NCBI RefSeq assembly: GCF_002994745.2
Contig: NC_037092.1
Location: 77,571,824 to 77,635,823, forward strand
DNA length: 64,000 nt
Reading direction: 5' to 3'
Origin: Rosa chinensis
Lineage: Eukaryota > Streptophyta > Magnoliopsida > Rosales > Rosaceae
Shown piece after piece: positions 1-64,000 of this stretch. The position numbers and the translations under genes were made by a program. Below the pieces are notes generated by a model. That model was given only the letters and a program-made list of their open reading frames with translations. It was not told where the DNA came from and ran no database searches. Each line of letters starts with the position of its first letter. Positions within the stretch are counted from its first letter, which is position 1.

Positions 1-470
1 GATAAACTGCATAGCTAGAGTATAAGATCTTTACCCAAGAGGGAGAGCATCATACACTTAAGCAAAACTATGGTCTAAAGTACCTGAGAAGGACTTAGAT
101 ACGATTATTGTTATCAAAAGAGATGAAAGAATCTGTTAATTGCATCGAAACATAAATAGGATTCTTAGTGGTTGATTCTGATACCCTAGGTTTTATCATC
201 TTTACTTTTCAACTTATAAACTTTGTTTGTTTGTTTCTTTCTTTAATTTTCACATTATTTCTTTATTCAAAAATTCAAAAACCATATCTTCTTTATCTTA
301 ATTGTTCATTGTGATTCTATGTTTGGATTAATTGAGTTAGGATTTAAATTGATTATCAATTCTTAATTGGAACGACCTCGTACTTGGACACTATACTAAT
401 GATGATTCGTGCGTTTCCGAGTTTTAATTAAAAACCTTAAACATTGACAGATTTAATTGAATAATAAACT
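1..470. repeat. Possible LTR-retrotransposon end fragment
   Basis: AT-rich DNA without a credible ORF. Around 165-230 and 370-420 the wording (a 'gataccctaggtttta' stretch, then 'ggaacgacctcgtacttgg' followed by a 'gattcgtgcg' stretch) resembles what I remember of the 3' part of plant gypsy LTRs. No second copy, PBS or TSD is visible inside the window, so this is only a resemblance. Confidence 0.3.
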
Positions 471-2507
471 TCAAATATATAAAATCAAAATTGAACAATA
501 CCACAAAATTCAAAATCTGAAAAAAGTCCAAAATGCAAACCACAATTCATGGCACAATCAAACTAGAATAACGAACAATTAATATTAACAAAAGTCAAGC
601 CATATAATTTAAAATCAAACCAAGAAAAGATTGAGATTCAACGCCAATTACATGAAATTGTAAATCAAAACAAAATATTCCGAATGAGATGTCAATGCAG
701 GTAATAAAGTGAAAACTTGAACCAAGAAATTAGATCGACCAAGAGCATCAATTTGATCGATCAAGAGCAGCTTCCTTCTCTACATATGATGCGAGCTATG
801 TCTCTCTCGCTTACTCGAGAATATGACACAGGGTTGATATACGGGGTTATATGCTTAAGAGAAGGGAAAAAAATCAAGAGAAAAAGGACAAAACACTAGA
901 AAAAAAATTAGTAGCAGACTATTGAGTAAACAAAAAGGTCTTTCTAAATGTACCCAACAAATATCTAAATACACTCAACAAATATTTTACACCCAACAAA
1001 ATCATAAAATCTCTAACTACACCCAACAAGTTTTCCGATAATACCCTTATTTTTAAGTAAATCCAGCAAAATTCATATACCCAGCAAAACCTTATCGAGA
1101 TAAAGAATAAGTAATAACAAACTCCTAGTAGAACTCCTTTGTTATTCTTAGATGAAATTCATAACGACATTTTTAATGCTGATCTGGTAAAAAAGATTTA
1201 ATTTAATTAATCGTATTGATTGGTCCTATCCGGTGCTTTCTTTCTCGATCAAGCTAGAATACAGAGAATAGAGATGACGGTGATGGAGAAACCGTCTTGA
1301 ATCCATTCTCATTCACTTGGCTATCATCGATCGGTCCAACACTCAATTTGCTCGAATTGGTTCACTTCCCCCACTCTCGAGTCTCGATCTCTTTCTCTTT
1401 CTCTGCCCTAAGTCTCAATGCAGAAGTTATTATTTTTAATTGGGTTAAAACTCAAAACTCAGAGTTGACGAGGTCGATCAAGTTAGTTTATTGTTGCGCA
1501 TTCTAAAGCAGCATCAATATGGACTAGGGTGAGAATTAGCAAACTCAAATATGTACTATGGATCCTAGGTCACCAGTTTCCAATTGATTTCAGTGATATG
1601 AAGCTTTGGTACCCTTGAAATGAAGCTCAGTAATTTAATCCATTCTTTTCAACTTAATGCACAAACCCAGAGATGTGTTTCATTATGCAAGATACAAGAA
1701 ACTTGAGAAATAGTATGATGGTGCCAAAAGAGGCTCACGAGGTACAAAGAACATAAAGATGCAAACGTGAATCTGCAAGCATGGCACCTAGAATCACAAA
1801 ACCCAGGAACACTTGAAAATGTATTTTCTTCGATCAATTTAGCAGCAAAGTCTTTTATGTTGAATGATAAAAAAAAATGAACATACTTTATTAGAAGTCT
1901 CCGAAATCATAAATGCACTCACAATTTTGTTAATACCATGTGTATCAAAGCTAAGAGATGATGCAAAATGAAAAGCGAACCCAAATTTTTTGCTGGAAGA
2001 AAACCATGTTGTTATGTGAATACAGTGTTGTTGGGTACAAATACAAAACACAATTTCAACTTTTATGGTTCTTTTATTATTATCTTAGTTTACCATGGCT
2101 TTTAACGTCATTTCTTATCAAGATACAATGTCATTTCCTATTTTTGAGGAATTTTTTTTTCTTTTCTCAAAACAGCTTCCCAATATCTATCCCTATTTTA
2201 GAGAACGTGAAGAGAGAAAAAATAATAATTCTTATAACCACAGCAAACTCTAAAATTATAGGGAATTTTCTTTTAGGAAGTTTTCACATTCTCTCTATGT
2301 CATCGAAAATCTGTTGAAATTTTAGAAGAAAAATTATAGAGATTTTAAGTTTTTAGTCTCTATAATAGAGATTTTATAAGGAAGCTGTTGGAGATGATCT
2401 AAGATATTATTATCTTTTATTTTCTTTTTTACTTGTTAGTGTTTGTGTCCTTGTTGTATCTTTGTTTTTATTAAATCAAAGTTAGCTTTTTGATGAAAAA
2501 AAGAAAA
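471..2507. other. Gene-free AT-rich intergenic region
   Basis: No ORF here has recognisable protein character; those present are short and low in complexity. 940-1090 holds an irregular run of ACACCCAACAA-like words. 2165-2397 is annotated separately as MITE-like. 2498-2507 is one copy of the proposed target duplication of the neighbouring Mutator-like element. Confidence 0.6.
2165..2397. repeat. MITE-like imperfect inverted repeat
   Basis: The left side reads 'aacagcttccc...ctattttagagaa'. The right side (2340-2395), read on the other strand, gives 'tctccaacagcttcc...tctattatagaga'. The two arms are similar but not identical, and the interior is AT-rich and non-coding. The outer limits and a target duplication could not be fixed. 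A short palindromic non-autonomous DNA element is the best guess. Confidence 0.35.
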
Positions 2508-3118
2508 GAACAATTCTTAGGTTCACCCCTAAGGTGAATGAGCATATTCACCCTCTCTTGTGATTAACGCATAATAATTTTATAATTTTCTAATCTAACC
2601 ATTCATGTTGTATAATGTAATACAAAAATTAGCTCTGTAAAAAATCAATCAAATTGAAAACCTTTTAGTTATTCATTTCTATAAAATACACGGACGATTT
2701 ACCATAGTAGTAGTAAGTGTTGTTAGAACCATCCATTTGTTTGATTCAATTAGATAATTTAGCAAATTACCACTACCTACACTTTTAGGTTTTAGCCCAT
2801 AAATTACCATCAGCAAACCTGTTTTTTTTAATTCCCATGTGCTAGTGTGCAAGGCCCATGTGCAAGGTATTATCCCTTGCGGTCAGATTCCTTCTATTTT
2901 TTAATTATTTCTACTGACAAGTAAACTATGAAACTGCCCTTGTGATTTGGATAATGTAAATTAATACTGCTGAATGGCAGTAGCATTAGGAAAAAAGAAA
3001 TCTTTGTTTTTCTTAGAAACAACTCATTTATTTAATAATTCCAAAAACTATTTGTACATATTACAATATGAAACTTGGACACTATCATTTATCTCTGGCT
3101 TTGCTACTTCCGCATACA

Positions 3119-3315
3119 AGCAGTAGTGTACTGAGGATTAGTAGTATGTCACTCCCAGCAGTATACTAGCCCCAGTAGTATACTGACGCTCAGTAGTGTA
3201 CTGATCCGTAGTAGTGTACTGAGGATTAGTAGTATGTCACCCCCAGTAGTATACTGACCCTCAGTAGTATACTGATCCGCAGTAGTGTACTGGCCCCCAG
3301 CAGTATACTAGCCTG
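3119..3315. repeat. Minisatellite (CAGTAGTRTACTG family)
   Basis: About ten irregular copies of an 18-19 bp word built on CAGTAGTGTACTG or CAGTAGTATACTG are separated by short linkers such as 'accct', 'atccg' and 'cccc'. A longer unit (starting CAGTAGTGTACTGAGGATTAG and running to GTATGTCAC) recurs after roughly 90 bp, showing higher-order duplication. It lies inside the Mutator-like element. Confidence 0.8.
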
Positions 3316-3639
3316 GCCTTCTCGCGTTTGCTCGCTTCAGCATTGCTTTCATTAGCTCCATCCTAATCCAATAAGAAAGTACCATAAACCCAAAACTAAA
3401 GCATTACACAACACCACCAATCTAATAAGCTAGAAAGTACCATAAACACAAAACTAAAGCTACTGACCCTCAATATAAAACTGAGAATCCACCAAATACA
3501 GGGAAAAAAAATTGAAATTCAATTTTATTCAGCACCAATTATTTGGTCATACTTTCAGATCAAAAACCAGTGAAATAGCTTACCCATGCCAAAACCTATG
3601 ACAAAATGAGGCTAAAGGTACTGACCCTCAGAATTTCTC

Positions 3640-3940
3640 AACCAAATTTGGATTCGCAGCCTTGCTAGCCTCCCTTCGCTGGATTCGCAGACTCCCTTCG
3701 CCGGATTCGCAACCTCAGTTCGCCGGTTGCTTTGCAGCCTCGGTTCGCCAGATTCGCTGCCTCGATTAGCCGGATTCTCCTCCTCACTTCGCCGGCTTCG
3801 CAGCCTTGCTTCACCTGATTCGCAGCCTTGCTTCACCTGATTCGCAGCCTCCCTTCGCCTGCTTTGCAGCCTCGGTTCGCCTGTTGCTTTGCAGCCTCGG
3901 TTCGCCGAATTCGCCGCCTCGCTTCGCCGGATTCGTTCTC
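3640..3940. repeat. Minisatellite (TTCGCCGGATTCGCAGCCT family)
   Basis: GC-rich irregular tandem copies of a roughly 20-24 bp word (TTCGCCGGATTCGCAGCCTC with variants TTCACCTGATTCGCAGCCT and TTCGCCGGTTGCTTTGCAG). The composition contrasts strongly with the AT-rich flanks. The reading frames it opens on both strands are repeat artefacts. Confidence 0.8.
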
Positions 3941-3957
3941 GATCCAGATCTAGATAT

Positions 3958-3960
<3 letters not shown>

Positions 3961-4000
<40 letters not shown>
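3961..4000. repeat. (CT)20 microsatellite
   Basis: Twenty uninterrupted CT dinucleotides immediately after the GC-rich minisatellite, inside the Mutator-like element. Confidence 0.97.
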
Positions 4001-4003
<3 letters not shown>

Positions 4004-4507
4004 CTGTCTTCCTCTATTATTTGTGTTAAGGGACATTTTTGTCATAAAAAAAAAATATATAATAAAAAAATTGCCCACGTGTCCACATAGACTTTATGAG
4101 CTTACCGCATGAAAATAAGACCCGTGGACTCTGCGCGTGGCAATTATTTGAATGAGTTTGTAATTATTGGTAATCTGCTCTAGATAATTAAACGATTTTC
4201 GATTTGATTGACTTTTTACAGAGATGATCTTTAAAGGATAATTGAGGATATAGATGGTTAGATTATAAATTTATTAAATTAAAATATGTTAATCGACAAC
4301 GGGGGTGAATATGCTCGTTTACCGTAGGGGTGAACCTAAAATTGTCCAAAAAGAAAAAAAGGAGGGACTAGTAAAGACTTTACAACATTGGTCCCAGTGG
4401 CAGCCGAGAAGTGTCAATAACAGTTTCCTAATATTAAATGAGAAACCGAAAATGGACGAGGTTTTTGAAAAAAGCATATGTACAAGTAGTGCAGACGAAG
4501 AGTTTAA

Positions 4508-7500
4508 TTATTTGCATCTGCTCAACTCTTGTTGTTGCATCACAACAATGGAGGCCTTACAATCGACATCAGGTGATGCAAGCAAGTCTCCTATTATCCC
4601 CAACTCCGGAAATTCGCACCATTCGGAAAGCCCTACTGTCTGAGGTGACTCTAACTTATGACTTCTCCCAACTATGATTATATCATACTCTTCCACCATA
4701 GACCTTAATAGAAAGGCTGTTTGCGGTCCATCTTTCACCATTTCCTCTAAATATATTACAAGACCTTCACCCACATGGTTATATTTGAACTCCTTCAATA
4801 CCTCTGCATCCAGTATTTTATCCCATTCCCCACCAGCATATTCATTACCCATGGCCACTAAATGGATTACTGTTAACCTAATCGTCGAGTCCCTGGCCAT
4901 TCTTTTGGCAAAGGTCAATGCCTCCCTGTCATCTTTCCCTCCCAAGAAGACTACAGCAACCGAAAATGTTGATAGTGTGGATACAACAGAGGTGGACCGA
5001 CCTAAATGTCCCCGATCCACAAGGATACCAACGGAACAAGGAGCTCTTTCGAGTACACTGAAGTTTAGTGTCCTTATAGTATTGTCTTCCGACTCAATAC
5101 TGGACCCGTCAATCGACCATTTTCGATGAAATGGGAGGATTATTAGGGATGTGAGCTTGTCCATTGCAAGCGTGCATATGTCTTCATGCATGATATTTGG
5201 TGGAGAGATTGCTGTGAATATGCTCAAATTAACAGCACCACGATTTTCTTTCTCAAACTGATTGAAATAAAGAATCACATTTGCTGAATATGTATTAACA
5301 TGGGAAACTGTTTTCCCCTGCACTTGGTGGGAGATAAATATGGGAGCCGTTCTGCCGATTAATTCGATGAGATGGAGTACACAAACATTAATGGGGTTTT
5401 CTTTAGATGGACACGCTGCATCAAGTAGATTGATCACTGCAGGCATGTTAGATGACCTGTGGATGCAGGTGAGAATTTTGAGCTCTGCATTAGGTTTCAA
5501 ATGCATAATGTCCCTTCTCTCGTAGCCTGCGTATTTTCTTGAAGGATCATAGAGGCGCTTCACTATAATAGGCACGAGAGTTGAAGTCACTACAACGCTA
5601 GCGAGTGTCACAGCATACACAGAATCAGCAGAATCATCTATCATCTGTATAAGAATATAAATTAGTGCCCAATTTTTAATTCGTATGATTATTAACATCA
5701 CACAACTTTAATTCCGTACTCAAACTCTAAATTGTCCCAATTGAGTATCCAAACTATTGACCATGCTTAATTAGGCGCAAGGCGCGTGTAGTAATGCTAG
5801 TTTTCTTAATTTATAGGTGTACTTACCCGGGTGTCGCTGTACCAAGTATAGGTGCCAAGGTGGATAATCCCTCTGCAGCTCAAAATGAGAGCAAGAACAA
5901 ATGCATCGGTTAAGGGAACCTTAAAATATAACGGAGCGACCATGGTGGCTAATATTTTGACCACAAAAATGAGGACTATGAGGATTATAGTTAGCTGTGT
6001 TCTTGGATCGTCCAATCTGATCGACCCAAAATCAGCCCTCATTGCATATGTAGTCACAAAAAGGGGTAGAAACACTTCGAAAACAAAGAGATGGAATTTC
6101 TCTTCCAAAGCCGATCCCAGAGGTTGTCCAGCTGGGACAGCCAAACCAAATATGAGAGGGCCAAAATGAAATGTCTGGCCGTATAGATGTGAACCTATTC
6201 CAGACACAAACACCAGCAGGACTATGGCATTGAGATAGATTTTCTGGACTGGCCTGTTGTCCGGGGTCTTCCTAACAACCCATAACATTATTGGTCTAAA
6301 TATTACCGCAACAGAAGTAACGTAACCAAAGGCTATTGCGAGGTGTACTAAATCCCTCTGATCCCCTTCATTAGTTATGGATGAAATTGATCTGTTAACA
6401 AACTGGAGAAACAGACTTAAGAGCTCACAGACTATGGTCGCAGTCAGGCTTAACCGGCCCATTTCAGAATTGAGGAGCTTCAGTTCCTCGAGAAGGAGAG
6501 AAACAACCGGAAAAAAAGTTAGTGTATGTATGGCAGTCACAACCGTAAGCCTGTCGGTTTTTTCCTTGTCAATGCCAAATACAGGTCCTGCGGTAAGCTT
6601 TTGAAGACTTATACCGCTGACCAAAGGGACCAACGTGCATAAAGTACCGGTGAGGATCGCTTTACGTCCAATTCTTCTTATCATTTCCACCTCCATTTTC
6701 ACTCCAATGACGAACAGAAAGAGTCCAAAGCCAAGCTCACCCAGAACACTAATTACTTCTTGACTGTCTACAGGAAATGTTAGTTCGGCCAACTTCTTAT
6801 CCGTCCCGAGGAGGCTGAGGTTTTTGCCAAGGTGGCCGAGGAGTATACCCGCCTGAGTTCACAAAAATCATCTCAACGATTCAGTAAGAATACAAGTAAT
6901 TAATGAGCCCCAAGAGTAGGCAGCACTAAATCTATATATTAATTGATATTTCTGTTATTGACACCTAAATACATTTAAATCCAAAACAAGATCATCATCA
7001 TTATAGATAATATCAGCATAAAAACAGAAGCAACCGATTAGATTCGGGGAAATTAATCAAAATATACATATCTCGGAAGACTCGAGGCATTTTTTGTGTT
7101 GATGCATGTACGATTAGGTCCAAAGGTGTCAAAGAACCGTATATCTTTTGGATTTAACAGGACCAAAGCACAGTAGTAAACCCTAAACATAAAACATGCC
7201 ACATTGACGTGCATTAACTCATATACTAAGGAATCTTGAAACCCGATGACTAGAGGAATGCATATAATATAATGGGTACAGTGATGCTATGTTAACATTT
7301 CTCATATATCAACTATTTTTACCCCTTTAAGGACTCATGTTACCACTTTAAGGACTAATATTACTATTTTGAGGACTCATATGGTAAACTAAGAAAATTT
7401 GCCACTTTAAGGACTCATGTTGCCACTTTGAAGACTAATATTATTTTGAGTACTCATGTGGTAACTAAGAAAATTTACTACTTTAAGGACTCATGTTACT

Positions 7501-7892
7501 ACTTTAAGGACTAATATTACTATTTTGAGGACTCATTTTACCACTTTTAAGGCAATTGTATGCATGTCATACGTTAACACATTGTAGAATTTTCCATAAT
7601 ATATAAGGCTCCAACGTGATATTAATTGATGTCAAAAATAAGAGGAATACAAGAAGGAAAGAAAAACAGCACATACAAGAAGCTGGCTGTTGAACTTAGA
7701 GATATGAAACTTCTTCATAATTAAATGGAGGACTTGGGTGATGATGAAAATGATGGCCATCTGCATTTCCAGCATCGGAAGGGAAAACCCCAGTCCCCAA
7801 CGATCTTTCTTCCCTTTTATTCCCTCCGAATGTACATTGGGAGGCAATTGAATACACTGCACATTAGTTACCGGATGATATGCATCTCCCAT
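4508..7892 (-). CDS. CHX-type cation/H+ antiporter, three exons
   Basis: Predicted monovalent cation/H+ exchanger (CPA2 family, plant CHX subfamily) of an endomembrane or plasma membrane. The model is exon 1 7892-7677, exon 2 6852-5827, exon 3 5644-4508. Donors are GTATGT and GTAAGT, acceptors are CAG, and both introns are phase 0, giving 792 aa, a normal CHX length. Exon 1 gives the N-terminal tail and start of the first membrane helix (MAIIFIITQVLHLI). Exon 2 is the multi-helix exchanger domain: it opens with AGILLGHLG and includes ELGFGLFLFVIGVKMEVEMI and LFLPLFVTTYAMR-like stretches. Exon 3 begins before the hallmark LYDPSRKYAGY and then forms the long hydrophilic C-terminal domain ending MQQQELSRCK. 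The acidic motif often seen mid-domain in CHX proteins (ND or SD) seems to read CE here (TATIVCELL), which may alter ion coupling; that alignment is by eye. No frameshift or internal stop was found. The exact CHX subclade is not assigned. Confidence 0.9.
7270..7600. repeat. MITE-like insertion with internal tandem repeats in CHX intron 1
   Basis: Units of CCACTTTAAGGACTCATGTT and CTTTAAGGACTAATATTACT, ending GAGGACTCAT, recur three to four times between 7318 and 7550. Outside them are imperfectly inverted ends (left 'ataatgggtacagtgatgctatgttaaca'-like; right, read on the other strand, 'attatggaaaattctacaatgtgttaac'-like). A DNA-transposon derivative is likely. The whole unit lies within intron 1 of the antiporter gene. 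Confidence 0.55.
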
Positions 7893-8057
7893 GGCGGATT
7901 ATTCCGGCGCCTTTGATCTCTTTCAATAGAAAACAAGGCAAAGGAATGAACGTGATTTGGGTTTTTTTTTTTTTTTTTTTTTTTACCCGGTCGTCTTCCC
8001 AAAAAATTGAGCTCTGTAATAATATTACAAATTTGTGCTCTGTAATAACATTTTTTT

Positions 8058-8068
8058 ATATTTATATA
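8058..8068 (-). promoter_or_regulatory. Candidate TATA box of the CHX gene
   Basis: On the minus strand the sequence reads TATATAAATAT about 165 bp upstream of the CHX ATG. A 23-bp A tract (7962-7984, T on the plus strand) lies between it and the ATG and would fall in the leader. Position and wording fit a plant TATA box; there is no direct evidence for transcription start. Confidence 0.4.
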
Positions 8069-8297
8069 GAATCGCAAGTTTGTTTCAGTCAAAGGGTTTT
8101 AATGTATTAGTTCAGTAGAAACAGATAACGAACAGCAACAAAAGTCAGTTAGGTACTTAGAACTTAGGTGCATTTGCGTTTTTATAGGACAACGTTAATA
8201 CTCATGTGCATAATTATAGTCTGATTAAGTTCATGATAATAACAACGAAACTGAAATGTTCACCTGATAATTGAATTTGTGTTGTGATTTTGGATTC

Positions 8298-8459
8298 TGT
8301 TAGGATTATTGTTGAGATCTGTTGTTTTCAATCAGCCTTTAAGTTCCTAATTAGTGAAGTTAGTTATCCTTCGAATTAGCTTAATTAGGGTTATCTGTTT
8401 CTGTCCATACTGACCGTCAGTATTGTGACACGTGTACCTCATCTGCTGCCCTTCATTTA
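8298..8459 (+). repeat. Copia-like LTR fragment, left part
   Basis: It starts TGTTAGGATTATTG, as many plant Copia LTRs do, and continues with 'ttagttatcc' and 'cacgtg' words. If the Harbinger element is removed, 8459 joins 14286-14343, which reads TATAAATAGACC and then 'tgtaataactt...atgtaata', the usual TATA/R region of such LTRs. No internal Copia domain is seen, so a solo or truncated LTR is inferred. Confidence 0.4.
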
Positions 8460-8934
8460 GGCTGTGTTTGGATCAGGGACTCTACGGAGGGAGATGACTT
8501 TTCGCGGGGATTCTAATATCCCTCACCACAAGTCCCTTGTTTGGCAAAAAACTCCAGAGGGACTTGAATGACCTCGGATTTTAAGAAAGGGATATTAGGA
8601 GGGATCTTTATTAATGAGAATCCCTTGTATGAGTTCCGCCTCTTTAGGCGTAACTTTGAAATTTCAAAAACCAAAGCAACGTGACCGGACCACCTTGATT
8701 TCTCGCGAATTCCTATCCTTGAATCGCTGATTCTCAGGTTTGTTCTACACTCTGGGCTTGTGTTTCTCTTTGTAATCTAGGGTTATATGGTTGAGTTTTG
8801 CGTTTTTCGATCTCTAATTTTGGCGATCTATGGTTATGTGTTTATTATACTTGATAATTCTTCAGTAAGCTGCTAGCTTGTATTTGTTTCTGGGATATGA
8901 GACTTGTTCTGGGTTTTGTGGGTTGTGTTTTTGG

Positions 8935-9316
8935 CAATGTTCTAAAAAAGGGCCTAGGCAACGCCTAGGCGCTAGGCTGTAAGGAATCGATCGGAGTTTT
9001 TCCTAGGCGTTGCCCTTAGGTGCTGGGCTACTAGGCGGGCTAGGCAGTGCTAGGTGGTGCCTCTTAGGCAGTGCTAGGCGGTTCTAGGCCGTACTAGGCG
9101 GTCCTAGGAAGGGACTAGGCGGCCTAAACCCTACTTTATTCTATATTTTGACTATTTTTATATTTATAATTAATTTTTAGACTTTAAATATTTTTATTTT
9201 TATTATTATAGGTCATAAAAATAATTTAAAAACTAAAAAAATAAAAACCGCCTAGTCCCTAGGCGCTAGTCCCCGGGTCACCGCCCGACTAGTGCCTAGC
9301 GTTTTTTAGAACCTTG
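8935..9316. mobile_element. hAT-type MITE (CTAGGC-rich foldback)
   Basis: The termini are CAATGTTCTAAAAA on the left and, on the other strand, CAAGGTTCTAAAAAACGC on the right. A perfect 8-bp target duplication GTTTTTGG (8927-8934 and 9317-9324) fits the hAT superfamily. Both arms are full of CTAGGC/GCCTAG words able to fold into a long hairpin, with an AT-rich middle. It is 382 bp long and non-coding, nested in the Harbinger element. Confidence 0.85.
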
Positions 9317-9324
9317 GTTTTTGG

Positions 9325-11536
9325 GTTTTGTGGGTTGTGTTTGAGGTATCTGTAATGGGTTTTGAGGTATCTATAATGTGTTTGAGAAGCTAAGCACCTT
9401 CTTCTTCTTCACAGAGAACGAGAAAGAAGGAGAAGCTCTCAACTCTCTTTCAGTCTTTCTATTCAATTGGAATCGATTTTCTCTCATTAATTGCAAATAG
9501 AAACCATCAATGTTTCAGTCACTGATATTATCTCTCCGACCTCTATTTACTCAATGTGGTTTGGTTTGTAAGTCTATGTTTGTAACCTGTGTATGCCTAT
9601 ATAAATAAAGTTTTACATTCATGTTCATGACCCATTGCTAAGCATTGCTTTTCTTTGGCTATCATAATATGTATATGTCAATAATTTGATCCAATTTTTG
9701 TAAAATGTTAGTAGTTTCAGGATAGGAGAGAGAATTTCAGAATATGTATATATAACTGAATGTTCAAAGCTTAGAGGCAATCTTAGACCATAAATTAAGC
9801 ATAGTACCTTAGTGGCTGGTGTTTGAATACATTGTTGCATTAGATACTTTGTGCCACTTCTCATAACCTCAGTTAATATTGGTGCCACATATTTTTTCTT
9901 TCACTAGGCACAAGTAATTTTGTGATGCCATAGCTACGCTAGCTAGGTAGACAGCTACATAGGCAAAGTGCATTTCACTCCAGCTGTACATTACAAGCGT
10001 CAAAGAGAGACGTACTTACATATACCTTGTTAGGAATTTGCAGTTACCAGAGTAGCATCCATCAACAATTTTACTAAACATATAAAAGAAGGGATTTCAG
10101 TGCTCCTTTACTTGATTGATCTGTTTTAGGCATCCTTTACTTGTACTTGTACGATTTGATGTTGTACATCCATATTTACTTGGGTGAAATTTTAGGATGT
10201 CAACTTTATATGAATTAGTTGAAAACAGAATACATGCAGAGCACTAAGTTTTTCTGCAGTAAATATCTTTGCAAACCCTGTTATTTTGTAGTTGTGTTAA
10301 TCTAGAATATTGGTAGCAAGCAACAAGTTAAGGTTCAGTTTAACTACAAGGGTCAATGTCCAACGTCTTTGTTCTTGGGTGTTGTGTGCCATGTTGTAAC
10401 ATAACCTGCCGTAAGATTAATTAAGGTTTTTCTCAATGTCTCTTTGCTTTAGAATTTTTGTCATATTTCTACTTGTTCTTTGTGTTTGTATGGTCTTTGT
10501 TGCAGATGTTTTCCTTCTGTTACTTCTATTCTTTGTGCTTTGCTCTGTGATTATTTCTTTGGGTTGCCTATGAGGTAGTTCTTATATGTGCTTTTCAATT
10601 TTTGATGTTTTGGTATTATTGCACAAATGGGGTCTTAGTTTTCTATGGTTGCTATTTATGCAAGTTTTCATTGTTTGATTCTACTTTCTGCATGGGCATG
10701 TTTATTTATATCAAATTCGAATAATAATATTGGCAACCCGTTCATAGTATTGCCCAAACAGTAAACTCCTATGTCCTCAAACAGTAAAGATTCTTTATTA
10801 TGTTAATAGGAGCAGGTGTACTCGCTTATACATCTAGGGGTTGTGGACCTAGATCCATCCATAACAATGTTCATCATTTTGCCTTTCAGCTACTGTGAAT
10901 GCTACAACTTTAGGAACTAACTATAGAGATCCGTTGCTGCTACCTTTTGAGGTTCCCCCTTCTTCTCTCTAATATTGTGACTTGAATATGGGATTTGACA
11001 TTGTGTTGTTTAAGAGTGTGATATAATTTGATTTACCCAAGCGACTAGTATATAATGGGGAATACACCAATCCACTTGAATCATCAAAAAAGTTGTGAAG
11101 TAACCTGGCATGATACATTAGGTTGTTGATTATTGGTTGGCCTTGTTTGTTTTTACTGAAAATGGGTATCTGGAAAAATAACATGCGTCTTCTTGGCCTT
11201 GGTCTCTCTACTTCTGTTTACATTCTACTTCTTGTACCATTGAACTTCATGGTCCTTTCTTTGATCAAAGAAAGAGTAGTACTTCAAAGGAAACATGTCA
11301 CTAGTTGTTGAAACTCATGTATTTATGATATAATACATATAGAAAATGTTGTTGTTCATTCTAAAAAAAAGTTAGTTCCTCGTGAAGAAGGAGCTGGTTT
11401 AGACTTGTCAACATGGCATACTTGGTCTTCTCTTGCACAAATTATTTCTTTCGTCTTCTACTATATACTTTTCTTCTTTGGCATACTATCTTCTAGTGTG
11501 TGTGTGTGTATATATATATCTTTTAGAATGCATATT
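9325..11536. other. Non-coding interior of the Harbinger element
   Basis: T-rich, intron-like DNA with several short candidate exon edges (for example 'tttgcctttcag' near 10880). None of the reading frames has recognisable domain content. Confidence 0.5.
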
Positions 11537-11543
11537 TAAATTA

Positions 11544-13262
11544 AGGACAAAATATTGTTTACTCCCTATACTTATAGGGTCTCAACGTTTCAGTCTCACC
11601 TAAAAAGTCCCTGAAGTTTCCAATTTCACCAAAAAAGTCTCTGCCGTCAATTTTCAGTTAAAAAGTTTGTTATCGTGATGACATGGCACTATTTCAACAG
11701 TAAAATGACTATTTTACCCTTACTGACCCCAAAAAAAAAAAAAAACTATCTTTTCTCTTTTTTCTTTTTTAACTCGTTTTTCTCTATTTTTTAATTTATT
11801 CTCTGTTTTCTTTTCCTACTCTATTTTTTTTACTCTTTTTTCTCTCTTTTTTTAACTCTCTTTTCTCTTTTTTTTTTAAAAAAACTCTCTTTTCTTCTTT
11901 TTTTTTTTTTGTTCTCCCTTTTTTTTAACCCTCTTTTCTCTCTCTTTTTTTTTTATTTAATTTGTTCTCTCTTTTTTTCCTACTCTTTTTCTTTAACTCT
12001 TTTTTCTCTTTTTAAAAAAAAAAAACTTTTTTCCTCTTTTTTTTATTTGTTCTCTCTCTTTTGTTTTTTTATTTTTTTATTTCTTTCTCTTTTCTATTTA
12101 CCTCTTCTTCCTCTTCCTCCTCTCTGCTCTTCGGCCTTCTTTTCCTCCTCCCTGATCGCAGGTCCAGTTTTCGGTGAGCATCACCACCTCTCCTAATCAC
12201 CGTTAGCGTGCTCGCCACTACAAGCAAGTGCTGGCCATTCCACCATCCATCCATCATCCCCGTCATGCCAGCAAGCATCACCACCTCTCCTAATCACCCC
12301 TCTCCATACAGCGGTTCCAAACCAAATCGGAGCACACCCAAATCAAATCAATTCATCTTCCACCTCCCTTTCTTCAGTGCCAAAACTGTTCAAACATTTC
12401 TCTCTAAAGGAGAACTCAAATATCTTATCCTCTTCGAATCTCTATTGGCTCATCATCTCAGCAAACCAACACCAAAAAAACGTTATTGACGTCGAGAGAA
12501 ATCTTCTGATATAGCTCCGACACCACGAAGGGGCCGAAATCTGAAGGGAAGAGAACCCGACCATTCCGGTTTCCAGGCGTGGCTGAAAACTGGAGCTGCG
12601 ATCAGGGAGGAGGAAAAGAAGGCCGAAGAGCAGAGAGGAGGAAAAGGAAGAAGAGGTAAATAGAAAAGAGAAAGAAATATATATATATATATATAAAGAA
12701 CAAATAAAAAAAAAAGAGAAAAGAGAGTTTAAAAAAAAAAGAGAGAACAAATAAAAAAGAAAAAGAAAAGAGGGTTAAAAAAAAAAGAGAACACAAAAAA
12801 AAAAAAGAGAAAAGAGAGTTTTAAAAAAATAAAAGAGAAAAGAGAGTTAAAAAAAAAGAGAAAAAAGAGTTTAAAAAAAAAAAGGGAACAAATTAAAAAG
12901 AAAAAAGAGTGAAAAAAAAGAGTAGGAAAAAAAACAGAGAACAAATTAAAAAAAATAGAAAAAGAGTTAAAAAAAAAGTAGGAATAAAAAAGAACAAATT
13001 AAAAAAAATAGAGAAAAAAGAGTTAAAAAAGAAAAAAAAGAGAAAAGAGAGTTTTTTTTTTGGGTCAGTAAGGGTAAAATAGTCATTTTACTGTTGAAAT
13101 AGTGTCACGTCAGCAAGATAACAGACTTTTTAACAGAAAATTGACGGCAGGGACTTTTTTTGTGAAATTGGAAAGTTCAGGAAATTTTTAGGTGAAATTG
13201 AAACGTCAGGGACTGAAACGTCGAGACCCTATAAGTATAGGGAGTAAACAGTATTTTGTCCT
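11544..13262. mobile_element. Foldback DNA element with giant inverted repeats
   Basis: The ends are perfect inverted repeats starting AGGACAAAATA, flanked by the 7-bp direct repeat TAAATTA (11537-11543 and 13263-13269). Homology between arms continues through a ~190 bp terminal block (containing 'ccctatacttatagggtc'), then a pyrimidine-rich tract (11740-12110) mirrored by a purine-rich tract (12650-13055), then a block around 12100-12175 mirrored at 12585-12665. Each arm is therefore about 620-680 bp, around a ~410 bp loop (12177-12584). The loop has a repeated 'gcatcaccacctctcctaa' word. Mutator-like affiliation is plausible from the long TIR; no transposase is present. Confidence 0.8.
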
Positions 13263-13335
13263 TAAATTAACCATGCTCACAAATGAGATTGTGAAAATTT
13301 GTTCCAATGTCTTACCTACTTGACCTCTATTGCAG

Positions 13336-13392
13336 GGACCTCTCACACATTGTTCTTGTCCACTACCGGGAAGTAAAGTTAATGAGAAATAG
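13336..13392 (+). pseudogene. Captured CAMTA CG-1 domain exon fragment
   Basis: After an intron-like acceptor (TCTATTGCAG at 13326-13335) the frame reads RDLSHIVLVHYREVKLMRN. The core LSHIVLVHYREVK is, from memory, the signature stretch of the CG-1 DNA-binding domain of plant CAMTA (calmodulin-binding transcription activator) proteins, which follows an intron in those genes. No other CAMTA exon is recognisable nearby, and the frame then runs into stops. It sits inside the Harbinger element, so transduplication is inferred. The stretch is short, which limits certainty. Confidence 0.55.
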
Positions 13393-13449
13393 TTTTTAGT
13401 GATTGGAAGTTTGATTCCTAAAAATGTTGGTAAAGATTTGCTATTGATC

Positions 13450-13572
13450 GAAGCCACTAACAGGTGGATTGTATTTCGTGATCAATTGGTGATGGATATG
13501 TTTGCTGACTACCAAAGGCATCGAGCTCAACAAGCGCAGCAAAAACAAGGAGACCTTGGAAATGTACCATAA
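13450..13572 (+). pseudogene. Possible Harbinger transposase C-terminal remnant
   Basis: The open frame ends in a TAA and contains RWIVFRDQLVMDMFADYQRHR followed by a Gln-rich tail. The pattern of a W/F-R-D-x-L/I then M-W/F-x-D-Y near the C-terminus resembles PIF/Harbinger (ALP1-like) transposases as I remember them, and the setting inside a TTA-flanked element supports it. The catalytic DDE residues are not visible upstream, so this would be only the tail of the gene. Confidence 0.35.
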
Positions 13573-13784
13573 TTACGAAGTTTTGTTGTAATGTTTAGGA
13601 TGTCATCAGTATAATGATATTAAAGTATTTTTATTTGAAGTCTATGAATTCAAGCAAGACCAAAATCAAATTGTGACTCTGAAATTTCAGTTGTTGCATT
13701 TTTGAAATTTCTTGCGTTTTTTTCATGATTATTTCATTTTAATGGAAGTTTGGGAATTAACTGGTGAAGCACAAATTTTTCTTG

Positions 13785-14060
13785 TTTTACATCTTTTTTT
13801 TTTTTTGTTACAACGGGGCCTGGCAGGCCCAAACACAAAAAACAAACGGACTAAGAACTGGAGTAAGCACTTCTTCTTGCTCTAGATACAGAGGCTATGT
13901 CATCCAGGTAAGGTTGAGCAGCATGAATGGGAGTGTCATCAAGAGTAATGAAACCAAGCTCATGGTTAATACTATCTTTGGCCAAGGCGTCTGCAGTCAT
14001 GTTGCACTCTCTGAAAATATGCCTAATATGAGCATCTATTTGGTTTTTAAAAAATTGCAA
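13785..14060 (-). pseudogene. LINE 3' end with RNase H remnant
   Basis: A poly-T run at about 13793-13807 on the plus strand is the poly(A) tail of a minus-strand insertion. Upstream on the minus strand the frame reads HIRHIFRECNMTADALAK, matching the R-x-x-N-x-x-ADxLA end of the RNase H domain of plant L1-type LINEs. Only about 270 bp is left, as expected for a 5'-truncated LINE. No clear target duplication was found. Confidence 0.75.
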
Positions 14061-14343
14061 TTAACTAGAAATAGCAAAATATAAAAAAAGATTAATCTTG
14101 TCAAAAAATAAATATATATGTTTACAAAATCTCATAATTAAATCCCTACAGTTAAAAAAATTACCCAAACAAGGTATTTGAATAATCCACCACTTATATG
14201 CCTTTATTTTAAGATCTCATCACCTCATAATCCATTCACCTTGAAATCCCTTGGAACCTCCAAATAGACCTACTCAAACACTACCTTAGTATAAATAGAC
14301 CTCAACTCTCTGTTTGTAATAACTTTGGCTATGTAATACATTT
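14061..14343. other. Harbinger right end plus Copia-like LTR right part
   Basis: 14061-14285 is non-coding and ends in the Harbinger TIR. 14286-14343 reads TTA, then TATAAATAGACC and 'tgtaataact', and is the inferred continuation of the Copia-like LTR at 8298-8459. It stops abruptly at the gypsy LTR. Confidence 0.45.
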
Positions 14344-15560
14344 TGTTTGGCTCCAGTTTTGTTGCAACTGGTCAACAGTCTCTTTTCTTGCGCGGGCGTG
14401 CCAGCACCGTTCGGGTGCGGTCGTCGGGGGTGTCCCTTGACCTGACTTCTTTCAACCGATTGTGGACGAGGAGAGCACCAACCTCGTCATGGGATTCTTT
14501 ATGCCTCGTGGTGAGGACTTTTGCTAATCTTCTTGAAAATCACAATCGATACTCGATGTTGTAGATCGAGCAAAGCAAGAACCACTGGGAAGGAAAGAGA
14601 ACTTGCTAAAGCATGACTTTATCTTGGCTAGTTTGTGAGGGCGTTACCCTTGCTTGGCTGGTTCCGTAACTGTTGTGGTTGTGGTACTACAATCAGCTCC
14701 CGAGGAGACTAGGACCGAAGTATGTTGACAGAGGGTTTGGTGGCACTGAAAGTCGGCTTCTGAGAAGACTAGAACTAGGAGTGTGGTCACCAGTGAGTGA
14801 AAGAGAAGGAGAGAAGTTGCTCTTAGAGAGGTTTGCTCTAGAGAGACTTAGATCATCTTAGAGATGTATTGATGAGTGAATTGTGTGTCTTAGTGATGAA
14901 TTTGTAACCTCTATTTATAGGATACCATGCCAAAGCAGTTGGCATTAAACAAATGATAGTGGAGCATTAATTGGAGATAAGAAATGATGAATTTTGGAGA
15001 TAATGAGATAAGGAAGCATAATTGGAGATAAAGAACGATGAATTTCGGAGATAATGAGATAAGGAAGTATAATTGGAGATAAAGAACGATGAATTTTGGA
15101 GATAAGGAAGCACTTTCGGCTCCTTTATTCCTTCAATTATATCTCCATCAAGAACTCAGATTTTGACCATGACTTCTTCATAAAAAATGTTCCAATATGA
15201 GTCTAGATCATCTTGGTAAAATTTCAGAGCTTTTGGTCTAGTGGTTGGGCCGAAAACGCTGCTGGACCTCTTACAGGTCCAGTTTTCCAGTTTTTCTTCT
15301 GCAGAAAATTGGACTGATTTTTTGAAGGCCTTCCACTCAAACATAGCTCTGGAACTCTTCATAAGAAATGATCCTTGGGCTTTCTAAATTTAATCTGGAA
15401 AGTTTTAGCTCATTTGGATTTCATTTGGTTAGTCTTCCGCCCCTCCTTCCTTATTTAGCTCGGTTTCTCCTAGCCGAAGTAGGAAAATATGCTAAAGTTG
15501 ACTTTTCATGCTTCCATGCTTCCATCGTAGGCTTTATTTAGCCTCTAAATATATATTTCA
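14344..15560 (-). repeat. 3' LTR of gypsy copy 1
   Basis: On the plus strand it runs from TGTTTGGCTCCAG to ATATATTTCA, so on the coding strand it has TG...CA ends. It matches 35060-36280 over its full length; I count about nine mismatches in the first ~175 bases. It includes short tandem repeats of the word GATGAATTTTGGAGATAAGG (14940-15115) whose copy number differs from the other LTR. The polypurine tract lies just outside at 15566-15580. Confidence 0.9.
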
Positions 15561-16056
15561 AACTTTATTGCCCCCCATGGATCTGGTGTCTGGTATGCAG
15601 TGAATTGGTGAAACTTGGGCAGGTTGTAGGAGATCATAACTTTAGTGTGCCCCCCATGCGAATGAGACTGCTTTTGATCACGAATGAGGATCCTTCTCTT
15701 CCTTGGTGGTAGCTTCGCCATGTGTAGAGCAAAAAGTATATGCCTTGTTCGCTGGCTCTCTGTTGATTTTCTCAAATGTCGGTGTTGGAGCCGCTTCGCT
15801 GGCTAGATCAAGGCCTACTGTACTTGGTGAAATAAGATGCAAATTAGCAAACTGTTTGCTGTCATTTAATCCTTCCCGAGTCTTATGCCGAAGAGGATGA
15901 TTATATCATGGCTATCGACATCATGACGTGTGACCAAGTGAAACCACCATATTTTGCTGCAACTTTAGCATCTAAAACCGCATTGGTTTTAATCATGTTT
16001 TAATTAAAAAACATCAGGCCACTATGCTGGCCCTGCGGTGGTAAGAAAAGGTAGAA
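15561..16056. other. PPT and spacer between 3' LTR and antisense PMD gene
   Basis: It starts with the polypurine tract (minus-strand GGGGGGCAATAAAG). A second C run ('gccccccatgcg', about 15650) also lies here. The rest has no coding content. Copy 2 has a shorter, diverged equivalent at 52601-52760. Confidence 0.6.
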
Positions 16057-16336
16057 TATCTTCACTGTCGCCTTAGATGCGATCCTCAAGATGGAATAAT
16101 GATTCATTAATTATAAACTAGGGCCACTCACTGACCCAGCTAATAAATTAATCTTCAAAATATCTGAGCTATAAATCAAGGTGTAATGGAAAAGTATCTT
16201 CACTGTCGCCTTAGATGCGATTCTCAAGATGGAATAATGATTCATTAATTATCAACTAGGGCCACTTACTGGCCCAGCTAATAAATTAATCTCTAAAAAT
16301 ATCTGAGCTATAAATCAAGGTGTAATGGAGAAGTAT
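16057..16336 (+). promoter_or_regulatory. Tandemly duplicated promoter-like module of PMD gene 1
   Basis: Two direct copies of a 138-bp unit (16057-16194 and 16195 to about 16336), each starting TATCTTCACTGTCGCC and ending with CTATAAATCAAGGTGTAATGG. Each unit carries a TATA box (TATAAAT at 16170-16176 and 16309-16315). The second lies 38 bp before the ATG at 16353. A promoter role is inferred from position and the TATA box. Confidence 0.5.
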
Positions 16337-16352
16337 TCCTTGCGACCTAGAA

Positions 16353-19300
16353 ATGGCATCCAAGAAACCATTCGTTTTCGATCAGGCAGATGAAATCACT
16401 GAGAAAGCCGCATTCACCTAGCGGACTAACATGAGTATTCGATGTAGAAGTCAGACCGGAGAGGAGAGAAGTCGACTGATGGGCTTTGGTGGCGGTGATA
16501 GTCAAGCGAGTCTGGGTCCCACCTCGCGATCGTTTGCCAGATGATGCTATGGCCTATTATGGGCTTCCCATCCGCCATCCCATAGTGGCTCTTCGGCAGG
16601 TGCCTGGTGATTTTAGCAATTGGGGACCAAGGAGGAACGTGGGCTTCTGGCCTACCATCGCTCCCGAGGAAAAAGTTTGGTATCAGGAGGTCCGAGCGAG
16701 AGATTTGGCCCGATGGGATGCGGTGGGTATCACCCAAACCATCGATCTATGCTTCTGTCTTCCCCATAATACTAGCCCTGCACCGCTAGCGGCCGCTCTT
16801 TGCTTCTAGAACACCTCCAGCAATACATTCGATTTCCGGTTTGGGCAGATGAGCATAACTCTGCTGGATGTTCTTACCATCACGGGGTTGCCCATTGACT
16901 TTGACCCCTATGTGCATGGTCAGTTTGATGGCATTCAATTTTCTTTGAGAATGGATGTGGCTAGTCGGGGGCATCACAGCAGATCCTACCCAATCTGGCG
17001 CGACTATTACTGCACCCAGCGTGACCATACAAGAGGTATCGCATTCCTGGAATTCTGGCTTTGCAAATTTATCTTTTGCATTTCTTCCAACAAACCTACT
17101 GGGCCTTGGAATTCTCTAGCCACTTCTCTCTACAATGGTACTTGCATTGGCCTTGGGCAACCTGTATTGGGTGTGTTATATCGTTCCCTTTATAGGGCCA
17201 TAATGCGCCCCTTCGATACCGACATTAGTGGCCCTTTCTGGATCCTTGCCTTTTGGCTGCAGATTTATTTCCCTTGCTTCCGTCGCGATGATATTCCAAA
17301 GGAACCTCCAGTCGATTCCCTTTTGGGGAATTGGCTTTGCCGCAATGTAAGGTATCGAGCTCCTCCCTACTCCGAGTGTTTTATTTACTTGTACTTGCTG
17401 GGAGAGATGCCGGACCAAAAAATAGTCATTTCTAGGCGTTTCCCTCCTCCCCTTGACGATGGCTTTCTGCCCAGTGGACGGGATCATAGCGAAAGAGCCC
17501 TCCTGACCTTTTGTCGCGCCATCTCCTGCTTTGATATTTGTCTTGCCACCGACTGCATAAGTTATGAGCTCCATGCCCTTAACCACTTCACTCGCCAATT
17601 TGGGTTGGCCCAGTTGGTACCCTAGCCTCTGGTTGATTCTGCCAATTATTACACCTCTTGGCGGAGATTAGCCCCACCTGGGTCTACCCCCTTTCAGAGT
17701 CAGTTTACTTTGATAATGATTCCCCTTTGGGTCAGAGCGCTGTACCCCCTCAACGATGTCGACGATGATTATGCTGATTGGTGGAAAGAAGTGTCCGTGA
17801 ACTGTTGGGACCTGCCACATGACGAACTCTTCATCCTAATCTTTCGTGGCATGAGTAGTCCTGGTCCGGAGGACCGTACAACCCCCGTGACCTATTCTAC
17901 CTTCTCACTCATCGCGTCCAGGGATACAAATCCACGAGCTTAGGGCAACAGAAAGTTTTTGTCTTTCTTCACCATTCCTTTTCCTCATGAAATGATTTTC
18001 CCGCTCTTATTCCTGAGTGTGTTTTGCAACAAACTAACCGGAGCAAGACAACCTCTGTTCAGGCAGGGAAACAAAAGGCAATAGTAGAGGAGACTCCTGA
18101 TGATGAGTCTTCTCATGATGAAGATCCCGCTGAGGTAATTTGGTTAAGAACGATCCTAAACATGCATATTTGGTGTTTTCCCCCTTTTTGAATTGTGATT
18201 CTTTTCTCGTACAGGCCACTGCTGTCTTTGCTTGCAAATGTGATCGATCTCAATCCATTGAAGAGAGTTTTGAAGATGACGAACCTTTGAGAATGTGATT
18301 GGTAAAATCCGGCCCCATTTTATTCTATTTAAATTTTAGAATCTGGGCATGATCTTCATTATATATCTTTTGACAGGTCCGTCAGAGGACCACTGATCCC
18401 TCTCGCCTGAGCGAGGCTGGATCCTCAGCCACTGCAAAAGAGCCAACTCTATCACTAGTTCAAGCATCAACTAACCCCGTGGCGCCTCTTCCGTCTCCCA
18501 CATCTACAGAGCATCTGCAAGGTCCTACCATTCTAATAGCGATCTCCGATGATGACTCCTCGGAGCATGAAAGCGTGGAAAGCCACTCTGAGGCTTTTGT
18601 AGCTTATGAGGAACTGATGACGACAGAGATTCTCGCGGCACTAGAGGTCCAAGAGGTGAATGAGGTGAGGCCTCTTCCTCTTGGTGACCACGTACCAGAT
18701 ATTGACCCGACAGCTCGAGAGGTAAGCCACTGTTGGCCAATGCTTTCCATTTTCCTTTTTTATCCAACCCCGCTCTCTGACTTCCTGAATCTAACCAAGA
18801 TTCTGTTTGTACCGAGGAGGTGGCTACAAACACTGAGGGTCCTATCGGCGGGACAGTCGCCCCAGAGATGGAAAATGATACTGACGGTGATGGTTCCCCC
18901 TAAGTCTCACAAATAAATGAGACAACCGTCGAAGCCGAGGGCCCTGTGCTTGAATATGCTCCACTTGCCCATGATGAGCCGCGAGTTGAGTTTCCAGATT
19001 CTCCTACGGCTGAAGGGATAGACCAACCTATTGAAGATGAAGAAACTGAGGAAGTTGTCCACCCTTTTGCATTGGTGGTTCGTGATCCTGTGGCGCCTCC
19101 GCTGCCTCCTCATCCTACCAGATTCGAGAGATTAATGAGGGTGTTGGAGGTAACTCCTCCTTCTGCTGTGGATGAAGCTAATATGGTGCTTCACGAACAT
19201 CTGGGTCTTCGGGTATTGGAGACTGACATCCTCTCGCGAGTCTTGGAAGCTCTAAGGTATCTTCACCAGGAGAAGATTTTGACTCTGATAGGAGCATAAT

Positions 19301-21366
19301 TATGCGATATTAATAATGTTAATCTCTATATTTTCTTTGTTAGTTTAGTATATTTTCTAGTTATTTACGTTGTTTACTTGTTTTATAGGTATTTTGAGCA
19401 AAGAAGGAGAAAAGAAGTAAAAGAGGGATTGAAAGGCAAAATCGGCAAATCTGCCTGTGCAGATCAGTCAACTTCGACAGATCACTGAGACCAGCTCACA
19501 ATGAACCAGATGTTGATCTTTGTATTGATGGAAAGCTTCGGATGTCTAGTTTCCAGATATTTTTACGGCTTGTCAATATCATTTTTCTAGAAGAAGTTAT
19601 GGCCGATTTAGTACAACAAGGTCAGGCTGTGCGTGAATCTGAGGTTGGACGGGAATTTATGTTTCGAAGCCCAAATCACACTGAGAAGCCCAAGGACGAG
19701 TTTCTGCTTCATATTCTGACTTATGATGGACAATTGGCATGATGTGAATGGTTGGAATAAGTCATCAAGTTCAAGAGCCAATAGGAAAACTCCACCTAAG
19801 CACATGAGCCCTAATTCTTTTAGCTTTTGGATTTCCTACACAACATGAAAGATGAAGGCAACCTCTAAGCATATAAAAGGAGATCAATCTGCAGCCGCTC
19901 TCCCTCTCCCTCTCTCCTGCAACTTCTTAATTTTCTCTTTAGCTTGTTTTTGTTTTTTTTTCTATGAGAAACTAACTCTTTTGTTAGGGGTTGTTGAAGC
20001 CCCAACTCATGATTGTAAACTTGTTATGACTTTCAATTAGTTTTGTTTATCTATTGGATGAGAACCTAATTTCTATCTTCACATTAATGATTCCTTTGCA
20101 TGTTTTCTTTGGTGCGCAACTTAGATTGCATGTTTAGGATTCTATTGCTAAGAATGATCATTGCCTGTGCCTTGTTTCGAGGGTTCCGTTGAGAGTTTTA
20201 GAGTAGTAAATTGTCTATAAGGTGAGTGATTAGGTTCCTAGATTAATTGAGACGCGTCGTACTCATGATATCTTGTGATGTCTCGTTTTTCTTAATCTTA
20301 ATGATTTCTTTGTGTTAAATCTAGAGTTGCGTCAACCTAGGTTGCATTTTAGAAAATAGGTTAGGTATAGAGCGTCTCTCACCTAGCATACAAGTAAGGA
20401 AGAACAATAGGTTAATTCAGGCATTGGGTTAACTTGAGCATCTTCATCCATAAATAAATGAAATTAGGTTGAACATAATTCGTTTACTTGATTGATTGGT
20501 GGTGGATGCAATTCCTCTAACTTGTTTTATCTTTGATTTTCAAAACCCTAAATCAAGTCTTTTTATTTTCGGAGTCGTTCAGTGTTTTGTTTTTATTTAA
20601 TTAGTTCGTCAACCAAAACACCTTCAAAAATTATCAAATCTTGTCAGTAGTTAGTTTATCATGTCTAGAGTCTGTCTGTAAATTTTCGTGATATTTAGAA
20701 TAGTTTAGAGTCGTCTGCCAGTCAGATCTTTATAACTGGACAGTTTAGGTGTATTTTGTTTTGAGTCTTTAGATTAGTGATTAAACCACAATCTCTTGCG
20801 GGAACGATCCCTACTTACCTATACTATTTTCGACATTCTTGTAGGGTTAAATTATAGACATTTTTGTGCATCTATTTAGGTGTATAGAAATAGCCTATCA
20901 GACTCCGTGGTAATTTAGTGCTATCGACTCTTTGCTGAATGAACTTGATATGGCCCACCGAAGTCAATCGGCCGCGAACACCCAAGCTCATGACGCTCAA
21001 GAGGCTTTGAATAGTGTCTCTCGAGAAATGGACATCTCCCGCGATATTTTAAATGAACGAGCCATCTGCCTGCGGGAACTACAAATCCAAAGGTCCGACT
21101 TCAAACTTCAGATCAAGGACCTCCAAGCCTATTTAGCCTTTGTTGAGAATGCGATTGTTGCAGAAGAAGCTCAACTCGATGAACCTTTGGCTGCTTCTAA
21201 AGAAATGGGCCGCAACCTGGCCCGTATCAGAGAACGGGCCACTCAGGCCGAAGTTGGTGCCATTGTGGCGAAACGCTACATGGAGGAATTTTGTTTGAAA
21301 TTGAGCTTGTGGGCCAATCTTTATAGGCCCCCTCATAAACCGTTCGGTCTCCTCACATGCCAATAA
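16353..21366 (+). pseudogene. Antisense PMD gene of gypsy copy 1 (decayed, interrupted)
   Basis: Encodes a plant mobile domain (aminotransferase-like, PMD) protein read opposite to gag-pol. The start MASKKPF...ITEKAA at 16353 aligns with copy 2. TAG stops (both at Trp codons) at 16419 and 16807, a frameshift between 16422 and 16486, and a TAG at 17623 break it. The PMD core in 16486-17625 includes FGQMSITLLDVLTITG, GIAFLEFWLCKFIF and GLGQPVLGVLYRSLYR. Further reading gives acidic, Ser/Glu-rich exons with introns at matching places in copy 2 (for example GAG|GTAATTTGG near 18135, acceptor before 18216). The C-terminal part includes FERLMRVLEVTPPS (about 19120) and, beyond the inserted solo LTR, an alpha-helical, probably coiled-coil segment (20932-21366, with ERAICLRELQIQ). 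PMD proteins of the MAIN/MAIL type act in nuclear silencing; whether this one does is unknown. Confidence 0.8.
19286..20900 (+). mobile_element. Solo LTR inserted in PMD gene 1
   Basis: It starts TGATAGGAGC and ends AGCCTATCA, and is flanked by a perfect 5-bp target duplication GACTC (19281-19285 and 20901-20905). The 1615-bp sequence has no coding domains. Near its end 'tctcttgcgggaacgatcc' resembles a word common in plant gypsy (Athila-like) LTRs. A second copy in inverted orientation lies at 38019-40552. A single LTR with TSD means the full element recombined away. Confidence 0.9.
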
Positions 21367-22740
21367 TCCATTCTTTTAATAGCTAACTCCTCAAAAACTG
21401 CTCCTCACATGCTACTAGTCCCTTTTTTCCCGAGATTTGGAATCACTAATCTCGATTTACTGACATCGGTTTGACTCTTTAACCATCCATCCAAGGGTGG
21501 GGATTTTCCGGAAGTCCCTTTAAATAGTTGTATTTTGGGCAAGGAATACTCATAACAAATTTTCTGAAACATTCAAGAAATGGCCTTTCAGTCCTTGCTT
21601 CTCTTTCTCCTTCTTCACAAATCTTCCCCGCATGAAATGACCTTTAGCCTCTAAATTTTAGGCTTTATGGCGTAATATTAAGCCTGGGTTAGGCCTTATG
21701 GCGTAATCTTAGGCAACCCCTTGTTTTGCCTTTCTGGAATCTTGCAACAACAATGCCAGGCTTCATATTGGTTTAGAAATGCGAGGGGGCTCTGAGTGTG
21801 GGATCCAAGATCATGCGAGATCATTTTTGTTAGAATCCCACATGCGGAGTGAAACGGAGAAAGGGAGGACGGCCACTCTGAGGTTCGTCTTTCCTCCTCT
21901 GTTTCCTTCCTTCTGGACCTGGCCCGTGTTGTGCCCTCCAGATGGAAGGGGCTTTGGTTCTCACCTCCTTCTCCCCCTTTCTCTTCTCGATAGAATCTTG
22001 GAGGGATGAGAAAGGGTGGACTCTTTGAAGGAATGGGTTCAAGCTACAGAATGGTGGTTACCAAGGCTAGAGGGGGTGCAGAGACTCAAGCTGATATTAG
22101 GTTCCTTCACTCTCTGCCCCTCCTTGAGATAATGGCGCGGCTCAACCCGGCGTTGGAGTCCATAGCTGCTTCCAATTGAGGGGGCTTGGAGGCTCCATTT
22201 TCTTTCACTGGAGTCTCCCCTTCTCATGGATAATGGCATTGGCCAAGCCTATGTTGTATTCCTCTGCCGCTTCCATGTAAAGGGGGCGCGGGGGCTCCGT
22301 TACGCCTCTTTTTCCTTCCCTAAAGTCTGCTCCTCCTTGAGATAATGGCGCGGCTCAACCCAACGTTGGATTCCATAGCTGCTTCCACTTGAGAAAAGAT
22401 TCAGAAGATATCCGAAGATTCTTGTTTTGTATTCTAGCCACTTTTGGCTTTGTAATGAATGTACTGCTTTTGGCCGCAAAGACACTTTATGAATACAATA
22501 ATATTTTCTTATCCTGATATTCCAATATCCGTGAGAAGCCAATAATTGTGTCTCGCAAAGCCTCAAATATAGGCCCCCATAGTTGTATATTGAAAATAAT
22601 ATGAACTTTTAAAATATGTTCTGCGTCAAAATGAGCCTCTCTTCGAGGGTTTTGAGAAAATATTTATCTTTTGGATCCACTTGCTGGCCCCAACTCAATT
22701 CGCATTAATTAGCTGTTGAAAACTCCACCTTGAGAAGATA
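21367..22740 (+). other. Second plus-strand promoter-like unit of copy 1, non-coding
   Basis: It begins with a block containing GTTCGGTCTCCTCACATGCCAATAATCC (copied again downstream), then CCATCCAAGGGTGG, a TATA-like 'ctttaaatag' at about 21520 and an ATG at 21580 opening a frame of only ~25 codons. Copy 2 has the same order at 56270-56550. The body has a ~60 bp direct repeat (CTCCTTGAGATAATGGCGCGG, near 22120 and 22330). The end (CACTTTTGGCTTTGTA, then AATACAATAATATTTTC, 22437-22510) matches copy 2 at 57049-57140 and looks like a 3' end with polyadenylation words. Function unknown. Confidence 0.45.
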
Positions 22741-23055
22741 ATATTGAAAATGGAACAGTTACATCCTCGAAAACCGTTTGGTTCCCTCATGCCAATAATC
22801 CATTCTTTTTCTAGATTTAAGGCATTAATCACTCGTTGAAAACAACGATCCTGAAAAAACAGTCCCCGTCTCATGAATAGAACAGTTACCTCCTCGAAAA
22901 TCGTTCGGTTTCCCCATGTGCCAATAATCCCTTCTTTTCCGAGATTTAGGGCAACTTTAATCACGCTTTGCTGACACTTAGTTTGACTCTTCTCTTTGAC
23001 CGTCCATCCAAGGGTGGAGATTTGCATGCCTATATCTTCCTCCACATTATAAACC
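22741..23055 (+). promoter_or_regulatory. Duplicated promoter module upstream of the WUS-like copy
   Basis: 22880-23023 repeats the block at 21340-21505 (shared words: CGTTCGGT, TGCCAATAATCC, CCGAGATTTGG/AGG, TTTGACTCTT, CCATCCAAGGGTGG). A partial third copy starts near 22750. After the repeat ends, a TATA-like TTATAAAC (23047-23054) stands about 115 bp before the WUS-like ATG. A promoter role is inferred. Confidence 0.5.
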
Positions 23056-23168
23056 CAAATTTCCAATCCCAAAATTGTTTCATCAACTCGAATATTTCTA
23101 ACAGCAATCTTTCTTAATTACTCATCATCACCACTCTTCAATTCTCGCATTCTCTCAATCCATCACCA

Positions 23169-23758
23169 ATGGAACCTCAAAACCGGCATCCAACCAAAGA
23201 TGGAGGAAGCAACAAAGCAGCCGAGAGTAGTGCTAACATGCATTGTAGGAAGAGTAGTACCAGGTGGCTTCCTACTACAGATCAGATAAGAATCCTCAAA
23301 GAGCTTTACGATGACGAGTTAAGTCCCCAACTGTGGAGCAGGTTCAGAGGATCACTCTCCAGCTGAAATGGTATAGACAGATCGAGAACAAGAACGTCTT
23401 TTATTGGTTCCAGAACCAAAGGGCTCGGGAGAAGCTGAAGAAGAAGAAGCTCACTTCGGATGTTCAAGTGCCCAAGCAAAGATCAAGGCTTGTTGGTGGA
23501 TCTATTAATCTCAATTTTGGGTCAACTAGTTCTGCTGGTGTTGGTGGATCCATCATGGAACAACAAGGAGAAGATCACCAGGAGATTAAAACCCTTCCAC
23601 TGTTTCCCATGCACGGTGAGGACATCTTTGGCAACATGAAGATTACTTCCGAGGGAGGTAGCGGCTATGACGACTACTCCGGTGGTGGCTACAACGGTGG
23701 CTCTCGCATTTCCCTTGAGCTCAGCCTCAACTCCTCCGGAGCTACTGATTCGGCTTAG
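23169..23758 (+). pseudogene. WUSCHEL-like homeobox gene copy inside the gypsy element
   Basis: A WUS/WOX homeodomain transcription factor copy. The ATG at 23169 opens MEPQ, then a Ser/Gly-rich stretch and the homeodomain start SSTRWLPTTDQIRILKELY. One extra C in the run near 23323-23326 shifts the frame. In the next frame helices 2-3 follow with [19 protein letters not shown], the WUS-type recognition helix. Downstream are the WUS box [11 protein letters not shown] (about 23594-23626) and an EAR-like SLELSLN close to the TAG at 23756. All three are diagnostic of WUSCHEL itself. The copy is intronless and much shorter than WUS (about 195 codons, against roughly 290 in Arabidopsis), so the middle is lost. 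It lies between the LTRs of copy 1 and is absent at the same place in copy 2, so capture by the element is inferred. Confidence 0.85.
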
Positions 23759-23897
23759 TGTTGTATAGTGTTGCCCCCTAGTGTTGCTAGGCGTAGCGAA
23801 GAAATGATTATGGGCCTCAAAAACAGGCCTTCATGAATGGACTTCGCGAGTGTAGGAACACTAGAATTGTCCCCCATGTCTTATGTGAATAAACTGT
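23759..23897. other. Spacer between WUS-like copy and pol end
   Basis: The wording 'gttgccccctagtgttgctagg' is shared with copy 2 at 57348-57371, so this is original element sequence, and the capture boundary lies at about 23760-23775. No ORF. Confidence 0.6.
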
Positions 23898-26026
23898 CTA
23901 CAACTCCTCCGAGTCCCAGACATTGGGAAAGTATTTCTTCAAGTATCTCCCATTGATAGGGTTATGATGGACATCTCCATCCAGGTCCTTGAGATGAAAA
24001 GCTCCTTTCTCTAAGATTTTATAGATGATGTACGGGCCTCCCATTTTGGAGTCCATTTGCCGCGACCATCTAATTTTTCTCCAAGCGGGAGAACTGCTTT
24101 CCAAACCAACTCTCCTTTGCTGTAACTCCTTCCCTGCGTCTGCTTGTCATAGGCGCGAGCGACTCGTTGCTTTTCCATGACCAAACTATCTAAAGCCTCC
24201 AAGCACTTTTCGCTAAGGTCTTCATGTTTCTGCCACATAGCCTGAACGTAGTCTTCTCCAATGAAATGATGTTGCTCTTGAACTCGTAATGATTGGACAT
24301 TGACTTCCAACGGCAGGACTACATCATGGCCAAACATCAAAGCATAATGTGTTGTCGCGGTGGGATTCCTCTTAGAGGTGCGGTAGGCCCAAAAAGTTTC
24401 ATAAAGTGTCTCATGCCACTGTCGTGGATTAGCTTCCAACATTTTCTTTAGCAAATCGGTAATGATCTTGTTGCTGGCCTCCGCTTGACCATTAGACTGA
24501 GCATAATAAGGACTGGAATGGATGTACTGTGTTCCCCATTCTCTTGTCAATTTATCAACTTCACCACCCATGAAAACTGCCCCCCAGTCCGAAATAAAAA
24601 CTTCTGGGATCCCAAATCTGGAGATGATGTTTTTGAATAGGAATTGTCACAATGTGCCACCAGATGCTTCCTTCAAAGGTTCTGCTTCAACCCACTTTGT
24701 AAAGAAATCAGTCGCGACGATGATGAACTTCTGTTGAAGTGATGAATGTGGGTGAATCATCCCAATTAAATCCAGCGCCCATCCTCTTGCGGGCCAAGGC
24801 TGTATAATGGGCTACATTGGAATATTAGGAACATGTTGGACCGGGCCATGAGCTTGGCAGTCCAAACAACCTTTAGCGAACGCGATACAATCCTTCAAGA
24901 TACTGGGCCAAAAATATCCATGTCGTCTGAGCAACCATCGCATCTTTGGACCTGCTTGGTGGGCGCCACAAATGCCAGAATGAACTTCGCGCATGAGTTG
25001 TTTCGCTTCGTGGCCATAAACACATCTGAAATCCACGCTATCTTCTCCTCGTCTACGAAGTTCATCACCTCTGAGGAAGTAGTTGAGGGCAAGATAGCGA
25101 ATCCTTCTATCTGTGGTCTGATCAGGATGCTTGAGATAATTGATCAAAGGGATGCGCCAATCCACGTCGATGGATTCCAGGGTCGCAACTGAGCTATCGT
25201 CTGGAGGATCTCTTCTCGCCATCCATGAAGGAAGCGTGCGACGCTCGACTTTAAGGATTCTCTCCCACACGCCATATCTCAATGTTACCCCTATTGCCAG
25301 CTGGGCCAACTCGTTTGCGGCAAAATTTCGCTCGCGAGGAATGTACTCAAGATGTACATTATCAAATTGGTCCAACAGTTCTAATGCCTTGTTCCAATAA
25401 GGGACCAACGTGAAGCTATTGCATCTGAACTCATTGCACAACTGATTAATAACCAAAAGAGAATCGCCAAGTATTTGTACATCTCTGATTCCCATTTCTA
25501 GCAGTACTTCTAGGCCTATGATTATGGCCTCATATTCTTCCTGGTTGTTGGTACACTGAAACTCCAACTGGAATGAGTACGAAAAGTGATCTCCAGCAGG
25601 ATTCTCCAGTGCAATTCCTGCTCCTGCTAGCGTATCCGTTCTTGACCCGTGAAAATATAACACCCAGGGCTAGAGTGAGACTGTGGCTTGATACAGTGTA
25701 GTGTACTCTGGTAAGCACGCCAAATCTGGGCGATCTAAAATTGTGGCAGCGACCTCTAAGTCTCTAACTGCGGGGACATCCAGCATAGGGTGATGTGCCA
25801 GAAAATCCGTGATGGATTGCCCTTTTACTGCTTTACGTGGGACATACTGTAGTGAGAATTCTGATAAGGCAAGCACCCACTTGCCAATACGGCCTCTCAA
25901 GATAGGTCGCGATAGCATATACTTGACTAGATCGGTTTGACCAATGATGCAAGTAGTAAAGGACAACATGTAATGCCACAACTTGCATGCTGAGAAGTAT
26001 AATGTAAGACACAGCTTTTCCATTGG
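23898..26026 (-). pseudogene. pol part 2, copy 1: RNase H, archaeal-type RNase H, integrase
   Basis: From the CACTA break downward on the minus strand come: the end of the first RNase H (MEKLCLTLYFSACKL, then FLAHHPMLDVPAVRDLE; the track sequence starts at about 26065); a second RNase H (AGAGIALENPAGDHFSY, the CTNNQEEYEAIIIGLEVLL acidic helix, GDSLLVINQL, ANELAQLA); the integrase zinc finger (H..H with C..C in HGYFWPSILKDCIAFAKGC); and the DDE core (D in IVATDFFTKW, D in ISDWGAVF, E in NGQAEASNK). The ending is a short basic C-terminus. Stops and frameshifts occur: a Gln-to-TAG change at about 24812, another stop within 24572-24811, and a frameshift near 24060-24100. Two tandem RNase H domains are known from the Tat lineage. 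Confidence 0.88.
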
Positions 26027-26029
26027 AGT

Positions 26030-28931
26030 CACTACACCAAATATGGGCTTTAGAGACAACCACAAAACGTCTCTAAAAATATATTAGTGACTAATATATA
26101 GCTAAGTTTGTCTCTAATAGAAGGAGTGACAAATTAGCCATCCGTCTCTAAAGGTTGTGTCTCTAATGCTTATTAGGAACTGCTAGAAACAAAAATCCGT
26201 CCCTATTGCTGTTTCTCTGACACGTGTACAATAACAACCACGGACAATACAAACCGTCTCTACTTCTTTTAGAGACGAATATCTAATATTAATAAATGCC
26301 TCTAATGCATTTGAATGAATATGATGACAGCCAATTACAATCCAATTATTCCAATCCAATCAGCCTATAATTATAATTTTTTTTTGTTGGATCAAATATA
26401 TAGCAATAATAATTTAATATTTGTCTTGGGCAACAACTTGATAACAATCTGTCAAACCAAAAGCAAAAAAAAAAAAAAAACCTTGATAAGTTGATAACAA
26501 TATGCTTGATATATAAAAATAAACTGTTGAGTACAGATCCCTGGATTACTTGTTATAAAACAAAGTACAAATTAGTCAAGTATCGAATATGTATCCAAGT
26601 ATATGAGCTCATTTCTAAATTGAGCTTCAAGACACCTGCATCCCCTATAAGCAATCATGTTAGTCCAAAGTCTTTATGCCTTTAAACTGCAACCGTTTTT
26701 GCCAACTTCTCTTGCATCTCAACCTACAAAAGAAAATAGTTCACTTATCAATAGCACGTAAGATTACAAAGCTGCAAAAACTGTATTGAATACATAAACA
26801 AAGCTCTGCTATTCTTTGCATGGATGATGAACTTCGAAGCCAAAAACCATGCAATTAAAGATATGTAAAAAAATCTCAAACCTGAAGTTGTATGAACAAA
26901 AAGAAAACAAGTAGCCAAACTTGTTCTAGACCTATCATGTTATATCTGTTAGATATAAGTAAATCACAACAACTAATAAGGCCTGAAAAGAAATTAGAAA
27001 TAAAATAAAAAAAATAATACTAATAAGAAAAAAGAGAACTAACAAGGCCTTACATACTCACCATATGTTGGCCAATGCCAATTATGAATTATGCCATACA
27101 CATTTTTCTTTTGTCTACACCTAGATGGAAAACAACATCAGTCTATCAAGCAATAGTCAAGCACTTGTACTAAAATGATCATTGTCATGTATCTATCTAC
27201 TTATAATTAGAGATGCCAACAATCAAACATTTTAATTTACCTTGGACGTTGGTACATATCCTAGCAATGGCTAGTGCTTGTGTACTGCATAGAGAACATG
27301 TTAAAGAAAATGTAAGTCCACCTAAGATATGCTTGAACACCTAGAATGTCATGGTGTTCCAAGATGAAATTTGTAAGATCTTTTCATGACCAACCAACTT
27401 TTATCTAAAAACAAATACCGACAACAATAACGGGTAGTTACCTTATGGAAATTAGCAGCAGCAGCCCAGGGATCAAAATTGTCAAAAAAGGATGGCAGCT
27501 GTAGTTCCATTACCTGCAAAGTTGACACATAAGATGATAGCATAGGAATGAAGGATATATAGCACTAGTCAGAAAAAACAAGTCAATAAAATTCTTCTAA
27601 GAGATTAAGCTAAACCATCAGACTTGAAAGGTATTTCTTAGAGACACAAAAAGGTGAAAGAAAATGTTGCTTAAGATGAATGAGTTGAAAAGACAAATGA
27701 TGCAAGCACATATATAAATACCTCAAGGAGATTCAAGCCCAGAAAATAGCAAGTATAGGTGCCAACCCAAATGAGCACGCAATTGAATCCTCAATAACCT
27801 TCAAAAAAGAACACCTTAAACCCATAATATAGTTCAAATGTTTGTGTGCAGCTAATTATATAAGCAAGCATAAGTGGCACAAAAATGAGTACAAGGAACA
27901 ATTGCTAAATTCACATTACTGACCTTATTTCAATTTGATGTTCCAATCTTCATCATCATGTGTCAAGTTCAAAGTCACCAATACAACATCACTGACCATT
28001 TCATGCATACTATGTCAATATTAGTTTTTATCATAGAAGTAAACTGATCAAAATCAAAAGGAAAAAAACACTAGCTAGCCTTAAAACCACTTTCAATTCA
28101 TACCATCGTTTGTAGAATGATTGACATACTCAAAGATGTGACTTTGAGAGGAAAATAGAGCCGTTTCAAATAGTGAAAACCAATCAAATTTCAAGTGATT
28201 TGCTTAGACATTTATGCAAACACCTAATGGCATGCCCTAACTTCTCTGCAAATTTCAACCGCTTCCACTTAGACATTTCTACAAACACCTAATAGGCATA
28301 CCCCAACTTCTCGTCAAATTTCAAGGACCCACTTAGCATATATGTCATAGCCCATTTAGATTTGCAATAAGCCAAAGCGTCATATCAGAACACAAACCTC
28401 ATAGTCCTAGATAGTGAAGGGCTAGGATCTGAATTGGGTCCGTGAGAGCTTCTTCTGATCCTTTGCCTCCAATTAAACGAAACACCGAAGATTATTGGTC
28501 TTGCTTGTTGAAGAATGGTTGTGAAGGAGATTGTGGTTTGTGGTTTGTGGTTTCACCGTTGAGAGATTTGTACGTGGTTTGACTGAGACGGTGGCTACAG
28601 TGAGTCGGTACTAATGAAAGATGAGAAGAGCAGTTTGGGTTTTCATATTGTTGCTTATGAGATGAGATTTTTTCTTTTGAATTTCTAAAATCCAAAACTT
28701 TGCGCCAAAAAAATGTTGGGTCTTCAAATTTTTAGACTCAAAATTTTGAGGTCGCACCCAAAAGATTAGAGGGGCCACGTTCCGTCTCTAATACTATTAG
28801 AGACGAATTTTAATCTGCCACCACTATCATTAGAGACAATCACAAAAATTTTGTCTCTATTAAAATCACTAGAGACGGTTTTCTAAATCTGTCACTAGAC
28901 TTCGTCACTAAATACCAGTTTTGGTGTAGTG
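26030..28931. mobile_element. Non-autonomous CACTA (En/Spm) element in pol
   Basis: The ends are CACTACACCAAAT on the left and, on the other strand, CACTACACCAAAACTGG on the right. The 3-bp target duplication AGT is at 26027-26029 and 28932-28934, and removing the insert rejoins 'ttggagt' with 'gtacc' exactly as in copy 2 (59597-59607). Subterminal regions repeat GTCTCTAA and TTAGAGAC in both orientations, as CACTA elements do. The 2.9 kb interior has no transposase. Some exon-like pieces on the minus strand (27449-27513, flanked by AG and GT, reading MELQLPSFFDNFDPWAAAA) are unidentified. Confidence 0.92.
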
Positions 28932-28934
28932 AGT

Positions 28935-30371
28935 GTACCTTGTTTCACAATCTGTGAGTGTCCTACTTAGGTAAAAGATGGCATGTTCGACACCCTCTTC
29001 ATCATCCCGAGCGACGAGGCTGCCAATGGAAGACTTAGTTGCTGAAACATACAACTTTAATGGAAATCCAGCTCTGGGAGGAACAAGCACTGGTGGGCTT
29101 GCCAGATAGGCTTTGATTTTGTCGAAAGCCTCTTGATGTTTAGGTTCTCACACAAACTCTTTCTGTCCTTGCAACTTCAGCAGTGGGGAAAACGGCTGGA
29201 TTTTGCCCGCATAGTTAGAAATGAATCGTCGCAAAAAGTTGATCTTACCCAGTAGTCGCTGTAATTCTTTCTTCGTTCGCTGGGGAGATGCGTTGATAAC
29301 CGCGTTTGCCTTATCCTCAGGGACCTCAATGCCCCTTTGATGGACAATGAATCCCAGGAAATCGCCTGCCTGAACTCCAAAAACGCACTTAGCGGGATTC
29401 ATCTTGAGCTTGTGTAGCCGCATGCGCTCGAAAACTTTTCTGAGATCCGTGAAGTGATCTCCACTCTTCTTAGACTTCACGACGACGTCATCAATGTAAA
29501 CCTCTAAGATCTTCCCAAGTATGTCGTGGAAGATCAGGTTCATGGCTCTCTGATATGTTGCTCCGGCATTCATCAGTCCAAAAGGCTTGACCACATATTC
29601 AAAAAATCCAGTGAACCCAGGGCAGCGGAATGCGGTCTTGTGTCTATCTTCTTCCGCGACCGGAATTTGGTGATATCCCGCTATACCGTCCATGAAAGAC
29701 AACAGTTCGTGCCCTGCAACTACGTCTACCAATATGTCCGCAACAGGCATGGGGTAGAAGTCTTTAGGTGTAGCCAAATTAAGGTCTCTGTAATCTACGC
29801 AAATCCTCATCTTGCCATTCTTCTTTCGAACAGGCACTATATTGGACAGCCACTTATTGTACTTGGCTACCCTGATAATGCCCGACTTGTGCATCTTTTC
29901 GACTTCCTCTTTGACCAGAACTTGGGTCTCCGAGTTCATTCTCTGCGGCTCGTGCTTAACAGGCCTCTTATCAGGCAGCGTTGGTAGTTGGTGGCATACC
30001 AAGTCTGGTGATAGGCCTGGTATGTCCTCGTATTTTTCCGCGAAGCAGTCCTTGAATTCCAGCAATAATTCGACGAGCCTCTGTTTCTCTCTAGGCTCTA
30101 AGTAAGTGTTGATAGCCACTTCTATGGGCTCATCAGTTGTTCCCAGATTGACCTTTTCAATAGGGTCCCTAACCTTCGGAGGTGTGTCATCCAATGCCAC
30201 TGGAGCAAGCTGAATCTCTTCTTCCTCCTCTTCTTGGCCCGTGAACTCTTCATTAACAATTTCTAAGGTCGCGACTCGATCATAGGCCTCTTTTTCCACC
30301 AAGTATGAGGATAGCCTCTCGTACAAGGAATGGAAGGCCTCTACCTCTTCCTCCATGAGTTCGTGATCCAT
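28935..30371 (-). pseudogene. pol part 1, copy 1: reverse transcriptase and start of RNase H
   Basis: The frame opens at the ATG at 30371, whose A is the last base of the stop ending the upstream gag-pro frame (TAATG). After ~150 residues of Glu-rich linker comes the RT: VPVRKKNGKMRICVDYRDLN, then SFMDGIAGYHQIP and TAFRCPGFTGFFEY, the catalytic YIDD (29487-29498) and FLGFIVHQRGIEV. The RNase H begins in 28908-29090 (LKLYVSATKSSIGSLVARDDEEGVEHAIFYLSRTL in part) and is cut by the CACTA insertion at 28931. The RT frame 29148-30371 is fully open (407 codons); a stop/frameshift lies between 29090 and 29148. Part 2 continues at 26026. Confidence 0.9.
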
Positions 30372-31508
30372 TAATTAACACTTGGAGATGGCACCGCATA
30401 TCCAGGCCTTTCGAGGTCGTTTTTTGCTACCGCGAGCCCCCATTGTGCCAATTCAGAGGTCGTCACCCCTGTGGGGCGGCCCTTATCACCAATACCAACG
30501 ACTTGTAAAGGAGAGATTGGTTCTAGGTAATACCTTGCATCTAAGTAGTTGGCAGACACCGAAAAAGGTCACGGGTCTGCTTTAACAATTTCCGCCTTGT
30601 CTGCGACTCTGTCCCATATGATCAGCTCCTGATGAAGGGTGGATGGGACACAATAACTCCTGTGGATCCAGTCGCGGCCCATAATTGCGCTATATGCCAC
30701 ATAGCAATCTGTAACAAAGAAAGCTTAAACCTCTTCTGCAGGACCCACCTTGACTCGTAGGAAAATCAAACCCAATGTTTTGGTCATAGTCCCCGCGAAG
30801 TTCTTTAGCATAAGGGACGTGGATTGGATCTTCTCTTTCTTGATCCCTAGTAGATGCATGGTTCTGGTAGTAATGACATTCACAGTCGCGCCGGTATCAA
30901 CCATTATCTTGCTGACCTTAGTCCCATTAATTTTTGCTATGATATACAAAGGTCTCATGTGTTGCACCATGGCGGGTGTGGGTCTTATGAATCTCATGAA
31001 GAAACCCTTGTTGTTAGCATCTTCAATCTTAAGGAACACTGCTTCTTTCACCAGCGTTGTTGCAGCTGAAGTGATCTGCAACTGCTGTTCTCCAATTGCG
31101 TCAGCTTATACGCATTCCTGCGTAGCGACTGGTAAGGCATACTTAGCAGGGAGTACATAAACCATATGGCACGAGGTATCCACCATTTCTGTTTCATCCA
31201 TGTCATCATCAAGATTGAGCTTGGGTTCATCAGCTGGGATATCGCCGTTGAACCGTTTAACCATGAAAGCAACCAATGATTCCTCTGTGAGGATTACCGC
31301 CTTGGCTTATTCGTGCTCCTGTACCATGGGAACCTGGTTCAATGACTCTAAAATTTGTTTCGCCACTGGCACTTCCTCTGGGAGAGCGACCACCAAGCTT
31401 TGAACTTTCTGCACAATAGCGGACCGATTGTCTTTGCCCCCCAGCCTGTCAAAGATGGAAGGCTCGCTATTTCTTCCTTCGCGAGATACTCTCCGCCAAA
31501 CATTGACT
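30371..31508 (-). pseudogene. Protease region of gag-pro, copy 1
   Basis: A retroviral-type aspartic protease domain with the catalytic DTGA at 30887-30898 (SKIMVDTGATVNVITTRTM) and a following LGI. Downstream of it the domain is interrupted by a stop at about 30725, and then continues with ARYYLEPISPLQVVGIGDKG to a TAA at 30371-30373. The acidic stretch upstream (31081-31270) matches copy 2 but is split between frames. In copy 2 gag and pro appear to belong to one frame once a single lesion is allowed for, so a fused gag-pro polyprotein is inferred. Confidence 0.82.
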
Positions 31509-34388
31509 TTACGAGCTGGCGGTGGTTCTTGCCTCGCGGGAACTAGGGACTTCTCCTGAGTGCTGCTCTTGGGGGCACGTGGCTTTTGCTCTTTGTGCGA
31601 AACTTTGGGCCGCTGTTTCTGAACTTGAGGAAACGAATCTCTTGGAGGCCAGTGCCTCCAATTGTCTCTGATACTCTTCTGGAGGTTTCAGTAATTGCAA
31701 TGGTTTGATCAGTCCTTGATCTAGTGCTTCCAAAGTTCGCTTTGCTTCTCCGAACATCCGCTGGAGTTTTCTCTTCCTTGAAGAGCTCATCTCCACCGCC
31801 TTGCCCTTCTCCTGTGTATACCATCTCCCTTCTTTGATGGAGGATGTCGACACTGGCGGAATGTAAGGTCTAGTTAAAACCCCTTGTTGCTTATCTGCTT
31901 GCCCTTGTTCCCTCGCGATCTTCAACTTTTTGAATAAGTTTGAGTCCCTTGGAGAAGGAGTTTCTGAACCACTGTGTACTCTTGGGCTGCGTGGTTGGAA
32001 ATTTCTAGAGGATGATATTAACCGTATTGGCGGCAGAGATCCAAAGCGGACAGTCTGGGATGTTTCCTCATACAGGGCTTGAGTGTCACATTCTTCCTTG
32101 CACCACGAGCATAGGACGATGGGTAAACGAGTCTTGGATTCCCGCTTCACGACTTTGTCTCCAACCCTTTTCAAATCCTTAGTCGCGTGGACTGGACTTT
32201 GATTCTGCTGATCTTTTTCACCCCACGCCACGTCCACCATGTTGATGCCGGTATCTGGGAAGGGATCTAGGTCCACCAACACTGCTGCTGTTGTCGGCGC
32301 CTCTACTTGCAAACTACCGTTATTTAACCAGATTTGGATCTGATCCTTCAGCTTAATACAATCGACTGTATTATGATTCCACATATTATGGAGTTTGCAG
32401 TATTTCTTCCCCCTTAGATGCTCTGGTTTGGGAAATGGGCCGAAGTCGGTTTTCACTATATTCGCGGCGATCGTTTCATCCAAGATGTCATGCGCTTTGT
32501 TCGCGTCGTAAGTATAACTTGCGAACTCTGGTTTGGTGAAAACCATCGACTTGAGCTTCCCCGGCTCTTTGCACAGCTTCAGTTGCTTTAGCGTTGAAGC
32601 CTTTTTCCCGGTGAGTTCCAGGGCAGCTATCTCGTCTTCTTCAGACTCATCAGCCTCTGCTATACTAGATTCCTCACTCTTGTAGTAAGGATCAAAGGAA
32701 CTGGATTGATGGCTGAGCGCAGCCACTGTTCGGCATTTCCCTGGGATGTATGTCCCCTTCGAGGCATTTTTCATAACGTCCATCTCCCTGAGCAAGTGCT
32801 CGAAACTTCCTACTTCTGTGATCAGTTCCCCCATGGAATTGAACATGCTTCCATGCTATTTTTTGCGTTGGCGGGGTTCTAAGCCTTTGATTGCCAACTT
32901 CACCAGTTCTTTCTCCGGCAGAATCACGTTCAACTTTCCTTTCTAGATCTGAAAGCGCTGAAGGTACATAACAACGGATTCAGTTGGTTGCTGAGCCATC
33001 TGAGTGAGTGAAGCCAGATCTACTTCCGGCTCGATAGTCCCGAAGGTTTCCTTGAACAACTTCTCCATCGCAGGCCAACTCGCAACTGATCCCGGTTGCA
33101 GCTTAGTGAACCAGGTGAAGGCAGACCCCGACAAAGAAGTAGCGAAGATGTTACACTTCAAATTATCGTCGTTCTGGTACTGGCCACACTATACTCGAAA
33201 CCTAACCAAATGGGCCGCGGCATTTTCGACTTCCTCTCCCGAGAAAGTAGAGAACGTAATGTTCTTATATCCCCTAGGATAAGGTGTCTGTGTAATATGC
33301 GGTGGGAAGGGTCCCTAGTAGGCCTCCTCCAGGTTAGGCCTCTGGTTCGCGGCCCTGATAGTTGCTTCTACCTCCTCTTTCCTTATATATATTGGATCAG
33401 GAGGAGGTGGGTGAACCACTGTATCATCAACTGGCCAGATCAGTGGTGGCGCCTGTGAAACCTGATTAACCTAAGATACGCCGCCTCCATGGATCATTTT
33501 GTGTCGGGTTGACGTCTGTGACGTAAAACCCACTGTTGGCTGACCCTTTGTGGATGCAGTGACCTTCGCTGGACTTTCAACTTGGTCGATACCATAATGG
33601 CTTACTGGAGGTTGATCATGGTGCACGTATTCAACTCCGTCGCTGTCGTATTGGGGAAACTGGCTATGATATGAAAAGGCCCCTTCATTGATTTTCAAAG
33701 TCTTGGTCCCTTGCGTGACTGATGACGCGGCATTGTTCTTCCCACCAGATGCCAGAGTAGTCTCTTTACCTTTGACTGATACAGCAGTAGCAGATGTGGC
33801 TGTACTGCCGCCGCTTGCTTTTTCTCAAGCATTTGGTGGTATGTACTTGCCAGATATGGGGGACTGACCTAGAGATCCTAGAATGGTGCTAGGATCTCCC
33901 AGTGTTTTATGTAGAACCTCTCTGGCCTGATCAAGGTCAGCCTTCTGCATGGCCACCTGGGTCACGACGTTAGATCCTTCTTTGCGAATCGTCGCGACTT
34001 CTGAAGCGATGTGTTTGCTTGCGACCAACAGCTCTTCGTGGTTCTTCTACATTTTTTGGTTTATGCCATCCAATTGACCTTGTGTTTGTTGTGCCCCTAG
34101 CTCAAGCCTCTTGACCGAGATCGTGAACTCATCAAGCCGTCGACGGTCCTCCGCAAGGGCTTTTTCCATCTTCTCATGGTATGCAGCAGAATTCTGTTGA
34201 AGGATATTAAGCCGCTCTTCTATGGTCGCATTTTCTGGAACGAGAATAGGCACAAAGTCAATAGTTGTAACTGCGCTCGTGGCTACCTGGGTGATGCTAG
34301 ACGTATTGCCAGCCTGATTAGGCTGGGCGGTGGGAACTTTCTCGCCTTCAGTGGTAGGATGTTGATTTCCTCCTCATTCAGTTGACAT
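31509..34388 (-). pseudogene. gag region, copy 1
   Basis: The inferred start is the ATG at 34388 (MSTE), followed at once by TGA (Arg CGA in origin). Then comes a coiled-coil N-terminus (ATIEERLNILQQNSAAYHEK, 34047-34253). The retrotransposon gag domain contains SGSAFTWFTKLQPGSVASWP and DLASLTQMAQQPTESVVMYL (32943-33161). The long open stretch 31509-32846 has a CCHC-like finger variant (YCKLHNMWNHNTVDC) and a basic, Ser-rich tail. Most of this lies in a single reading frame, broken by at least five stops. Gag would form the particle shell that packages the element's RNA. Confidence 0.85.
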
Positions 34389-35059
34389 CTCTGTCGATAG
34401 AGGGTGGGGAGAAAATCTTTGGATTACTTGTTCTTCGGAAAGACCACGACACTCTGCACGCGAGTGCGGTCTGTAACTGGAGGTCTTATGTTTCGAGCAG
34501 TTAACGTAAACCTTTTGATAAGGATTCGCGCTTGACTTCCCTATGGCTTCTGGAAGTCTGAATTGAAAGTAGCTGAATTCAATAAGACACTGTAAATCAA
34601 GGTTTAGACTTGTGGCCCAAGTATAGTCGCCTAGACACAAACTTTCTTTCAAATCCTTTGGGCAACCTTACTAAAATGGCCAGGTGGGGGAGGGCGAACA
34701 AAAGAGGTAGAATCCATTTTGGCATGAACTACTCCCACATAGTGGTTTAAGCCCATTTGCACGCACTTCTGGATTCAATAACCTGTTATGAATGTTGTCC
34801 CCTTTCTAGACACCATTTCACATAGGCTATACTTACTAAGATGAGAAATATCATAAGTGTGAAGACAGTTCAACAAGTGTTAATAAAAACTGCCCTTAAC
34901 CTTAAGGGACCTGAACTAGGCACCAATAAGGAGTTTAGGTCAATATTAACAAAAGAGACTTCACCTATTCTGTTATGATTCACAACCCCTTACCAACCTC
35001 AACTTCTTAATAGTGGTGTGATTTACAACTCACAGTATGTCCTACCGGGTGTGCCAAAA
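34389..35059 (-). other. 5' leader of gypsy copy 1 with primer-binding-like site
   Basis: Untranslated leader between the 5' LTR and gag. On the minus strand, three bases after the LTR, stands TGGCACACCCGGTAGGAC (35056-35039), the expected place for a tRNA primer-binding site starting TGG. I do not assign the tRNA. No other coding feature; the frame at 34374-34652 upstream of gag has no known domain. Confidence 0.65.
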
Positions 35060-36280
35060 TGTTTGGCTCCAGTTTTGTTGCAGCTGGTCAACGGTCTCTT
35101 TTCTTGCTCGGGCGTGCCAGCACCGTTCGGGTGCGGTCGTCAGGGGTGTCCCTTGACCTGACTTCTTTCAAGCGATTGTGGACGAGGAGAGCACCAAACT
35201 CGTCATGGGATTCCTTATCCCTTGTGGTGAGGACTTTTGCTAATCTTCTTGAAAATCACAATCGATACTCGATGTTGTAGATAGAGCAGAGCCAGAACCA
35301 CTGGGAAGTAGAGAGAACTTGCTAAAGCGTGACTTTAGCTTGGCTGGTTTGTGAGGGCGTTACCCTTGCTTGGCTGGTTCCGTAACTGTTGTGGTCGTGG
35401 TACTACAATCGGCTCCCGAGGAGACTAGGACCGAACTATGTTGACAGAGGGTTTGGTGGCACTGAAAGTCAGCTTCTGAGAAGACTAGGACTAGGAGTGT
35501 GGTCACCGGTAAGAGAAAGAGAAGGAGAGAAGTTGCTCTTAGAGAGGTTTGCTCTAGAGAGACTTAGATCATCTTAGAGATGTATTGATGAGTACGTAAA
35601 TTGTGTGTCTTAGTGATGAATTTGTAACCTCTATTTATAGGCTACCATGCCAAAGCAGTTGGCATTAAACAAATGATAGTGGAGCATTAATTGGAGATAA
35701 GAAATGATGAATTTTGGAGATAAGGAAGCATAATTGGAGATAAAGAATGATGAATTTCGGAGATAAGGAGATAAGGAAGCATAATTGGAGATAAGAAATG
35801 ATGAATTTTGGAGATAAGGAAGCACTTTCGGCTCCTTTATTCCTTCAATTATATCTCCATCAAAGAACTCAGATTTTGACCATGACTTCTTCATAACAAA
35901 TATTCCAATATGAGTGTAGATCATCTTGGTAAAATTTCAGAGCTTTTGGTCTAATGGTTGGGCCGAAAACGCTGCTGGACCTCTTACAGGTCGAGTTTTC
36001 CAGTTTTGCTTCTGCAGAAAATTGGACTGATTTTTTGAAGGCCTTCCACTCAAAAATAGCTCTGGAACTCTCATAAGAAATGATCTTTGGGCTTTCTAGA
36101 TTTAATTTGGAAAGTTTCAGCTCATTTGGATTTCATTTGGTTAGTCTGCCGCCCCTCCTTCCTTGTTTAGCTCGGTTTCTCCTAGCCGAAGTAGGAAAAT
36201 GTGCTAAAGTTGACTTTTCATGCTTCCATACTTCCATGATTCCATAGTAGGATTTATTTAGCCTCTAAATATATATTTTG
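35060..36280 (-). repeat. 5' LTR of gypsy copy 1
   Basis: Plus-strand TGTTTGGCTCCAG to ATATATTTTG; the outer end reads TG where the other LTR has CA, so the terminal dinucleotide is mutated. Identity with 14344-15560 continues for five bases more (AACTT) and then stops. Internal GATGAATTTYGGAGATAAGG repeats differ in number from the other LTR. Confidence 0.9.
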
Positions 36281-37222
36281 AACTTGTCGACAATATATAG
36301 CTTGAGCCACTGACATTGGCTCAATTTCTCCAAAACGTGCCTTGTCAGGCCAAAATGCTCATTTTGGGTCCAAACACATTTGATCTTTCTATTTTTCTTA
36401 GTTTTCTATATTTAGTATCAGATTCATCACTGTTGCTGACATGTTTTATAGACATTTTCTAAATAAAAGTAAGTTGAGAGATTGAGGTCCCATTTGGGAT
36501 TGCTTCGTTTTTGTTTTTTTTTTAAATCAACTTTTGTCTAAAATTTTAAATTTTATTTTGTTTGGTAAATTAATAAAAAGTTGCTTTAATTGAAAATTAT
36601 AGGTCACTGGCAATAGATTTTAAAAGCCCAAAAGTTATTTTTAGAAGCTGCTTTGGATCAAAACATGCGAAGGTTTTGATGAATTTTATAAAATCCCAGT
36701 AGGAAGGTAGAAATTATCAGCCCTTATCATGTATATACATATGTTCTTCTTATTTGATTCTTTTCTTTTTCATTTTCTTCTATTGATTCCCTTGATCTGT
36801 GTATATACTCATGACATCAATCTTATGAAAATGATTTACATAGGACTTGTTGATATAGATTTTGATTCTCTGCCTCGGTCAGAAAAAAAATAAATAGGTT
36901 CTACAAGAAAACAGCCGAAAGCAGCACGAGGTACAAATATCATAAGTTGCGGAGCAAGAGCTGTTGGGGGCTTCAATCCTTATTCCTTATCCCCCCGGGC
37001 CTTACTTATTCAGGGGAGAGAGTAGAGCCTCGAGCCCCAACCCGCTCTCGCTCGCCTCTACTAAAATGCAATTATAGGTTGCTTAAATTTTTTTTTCTTT
37101 TTCTTTTATTGCTTCCTCTATGTATATATATATACCCATATACATGATATAAATTTTGAATCTTTTATTTTTTTTCTTTTATTTTTTTGGAGGAAAAATA
37201 AATAAAGGGATATGATCGATTG
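36281..37222. other. Gene-free stretch between gypsy copy 1 and hAT element
   Basis: No convincing ORF. 36395-36440 reads 'tttctatatttagtatcaga', which could be a mutated LTR end followed by an initiator-Met primer-binding site of the broken Copia-like element; this is speculative. 36490-36640 ('gtcccatttgggattgctt') resembles the end of a MITE without a visible partner. 37215-37222 is one copy of the hAT target duplication. Confidence 0.45.
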
Positions 37223-37479
37223 TAGGCCTCATCATATGGTCCTTCGACCCTAAGCCCGCCCGGCCCAACTCTTGCATTAGGGCGGGCCGGCCCGACCATT
37301 TCTCAAAAAGAGTAGGGTATGGGTCATGCAAATGAAGCCCGGCCCGATTGAGCCTGTAAGGCCAAGCCCAGCCCTAAAATTTATATTTTATTTTTGTTAT
37401 AGTCTATTACATAGAAATAGAACTATAAAAGTATTGATTATTTGAATATGTTATATTAGAAAATGAGTTTTTAAAATTG

Positions 37480-37980
37480 AGTTTGTTCGTTTGAGGCTCA
37501 TTTTGCTTAGCCGGTCTGAAGCCCAACTCCAAGAGTCCAAGACTCTAAGTCCAACTCCAATCTCCAAGAGGCACAACCTGGACATCGAATTGATCAAAGT
37601 CTCCTCTCTACACGATTGCAGCCTCCTCTCTCTCAGAACCCTCTCTTCCTTCACTGACTCTGATGAACCACACTCCTCCGCCGCCTCCACAACCTCCACC
37701 AACACCTCTGATTCCCAATTAGAATCGCAGTCTCTGGTCACCACAATATGTTCAATTATGTACAGATCCTATTCCCCATTTCAAACCCACAAACCCATTT
37801 CAAATCATCACCTCAAAAGCTCAAATTTGCATGAAGCTCGATTCTTTGACCCACAAACACGCCATTTCTGTCGTGGCTTCACTGGCCGACAAGGCCCATT
37901 ACATGGTGGCATTCAGCTTCTTTTACGATTATTGGGTATTGTCGAAACGGTGCGGTTTTGGATGTGGATAGGTGGTTGAG
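37480..37980 (+). pseudogene. Captured 5' fragment of a probable PPR gene
   Basis: The frame from 37491 gives a Ser/Thr-rich, organelle-targeting-like N-terminus with SSLHDCSLLSLRTLSSFTDS and then SLVTTICSIMYRSYSPF. After a frameshift, LDSLTHKHAISVVASLADKA and MVAFSFFYDYW follow (about 37835-37935). This order (SLVTTICS..., LTH.QA.SVVASLA..., MVALSFFYWA) is what I recall from the N-termini of some plant pentatricopeptide-repeat proteins. No PPR repeats follow. It lies immediately inside the hAT left end, so gene-fragment capture is inferred. Confidence 0.5.
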
Positions 37981-38018
37981 TAAGAAGATTGAGATGCTAG
38001 TTTTACTTTGATTATAAG

Positions 38019-40552
38019 TGATAGGCTATTTCTATACTCCTAAATAGATGCACAAAAATGCCTATAATTTAACCCTACAAGAATGTCCAAAATAATATAG
38101 GTAAGTAGGGATCGTTCCCGCAAGAGATTGTGGTCTAATCACTAATCTAAAGACTCAAAACAAAATAAACCAAAACTGTCCAGCTATAAAGATCTGACTG
38201 GCAGACGACTCTAAACTATTCTAAATGTCACGAAAATTTACAGACAGACTTTAGACATTATCAACTAACTACTGACAAAGTTTTATAATTTTTGAAGGTG
38301 TTTTGGTTAATGAACTAATTAAATAAAACCAAACACTAAATGACTCTGAAAATAAAAAGACTTGATTTAGGGTTTTGAAAATCAAAGATAAAACAAGTTA
38401 GAAGAATTGCATCCACCACCAATCAATCAAGTAAACTAATCATGTTCAACCTAATTTCATTTATCTATGGATGAAGATGCTCAAGTTAACCCAACGCCTG
38501 AATTAACCTATTGTTTTTCCTTACTTGTATGCTAGGTGAGAGACGCTCTACACCTAACATATTTTCTAAAATGCAACCTAGGTTGACGCAACTCTAGATT
38601 TAACACAAAGAAATTATTACGCAATAGAAAAACGAGACATCACAAGGTATCTTGAGTACGACACGTCTCAATTAACCTAGGAACCTAATCACTTGCCTTA
38701 TAGACAATTTACTATTCTAGAACTCTCAACAGAACCCTTGAAGCAAGGTGTAGGCAATGATCATTCATAGCAATAGAACCCTAAACATGCAATCTAAGTT
38801 GCGCACCAAAGAAAACATGCAAAGGAAGCATCAATGTGAAGACAGAAATTAGGTTCTCATCCAATAGATAAACAAAACTAATTGAAAGTCATAACAAGTT
38901 TACAATCATGATTTGGGGCTTCAACAACCCCTAACTAAAGAGTTAGTTTCACATATAAAGAAAAAAAAACAAGCTAAAGAGAAAAATATGAAGTTGCAGG
39001 AGAGAGGAAAGAGAGGAAGAGAGGAGAGAGGAGAAAGGAGAGAAGAGAAGAGAGCTTTTTTTAAAATTTGCACAGCCCTTTTATATTGCTCCTTGAGTCC
39101 TCTTTCATTCCTTTTTGGTTTGAGACTCCTTGAATTATAGAGAAAGGCAACTTCTTGATTCTCTATTTGATTTAAGATTCTCCACACTTTGTCCAATGAG
39201 AATTTGCCATGTCATCATCAATATTTCTGCGAATATCTCCATGATTTGCTGCGATATCTCCATGGATTGGGCTCCTCGATCCATCAAGGTCTTCTACTTG
39301 GCCAGGACTTCAATCTTTTCCTTATTTGTGCATCTTTCCTCAATATTATCTTCTTTTTGTATATTTGCTCCAAAAAACCTAATAAACACAAAAGTAAATA
39401 AATAAGGAGAAAATAGAATAAACTAACAAAGATTAATATATGGATTAACCAGAGCAAAGAGAACGCGTTTGCACGCGCTTAGGGTTTCAGCGAAAAAGCA
39501 TCCCCTTTCCATCCGGCGACGCGTCCTAAGGGCGGTGTCGTCGGACGGGCTGTCTTCATCTGTGTTGTCCGAAGAAGTGGTCTCCTCAATCGTGTGCACT
39601 CTAGACTGCTGCAATTTGTGGAAGGTGGTTAAAGGAAACACAATCGTTGTTGGGTGGTGGCTCGGTACTTGTTGGCGGGGTTTGAGGCTGAGAGTGCGGT
39701 TGTCGGTTGCAGGGGACCTTCCCGATCCAATCTGGGTTGCTGGTGGCCCTCTGGATCCGATTTGGGTTGCAGGAGACCTTCTAGATCCGATTTGAGTTCT
39801 CGGTTACCTTGCTGGGGGAACGTCGGCGGTGATGGTGGCAACCTGTTGCTGGTGGTGGCGCAGCAGGGATCACGGGAAGACGGTGGAAGCCATGCAAGAG
39901 TTGGGCTGGGCCCTGCATGTGGGCTGTGTCTCCCTAGCTAACTGGGCTTGGGCTCAATTCTTGGGCCATGCCCTAGTTGTTTTTTCCTATTTAAAGTTGT
40001 TGTTTATTTATGCTATTTAGTTTTGTTGCGCTTTTTGCGATTAATAAGTCCATACACTTATCGTGTGGGTCTAGTCAGGTTGCGTTCCTGTGTGTGCACT
40101 CCTAGTGCCTTGTCTGCTCTAGGTAGGTGGCGAGTTCCTTGCTTTGTCAAATGGTCGCTACCTTCTAGTGGCAGGGTGAAACTTGGTGTCACTGGATGTA
40201 TTTTCCAGTGGCAACATGATGGGAAAGCTGTGAGAATGGATATTATGCTATGCTATATTCGAGTTGCAGATCGAATTATCTTTCTGTTGTGTCACCGCTG
40301 GGAAGCAAATAGAACCGTCTGGAGGGTGTTCTTTGCTAGTTTGTGCGTATTTGAATACAATTGTTTAGTAAAGACTCATGATAATATTTTAGGATGTACT
40401 CTAGGTGCCTATTGTAATCAGGGATTTAGGCTCAATGTCCCCCCTTGTATTCGACGGTTTCATTAATCAAGGCTTGAGGCAGCCGCACCAGCCCTTTATT
40501 AAAAAAAATATAGGGATTAACCATATACACATCGCATAAAATGCTCCTATCA
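38019..40552 (-). mobile_element. Solo LTR, inverted relative of 19286-20900, split by a LINE
   Basis: The outer ends are TGATAGG (38019) and CCTATCA (40552), flanked by the perfect duplication ATAAG (38014-38018 and 40553-40557). Read on the minus strand it matches the solo LTR at 19286-20900 throughout (for example the 'tctcttgcgggaacgatcc' block at 38103-38140). The match is interrupted at 39452-40507 by a LINE insertion; without it the LTR is about 1.46 kb. Confidence 0.9.
39452..40507 (+). mobile_element. LINE-type insertion in the solo LTR
   Basis: A 1.06 kb insert flanked by a 16-bp target duplication with one mismatch (ATATATGGATTAACCA at 39436-39451 and ATATAGGGATTAACCA at 40508-40523), ending in 'cctttattaaaaaaaa'. 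A long TSD plus an A-rich 3' end indicates target-primed reverse transcription. The GC-rich 5' half ('acgcgtttgcacgcgcttagggtttcagcg') looks like a plant L1 leader. No reverse transcriptase is left, so it is internally deleted. Confidence 0.75.
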
Positions 40553-40969
40553 ATAAGTGAGTTGTGTGATAAGATTTTGTCCGCTGAAGAGATGGAGCAA
40601 TATTGGGTACCTTATAAACTAGCATCGAAGCCAGCCTCAGCTTTGTCTTCAATCATCTCTGCTCGCTCTTTCATGGAATACTTTGCACATCATAGTAAGG
40701 TCATCTCGTTGCTGATTGATGTCATTTCAATTTCAAGAAGACTTTATTAGTGAGAATGTGTAGCTATGTGAGTTTTAGTGCGATTTGTAGCTTTATAAGA
40801 GAAAATTCGAAAAAAAAAAACCCAAAAAATGAAGCTCCTATTAAGAAAAACTCATTCCTATATTTTCTTTTAATCTACACCCTTGCACATAATTAAATCA
40901 ACCTTATAGGTTGTAAGTCTATAATTAAGTTTTTTCATGTTTTTTTAGTTTGACTATTTTACCCTTCTG

Positions 40970-43620
40970 TGACAGGATCCGCCCCGGATTTCACCCTGAA
41001 ATCTGAAGTGGCCTTGCGGGGTCCACTTTAGAAGAAATTCTTCCAAAAATTTGGCAAAACTTCCCCTAAAATGGGCTACCCAAAACCTGTAGAAATGAAA
41101 TTTACACTTCTAAATCACTCATCCTTATTCTCCTGGAGCCACCCAGCTCCCCAAATCACAATATTGTCCAATTCACATAACACAAAACGCAACTTGAATA
41201 ACATTAATCGCACAGGTAATCAGAGCAATTCTAATAGAAAGGTAAACAAGGAAAACCTAATTCAAAGGCAAACGTGGAAGCCATGCTGTTGACTATGCCT
41301 CAATTCCATGTACGCTCGACCTCACGCTAATCTGGCCTTCAAACTGGGCATTTGAAACCGAAGGGCCCAGGGGAAAAGCATTTAAAAACCGTTAGAGTGA
41401 GTAGACGAAAAATAAGTAATTTCGAATGAACAAGTGAAACTTAATGTTTTCCCAAGTTATTCTCTAAAACCTTGCATGCAGTAAAAATCTTAGAAACACT
41501 CTTAATCATCATCTTTATTGAAATCTCAATTATGTAATGTCGATCATCTTGAAATCTCTTTAAAATCTCAAATCCCTCAAATACATAATGATAATTCAGA
41601 CATCTCGTTAAATTACTCAAATCTCAAATCATATCTCAATAGGCGATGACTAAAGAGGACTGTTGTCTAGTCATCTCATGCCATCTGAGAGTGACTGCCA
41701 CCCAGATGACGCATCGGAATGAACTGCCAACCGGAATAGGAGGAGGTGGGTAGAAGGGACTGCCAACCAACTACCTCATGTCATCTAGAAGGGACTGCCA
41801 ACCAGGTGACGCATCGGAAGGGACTGCCAACCAGGTGACGCATCGGAAGGGACTGCCAACCAGACTATTACTTAGAAGGGACTGCCGACTAGGTAATGCA
41901 TGCATGCGCTGACTTAGTTGCCTCCTCAATAAACTGGAATCAACCTCTTTAAAATAATTTCTTTCGGAAGGAAACCCGTTATTAATCCAATAAGTCATCA
42001 ATAATTCACCGAAAGCATAACTTAAGAATATCTCGATAACTCAAAATTCAATATCTCAATAAATCTTCGAAAGCATAAATCCTCGGTAAATCAATAAATG
42101 CTTTCAGAAGGAAATCTCAATATAACTTCAAAGCTGATAAATGCGGAGCTCAAAACTCAAGAAATCTCAATAATTCGATCATGCTCAAATATTTTCTAAA
42201 TCATTCATACTCGTAAATCACCATATAAATCGATTTTCGAAATTAATAATTCTCACAATATTTTCTAAATCAATCACTTTCCGAAAATCATTTCCCAACT
42301 CATAAATAAATAGCTTGAAAATCTATTGAAAGCCCTCGGGAAGGAAAATAATAATATACTGCATGCACAATTAATTTAAAATAAATGTCAACTCATAGTA
42401 CTATTTAGGCGACCATGCAAACGGTTTCCCTCGTCGAGCAGTAACTCGGTACGTCGTCCTGTATACAATTATAATTCGTGAATAACTATCCGGAAATTAA
42501 ACACGATTCCCACGTCATATCCTCATAATTCAACATTTTCATTTCTTCTATGATTCAACCCAAATTTTACCTCTAATACCAATTCATTAATTTAAAGTTT
42601 CTGAGGTAGAACCAAGAGATATCCGATGGTCGGATTCTCGTAAATCGATAATGGAATTCTAAATTCCAGAAATTTCATAATCAACACAACTTTTCTTCAA
42701 TTCTAACCAAATTCACATTTACGAGCTTTATATCAAATATAGGATTTAATAGGCTACAAATCAAAGCCAGAAAACTGCCCTACACGCCGCCATCGCCGCC
42801 CACAGTGGCGGCGCCGTCGCCACCGCCACCAGCTCCGATGGCCACCAAATTTTGGCAGCACCACCTACTCAACAGTCCAAGCATTTTTCACAACTACAAC
42901 AAGTTCCAATTTTACCTGTAAGTGATCGAACTTGGCCGGTGAAGTTTTTCCAGAAAAAAACCCAAGAACCCTAGGATTTGAAATCGTTGATTCGACCTCC
43001 ACACTGCAAATCGTGGCTCAAGGCTAGGGGCAAAATGATCCTTGGCAAAAACTGAACCTTCGACCCCTGTTTGGTGGCTGGAGACTGCCGGAATCGCCGA
43101 AAATCGACGAAAGTTTCGATCGGCTACAGTGAACTTCACGGCTCAAAATCGAGCTCCTCCGGCCGAATCACTGCAAAACACCACCACAGATGTGACAAGG
43201 AGGAAGAGGCGAGCTTGCCGGTGTCCGGATACATTCGTGGGTGGCCGGAGAAGGAAGAATTGGGCAGAAGAGGAGAAAAGGGTCAGGGAAGAAGAAAAAG
43301 AAAACTGGGTAGGTTTCCAAAAATGGCAACTCACCACAGTAACTTTCTATATTTATAGAAAGTTACTATGAACAGTAACTTTAACATTTTTGGCCATAAC
43401 TTTCACATACAAACTCTGATTTAAGTGTACCACATGTCTACGGACTCGGTTTAACGTCCTCTACAACTTTCATGAAGAACATTTTCTCAAATTTTGACCT
43501 GAACAAAAAGTCAACTTTTAGGGCCACTAAAAGTATCGAAACAAAGTAAAAAGTGAAAGTAATTGTCGTTTTCCGTCCAAATGACTAGTAAACTGGTAAA
43601 TTGAGGTACAGGACGTAACA
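40970..43620. mobile_element. 2.65 kb solo LTR
   Basis: It starts TGACAGGATCCGCC and ends GGACGTAACA, with a perfect 5-bp target duplication TTCTG (40965-40969 and 43621-43625). The ends and length resemble LTRs of plant Ty3/gypsy chromovirus elements, but no internal region is present to assign it. Frames around 42912-43371 (Arg/Ser-rich, both strands) are typical LTR noise. Contains a short tandem repeat at 41755-41910. Confidence 0.8.
41755..41910. repeat. Tandem repeat, ~29 bp unit
   Basis: Four or five copies of GAAGGGACTGCCAACCAGG followed by TGACGCATCG or a variant. Looser copies extend up to 41640. Inside the solo LTR. Confidence 0.85.
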
Positions 43621-43747
43621 TTCTGATTGAATAAGGAAAATATTCCTCAAATATAGCTGTTTTTTTTTTTGAATTTAAATATGGCATCAGTTATAAACAC
43701 AAATTAGAATTTAATACAATCAATTTATTTTCCCTTATTTAAAAATG

Positions 43748-44090
43748 ATTAACTGCCTTAATTATTGTATATCTCTTACTTTCTGATTTGATCTATATAT
43801 TTGCCATTTTTTAGTAGATTTGTTTGTGTAGATATTCCTATTATTAGATATCTCAATGTGATTAATCGCCTTAATTATAGTATATAACTGATGCCATATT
43901 TTAGGAGATATGTTTGTGTAGATATTCCTTATTTAAAAAGATTAATTGCCTTAATTATTGTATATCTCTTCCTTTCAGATTTGATCTATATATTTGCTAT
44001 TTTTTAGTAGATATGTTTGTGTAGATATTCCTATTAGATTTCGTAGATTTCTCAACGTGATTAAACATCCTTTTGTCAAGATATTCCTAT
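43748..44090. repeat. Irregular ~110-130 bp tandem repeats
   Basis: Three diverged copies containing GATTAATYGCCTTAATTATTG, then 'tatatatttgc.attttttagtagat', then TTTGTGTAGATATTCCT. Non-coding, inside the hAT element. Confidence 0.6.
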
Positions 44091-44783
44091 TATTAGATAG
44101 CACCTAAACTTTAGGAGGGAGTATTCTTGATGGCTAAAGAACTTGTAGAATCTATTGAGAAACAATAAGAGGAAAAAGAAACATGCAATCAAGAACTTGT
44201 AGAGTCTATTATACCTATTCAATAACATAAATCCTGAAAAATCACAAAACAAATACCTCTTCGTCAGGAAGACACACCTATTGAATAGGTAGCAAATACA
44301 AAGCTCATCAACTGTGCCAATCGGATTAAAGGGATATGCAGTTGAACAAAGATAACCCACCAACCTCTGATTGTGCGATCCATTTATATCACAATCACAA
44401 TTTGAAATCAAAAACATAATCGCATGATTGTGGAGAAGGTCGCACCTAAACTCTAGGTGAGAGTATTCTTTAGCCATCAAGAACTTGTAGAATCTATTGA
44501 GAAACAATAAGAGGAAAAAGAAACATGCAATCAAGAATTTGTAGAGTCTATTATACATATTCAATAGCATAAACCCTGAAAAATCACAAAACAAATACCT
44601 CTTCGTCAGGAAGACACACACCTATTGAATAGGTAGCAAACACAATGCTCATCAACCGTGCCAATTGGATTAAAGGGATATGCAGTTGAACAAAGGCAAC
44701 CCACCAACCTCTGATTGTGCTATCCATTTATATCACAATCATAATTTGAAATCAAAAACATAATCGCATGATTGTGGAGATAT
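44091..44783. repeat. ~350 bp tandem duplication
   Basis: Unit 1 starts GCACCTAAACTTTAGG (about 44091) and unit 2 GCACCTAAACTCTAGG (about 44442). Both run through AACTTGTAGAATCTATTGAG and CCTCTTCGTCAGGAAGACAC to GCATGATTGTGGAGA. The open frame across both units on the minus strand repeats the same hydrophobic segment twice and follows from the duplication. Confidence 0.85.
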
Positions 44784-45436
44784 TGATACCGGCTTTGAAT
44801 GTAGAGATTAGGCTTTTGAATGTGGAGATTACGTATACATAACCTCCAACCCAGAGGAGAGTTTTCAATTGTTGGAATCAAGGGTTGAGTAATTCCGGGC
44901 AACGTCTATGGGCAGCCGTTTCATGACTTCCATTAGCAGCAAGACTGGATTTTAATATTAATCCTATTTAATAAGTGAATGGGGAATTTGATAATGGCAG
45001 CTTTAGTAATTCTTAACAACATTGGGTTTTAATATTTATCCTATTTAATAGGTTTTTTTTATTTTGAATAAACCTAATTAATTGGTTTGGGTGTATATTA
45101 AAACACTCTTATGGATTGGTTTATTCTAAAAGGGGTGTGCGAATTTGGGTGTAGAATCAAATTCCCCTATTTGTAATTAACCAAGGTTCTCAAGTATGAT
45201 GACTGAAGAATTTTTCAGATTGAGGTTTTTTTGTTTTGTTTATGTTGTTACAAAATTGTGTTTTATGTGAGTTAAACAAAAGCCTGGTCCAACCTTATTT
45301 AGAAGGGTTGACCACGACCCTTGCGGGATGGGGCTTAAGGGCGGGTAAGGGCTTACATATTGAAGTCCCTGCCCAACCCAGCCTAAGCTTTGTTGACTTG
45401 GTCAAAGCCCAGCCCATGATGAGGCCTAATCGATTG

Positions 45437-46496
45437 TTAAGGAGTGAAAGAAAAAAAAAATTAAGTCCTTTGTGGTCAATAAACATATCTACAACACTTT
45501 TACTTGGAATTTACCAAACGCTCTGAAGTTGTTTTATGTACTGACAACACTTTTAAAAATATTATTACTAAACACGAAACTGTTTTAATTCACAGCTGAT
45601 TATTCTCACAACACATCAGCAATAATTTCTTGTAAAAGTCACAACAATTCCAAACTAGCCCTCAAGTTAATGTTTTAGGACCCAAAGTATGAATAGTGTG
45701 TGGACAAAGAACTATCTAAATGATATAGGGTCAATTGATAATCTGACGGGGGTGTTAGAAAGAAGAAAAACGAGTACAATACAATAATAAAAATAAAAAA
45801 GACACCAATTTTATTGAAACCATGCAAAATCACATCATATACTAGGGGCATGATAAAAAGGAGCCACTGCACAGAAGAAATTTCATTTCACAACTATGTC
45901 ATATCACGTTAGAAAATATAGAAAGTATAAATCCTACAAACCAGTAAAAATATAAATGGATAAAGCACGATAGATGATTATGGTTACTATGTTGTTAACT
46001 TCAAGAAATTTTGATTTGAGAATACTTAGAATTTTTTTTTGCTATGGGAGTATTCAAGTTAATATTATTTGAGAATCCTTTAGCTAAGAAGAGTGTGATG
46101 TTGGCAATATATATACATGTTTCTTTGAATTATGTCACCATGCTTAGTGGCACGGTCATCTGACATACTATTGGCTACTCAATATGTGCATTTCTTATTG
46201 AATGACGTGACCATAATTAGTGACATGATCATTTGGCATGCACTTATAAGTTAGTGGTTTTAATTAGGCTTGGTGCCTTGGGTGAATATTTAGAATAAAA
46301 TATCATTGTATGCTTTGGAGTTGTCCTAGTGCCGATTACCTTGATTAGGTCCAACACCTAATCCCCGACATATAATAACTAATGTATAAATATGTCCCTT
46401 ACTTGACATGTGCGAGTATAATAACTGAGTCCAAATTTCAATACCGAATGATATAGCATCTGCTATATATGTCATCACTAGGAGGCCTTACACATC
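45437..46496. other. Gene-free spacer between the two hAT elements
   Basis: AT-rich, no ORF with domain content, no strong repeat seen. Confidence 0.6.
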
Positions 46497-46504
46497 ACTT
46501 TTGA

Positions 46505-48884
46505 TAGGCCCTTGGGCCCTAAGCCCGCCCGGCCCGGCCCTTCCATTAGGGAGGGCCGGCCCGACCCTTTCTCAAATAGGGTAGGGTAAGGGTCATGCAA
46601 ATGAAACCCGGCCCTACCCTACGGCCCGGCCCGATTGAGCCCGAAAGGGCCAAGCCCGGCCCGGCCCAGCCCTAAAATTTATATTTTATTTTTATTATTT
46701 TTCTATATTACATATTTACATAAAAAGAAATAAGAAATATGTTATTTTAGAGAATGGGTATTAGATTGAACATTTGAACCCAATTAATTTATGTAAATCT
46801 AATTTTTATATCATACACTCCAAAGAGAATGGACACTAATTTTTTTTATAAATCTATATTTATATATGATACACTCCAAAGAGCAACCTCTATCAATTCA
46901 AAGAAAATGAGAAAATCAACCGTTGGATGTGATTATTACAATAAATTATGCGTGTGGTTAAAAATTTAGTCAATTTCACCATAGTTTCGAACCCAATCAG
47001 ATTGGTCAACCATATTCACTTGTATGTTTTCTTGGTTGACCGATGGCGTGACAACCGCAAAACGTGCTAATTTTTTTACATCACATTTTTAAATATTTCA
47101 TCAATGGATGTGCGTAGATATAAGATAAAAATTTCAAATTTAATTACAAATATGTTAGTCTATACCAATTTGCCTCCTAAAATTGTATAACTTATACATT
47201 GCATTTTTATACATTGCATTTAAATGATTGAGATTACCCTCCATGAGCAAAATGGAGGACGAAATGAAATTTTTTAAAATAAACCGCTGGATGTTGTTTT
47301 CATATGAATATATGTTAGTGGTAGAAATTTCAGCAATTTCCACCTTCGGTTGGACCTCGATCTACCCGGTCAACTCAATACCTTAAAGAGAACATAAAAC
47401 AAATATGCTCATAACCGGTCCTTGGCAATTCACTTTTTTCGATCTTTCAGCTCCCACACTCTCATGGGTAGGGGGTCTACTTACGGATGTCAAAATTCTG
47501 CAACGTTTGTCCGCGCATGGTGCCGCTCCCCTTAGGGAAGTTTGCTTGTGCAAAGCGTTGACCGCTACGTTGGACGCCTTATTCACGGCAGATCGGCCTA
47601 ATTTCTTTACACAATACCTATCAATGTTGTATAAACATATGAGAATTTTCAGATTGATCGATTTTCATTTCAAAATTTTTGGATCGCACATAATCCTTAC
47701 ATGCCTTGTAATGTAGTATAACTAGTTTATTAGGCTTGTTACCCTCCATGAGCAAAATGGGGGACGAAATGGAATTTTTTTAAATGAACCGCTGGATGTT
47801 TTTTTTCATATGAATATATGTTAGTGGTAGAAATTTCAGCAATTTCCGCCTTCGGCTGGACCTCGATCTACCCTGTCAACTCAAAACCCTAAATAGAACA
47901 TAAAACAAATATGCTCTTAACCGGTCCTTGGCAATTCACTTTTTTTTATCTTTTAGCTCCCACACTCTCATGGGTAGGGGGTCTACTTACGGATGTCAAA
48001 ATTCCGCAACGTTTGTCCGCGCATGGTGCCGCTCCCCTTAGGGAAGTTTGCTTGTGTAAAGCGTTGACCGCTATGTTGGACGCCTTATTCACGGCAGATC
48101 GGCCTAATTTCTTTACACAATGCCTATCAATGTTGTATAAACATATGAGAATTTTCAGATTGGTCGATTTTCATTTCAAAATTTTTGGATCGCACATAAT
48201 CCTTATATGCCTTGTAATGTAGTATAACTAGTTTATTAGGCTTGTTACCCTCCATGAGCATTGTCAGATTGATCAATTTCCATTTCGAAATTTTTGGCAC
48301 GCCCGAATAAGCCATAATTTTTTTATATTTTTTCTATTTTTTAATTACGTTTCTCTTTTTTCTATAATATGCAATTTATCTCTTTCTTTGTAATTGATTT
48401 CATAAGTTTTGTTTTCTTTAATTTCTATTTTCTTTGTTACACAACAATTAATATTGGGAGATTTATATAGATAGTTAATTGAATATAACCACCTTAAGTA
48501 ATATTAATAAATGTTATAAGTTACAAGTATTATATGAATATAAATTATGTTCAATAAAAAACAATGAGTCTTTTATCACCAATATATACCATTAAGCCAT
48601 ATTTTGAGAAGAAAAAAATAAAGTTTTTTTTTTGTTAAACAAAATAAGGCCCTTTTTGGCCCATTTCGGCCCTATTTGGCCCTATTTGAGGGCCGGCCCG
48701 ACCCAGCCCTTTCGGCCCTAACGGATCGGACTTTTCGGGCGGGTAAGGGTTAGCATATTTAAGCCCCGGCCCGACCCTACCCGGCCCTAAATTTTGTTGA
48801 CTTTGACTTGGCCCGGCCCGGCCCGACCCTAAGCCCTAAAATTTAGGGTAGGGCCGGCCCTAGCCCGGCCTATGATGACCCCTA
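46505..48884. mobile_element. Second non-autonomous hAT element (GGCCCGGCCC family)
   Basis: The 8-bp target duplication ACTTTTGA is at 46497-46504 and 48885-48892. The right end, on the other strand, is TAGGGGTCATCATAGGCC; the left end is TAGGCCCTTGGGCCC and seems to have lost a few bases after TAGG compared with the relative at 37223. Both ends are extremely rich in GGCCCGGCCC and GGGCCGG words, while the middle is AT-rich with a ~507 bp tandem duplication. No transposase. Confidence 0.8.
47233..48245. repeat. ~507 bp tandem duplication inside the hAT element
   Basis: Units start at 47233 and 47739 with TACCCTCCATGAGCAAAATGG; a truncated third start is at 48246. Each contains CTACTTACGGATGTCAAAATTC and CTTATTCACGGCAGATCGG. 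The twin 103-codon frames at 47405 and 47911 are by-products of the duplication. Confidence 0.9.
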
Positions 48885-48892
48885 ACTTTTGA

Positions 48893-50011
48893 TATGAAAA
48901 AATTGATGAGGTGGAAAGTAATTCGAAACCTAATGGTACGGGTGTATCCTCCAACTTAGAGGAAGGAAGGCCCAAGTAGACAACTCAAGGACTACCTCCT
49001 ACTTATTTGCATGATTACGTTAGGAAATAATCATCCTAGTTTAATTATGATTCTTGTCTTTAAAGACGTTCTGTATCAAACATTTAAGTCCCATATCTTT
49101 TATTATGATCAATCTCACCTGGTGTACATATCATCACATTATTCCATAGATCCTCCACATGTATGCAACACTAAGTGCGCTGCTTGTGCTTCTTTTGTTC
49201 ATGTGCAAATATTGCTTTTTACCCCAATCCCAGACCCAAGAGCTCCATCATACTTTGACTTTCTATATGTTTTTTGTGCTTTTACCAGTTGGATTATCTA
49301 TCTGAGCAACTTCCAAGTCTGTTTCGGTACAAATCCTCAAATGCTAAAAAAGGCATCTTAGTGTGCTTTTGCGTTTTCTCAAAACATGCTGTACTTGAAA
49401 GGAAATGCTTTTTAACTCCCTTAGACAATGGAAAACATCATTTCCAGAGAAGCTTCCTCAAAACATGCTGTACTTGAAAGGAAATGCTTTTTAACTCCCT
49501 TAGACAATGGAAAACATCATTTCCAGAGAAGCTTCCTCGAAACATGCTGCTCATCAAATATGATAAGTTTTTAAGGGAGCACGAACGCAATCGGAAATTG
49601 TCCCACTGCACTCTAGCACTCCAATCTGGAGCATATACACTTTACACTCCAGCATAGTAATACTTATACTGTAGGGAAGAGTGAGTAGCTCTCCTCATCT
49701 CCTAATAGTGACACAAGTGCCGAACTACTTTCTAAGCCAGCAGTACCCAAGCATTATGAGCCAAAATAAGTAGTACAATCTGAAGCAACAATTTACTTCA
49801 ACAGAGTACAATATCTGCAAAAATTAAGACACCAAATTGAGGAAAAAGAATGAACCTTTCATTGAATATTTCACATTTGCAGGATGTAACATATAAACAG
49901 CTCTGAATCTCTTACTCCCTACAAAGAATAAGCAAGAACACTAGGAAATTCTAAAGTATCTTCCTACAAGTCAACAACTAGTTACTATACTCACTGGTCA
50001 CCACTCACCAC
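48893..50011. other. Intergenic region downstream of the methyltransferase-like gene
   Basis: No ORF with domain content. It contains a 79-bp tandem duplication (annotated separately) and the inferred 3' UTR of the minus-strand gene near 50011. Confidence 0.6.
49381..49538. repeat. 79-bp perfect tandem duplication
   Basis: Two head-to-tail copies starting AAAACATGCTGTACTTGAAAG (49381 and 49460), practically identical, followed by the first ten bases of a third. The near identity indicates a recent event. Confidence 0.95.
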
Positions 50012-51526
50012 TCACCATTGATGCACAAGAACTCCAGCCTCTCTGAGCTTAGTGAACAGCTCCAAGCACTGACCATAACTCCTCTTGAACTTGGCGCTCC
50101 GCTGACCGCGACAGCACCTCTGCCACCTATTGTAATGACACTCCATAAACACCTCATCAATCAAGCAAATGGCTCCACTCTCAATCAACCTCGGAACCAA
50201 ATAAAACTCACTCCCCTCCACATCCATCTTCGCCACCACGAAATCGCTCTCCGAAACACTCCTCTTCAACCACTCCACAAAATCAATCCCCTTAATCTTA
50301 TCCACCTCCTCCCCATAACTCGAAGAACTCCTCACATTGTGATTAATCCTCCTCCCTATTCCTCTGGACATCTCCACATCTTTCGAACCCGAATCCCTCG
50401 TAATCTCAAAGAACAATGTCTCATTCCTCACCCAAGCAGCGTAAGGCACAAGACTCACCCCTTCCTTATCTCTATACTCCTCATGAAAAACCCTATCAGC
50501 CTCAATTGCATAAACCTCAAAGCTCTTACTCTGTTTTGGGTACTGTTTCTTGAACCAGCTTCCTATACTAGACCCATAGCTACGAGCTCCAACATCAATG
50601 TAAACATACCTCTGCTTAAAGCTAATGTCCGCCATTGAAGTCAAGTACTTCACCTTCTTCAAGTTTCTCTTCCAAGCAATCCATGGCTTCAGTGGCTCCT
50701 GCTCTATCAACGGCTCTGCTTTCCGGATCAATTCCCGTTTATACCCCGGAATTAAGCACCTTTTACTGGAATTGCCACCGAGCCCCAATTTACTAGGGTT
50801 GAGAAATTGCGCCTCTTTTCTGAGCACGACCTCGCGAACCGACGTCGTATCGACGCCGTCGACGTCGCGGGTGCGGATGAGTCTGCAGCAATTGAACAAA
50901 TCGAGAAAGGAGTTGAAGCTGTAATTGTCTTTAGCGAAGATTTGGGCCACGAAGAACCCTCCCGGTTTGAGGGTCCGGCAGACCTCGTTCGCGAAATCCG
51001 CGGGTCGACCCGACCGGTCCAGGGAGCCGTTGGCGGAGAATTCGAAGTCGAAACTGGCTTCATCGAACGGCTGGCGGTGAGGGGCCCCGGGGAGGATCAA
51101 CGGCGGAGAAGCGGTGCCTGAGATTCCAATTGAATTAACGACGCCGTTTTCTTTAAGTGCCAGCACGTCCTCTCCGGCGCGGGTCCCGACGCAGAGGGCC
51201 TTGGAATTGGGGGCGAGGAAGCCCTCGGCGATGAGTTCTTGGAAAATCGCGGAGTAGTAATCCACTGTTCTGCGCCACTTCTTGGTCGACCAGAGGTCGA
51301 CGCCAAGTGGATCTTTGGACCCCGAAACGGCGGCGTTTTGGTCCAACGATGCGCTGCCTCGGAGTCTCAGGTGGTCGGGGAAGAAGCAGAAGTCGTTGTA
51401 GCCGCAAGACTCGCCGGCGAGGGTGATGACGTAGGCGAAACGGACGGCGAGGACGAGGACGCCGAAGGTGAGGAGGCGGACGAGGATGTTTCTTAGCTGG
51501 TTGGGTTTCAATGTCGGAGGATCCAT
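50012..51526 (-). CDS. SAM-dependent methyltransferase-like membrane protein (plant DUF family)
   Basis: Single-exon gene of 504 aa. I start at MDPPTLKPNQ (51526), because an in-frame upstream ATG at 51649 falls at or before the transcription start expected from the TATA box. A short N-terminal basic stretch is followed by one membrane anchor (ILVRLLTFGVLVLAVRFAYV). Then comes a methyltransferase-like domain with the SAM-site-like ALCVGTRAGEDVLALKENGV and the typical LKPGGFFVAQIF. The C-terminal half holds a second FkbM-like region (YIDVGARSYGSSIGSWF, VYAIEADRVF, VVAKMDVEGSEFYLVPRLI). This architecture matches a plant family annotated as SAM-dependent methyltransferase superfamily, probably Golgi- or ER-anchored; the substrate is unknown. 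The frame is intact, with GC-rich codons in the first half. Confidence 0.88.
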   Translation of the reverse strand: MDPPTLKPNQLRNILVRLLTFGVLVLAVRFAYVITLAGESCGYNDFCFFPDHLRLRGSASLDQNAAVSGSKDPLGVDLWSTKKWRRTVDYYSAIFQELIAEGFLAPNSKALCVGTRAGEDVLALKENGVVNSIGISGTASPPLILPGAPHRQPFDEASFDFEFSANGSLDRSGRPADFANEVCRTLKPGGFFVAQIFAKDNYSFNSFLDLFNCCRLIRTRDVDGVDTTSVREVVLRKEAQFLNPSKLGLGGNSSKRCLIPGYKRELIRKAEPLIEQEPLKPWIAWKRNLKKVKYLTSMADISFKQRYVYIDVGARSYGSSIGSWFKKQYPKQSKSFEVYAIEADRVFHEEYRDKEGVSLVPYAAWVRNETLFFEITRDSGSKDVEMSRGIGRRINHNVRSSSSYGEEVDKIKGIDFVEWLKRSVSESDFVVAKMDVEGSEFYLVPRLIESGAICLIDEVFMECHYNRWQRCCRGQRSAKFKRSYGQCLELFTKLREAGVLVHQW

Positions 51527-51671
51527 CAAGAAGAGAACCAGAGAATTCCAAGTACGGTGTTTCCGAGAGGGAAGAAGACTGTGAAAGGAAAAAATAGAGG
51601 GAAAGTCTCTGAAGGGTATAATGGGAAAATAGACGATGTTGTTGTACAAGTGGCTAATGGCTATTTGCCGG

Positions 51672-51681
51672 TATTATATAG
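51672..51681 (-). promoter_or_regulatory. TATA box of the methyltransferase-like gene
   Basis: Minus-strand CTATATAATA, about 150 bp upstream of the chosen ATG. The expected transcription start, ~30 bp further, is near 51645, which argues against the upstream ATG at 51649. Confidence 0.55.
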
Positions 51682-51916
51682 CCGTTGCGTGTAACTAAGT
51701 AGACCTGGCTTGCCTACTGTATGGGCTTGATGGGCCCAGCAGGAACTAATGGTTTTGGACTCGGTTCTCTCTTTTCTAATAGTCAAACAATTCAAACTTA
51801 AGATCTCGGTTACATTCATCACTACCAGTTTAAACAACTCATATCCTTAGCACACTGTTGATGGTGTTCTAAGATGGGAGAAAGAATACTAGACAACTGT
51901 TTTTCTTTGAGGAGTA
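51682..51916. other. Short spacer up to gypsy copy 2
   Basis: No feature seen. The last five bases (GAGTA, 51912-51916) should be the target duplication of gypsy copy 2, whose other end lies outside the window. Confidence 0.5.
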
Positions 51917-52600
51917 TGTTTGGCTCCAAAACCAGTCTGGTTGCAAACAGTCTCTTTTGATTGTGTATGTAGGCGTGCCAGCACCGTGGGGTGCAGTCGT
52001 CGGAGAATCCATTGACCTGACTTCTTCTCAAGCGTTGTGGATGAGGAGAGCATCAACCTTGTCACGAGGTTCTTTTCTCTGCCTTCCGAAAAAGGACTTC
52101 TTGCCTTACAGATAAGGGCTTTGGTTGTGATCTCTTGTGTTCACCGAATCGATACTTAGTGTTGTAGACTAAGCAGAGCAATCACTGAGAAGTTGGGAGA
52201 AAACACAAGGTTTGCTAAAGCGTGACTTTAGCTTCGCTGGGTTGCGAGGGCTTTACCCTTGCTTTGCTGGTTCACAACTAGGTTGCAGGTAGGTTTGCTC
52301 CGGAGAGGCTTTGATAATCGTTGAGATTGATTGATTGAAGAGTTGTGTCTTTTTTTCGTCCATGAAACCTGGTATTTATACTCTAGGGTTTCGACTGCTC
52401 CTTGCCATAGAAAGATTATTGATTGAAGTTTCCTATTCAATCTCTGCTACCTGATTCCAATAAGGGCTCGTTTTCCTTATGGACCTTGGAATGGGTGAAG
52501 CCGTGACCCAAACTCAAGTAGGCCTATTTTTGGGCCGCAGAAATAGGCCCGCTACTCTAAATCCCCTAAAGGGATCTTGCCAAAAATACTTTTGGTCTCA
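51917..52600 (-). repeat. 3' LTR of gypsy copy 2
   Basis: Plus strand TGTTTGGCTCCAAAACC to TTTGGTCTCA (TG...CA). It shares GCGTGCCAGCACCG, TTGACCTGACTTCTT and CTAAAGCGTGACTTTAGCTT with the LTRs of copy 1. The polypurine tract follows at 52605-52615 (plus-strand CATTGCCCCCC). Confidence 0.8.
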
Positions 52601-52760
52601 AACATTGCCCCCCAGGCCCTGAGATCAGACCCGCGAAAACGTAACTAATTGAAGGGGACTTAGACGACACGCCTGATGACCAAAACGAGGTCATAAATGA
52701 AGGTCGCGTCCATTCGCTTTGCAAAACGTAGGTTCGTCGTATCGTTTTCCTCACAAAATA

Positions 52761-52772
52761 TATTATTTAAAC
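52761..52772 (+). promoter_or_regulatory. TATA box of the antisense PMD gene, copy 2
   Basis: TATTATTTAAAC about 90 bp before the ATG at 52858, giving a leader of ~60 nt rich in CA and CT without another ATG. It supports dedicated plus-strand transcription. Confidence 0.5.
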
Positions 52773-52857
52773 CCGCAACCACTTCAAACCTGTCACATCA
52801 GAAACCCTTCCAGTCTCTTAAACCCAGAAACTACATACTCCTCACAGAAACCCAGAA

Positions 52858-55800
52858 ATGGCTCCCCCTAAGAAGTTGATCATCGATCAGGAGGAAGAAC
52901 TCAGCGAGAAGGCCGCTCAAACATGGGGAACCAGCATCGGTGCCCGCTGTTTCATCCACACTAATGTTCAGAGACCTTTACTTCTCAGACTTCCAAACCA
53001 CCATGCCGGACTGGGTCCAGAGCCGCGAGATTCCATTCCAGACGACGCTCTAGCCCTCTACAGCCTACATATCCGTCGGCCCATTCCGATCCTCCGAATG
53101 ACCCCTAGAGATTTCATAAGCTGGGGTGCAAATCCGTACAGTGCCAAAATAGGGAACTGGCCCACTACCATCACTGCGGCTGAGCTCTCCTGGTATCGGG
53201 ATGCACGATCGCGAGATCTAGCTCGCTGGAAAGCGGCAAGTATTACCCACACCATCGATCTATCCTTTCAACTTCCGCACGGCGGCAATCGGTCACCTCT
53301 AGCCGCCTTCCTTTGTTTCTGGAACACCGCCACCAACACCTTCAATTTTCGATTCGGTCAAATGAGCATCACATTGCTAGATATTCTCACCATCACCGGT
53401 CAACCCATCGATGGCGAACCCTACGTGCATGGCCAATTTGACTCTGTCACCTTCACTTCAACAATGGTTCAAACTGGTCATAGTTCGCATAGCGGCTCTT
53501 ACCCACGGTGGCTGGCCCATTATCGCAAAGAGCACAATCCGACCGATGGGATTGCATTCCTTGAGTATTGGCTTTGCAAATTCATCTTTTACACCTCTGC
53601 TAACAAGCCCAATGGTCCTTGGACTTTCCTAGCCATAGCCCTCTACAATGCCCGCCTCGTAGGGCTCGGACAACCAGTGCTAGGCGCTCTCTACTGTACT
53701 CTATACCAAGCCACCATGCACCCTTTCGAAACTGGCATTTCTGGACCTTTTTGGATCCTTGACTTCTGGATTCAAACCTATTTCCCGCAGTTCCGCTGGG
53801 ACGATATCCCACCACTTCCACCAGATGACGCACTTCTGGGTCAATGGCTCAGCCGCGAAGCAAGGTACAAATCCCCACCTTACTCCGAGTGCTTCACATA
53901 TTTGTATCTCTTGCACGAAATGCCCTACTGCGACTTAGTACTTAGTAGAAGATTTACGCCTCCACTTGAACATCGTTTAGCCTTTTGCCGCCCAATCTCC
54001 TGCTCAGACATCAGGCTCGCTGCTGATGAACTCAGTTACGAGCTTTACGCACCCAACCACTTCGCCCACCAACTTGGTCTGATCCAGTTAGTACCATTCC
54101 CCCTCTATGATACTTGGAACTACAACACTTCCTAGCGCAGAATTGGACCCACAACCGGGCCTCCGCCAGCCCAAAGCATGCTCGCGCTGGTCGACCTTCC
54201 TAACTGGGCCAATAAACTCGACCCTGTCGATGGGGCCTGTAAGGACTATGAGCGATGGTGGTCAGAGGTTTCTGTTAACTGCTGGAGGCAAAGGGATGAC
54301 GAGTTCTTCGTGACCATCTTCCAAGATCTGAGGTATCCCTATGACGCTGACACTAAGTTGCTTGCCCACTTCCCTGAAGATGAAGCACGTTCCCCACTAC
54401 CTGAGCCGGCTCCTCGACCTGCGCAAGCCTCTGGTCCTGTTCAAGCCGGAATTGTTATCCGTGAGCCCTCTCACAAGGTAACTCCCTCAGCCTGTTCTCC
54501 ATTTCCCTCTTTTTATTTACTCTTTTATCTTCTCAACTCGAACTCCAATGCAGCAAGGAAGCATGCCGCCTTCCGGCAATCAAGCGGTTGTTGTTCCCCC
54601 GGCCACTGGTCAGGCCGCGAAGTAAAAAGCAATAGCGACGGAGCCTGAAATCGAAGACTCCTCTAATGATGAAGATCCGGAATTGGTAAGGAGTTCCTCT
54701 TAGAACCTAATGCCTCGACATTTTCTTTCAAAGTCTACATTGACTCCTTTTCTTACCAGATTGCCGCCGCTTTGGGTTGAAAACGTAGTCGCGCTGACCC
54801 CCAGACTGATCCGTGGGAAGAAGACGAACCACTTGCTGATTGCCTGGTAGTACATACTCATAGCGAGCATTGAAACCTTTCATTTTACCATTATGTCTGA
54901 AACTATAACGCTCTTCACTTGTAGGTTCATCACAGGTCCTCAAGGCAAGTTAGGGAAGGATCATCTGTTGCTGCTGGAGGAGAAGCCTCTTCTTAAGCCC
55001 AAGTACCGCCTGATTCAACTAACTTTTCACCTCCTGCTAAAGTCGCGAGTGACCAGCAGTTGGCTCTGGTACCAGTGGAGATTTTAGATGACAGCTCTCC
55101 TGAGGCTGAGGAAAGAGTGCCACTTCCAGACACCTCTCACGAATAACCAACCGCGCACTCACCCTGGAAGAAACGCGTGATTCGGTTCCAGACACTGCTG
55201 AGGTTACCCCAGAACAAATGGCAACAGTGACTCACGCGACTTTTTCTGAAGAGGTACATTTCCTTGTAACCATTTCTCCTTCGACTCCCGTCTTAACCGT
55301 TCCACATTATAACGCCTCCTTCTAGGGTCAAAACGTCCCTCCAAATGAGGAAGTGGCTATCGCTGTCGAGGAGGTAGCTATCGAGAATCCCGCTGAACCG
55401 GATAGTGAAAACATAGCAGATCAGGAACCTGCCCCCCATGCACTTGAAGCAGGGAGAGTGATGAACCTAGAGCCAGAACCGGAGGTAGTCCCTATCGCGG
55501 AACCTCTTGAGGCTCCTGTCAATGTTCATGTTCCTCAGCAAGCTCCGCCCTCAAGATTAGAGCGATTGGCACGTGTGCTTGAAGTGACTGCCCCTGGAGT
55601 CATAGATGATGCTAGAGAAGGTCTTCGCCACCTCTTGGGCCCTAATATTCTGACACCTGGCGAGCCTGCAAGAGCTTTAGAGTACCTTTAAGTTCTTCTT
55701 CGCGAGCATGCCATTACTGAAGACCAGTTTCGCAACATAGACAAGCTACTGGAGGATCTTCCCGGGTGGCTAAATGAGAAGGCAGCCGTGATGGCCCAGG

Positions 55801-56140
55801 ACAGGCAGGCCAGGGCACAATATCAGGCCCTCGCCTAACAGACAGACTCCTCGCGTGACTTCTTGGGTAAACGGGCCATCCTCATGAGGGACTTGAGGCT
55901 CTCGCATAATCATCTTCGGTCCCAAGTTCAAGACCTTCATGCCCAACTAGCCGCCGTGACGGCCAGGCTTGCCTATGAGGAACCTCTACTGCAGCAGCCT
56001 TTAGCCGCTTATGAGGCATTATCTCATAATCTGGCCTAGGCCCGCGCAACAACCCAATAAGCGGAACGGGCCGCTGCTGATGCCAGCTTCCGTTTGGATG
56101 AACATTTTCCCCGCCTAACTTATACAGGCCGAGGCCTTTA
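52858..56140 (+). pseudogene. Antisense PMD gene of gypsy copy 2 (nearly intact N-terminal half)
   Basis: The open frame 52858-54135 (425 codons, MAPPKKLI...) covers the whole plant mobile domain: RDLARWKAASITHTIDL, FRFGQMSITLLDILTITG, GIAFLEYWLCKFIFY, GLGQPVLGALYCTLYQ, GISGPFWILDFWIQTYFP and SPPYSECFTYLYLL. The TAG at 54133 stands for Trp (copy 1 has TGG). The same frame then runs on (54178 onward) to AAG|GTAACT at 54477/54478, a 76-bp intron with acceptor CAG at 54553, and at least two further introns matching copy 1. Later exons are acidic. 55353-55691 contains SRLERLARVLEVTAPG. The end (to about 56140) is helical, coiled-coil-like and crossed by several stops. Total coding potential is about 800-900 residues. 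PMD proteins are known both as host silencing factors and within transposons; function here is unproven. Confidence 0.85.
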
Positions 56141-57297
56141 GGCCCCTAGTATTAGGCCCATTATTTTGTACTAACAAAAGCAGTATTAATATTAGTTATC
56201 TATTTAGCCCATTCACTTCGTTTTTGTGTGCACTTAATTCTGCCTCATCTGTTCATTAAACCGTTTCGAAAAGATAATCTCAAAAAGGGACGGTTGAAGA
56301 CGGTTCCGTTTCCCACGCGTCTTTAATTTCCTTCATTTTCGAGATCATGGCATTCAATTCTTATTGACGGCATTGAATCTGCTTCAACCGTCCATCAAAG
56401 GGCTAAGGCCACTGAGGTTGGCCTTATAAATACATGTACTTGGTGGAAGTGAGAATGCACGTAACCATGGCTTATCCAGAAATAACTTTGCGAGGCCTTA
56501 CTTCTTTTCCTTCTCTTTCTGAAATCTTCCCATCATAATCTCTCTCTCAGCCTCTAGATCTTAGGCTTTATGGCTCAATCTCAAGTCCTGGGTAGGCCTT
56601 ATGGCCTAATCTCAGGTCCAGCCGCATGTCTTTGGCCTCAGAAAGTCTGGATGGGATTCACCAGTTTCAGTTAGGCTGAAGAACACGCGGCGCTCCTAAC
56701 GCGGGATACCACATTCTGGGGAGTCCTTCTCCTTAGGTTCCCTCGCGCAAAGCAAACCGAAGAAGGGTGGGAGGCCACCCAAGGCCGAACGCTCTTCTTC
56801 GGTGTGCTCCTAACGAGTTGAGGCAACTGGGTTGCGCTCTCCTCATGATGACCACCTTCATCCCAAAGGATAACCACCTGGAAGGGTTGCGATGGATTAT
56901 TTCCTTCCCTATCCTTGCAGTACAAATGATAGCAGTTGTAGCTCAGATCTGAGGACGGTGAATAGAGCTAGAGGAAGAGTGACCATCTCGCTGCCCCTCC
57001 TAGCAGAAAATCCAGAAACTCTTAGGAGATCTGAAGTCCAATGTTTCAGCCACTTTTGGCTTTGTAGTCTTGCAAATGTGACCTTCGCGAATGTACTTGT
57101 ATTGTTTTTTGCCACAAAGCCACTTTATGAATACTATCTTATTTCTTTCGCTACTTTTCATAATATAGTAAGGCCTCTGGTATAGGCCATGTTAAACGTG
57201 CTCAAACTCTTAACACTTACTATCAAAAGAATTGAAAATTTGCTCAAATAAATCTCTTAGATTTAAATGTAAAATTGTTGAAAAAATTAAAGAAAAA
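56141..57297 (+). other. Second plus-strand promoter-like unit of copy 2
   Basis: 56270-56480 holds AACCGTCCATCAAAGG, TTATAAATACATG (TATA-like, ~56424) and an ATG at 56468 opening a 23-codon frame. Then comes a body with 'cttaggctttatggc' words shared with copy 1 (21658). The end (CCACTTTTGGCTTTGTAG then CACTTTATGAATAC, 57050-57135) matches copy 1 at 22437-22500. No protein beyond the short frame is seen. It may be a non-coding transcript. Confidence 0.4.
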
Positions 57298-60200
57298 TTA
57301 AGTCAGAGAAAACAAGGCCGCGAATACAAGGCCTGAAGGCATAGACTGTTGCCCCCCTAGTCTTACTAGGTGAAGCGAATACATGAAAATGGGGCCACTG
57401 AAGAGGCCTAAGTGTAGGGGAGGATGCGAACATAGTAAGACTATGTTTGCCCCTTGTGATACAGGTGGATCGGGGGGGTCTTCAAATTCCCAGACACTTG
57501 GGTAATATTTTTTCAAGAACCTGTCATTGATTGGGTTGCGATGGAGGTCGCCGTCCATATCCTTAAGGTGAAAAGCTCTGCTATCGAGAATTCGGTGAAT
57601 CACAAAAGGTCCTTCCCAGCGCAGAGTTCATTGCCGCGACCGGTTAACTTTTCGCCAAACGACAATACTGCCTTCCAAACCAACTCAACTTCTTTGTAAT
57701 TGCAGCTGCGCGTCCATTTATCATAGGCGCGAGAAATGCGTTGCTTTTCCTTCACTAAGCAGTCCAAAGCCTCTAAGTGCTTCTAGCTAAGATTCTCGTG
57801 CTCCTGCCACATAGCCTAGACATAGTCCTCACCGATCAAATGATGTTGATCCTGCACGCGTAGGAACTGAACATTGAGCTCCAAAGGTAGAACTGCGTCA
57901 TGACCAAATATTAAAGCATAGGGTCTGGTGGTAGTAGGGTTTCGCTTGGAAGTGCGATAAGCCCATAGTGTCTCGTACAGTGTTTCGTGCCACTGGCGAG
58001 GGTTCTCAACAAGCATCTTCTTCAGTAAGGTGATGACAATCTTGTTACTAGCCTCCGCTTGACCGTTGGATTGAGCGTAATAGGGTGTGCTATGGATAAA
58101 CTGGATGCCCAATTCATCGACGAGTTTCTCTACGGCACCGCCCATGAATGCTGCCCCCCTGTCGGACACCAACACCTCAGGGATGCCAAACCTGCAAACA
58201 ATATTGTGAAAGATAAACTGGCGAATGGTGGCGCCGGAGGCCTCCTTCAAAGGTTCAGCCCTTACCCACTTCATGAAGAAGTCAATAGCGACGATGATAA
58301 ACTTGTGCTGGAGAGAAGAACGAGGATGAATCATTCCAATCAAGTCCAATGCCCAGTGTCGCACAGGCCAAGGTTTAATAATAGGCTGCATGGGGATATT
58401 AGGAACGTGCTGGACTGGTCCATGTGCCTGGCAATCTTGGCATCCTTTCGCAAACGCGATACAGTCCTTCAAAATACTAGGCCAAAAATACCCATGCCTC
58501 CGGATTAGCCAGTGCATCTTTGGACCCGCTTGATGGGCTCCACACATGCCGGCATATGCCTCTCGCATTAATCGCTTTGCTTCGCGACCATACACACATC
58601 AGAAGTCTATACCGTTTTCGCCACGTCGTCGCAGTTCATCACCTCGGAGGAAGTAATTTAGTGCAAGGAAACGGATCTTACTATCTGCAGTGGGATATGG
58701 CTGCTTGATGTAAGCGATCAAAGGTATACTCCAATCCACGTTAATAGGATCTAAGACAGCCACCGTTACATCATCAGGTGGGTCAGGCCGCACAAGCCAC
58801 GAAGGCAGCGTGCGTCGCTCAACCTTGAGAATTCTCTCGCGAACCCCATATTTCAAGGAAATGCTTGTAGCCAGCTGAGTGAGTTCATTTGCAGCAAAGT
58901 TATGCTCGCGAGGAATATGTTCTAAGTCCACGTCATCAAATTGGACCAAAAGCTCAAGAGCGCGCTTAAGATAGAAGGCGAGTAAATAGCTGACGCACCT
59001 GAACTTCTCGCGAAGCTGGTTGACCACTAGCAAAGAGTCACCGCGTACCTGGATGTCTCTGACTCCGAGTTCCAGCAACACTTCTAGGCCTATAATGAGG
59101 GCCTCATATTCTGCCTGGTTATTAGTGCACCGGAACTCCAACTAGAATGAATATGAAAAACGATCGCCTGTTAGGTTTTCCAGAACAACCCCTGCCCCCG
59201 CTAGCGTATCCGTGCGCGAACCATCGAAATATAGTACCTAGGGTTGCAGTGAGACAATGGCTTGATATAGCGCGGCGTACTCCGGTAAGCACGCCAAGTT
59301 AGGGCGATCTAAAGTTTCAGCGGCGACTTCTAAATCTCTCACTGCGGGGACGTCCAGCATAGGGTGGTGTGCTAGAAAATCTTCAATAGTTTGCCCTTTG
59401 ACTGCCTTTTGCGGGACATACTGTAGCCAGAATTCTGATAAGGCGAGCACCCACTTACCAATACGACCTCTCAAGATAGGGTGCAATAGCATATACTTGA
59501 CTAGATCGGTTTGAGCAATAATGCAAGTAGTAAAGGGTAACATGTAATGCCGCAACTTGCACGTTGAGAAGTATAATGTAAGACACAACTTTTCCATTGG
59601 AGTGTACCTTGTTTCGCAATCTATGAATGTCCTACTGAGGTAAAAAAATGGCATGCTCTACGCCCTCTTCATCGTCCTGAGCGAGTAGGCTGCCAATGGA
59701 AGCCTCAGCTGCTAAAATATACAACTTTAAAGGAAATCTAGCTCTGGGAGGAATGAGCACTAGCAGGCTCGCCAGATAGGCCTTGATTTTGTCGAAAGAC
59801 TCTTGATGTTTAGGTTCCCACACAAACTCATTTTGTCCCTGCAACTTCAGTAATGGGGAAAAGGGCTGGATTTTACCTGCAAAGTTAGAGATGAATAGTC
59901 GCAAGAAGTTAATCTTACCTAGCAGTCGCTGCAAGTTTGCGGGGGAGATGCGTTGATAACCGCGTTTGTCTTATTCTCAGGGACCTCGATGCCCCTTTGA
60001 TGGACAATGAATCCCAGGAAATCGCCTGCCTGAACCCCAAAGACGCACTTAGCGGGGTTTATCTTGAGCTTGTGTAGTCGCATGCGCTCGAAGACCTTTC
60101 TGAGATCTATGATATGATCCCCTCGCTTCCTAGATTTCACGACCACATCATCAATGTAGACCTCTAAGATCTTCCCCAGTAGGTCATGGAAGATCAGGTT

Positions 60201-61031
60201 CATGGCCCTCTGATACGTGGCCCCATCGTTCTTTAGTCCAAAAAGCATGACCATATATTCAAAAACGCCCGCGAATCCCGGGCAACGGAATGCGGTCTTG
60301 TGTCTATCCTCCTCCTCAACGGGAATCTGGTGGTACCCTGCGGTTCCGTCCATAAAGGACAACAACTCATGTCCTGCTACTGCATCTACCAACATATCCG
60401 CGACCGGCATGGGATAGACATCTTTAGGTGTAGCCATATTAAGGTCTCTATAATCCACGCAAACCCTCATCTTGCCATTCTTTTTGCGTACAGGCACTAT
60501 ATTGGACAGCCACTGATTATACTTGGCCAGCCTGATAATGTCTGACTTGTGCATTTTTTCAACTTCCTCTTTGACCAAAACTTAGGTCTCAGAGTTCATT
60601 CTTCGCGGCTCTTGCTTCACAGGCCTCTTGTCGAAGAGTATTGGTAGCTGATGGCATACCAAGTCTGGTGACAGGCCTGGCATGTCTTCGTATCTTTCCA
60701 CCATGCAATCCTTGTATTCTAGCAATAAGTCGATGAGCCTCTGTTTCTCGTTAGGCTCTAAATAAACGCTGATAGCCACTTCCATAGGCTCGTTGGTTGT
60801 TCCGAGATTGACCTTTTCAGTAGGGTCCCTAACCTTTGGAGGTGTATCGTCTAAAGCTGCTGGAGCAAGCTGAATCTCTTCTTCTTCATCTTCTTGGTCA
60901 TTGAACTCTTCATTAACAATCTCTAAGGTCGCAACTCGATCATAAGCCTCTTTTTCCACCAACTACGAGGATAGCCTTTCGTACAAAGAATGGAGGGCCT
61001 CTATCCCTTCTTCTAGAAGGTCGTAATCCAT
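57298..61031 (-). pseudogene. pol of gypsy copy 2: RT, two RNase H domains, integrase
   Basis: Starts at the ATG 61031-61029, which overlaps the gag-pro stop as TAATG. RT includes VPVRKKNGKMRVCVDYRDLN, the catalytic YIDD (60147-60158) and FLGFIVHQRGIEV. RNase H follows (59238-59934), then the archaeal-type RNase H (58599-59141: CTNNQAEYEALIIGLEVLLE, GDSLLVVNQL). The integrase has the zinc finger and the D,D,E core (IVAIDFFMKW, VSDRGAAFMG, NGQAEASNK; 57816-58595). The C-terminus lies in 57298-57603. Lesions: TAG in the linker near 60965, TAA at ~60580, a ~17 bp deletion at ~59930, and frame breaks between 57604 and 57815. It is uninterrupted by the CACTA insertion seen in copy 1. Confidence 0.88.
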
Positions 61032-62032
61032 TAATTACTTAAAGTATTGGGCACAGAGTGGTCGGGCCTTTCCAGGTCCTCATTTGCGAGTGTGAGCCCC
61101 CATTGTGCTAATTCCGAGGCCGTCACCCCTGCGGGGCGACCCTTATTTTCGATGCCACTGACCTACAATGGAGTGATTGGCTCCAAGTAGTACCTGGCAT
61201 CTACATAATTTGCAGAAATAAAGAATGGACGAGGATCAGCCTTGATCACCTTAGCCTTGTCAGTAACCCTGTTCCACATAATCAGTTCTTGATGGAGAGT
61301 AGACGGAACACAATAGCTCCGGTGAATCCAGTCTCGTCCTAAAATGGTGCTATAGGCTGCGTAACAGTCCGTCACAAAGAAAGCATAAACCCCATCTGCA
61401 TGGCCAACTTTGATATGTAGGAACAATAGGCCCAATGTCTTTGTTACAATCCCCGCAAAATTCTTAAGCGTGAGGGACGTAGACTGGATTTTCTCTTTCT
61501 TGAGTCCAAGCAGTTGCATGGTTCTTGTAGTAACGACATTAACCGCAGCTCCGGTATCGACCATTATCTTGCTAACCTTGGTACCGCCGATTTCCGCCGT
61601 GATATACAAAGGTCGCATGTGCTAAACCATAGCGGGTGTTGCTCTTGCAAATCTCATGAAGAACTCTTTGCTACTGGCCTCTTCAATGTCAAGGACAACT
61701 ACCTCTTCTATAGGTGTTGTTGCCACTGAGGTAATATGCAGAGGGTGATCATTCCCTTCCTCGGTTTCTGTACACTCCTGTGCGGCGACTGATAAAGCGT
61801 ATCTCGCGGGGAGTACATAAACCATGTTGCAGGAGGTTTCAACCACTTCTGTGTCATCCAAGTCGTCTTCAAGGTTAAGCTTGGGTTCAGCGACCGGTAT
61901 GTCAGTGTTGAATTGCCTAGCCACTAGGGCTACCAATGATTCGTCCACGAGGGGTGTCTTTTGTTCTTGGCCGTGTTCTGTTATCACGGTGCCTTGTCTT
62001 GGTAGGTCCGACTTTGGTTTATCTTTTGGGAC
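61031..62032 (-). pseudogene. Protease region of gag-pro, copy 2
   Basis: Aspartic protease with catalytic DTGA at 61547-61558 (SKIMVDTGAAVNVVTTRTM), ARYYLEPITPL, then TAG at 61163 where copy 1 has CAA (Gln), and a final TAA at 61031-61033. The acidic linker upstream (61622-61987) contains SCNMVYVLPARYALSV. Only single stops at 61163 and 61622 interrupt it. Confidence 0.83.
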
Positions 62033-64000
62033 CTACTTAGAGGGCGCGACCACTAGGCTTTGAACTTTTTTAAGTTTCCACTGCAAGCTATCTGAAGGCT
62101 TGTCTTTGCCCCCCCCCCCCCAAAATCTTCCAAAGACCGAAGATTTGGTCTCAGGTTCCTCGCGAAACAACCTGCGCCTGATACATGGTCGCCTAGTGGG
62201 TGAGCTTTCCTTCCTAGCTAGCGGTGGTATTCTTTCTTTAGTGATCCTGCAGAAAACACTGGGCCTAGAAGCCCCTGACTCCGAAGTTACTTGCTTCTGA
62301 AAGCTGCGGGGAGCCACCAAAGGCTTAGCAGCTAGTGCCTCCATTTCCCTCCGATATTGTTCAGGGGATTTGACCAGTTGGGCAGGCTTGATCAGTCCCT
62401 GATCCAGAGCCTCTAGTGTTCGCTTAGCCTCTCCAAACCTGCACTGCAACTTCCTCTTTTTGGAAGGGCTGATCTCTACTTCCTTCCCCTTCTCCCTGGT
62501 GTACCACTTGCCTTCCTTGATGGAAGAGGTCGAACAAGGTGAAATGTATGGCTTGGTCAGGATGTCTTTGTGTTTGTCCCTAGCCTTTCCCTCTTGGCTC
62601 TGTTCGGCTGCAGCCGCCTTCAATCTCTTGAACAAGTTGGAATCCTTTGGGGATGGTGGTGATTCCGTCTTGTCCCTTGCTTTTGGACTAGAGGGTTGAT
62701 AATTTCACGATAGCGAAGCCCACTTGATTGGCGAGAAAGAGCCAAAACGAAATGTCTGCTTGACCTCTTCATGGGAGACTTGGATGTCATATTCCTCCTT
62801 GCATCGCGAGTATAAGACCATTGTCAAAGCCTCGCTGACAGGTATGGCCTTCTTCTTTGCTGGGACCTCATCCATATCTTCTTCTAGACCCTTTGTAGTC
62901 AGGTCCAGGGTTGGTTTCCTCTGGTTCTTTTTGGTCCAATTACATCGATCATATTGACCCCGGTGTCAGGAAAAGGGTACAGGTCTACTAGTGCTGCCAC
63001 GGTCGCTGGAGCTTCCTTCTGCAAACTACCATTATTGACCATACCTGAATCTGATCCTTCAACTTCACACAGTCAGCTGTGTTATGATTCCATAGGTTGT
63101 GGAATTTGCAGTAATTTTTTCCTTTCAGCTGATCTGGTCGAGGGAATGGTCCAAAATCTGTCTTCACCATCTTCGCGGATATCACCTCATCTAAAATCTC
63201 ATGTGCCTTATTGGCATCATATATGTGTGTCGCGAACTCAGGTTTGGTGAAGGCTGCAGATTTGAGCTCGATAGGCTCCTTGGATATTTTCAACTGCTTG
63301 AAGGCTGAGTTCTTCCTTCCTGTCAGCTCAAACCCGGAGTCATCATTCTCCTTTTCATCATCTTCATCCTGGAAAACTTCTTCACCTTGATAATAAGGAT
63401 CATATGTGGTCGGCTGATAACTAAGGGCCACCACTGTACGATGTTTTCCAGGCATGTAGGTACCCTTAGACGCATTCTTTCTAGAGTCGGTTTCTCTGAG
63501 GAGATGCTCGAAGCTCCCCACCTCCGTGAAAAGCTCTCCCATTGATTGGATCATGTTGCCATGTTGCTTCTTACGCTGGCATGGCTCCAAGCCCTTGATT
63601 CCCAACTTGACCAATACTTTCTCAGGCAATACCATACTCAACATGGACTTCTGAATCTGAAAGGGTTGAAGATAAGCAACAACGGATTCGATGGGCTGTT
63701 GGGCCATCTGAGTGAGAGAAGCCAAGTCAACCTCAGGTTCAATAGCCCTGAAAGTTTCTCGAAAGAGTTTTTCCATTGCAGGCCAATCTGCTACTGATCC
63801 TGGTCGGAGTTTAGAAAACCATCTGAAAGCAGCACCTGAAAGAGGGGTGCCAAAAATCATGCACTTGAGTATGTCATCATTCTGATACTGGCCGCATTGC
63901 ACCCTAAACCTGGCCAGATGAGTCGCCGCATTCTCAGTATCCTCTCCTGAAAAAGTAGAAAATATGATATTTGTGTAGCCTCTGGGAAAAGGGCGCAAGC
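62033..64000 (-). pseudogene. gag region, copy 2 (5' end outside window)
   Basis: 62988-63998 is open and holds the gag domain (FSTFSGEDTENAATHLARF, SGAAFRWFSKLRPGSVADWP, DLASLTQMAQQPIESVVAYL) and the CCHC-like YCKFHNLWNHNTADC. A one-base deletion near 63040 (compared with copy 1) shifts the frame, and gag continues at 62033-62635 with SSIKEGKWYTREKGKEVEIS and a basic tail. The N-terminal coiled-coil part lies beyond the window. Confidence 0.85.

Follow-up and report, generated by a model that had tools for sequence, protein, structure and literature searches.

How a coding sequence of the WUSCHEL (WUS) type came to lie between the long terminal repeats (LTRs) of a retrotransposon, and what has become of it there, is the question raised by a 64,000-nucleotide stretch of the Rosa chinensis genome (hereafter, the window). 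WUSCHEL is a master gene of plant stem cells, and the meristem is the plant's route to the germline. For R. chinensis, 381 WOX genes have been reported. Chromosome 2 holds 226 of these, and 364 of the 381 fall into rose-only clades, of which 359 were described as almost silent during rooting (PMC11405225). For Rosa rugosa, a genome paper gives WUS/WUSCHEL orthogroup counts of 46 and 14 (PMC8213826).

Element architecture in the window

Two related elements were recognised in the window (Table 1). The domain order of copy 1 is that of a Ty3/gypsy element, with an LTR pair around gag-pol and with reverse transcriptase (RT), RNase H and integrase. A PPT-like G run sits immediately inside its left LTR, and the two LTRs, which form the one complete pair seen among the copies, differ at 52 of 1,208 aligned columns (K2P 0.0445). 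A target-site duplication was sought at the ends of copy 1 and was not found (outer 5 bp CATTT and AACTT); it may have been lost with age, the insertion being 4.5% diverged. In the 3' part of pol, the minus-strand frame at 24812-25669 matched the Pfam families PF13456 (RNase H-like, E 6.6e-19) and PF17921 (integrase zinc finger, E 1.2e-08), and the frame at 24011-24646 had no Pfam match, its counterpart in copy 2 being PF00665. Since its pol has extra sequence that copy 2 lacks, copy 1 can be counted as a dead element of its family.

The lineage name Tat/Retand is provisional for the rose element. An antisense open reading frame (ORF) between pol and the 3' LTR, a Tat/Retand feature, is present as the ORF with a plant mobile domain (PMD), and the TRP28 domain (PF04195) gave no match in the 18 open window frames scanned with Pfam. 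Of the dual RNase H typical of that lineage, one RNase H-like domain, that at 24812-25669, was seen; the region past the RT is interrupted.

Other sequences of the window include a 1-kb stretch that occurs twice in inverted orientation at 93% identity, inside copy 1 (19895-20900), where it breaks into the antisense ORF region, and outside it (38019-39024). Pieces of a cation/H+ exchanger (CHX-type) gene lie on the minus strand at 4508-6858 (PF00999, PF23256, PF23259), and copy 2 is adjoined, on the same strand, by an open frame of 553 residues that contains DUF7870 and a methyltransferase domain (50012-51673).

Table 1. Features of the two element copies and of the WUS sequence in the window
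Feature	Position	Strand	Basis or remark
Element copy 1, Ty3/gypsy			21.9 kb, LTR to LTR; carries WUS inside
3' LTR, copy 1 (left in window)	14344..15560	(-)	Direct repeat of 35060-36280; PPT-like G run adjoining
Antisense ORF with PMD	16810..17625	(+)	PF10536, E 9.8e-21
Another open antisense frame	20914..21366	(+)	Coiled-coil-like by eye; ORF list, no Pfam match
Promoter-like antisense element module	21328..21540	(+)	TATA-like box TTTAAATAG at ~21519; alignment with copy 2
Duplicated form of the module, upstream of WUS	22749..23023	(+)	Related to 21328-21506
WUS 5' UTR	23041..23168	(+)	94% identity over 128 bp to canonical rose WUS locus L036
Shortened intronless WUS coding sequence	23169..23758	(+)	Homeodomain, WUS box, EAR-like LELSL; frame broken near 23318
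'Post' element sequence immediately 3' of WUS	23759..23920	(+)	After WUS in 36/40 loci; aligns with copy 2
3' part of pol	24011..26083	(-)	RNase H-like, integrase zinc finger and integrase-like frames; Pfam
Pol interruption, copy 1 relative to copy 2, ~2.9 kb	26030..28930	(.)	Self-BLAST joints 26029/28931 vs 59603/59600
Reverse transcriptase, copy 1	29148..30374	(-)	PF00078, E 4.2e-27
Gag-like frame, copy 1	31509..32855	(-)	By position, ORF list; no Pfam match
Leader inside 5' LTR	34567..35059	(-)	In 11/11 loci examined; follows WUS in gag-pol-less copies
5' LTR, copy 1	35060..36280	(-)	Direct repeat of 14344-15560
Copy 2, cut by window end	51946..64000	(-)	LTR-like, PMD, rve, H2C2, RT, protease
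Copy 2 LTR-like	51946-52273
Copy 2 PMD	52822-54135		PF10536, E 9.4e-27; equivalent of copy 1 PMD ORF
Copy 2 rve and H2C2	57816-58598		Pfam
Copy 2 RT	59919-60581
Copy 2 protease	61163-61621

The WUS sequence and its upstream module

The first-pass annotation of the window had described a WUS-like homeobox gene inside a Ty3/gypsy element, intronless and on the strand opposite gag-pol, and this description was borne out: the homeodomain sequence lies between the LTRs of copy 1, with WUS on the plus strand and the RT, RNase H and integrase zinc finger on the minus strand. The interval assigned to it, 22741-23775, fits the WUS unit, and the upstream part of that interval (22749-23023) is a duplicated element module. 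The coding sequence is divided between two frames. The first has its ATG at 23169 and is open to 23366, is WUS-like only up to about 23318, and by itself had no Pfam match. The second runs from 23315 to 23758, ends with TAG, contains the homeodomain (PF00046, E 1.1e-06 in Pfam) and, among solved structures, matched WUSCHEL 6ry3 (E 2.9e-12); it also contains a WUS box and, at the C-terminus, an EAR-like motif (LELSL). A +1 frameshift had been proposed at about 23325; the frame break is real, but it is located near 23318 instead. Several genomic relatives, 95% identical to the window WUS, keep an open frame. Descent from WUS, and not from some other WOX gene, is indicated by the exon-by-exon match of six relatives (L029-L034) to canonical rose WUS and by the nearest database relatives, which are WUS proteins.

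Copy 2 lacks WUS, as had been noted before: tblastn with 120 WUS-family proteins (E <= 0.01) matched the window at 23.0-24.0 kb only. The flanks common to the two copies lie roughly where they had been placed, at 22419-22506 and 57054-57144 (73%) on one side and from 23764 and 57342 onward (64%) on the other.

WUS is placed behind a TATA-bearing module related to one elsewhere in the element and in the WUS-less relative. The module stretch 21477-21876, which holds the TATA-like box, aligns with copy 2 at 56382-56778 (63%, E 4e-28); 22911-23023 is 75% identical to 21402-21506, and 22749-22838 is 82% identical to 22876-22970. At two other loci (L030 and L033), WUS is joined by a version of the module that has a TATA and a brief leader. 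The module is predicted to drive an antisense transcript, in which case the element would have brought its own promoter to WUS.

WUS copies across the rose genome

The R. chinensis genome (515 Mb, seven large contigs C1-C7) gave at least 46 matches to the window WUS stretch, at 88-100% identity and on C1 to C7 (best 40 of 646 candidates scored), and at least 245 matches to the WUS protein of Argentina anserina (131 of 843 candidates scored). From 48 loci retrieved, seven repeats (L002-L008, the same places as L009-L015) and the canonical gene (L036) were removed, leaving 40 distinct non-canonical loci, window included; the loci were picked through WUS matches, and the sample holds WUS-bearing elements. 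At least two non-WUS element pieces were found around WUS in all 40 loci, in most cases with agreeing offsets and a single orientation, whereas the canonical locus (C2, 11.71 Mb; 3.4 kb compared) had no element piece at E <= 1e-4. The latter shares only WUS sequence with the window, including the 5' UTR (Table 1). The comparison gave the best match per piece only; L016 had one weak, reversed PMD match (67%), and in L047 the promoter-like and 'mid' pieces are shifted downstream.

Annotated rose proteins also extend from WUS into the element. In P0015, 31 residues of the tail are identical to L038 element sequence; the P0019 tail runs into element sequence past WUS (22 residues, 77% identical to L033). 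The tail of R. rugosa P0025 had no match among the retrieved loci, and a scan of viral contigs with P0001 gave seven pattern matches and no relatives.

These results cover several of the checks that the first-pass annotation had proposed. A search with 23169-23758 in the same genome found many loci, on all seven large contigs; the canonical WUS locus is L036, and the same insert recurs in other family members, all 40 distinct loci having element pieces around WUS. A single-locus gene without LTR flanks, which had been named as an outcome that would speak against an element-borne WUS, was not what was found: the loci are many, and R. rugosa proteins show the same short forms. WUS is carried by the Ty3/gypsy element and has spread along with it.

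Capture of a spliced WUS mRNA

Canonical rose WUS encodes 299 residues in three exons separated by two GT-AG introns, both of which are missing from all six near-full-length copies (L029-L034), located on six contigs. L029 aligns end to end with the three canonical exons, and both introns were therefore removed exactly. In L030-L034, the second exon joint is exact and the first falls within a deletion of roughly 30 exon bases, so that exact removal of the second intron holds for all six copies. The 3' end of WUS is common to the six within 2 nt, about 20 nt before the stop codon; the same element sequence follows it, and none of the six has poly(A) there. Among the 40 loci, 37 still show the element's part of the joint, which in the shortened subfamilies amounts to 33-67 bases. 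At the other end, the captured sequence of L030 and L033 begins about 620 nt before the ATG, some 53 nt past the TATA-like stretch of the canonical promoter; in L036 coordinates, the start lies at 872 in L031, at 915 in L029 and at 1350 in L032 and L034, both of which have a shorter leader. A third intron in the 5' UTR of L029 and L031 (canonical 941 to 1280) was considered and rejected, since GT-AG ends are absent and a direct repeat is present at the site; the jump is read as a deletion at the repeat.

The absence of introns from six copies with one common WUS end indicates that a spliced mRNA was captured, probably once; a single capture is the simplest reading of a 3' breakpoint common to six copies on six contigs. 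The earlier alternative of an mRNA or a gene is hereby settled as spliced mRNA. The description of the WUS as shortened, also part of that proposal, fits the window's subfamily but not other copies, which are nearly full length; as these are found in the same genome, shortening probably followed capture. A tree had likewise been suggested, and in one of 38 proteins, comprising WUS proteins without other WOX genes, a branch with support 99/97 parts canonical WUS and the other rose rows from the WUS proteins of seven other plants, Argentina and Fragaria included, which places the capture in the rose lineage. R. rugosa has short forms like that of the window (P0025) as well as others (P0003), so that the capture is older than the split of R. 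chinensis and R. rugosa.

Altogether, the capture of WUS by a rose Ty3/gypsy family and its spread can be regarded as almost certain. A spliced WUS mRNA, captured over a stretch that starts some 620 nt ahead of the start codon and stops about 20 nt short of the stop codon, is carried between the antisense PMD ORF and pol, antisense to gag-pol, and has been amplified into copies scattered through the genome.

Element-borne WUS and the rose WOX family

The published rose WOX clades can be related to these copies, the clade V motifs matching P0048 and the clade IV motif P0056 (PMC11405225). P0056 had at least 165 matches in the genome (150 of 678 candidates scored), and among the matches listed an internal stop was present in 9 of 150 P0056-like rows. 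At one P0056-like locus (L049), the element leader (90%) stands some 670 bases past the WUS stop, as in the gag-pol-less copies, and the 'post' and integrase pieces were not found. On the evidence of the leader at this one locus, the P0056-like burst probably took place on a non-autonomous derivative. Element-borne WUS thus probably explains the 381 WOX genes of rose, the largest subfamily being tied to the element at one locus.

As for genomic placement, 144 of 145 P0056-like copies on large contigs, among the matches listed, lie in four blocks that were drawn after the data had been seen and amount to about 100 of 504 Mb (C2 33.8-87.3, C7 2.7-14.9, C3 0.5-16.5 and C1 56.5-67.9 Mb); the same blocks hold 2 of the 40 window-type copies. 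Such blocks may correspond to segments that a hybrid rose received from different parents. Upstream of WUS in L049, on the other strand, an open frame at 2206-2544 starts MARTKVTPRRGVNQRR; this is possibly the beginning of gag, in which case WUS would lie in the leader.

Two other histories can be weighed against direct capture and spread by the element. WUS could have been copied by a LINE, inserted into the element as a retrocopy and amplified with it, a route that yields an intronless copy in either orientation but that we hold to be unlikely. LINE copies usually lose their 5' side. In the rose copies the 5' side is kept, poly(A) is absent, the 3' end lies within the coding region in six of six, and in L030 and L033 WUS is joined directly behind the TATA-bearing element module. 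The antisense orientation, which lends the LINE route some support, differs from the sense orientation that template switching to a co-packaged mRNA would be expected to give; the position of the joint, behind the antisense module, suggests that an antisense transcript of the element was involved. Multiplication of rose WUS genes by whole-genome or tandem duplication, with elements adjoining by chance, is scarcely credible and is already contradicted for the 40 loci compared: the copies are without introns, have a common joint with element sequence and occur on all seven large contigs, and at the canonical locus introns are present and the element is absent. Copies of one subfamily do crowd on C2, as duplication would allow, and whole-genome duplication is the hypothesis of the paper that counted the family, which called for more evidence and reported 0 collinear genes within the rose genome (PMC11405225).

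Fate of the captured sequence

The open frames of one subfamily are 248-249 residues long and those of the window's subfamily 182-197, and other rose proteins have 187-212 residues. The short forms keep the homeodomain and the repression motifs without the middle of WUS. By motif pattern, homeodomain, WUS box and EAR-like motif stand in one frame in 17 of the 40 copies and do not in 23, window included. Codon tests took open frames only, from 12 short and 6 longer copies; L018 and L046, which have full-length frames failing the motif pattern and are hence outside the 17, were both included, and L014, one of the 17, was left out. For the short copies, omega was about 0.6 (grid 0.5-0.8 within 1.92 lnL) and omega 1 was rejected (2dL 8.4), the homeodomain alone giving 2dL 4.7 and the rest 2.2. 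The longer copies did not reject omega 1 (2dL 0.66). Both sets together gave omega 0.7 (2dL 8.5), and their homeodomain alone did not reject omega 1 (2dL 2.18, with the kappa grid at its edge); the grid was extended for the short set, its homeodomain, its rest, the combined set and the longer set. Codon models without transition bias had given 2dL 19.6 for the short set and 24.3 for the combined set, and were replaced by the transition-bias values above.

Loss of element parts and change within the homeodomain were also observed. No integrase, RT or gag piece is left in 10 of 20 10-kb loci, which keep WUS, followed by leader and LTR; one further locus of the 20 is partly deleted. Homeodomain position 50 is a classical DNA-specificity position. 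At this residue (WFxN), the window's subfamily has Q and the longer subfamily V; four annotated rose proteins have G, K or R there. N51 is kept in all 30 homeodomain sequences compared.

Possible roles of WUS in the element

A WUS-like protein with a homeodomain and with WUS-box and EAR repression motifs may benefit the element, a suggestion that we put forward tentatively and that draws on the open frames, the moderate constraint in one copy set and the retained repression motifs. Such a benefit could come if the WUS-like protein promoted a stem-cell-like state from which the germline forms, or if it tuned transcription where it is expressed. The weak statistics count against a benefit, as do the near silence of rose-only WOX genes in rooting and a search for WUS sites: five WUS-site-like motifs showed no significant enrichment in both LTRs, the leader and two promoter-like stretches relative to 300 shuffles each (lowest P 0.073). 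In a bolder and rather doubtful proposal, the lineage would have made WUS its own antisense accessory gene: one spliced mRNA would have been set behind the element's antisense promoter, its protein kept under selection and homeodomain position 50 varied, and the product would now work within meristem-like cells, or give rise to them, so that new copies are inherited.

The chances are about even that WUS is instead a passenger, which came by chance to lie behind a promoter-like module on capture and was multiplied by element activity with no gain to element or host. The 23 copies without an open frame holding all motifs would be expected of a passenger, as would the failure of the longer copies to reject omega 1, the near silence of rose-only WOX genes in rooting (PMC11405225) and the absence of WUS-site enrichment from the element stretches tested. 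The rejection of omega 1 by the short copies argues the other way, together with the retention of WUS in the ten gag-pol-less loci, which were themselves found through WUS, and the count of nine internal stops in 150 P0056-like rows, which a recent burst alone could give. There is also a slim chance that the copies act via RNA or as competitors, with small RNAs or truncated proteins dampening host WUS. The form of the short copies, lacking the middle of WUS, would suit competition, and the antisense placement could form dsRNA with the element transcript (for the general idea, PMC7264820); divergence of the short copies from canonical WUS (dS 0.26, dN 0.16) speaks against this, as it would weaken cross-silencing.

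Relation to known elements

Antisense additional ORFs are described in the Tat lineage (Retand, Grande, RIRE2), with TRP28 in 97% of Retand clusters (PMC11963269). The rose element resembles these as a large Ty3/gypsy element whose antisense ORFs lie between pol and the 3' LTR; some Tat elements are also known to have antisense promoters in their interior (PMC11963269, PMC7264820). It differs in that its ORF has a clear host source, WUS, whereas the origin of the Tat ORFs is called unknown, and in having PMD where Retand clusters have TRP28 (PMC11963269). PMD is the most frequent extra domain in a gypsy survey (PMC9289625). Giant gypsy elements of Phalaenopsis with an AlkB-type RNA demethylase offer a further likeness, a host-like gene fixed and amplified by a large gypsy lineage, although the cargo there is an enzyme and in rose a developmental transcription factor (PMC9289625). 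Other elements contain a B3 DNA-binding domain or a LONELY GUY-type domain; the latter (YgdH), cytokinin-linked and found in Citrus and poplar gypsy elements, is possibly another meristem-related cargo (PMC9289625).

Host genes inside LTR retrotransposons are also known from Bs1, Rider and captured genes of rice and sorghum. In contrast to rose WUS, which is antisense and present in many copies, in subfamilies and in non-autonomous forms, these captures are said to run, as a rule, in the same direction as gag-pol and to number one copy or a few (PMC7264820, PMC13317346). The rose WOX clades I-V include, in clades IV and V, relatives of the window WUS, treated there as ordinary genes (PMC11405225), and the stem 'transpos' has 0 occurrences in the text of that paper. 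The stem 'homeo' has 0 occurrences in PMC7264820, PMC9289625, PMC11963269 and PMC13317346, as has 'wus' in PMC9289625, and no report of WUS or another homeobox gene within a plant LTR retrotransposon was found among the titles listed in searches of the open-access literature.

Implications for rose biology

Why roses have several hundred WOX genes is a puzzle in the literature, for which the capture supplies a concrete cause; it also calls for caution, many annotated rose 'WUSCHEL-like' genes being retrotransposon parts. In addition, a host origin is now known for one antisense additional ORF in a large gypsy element, most such origins being called unknown (PMC7264820). With WUS as cargo, the idea that action on the meristem profits retrotransposons becomes open to test. 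Should the lineage indeed have made WUS its own accessory gene, roses would hold hundreds of element-owned WUS variants, which may also affect meristem traits.
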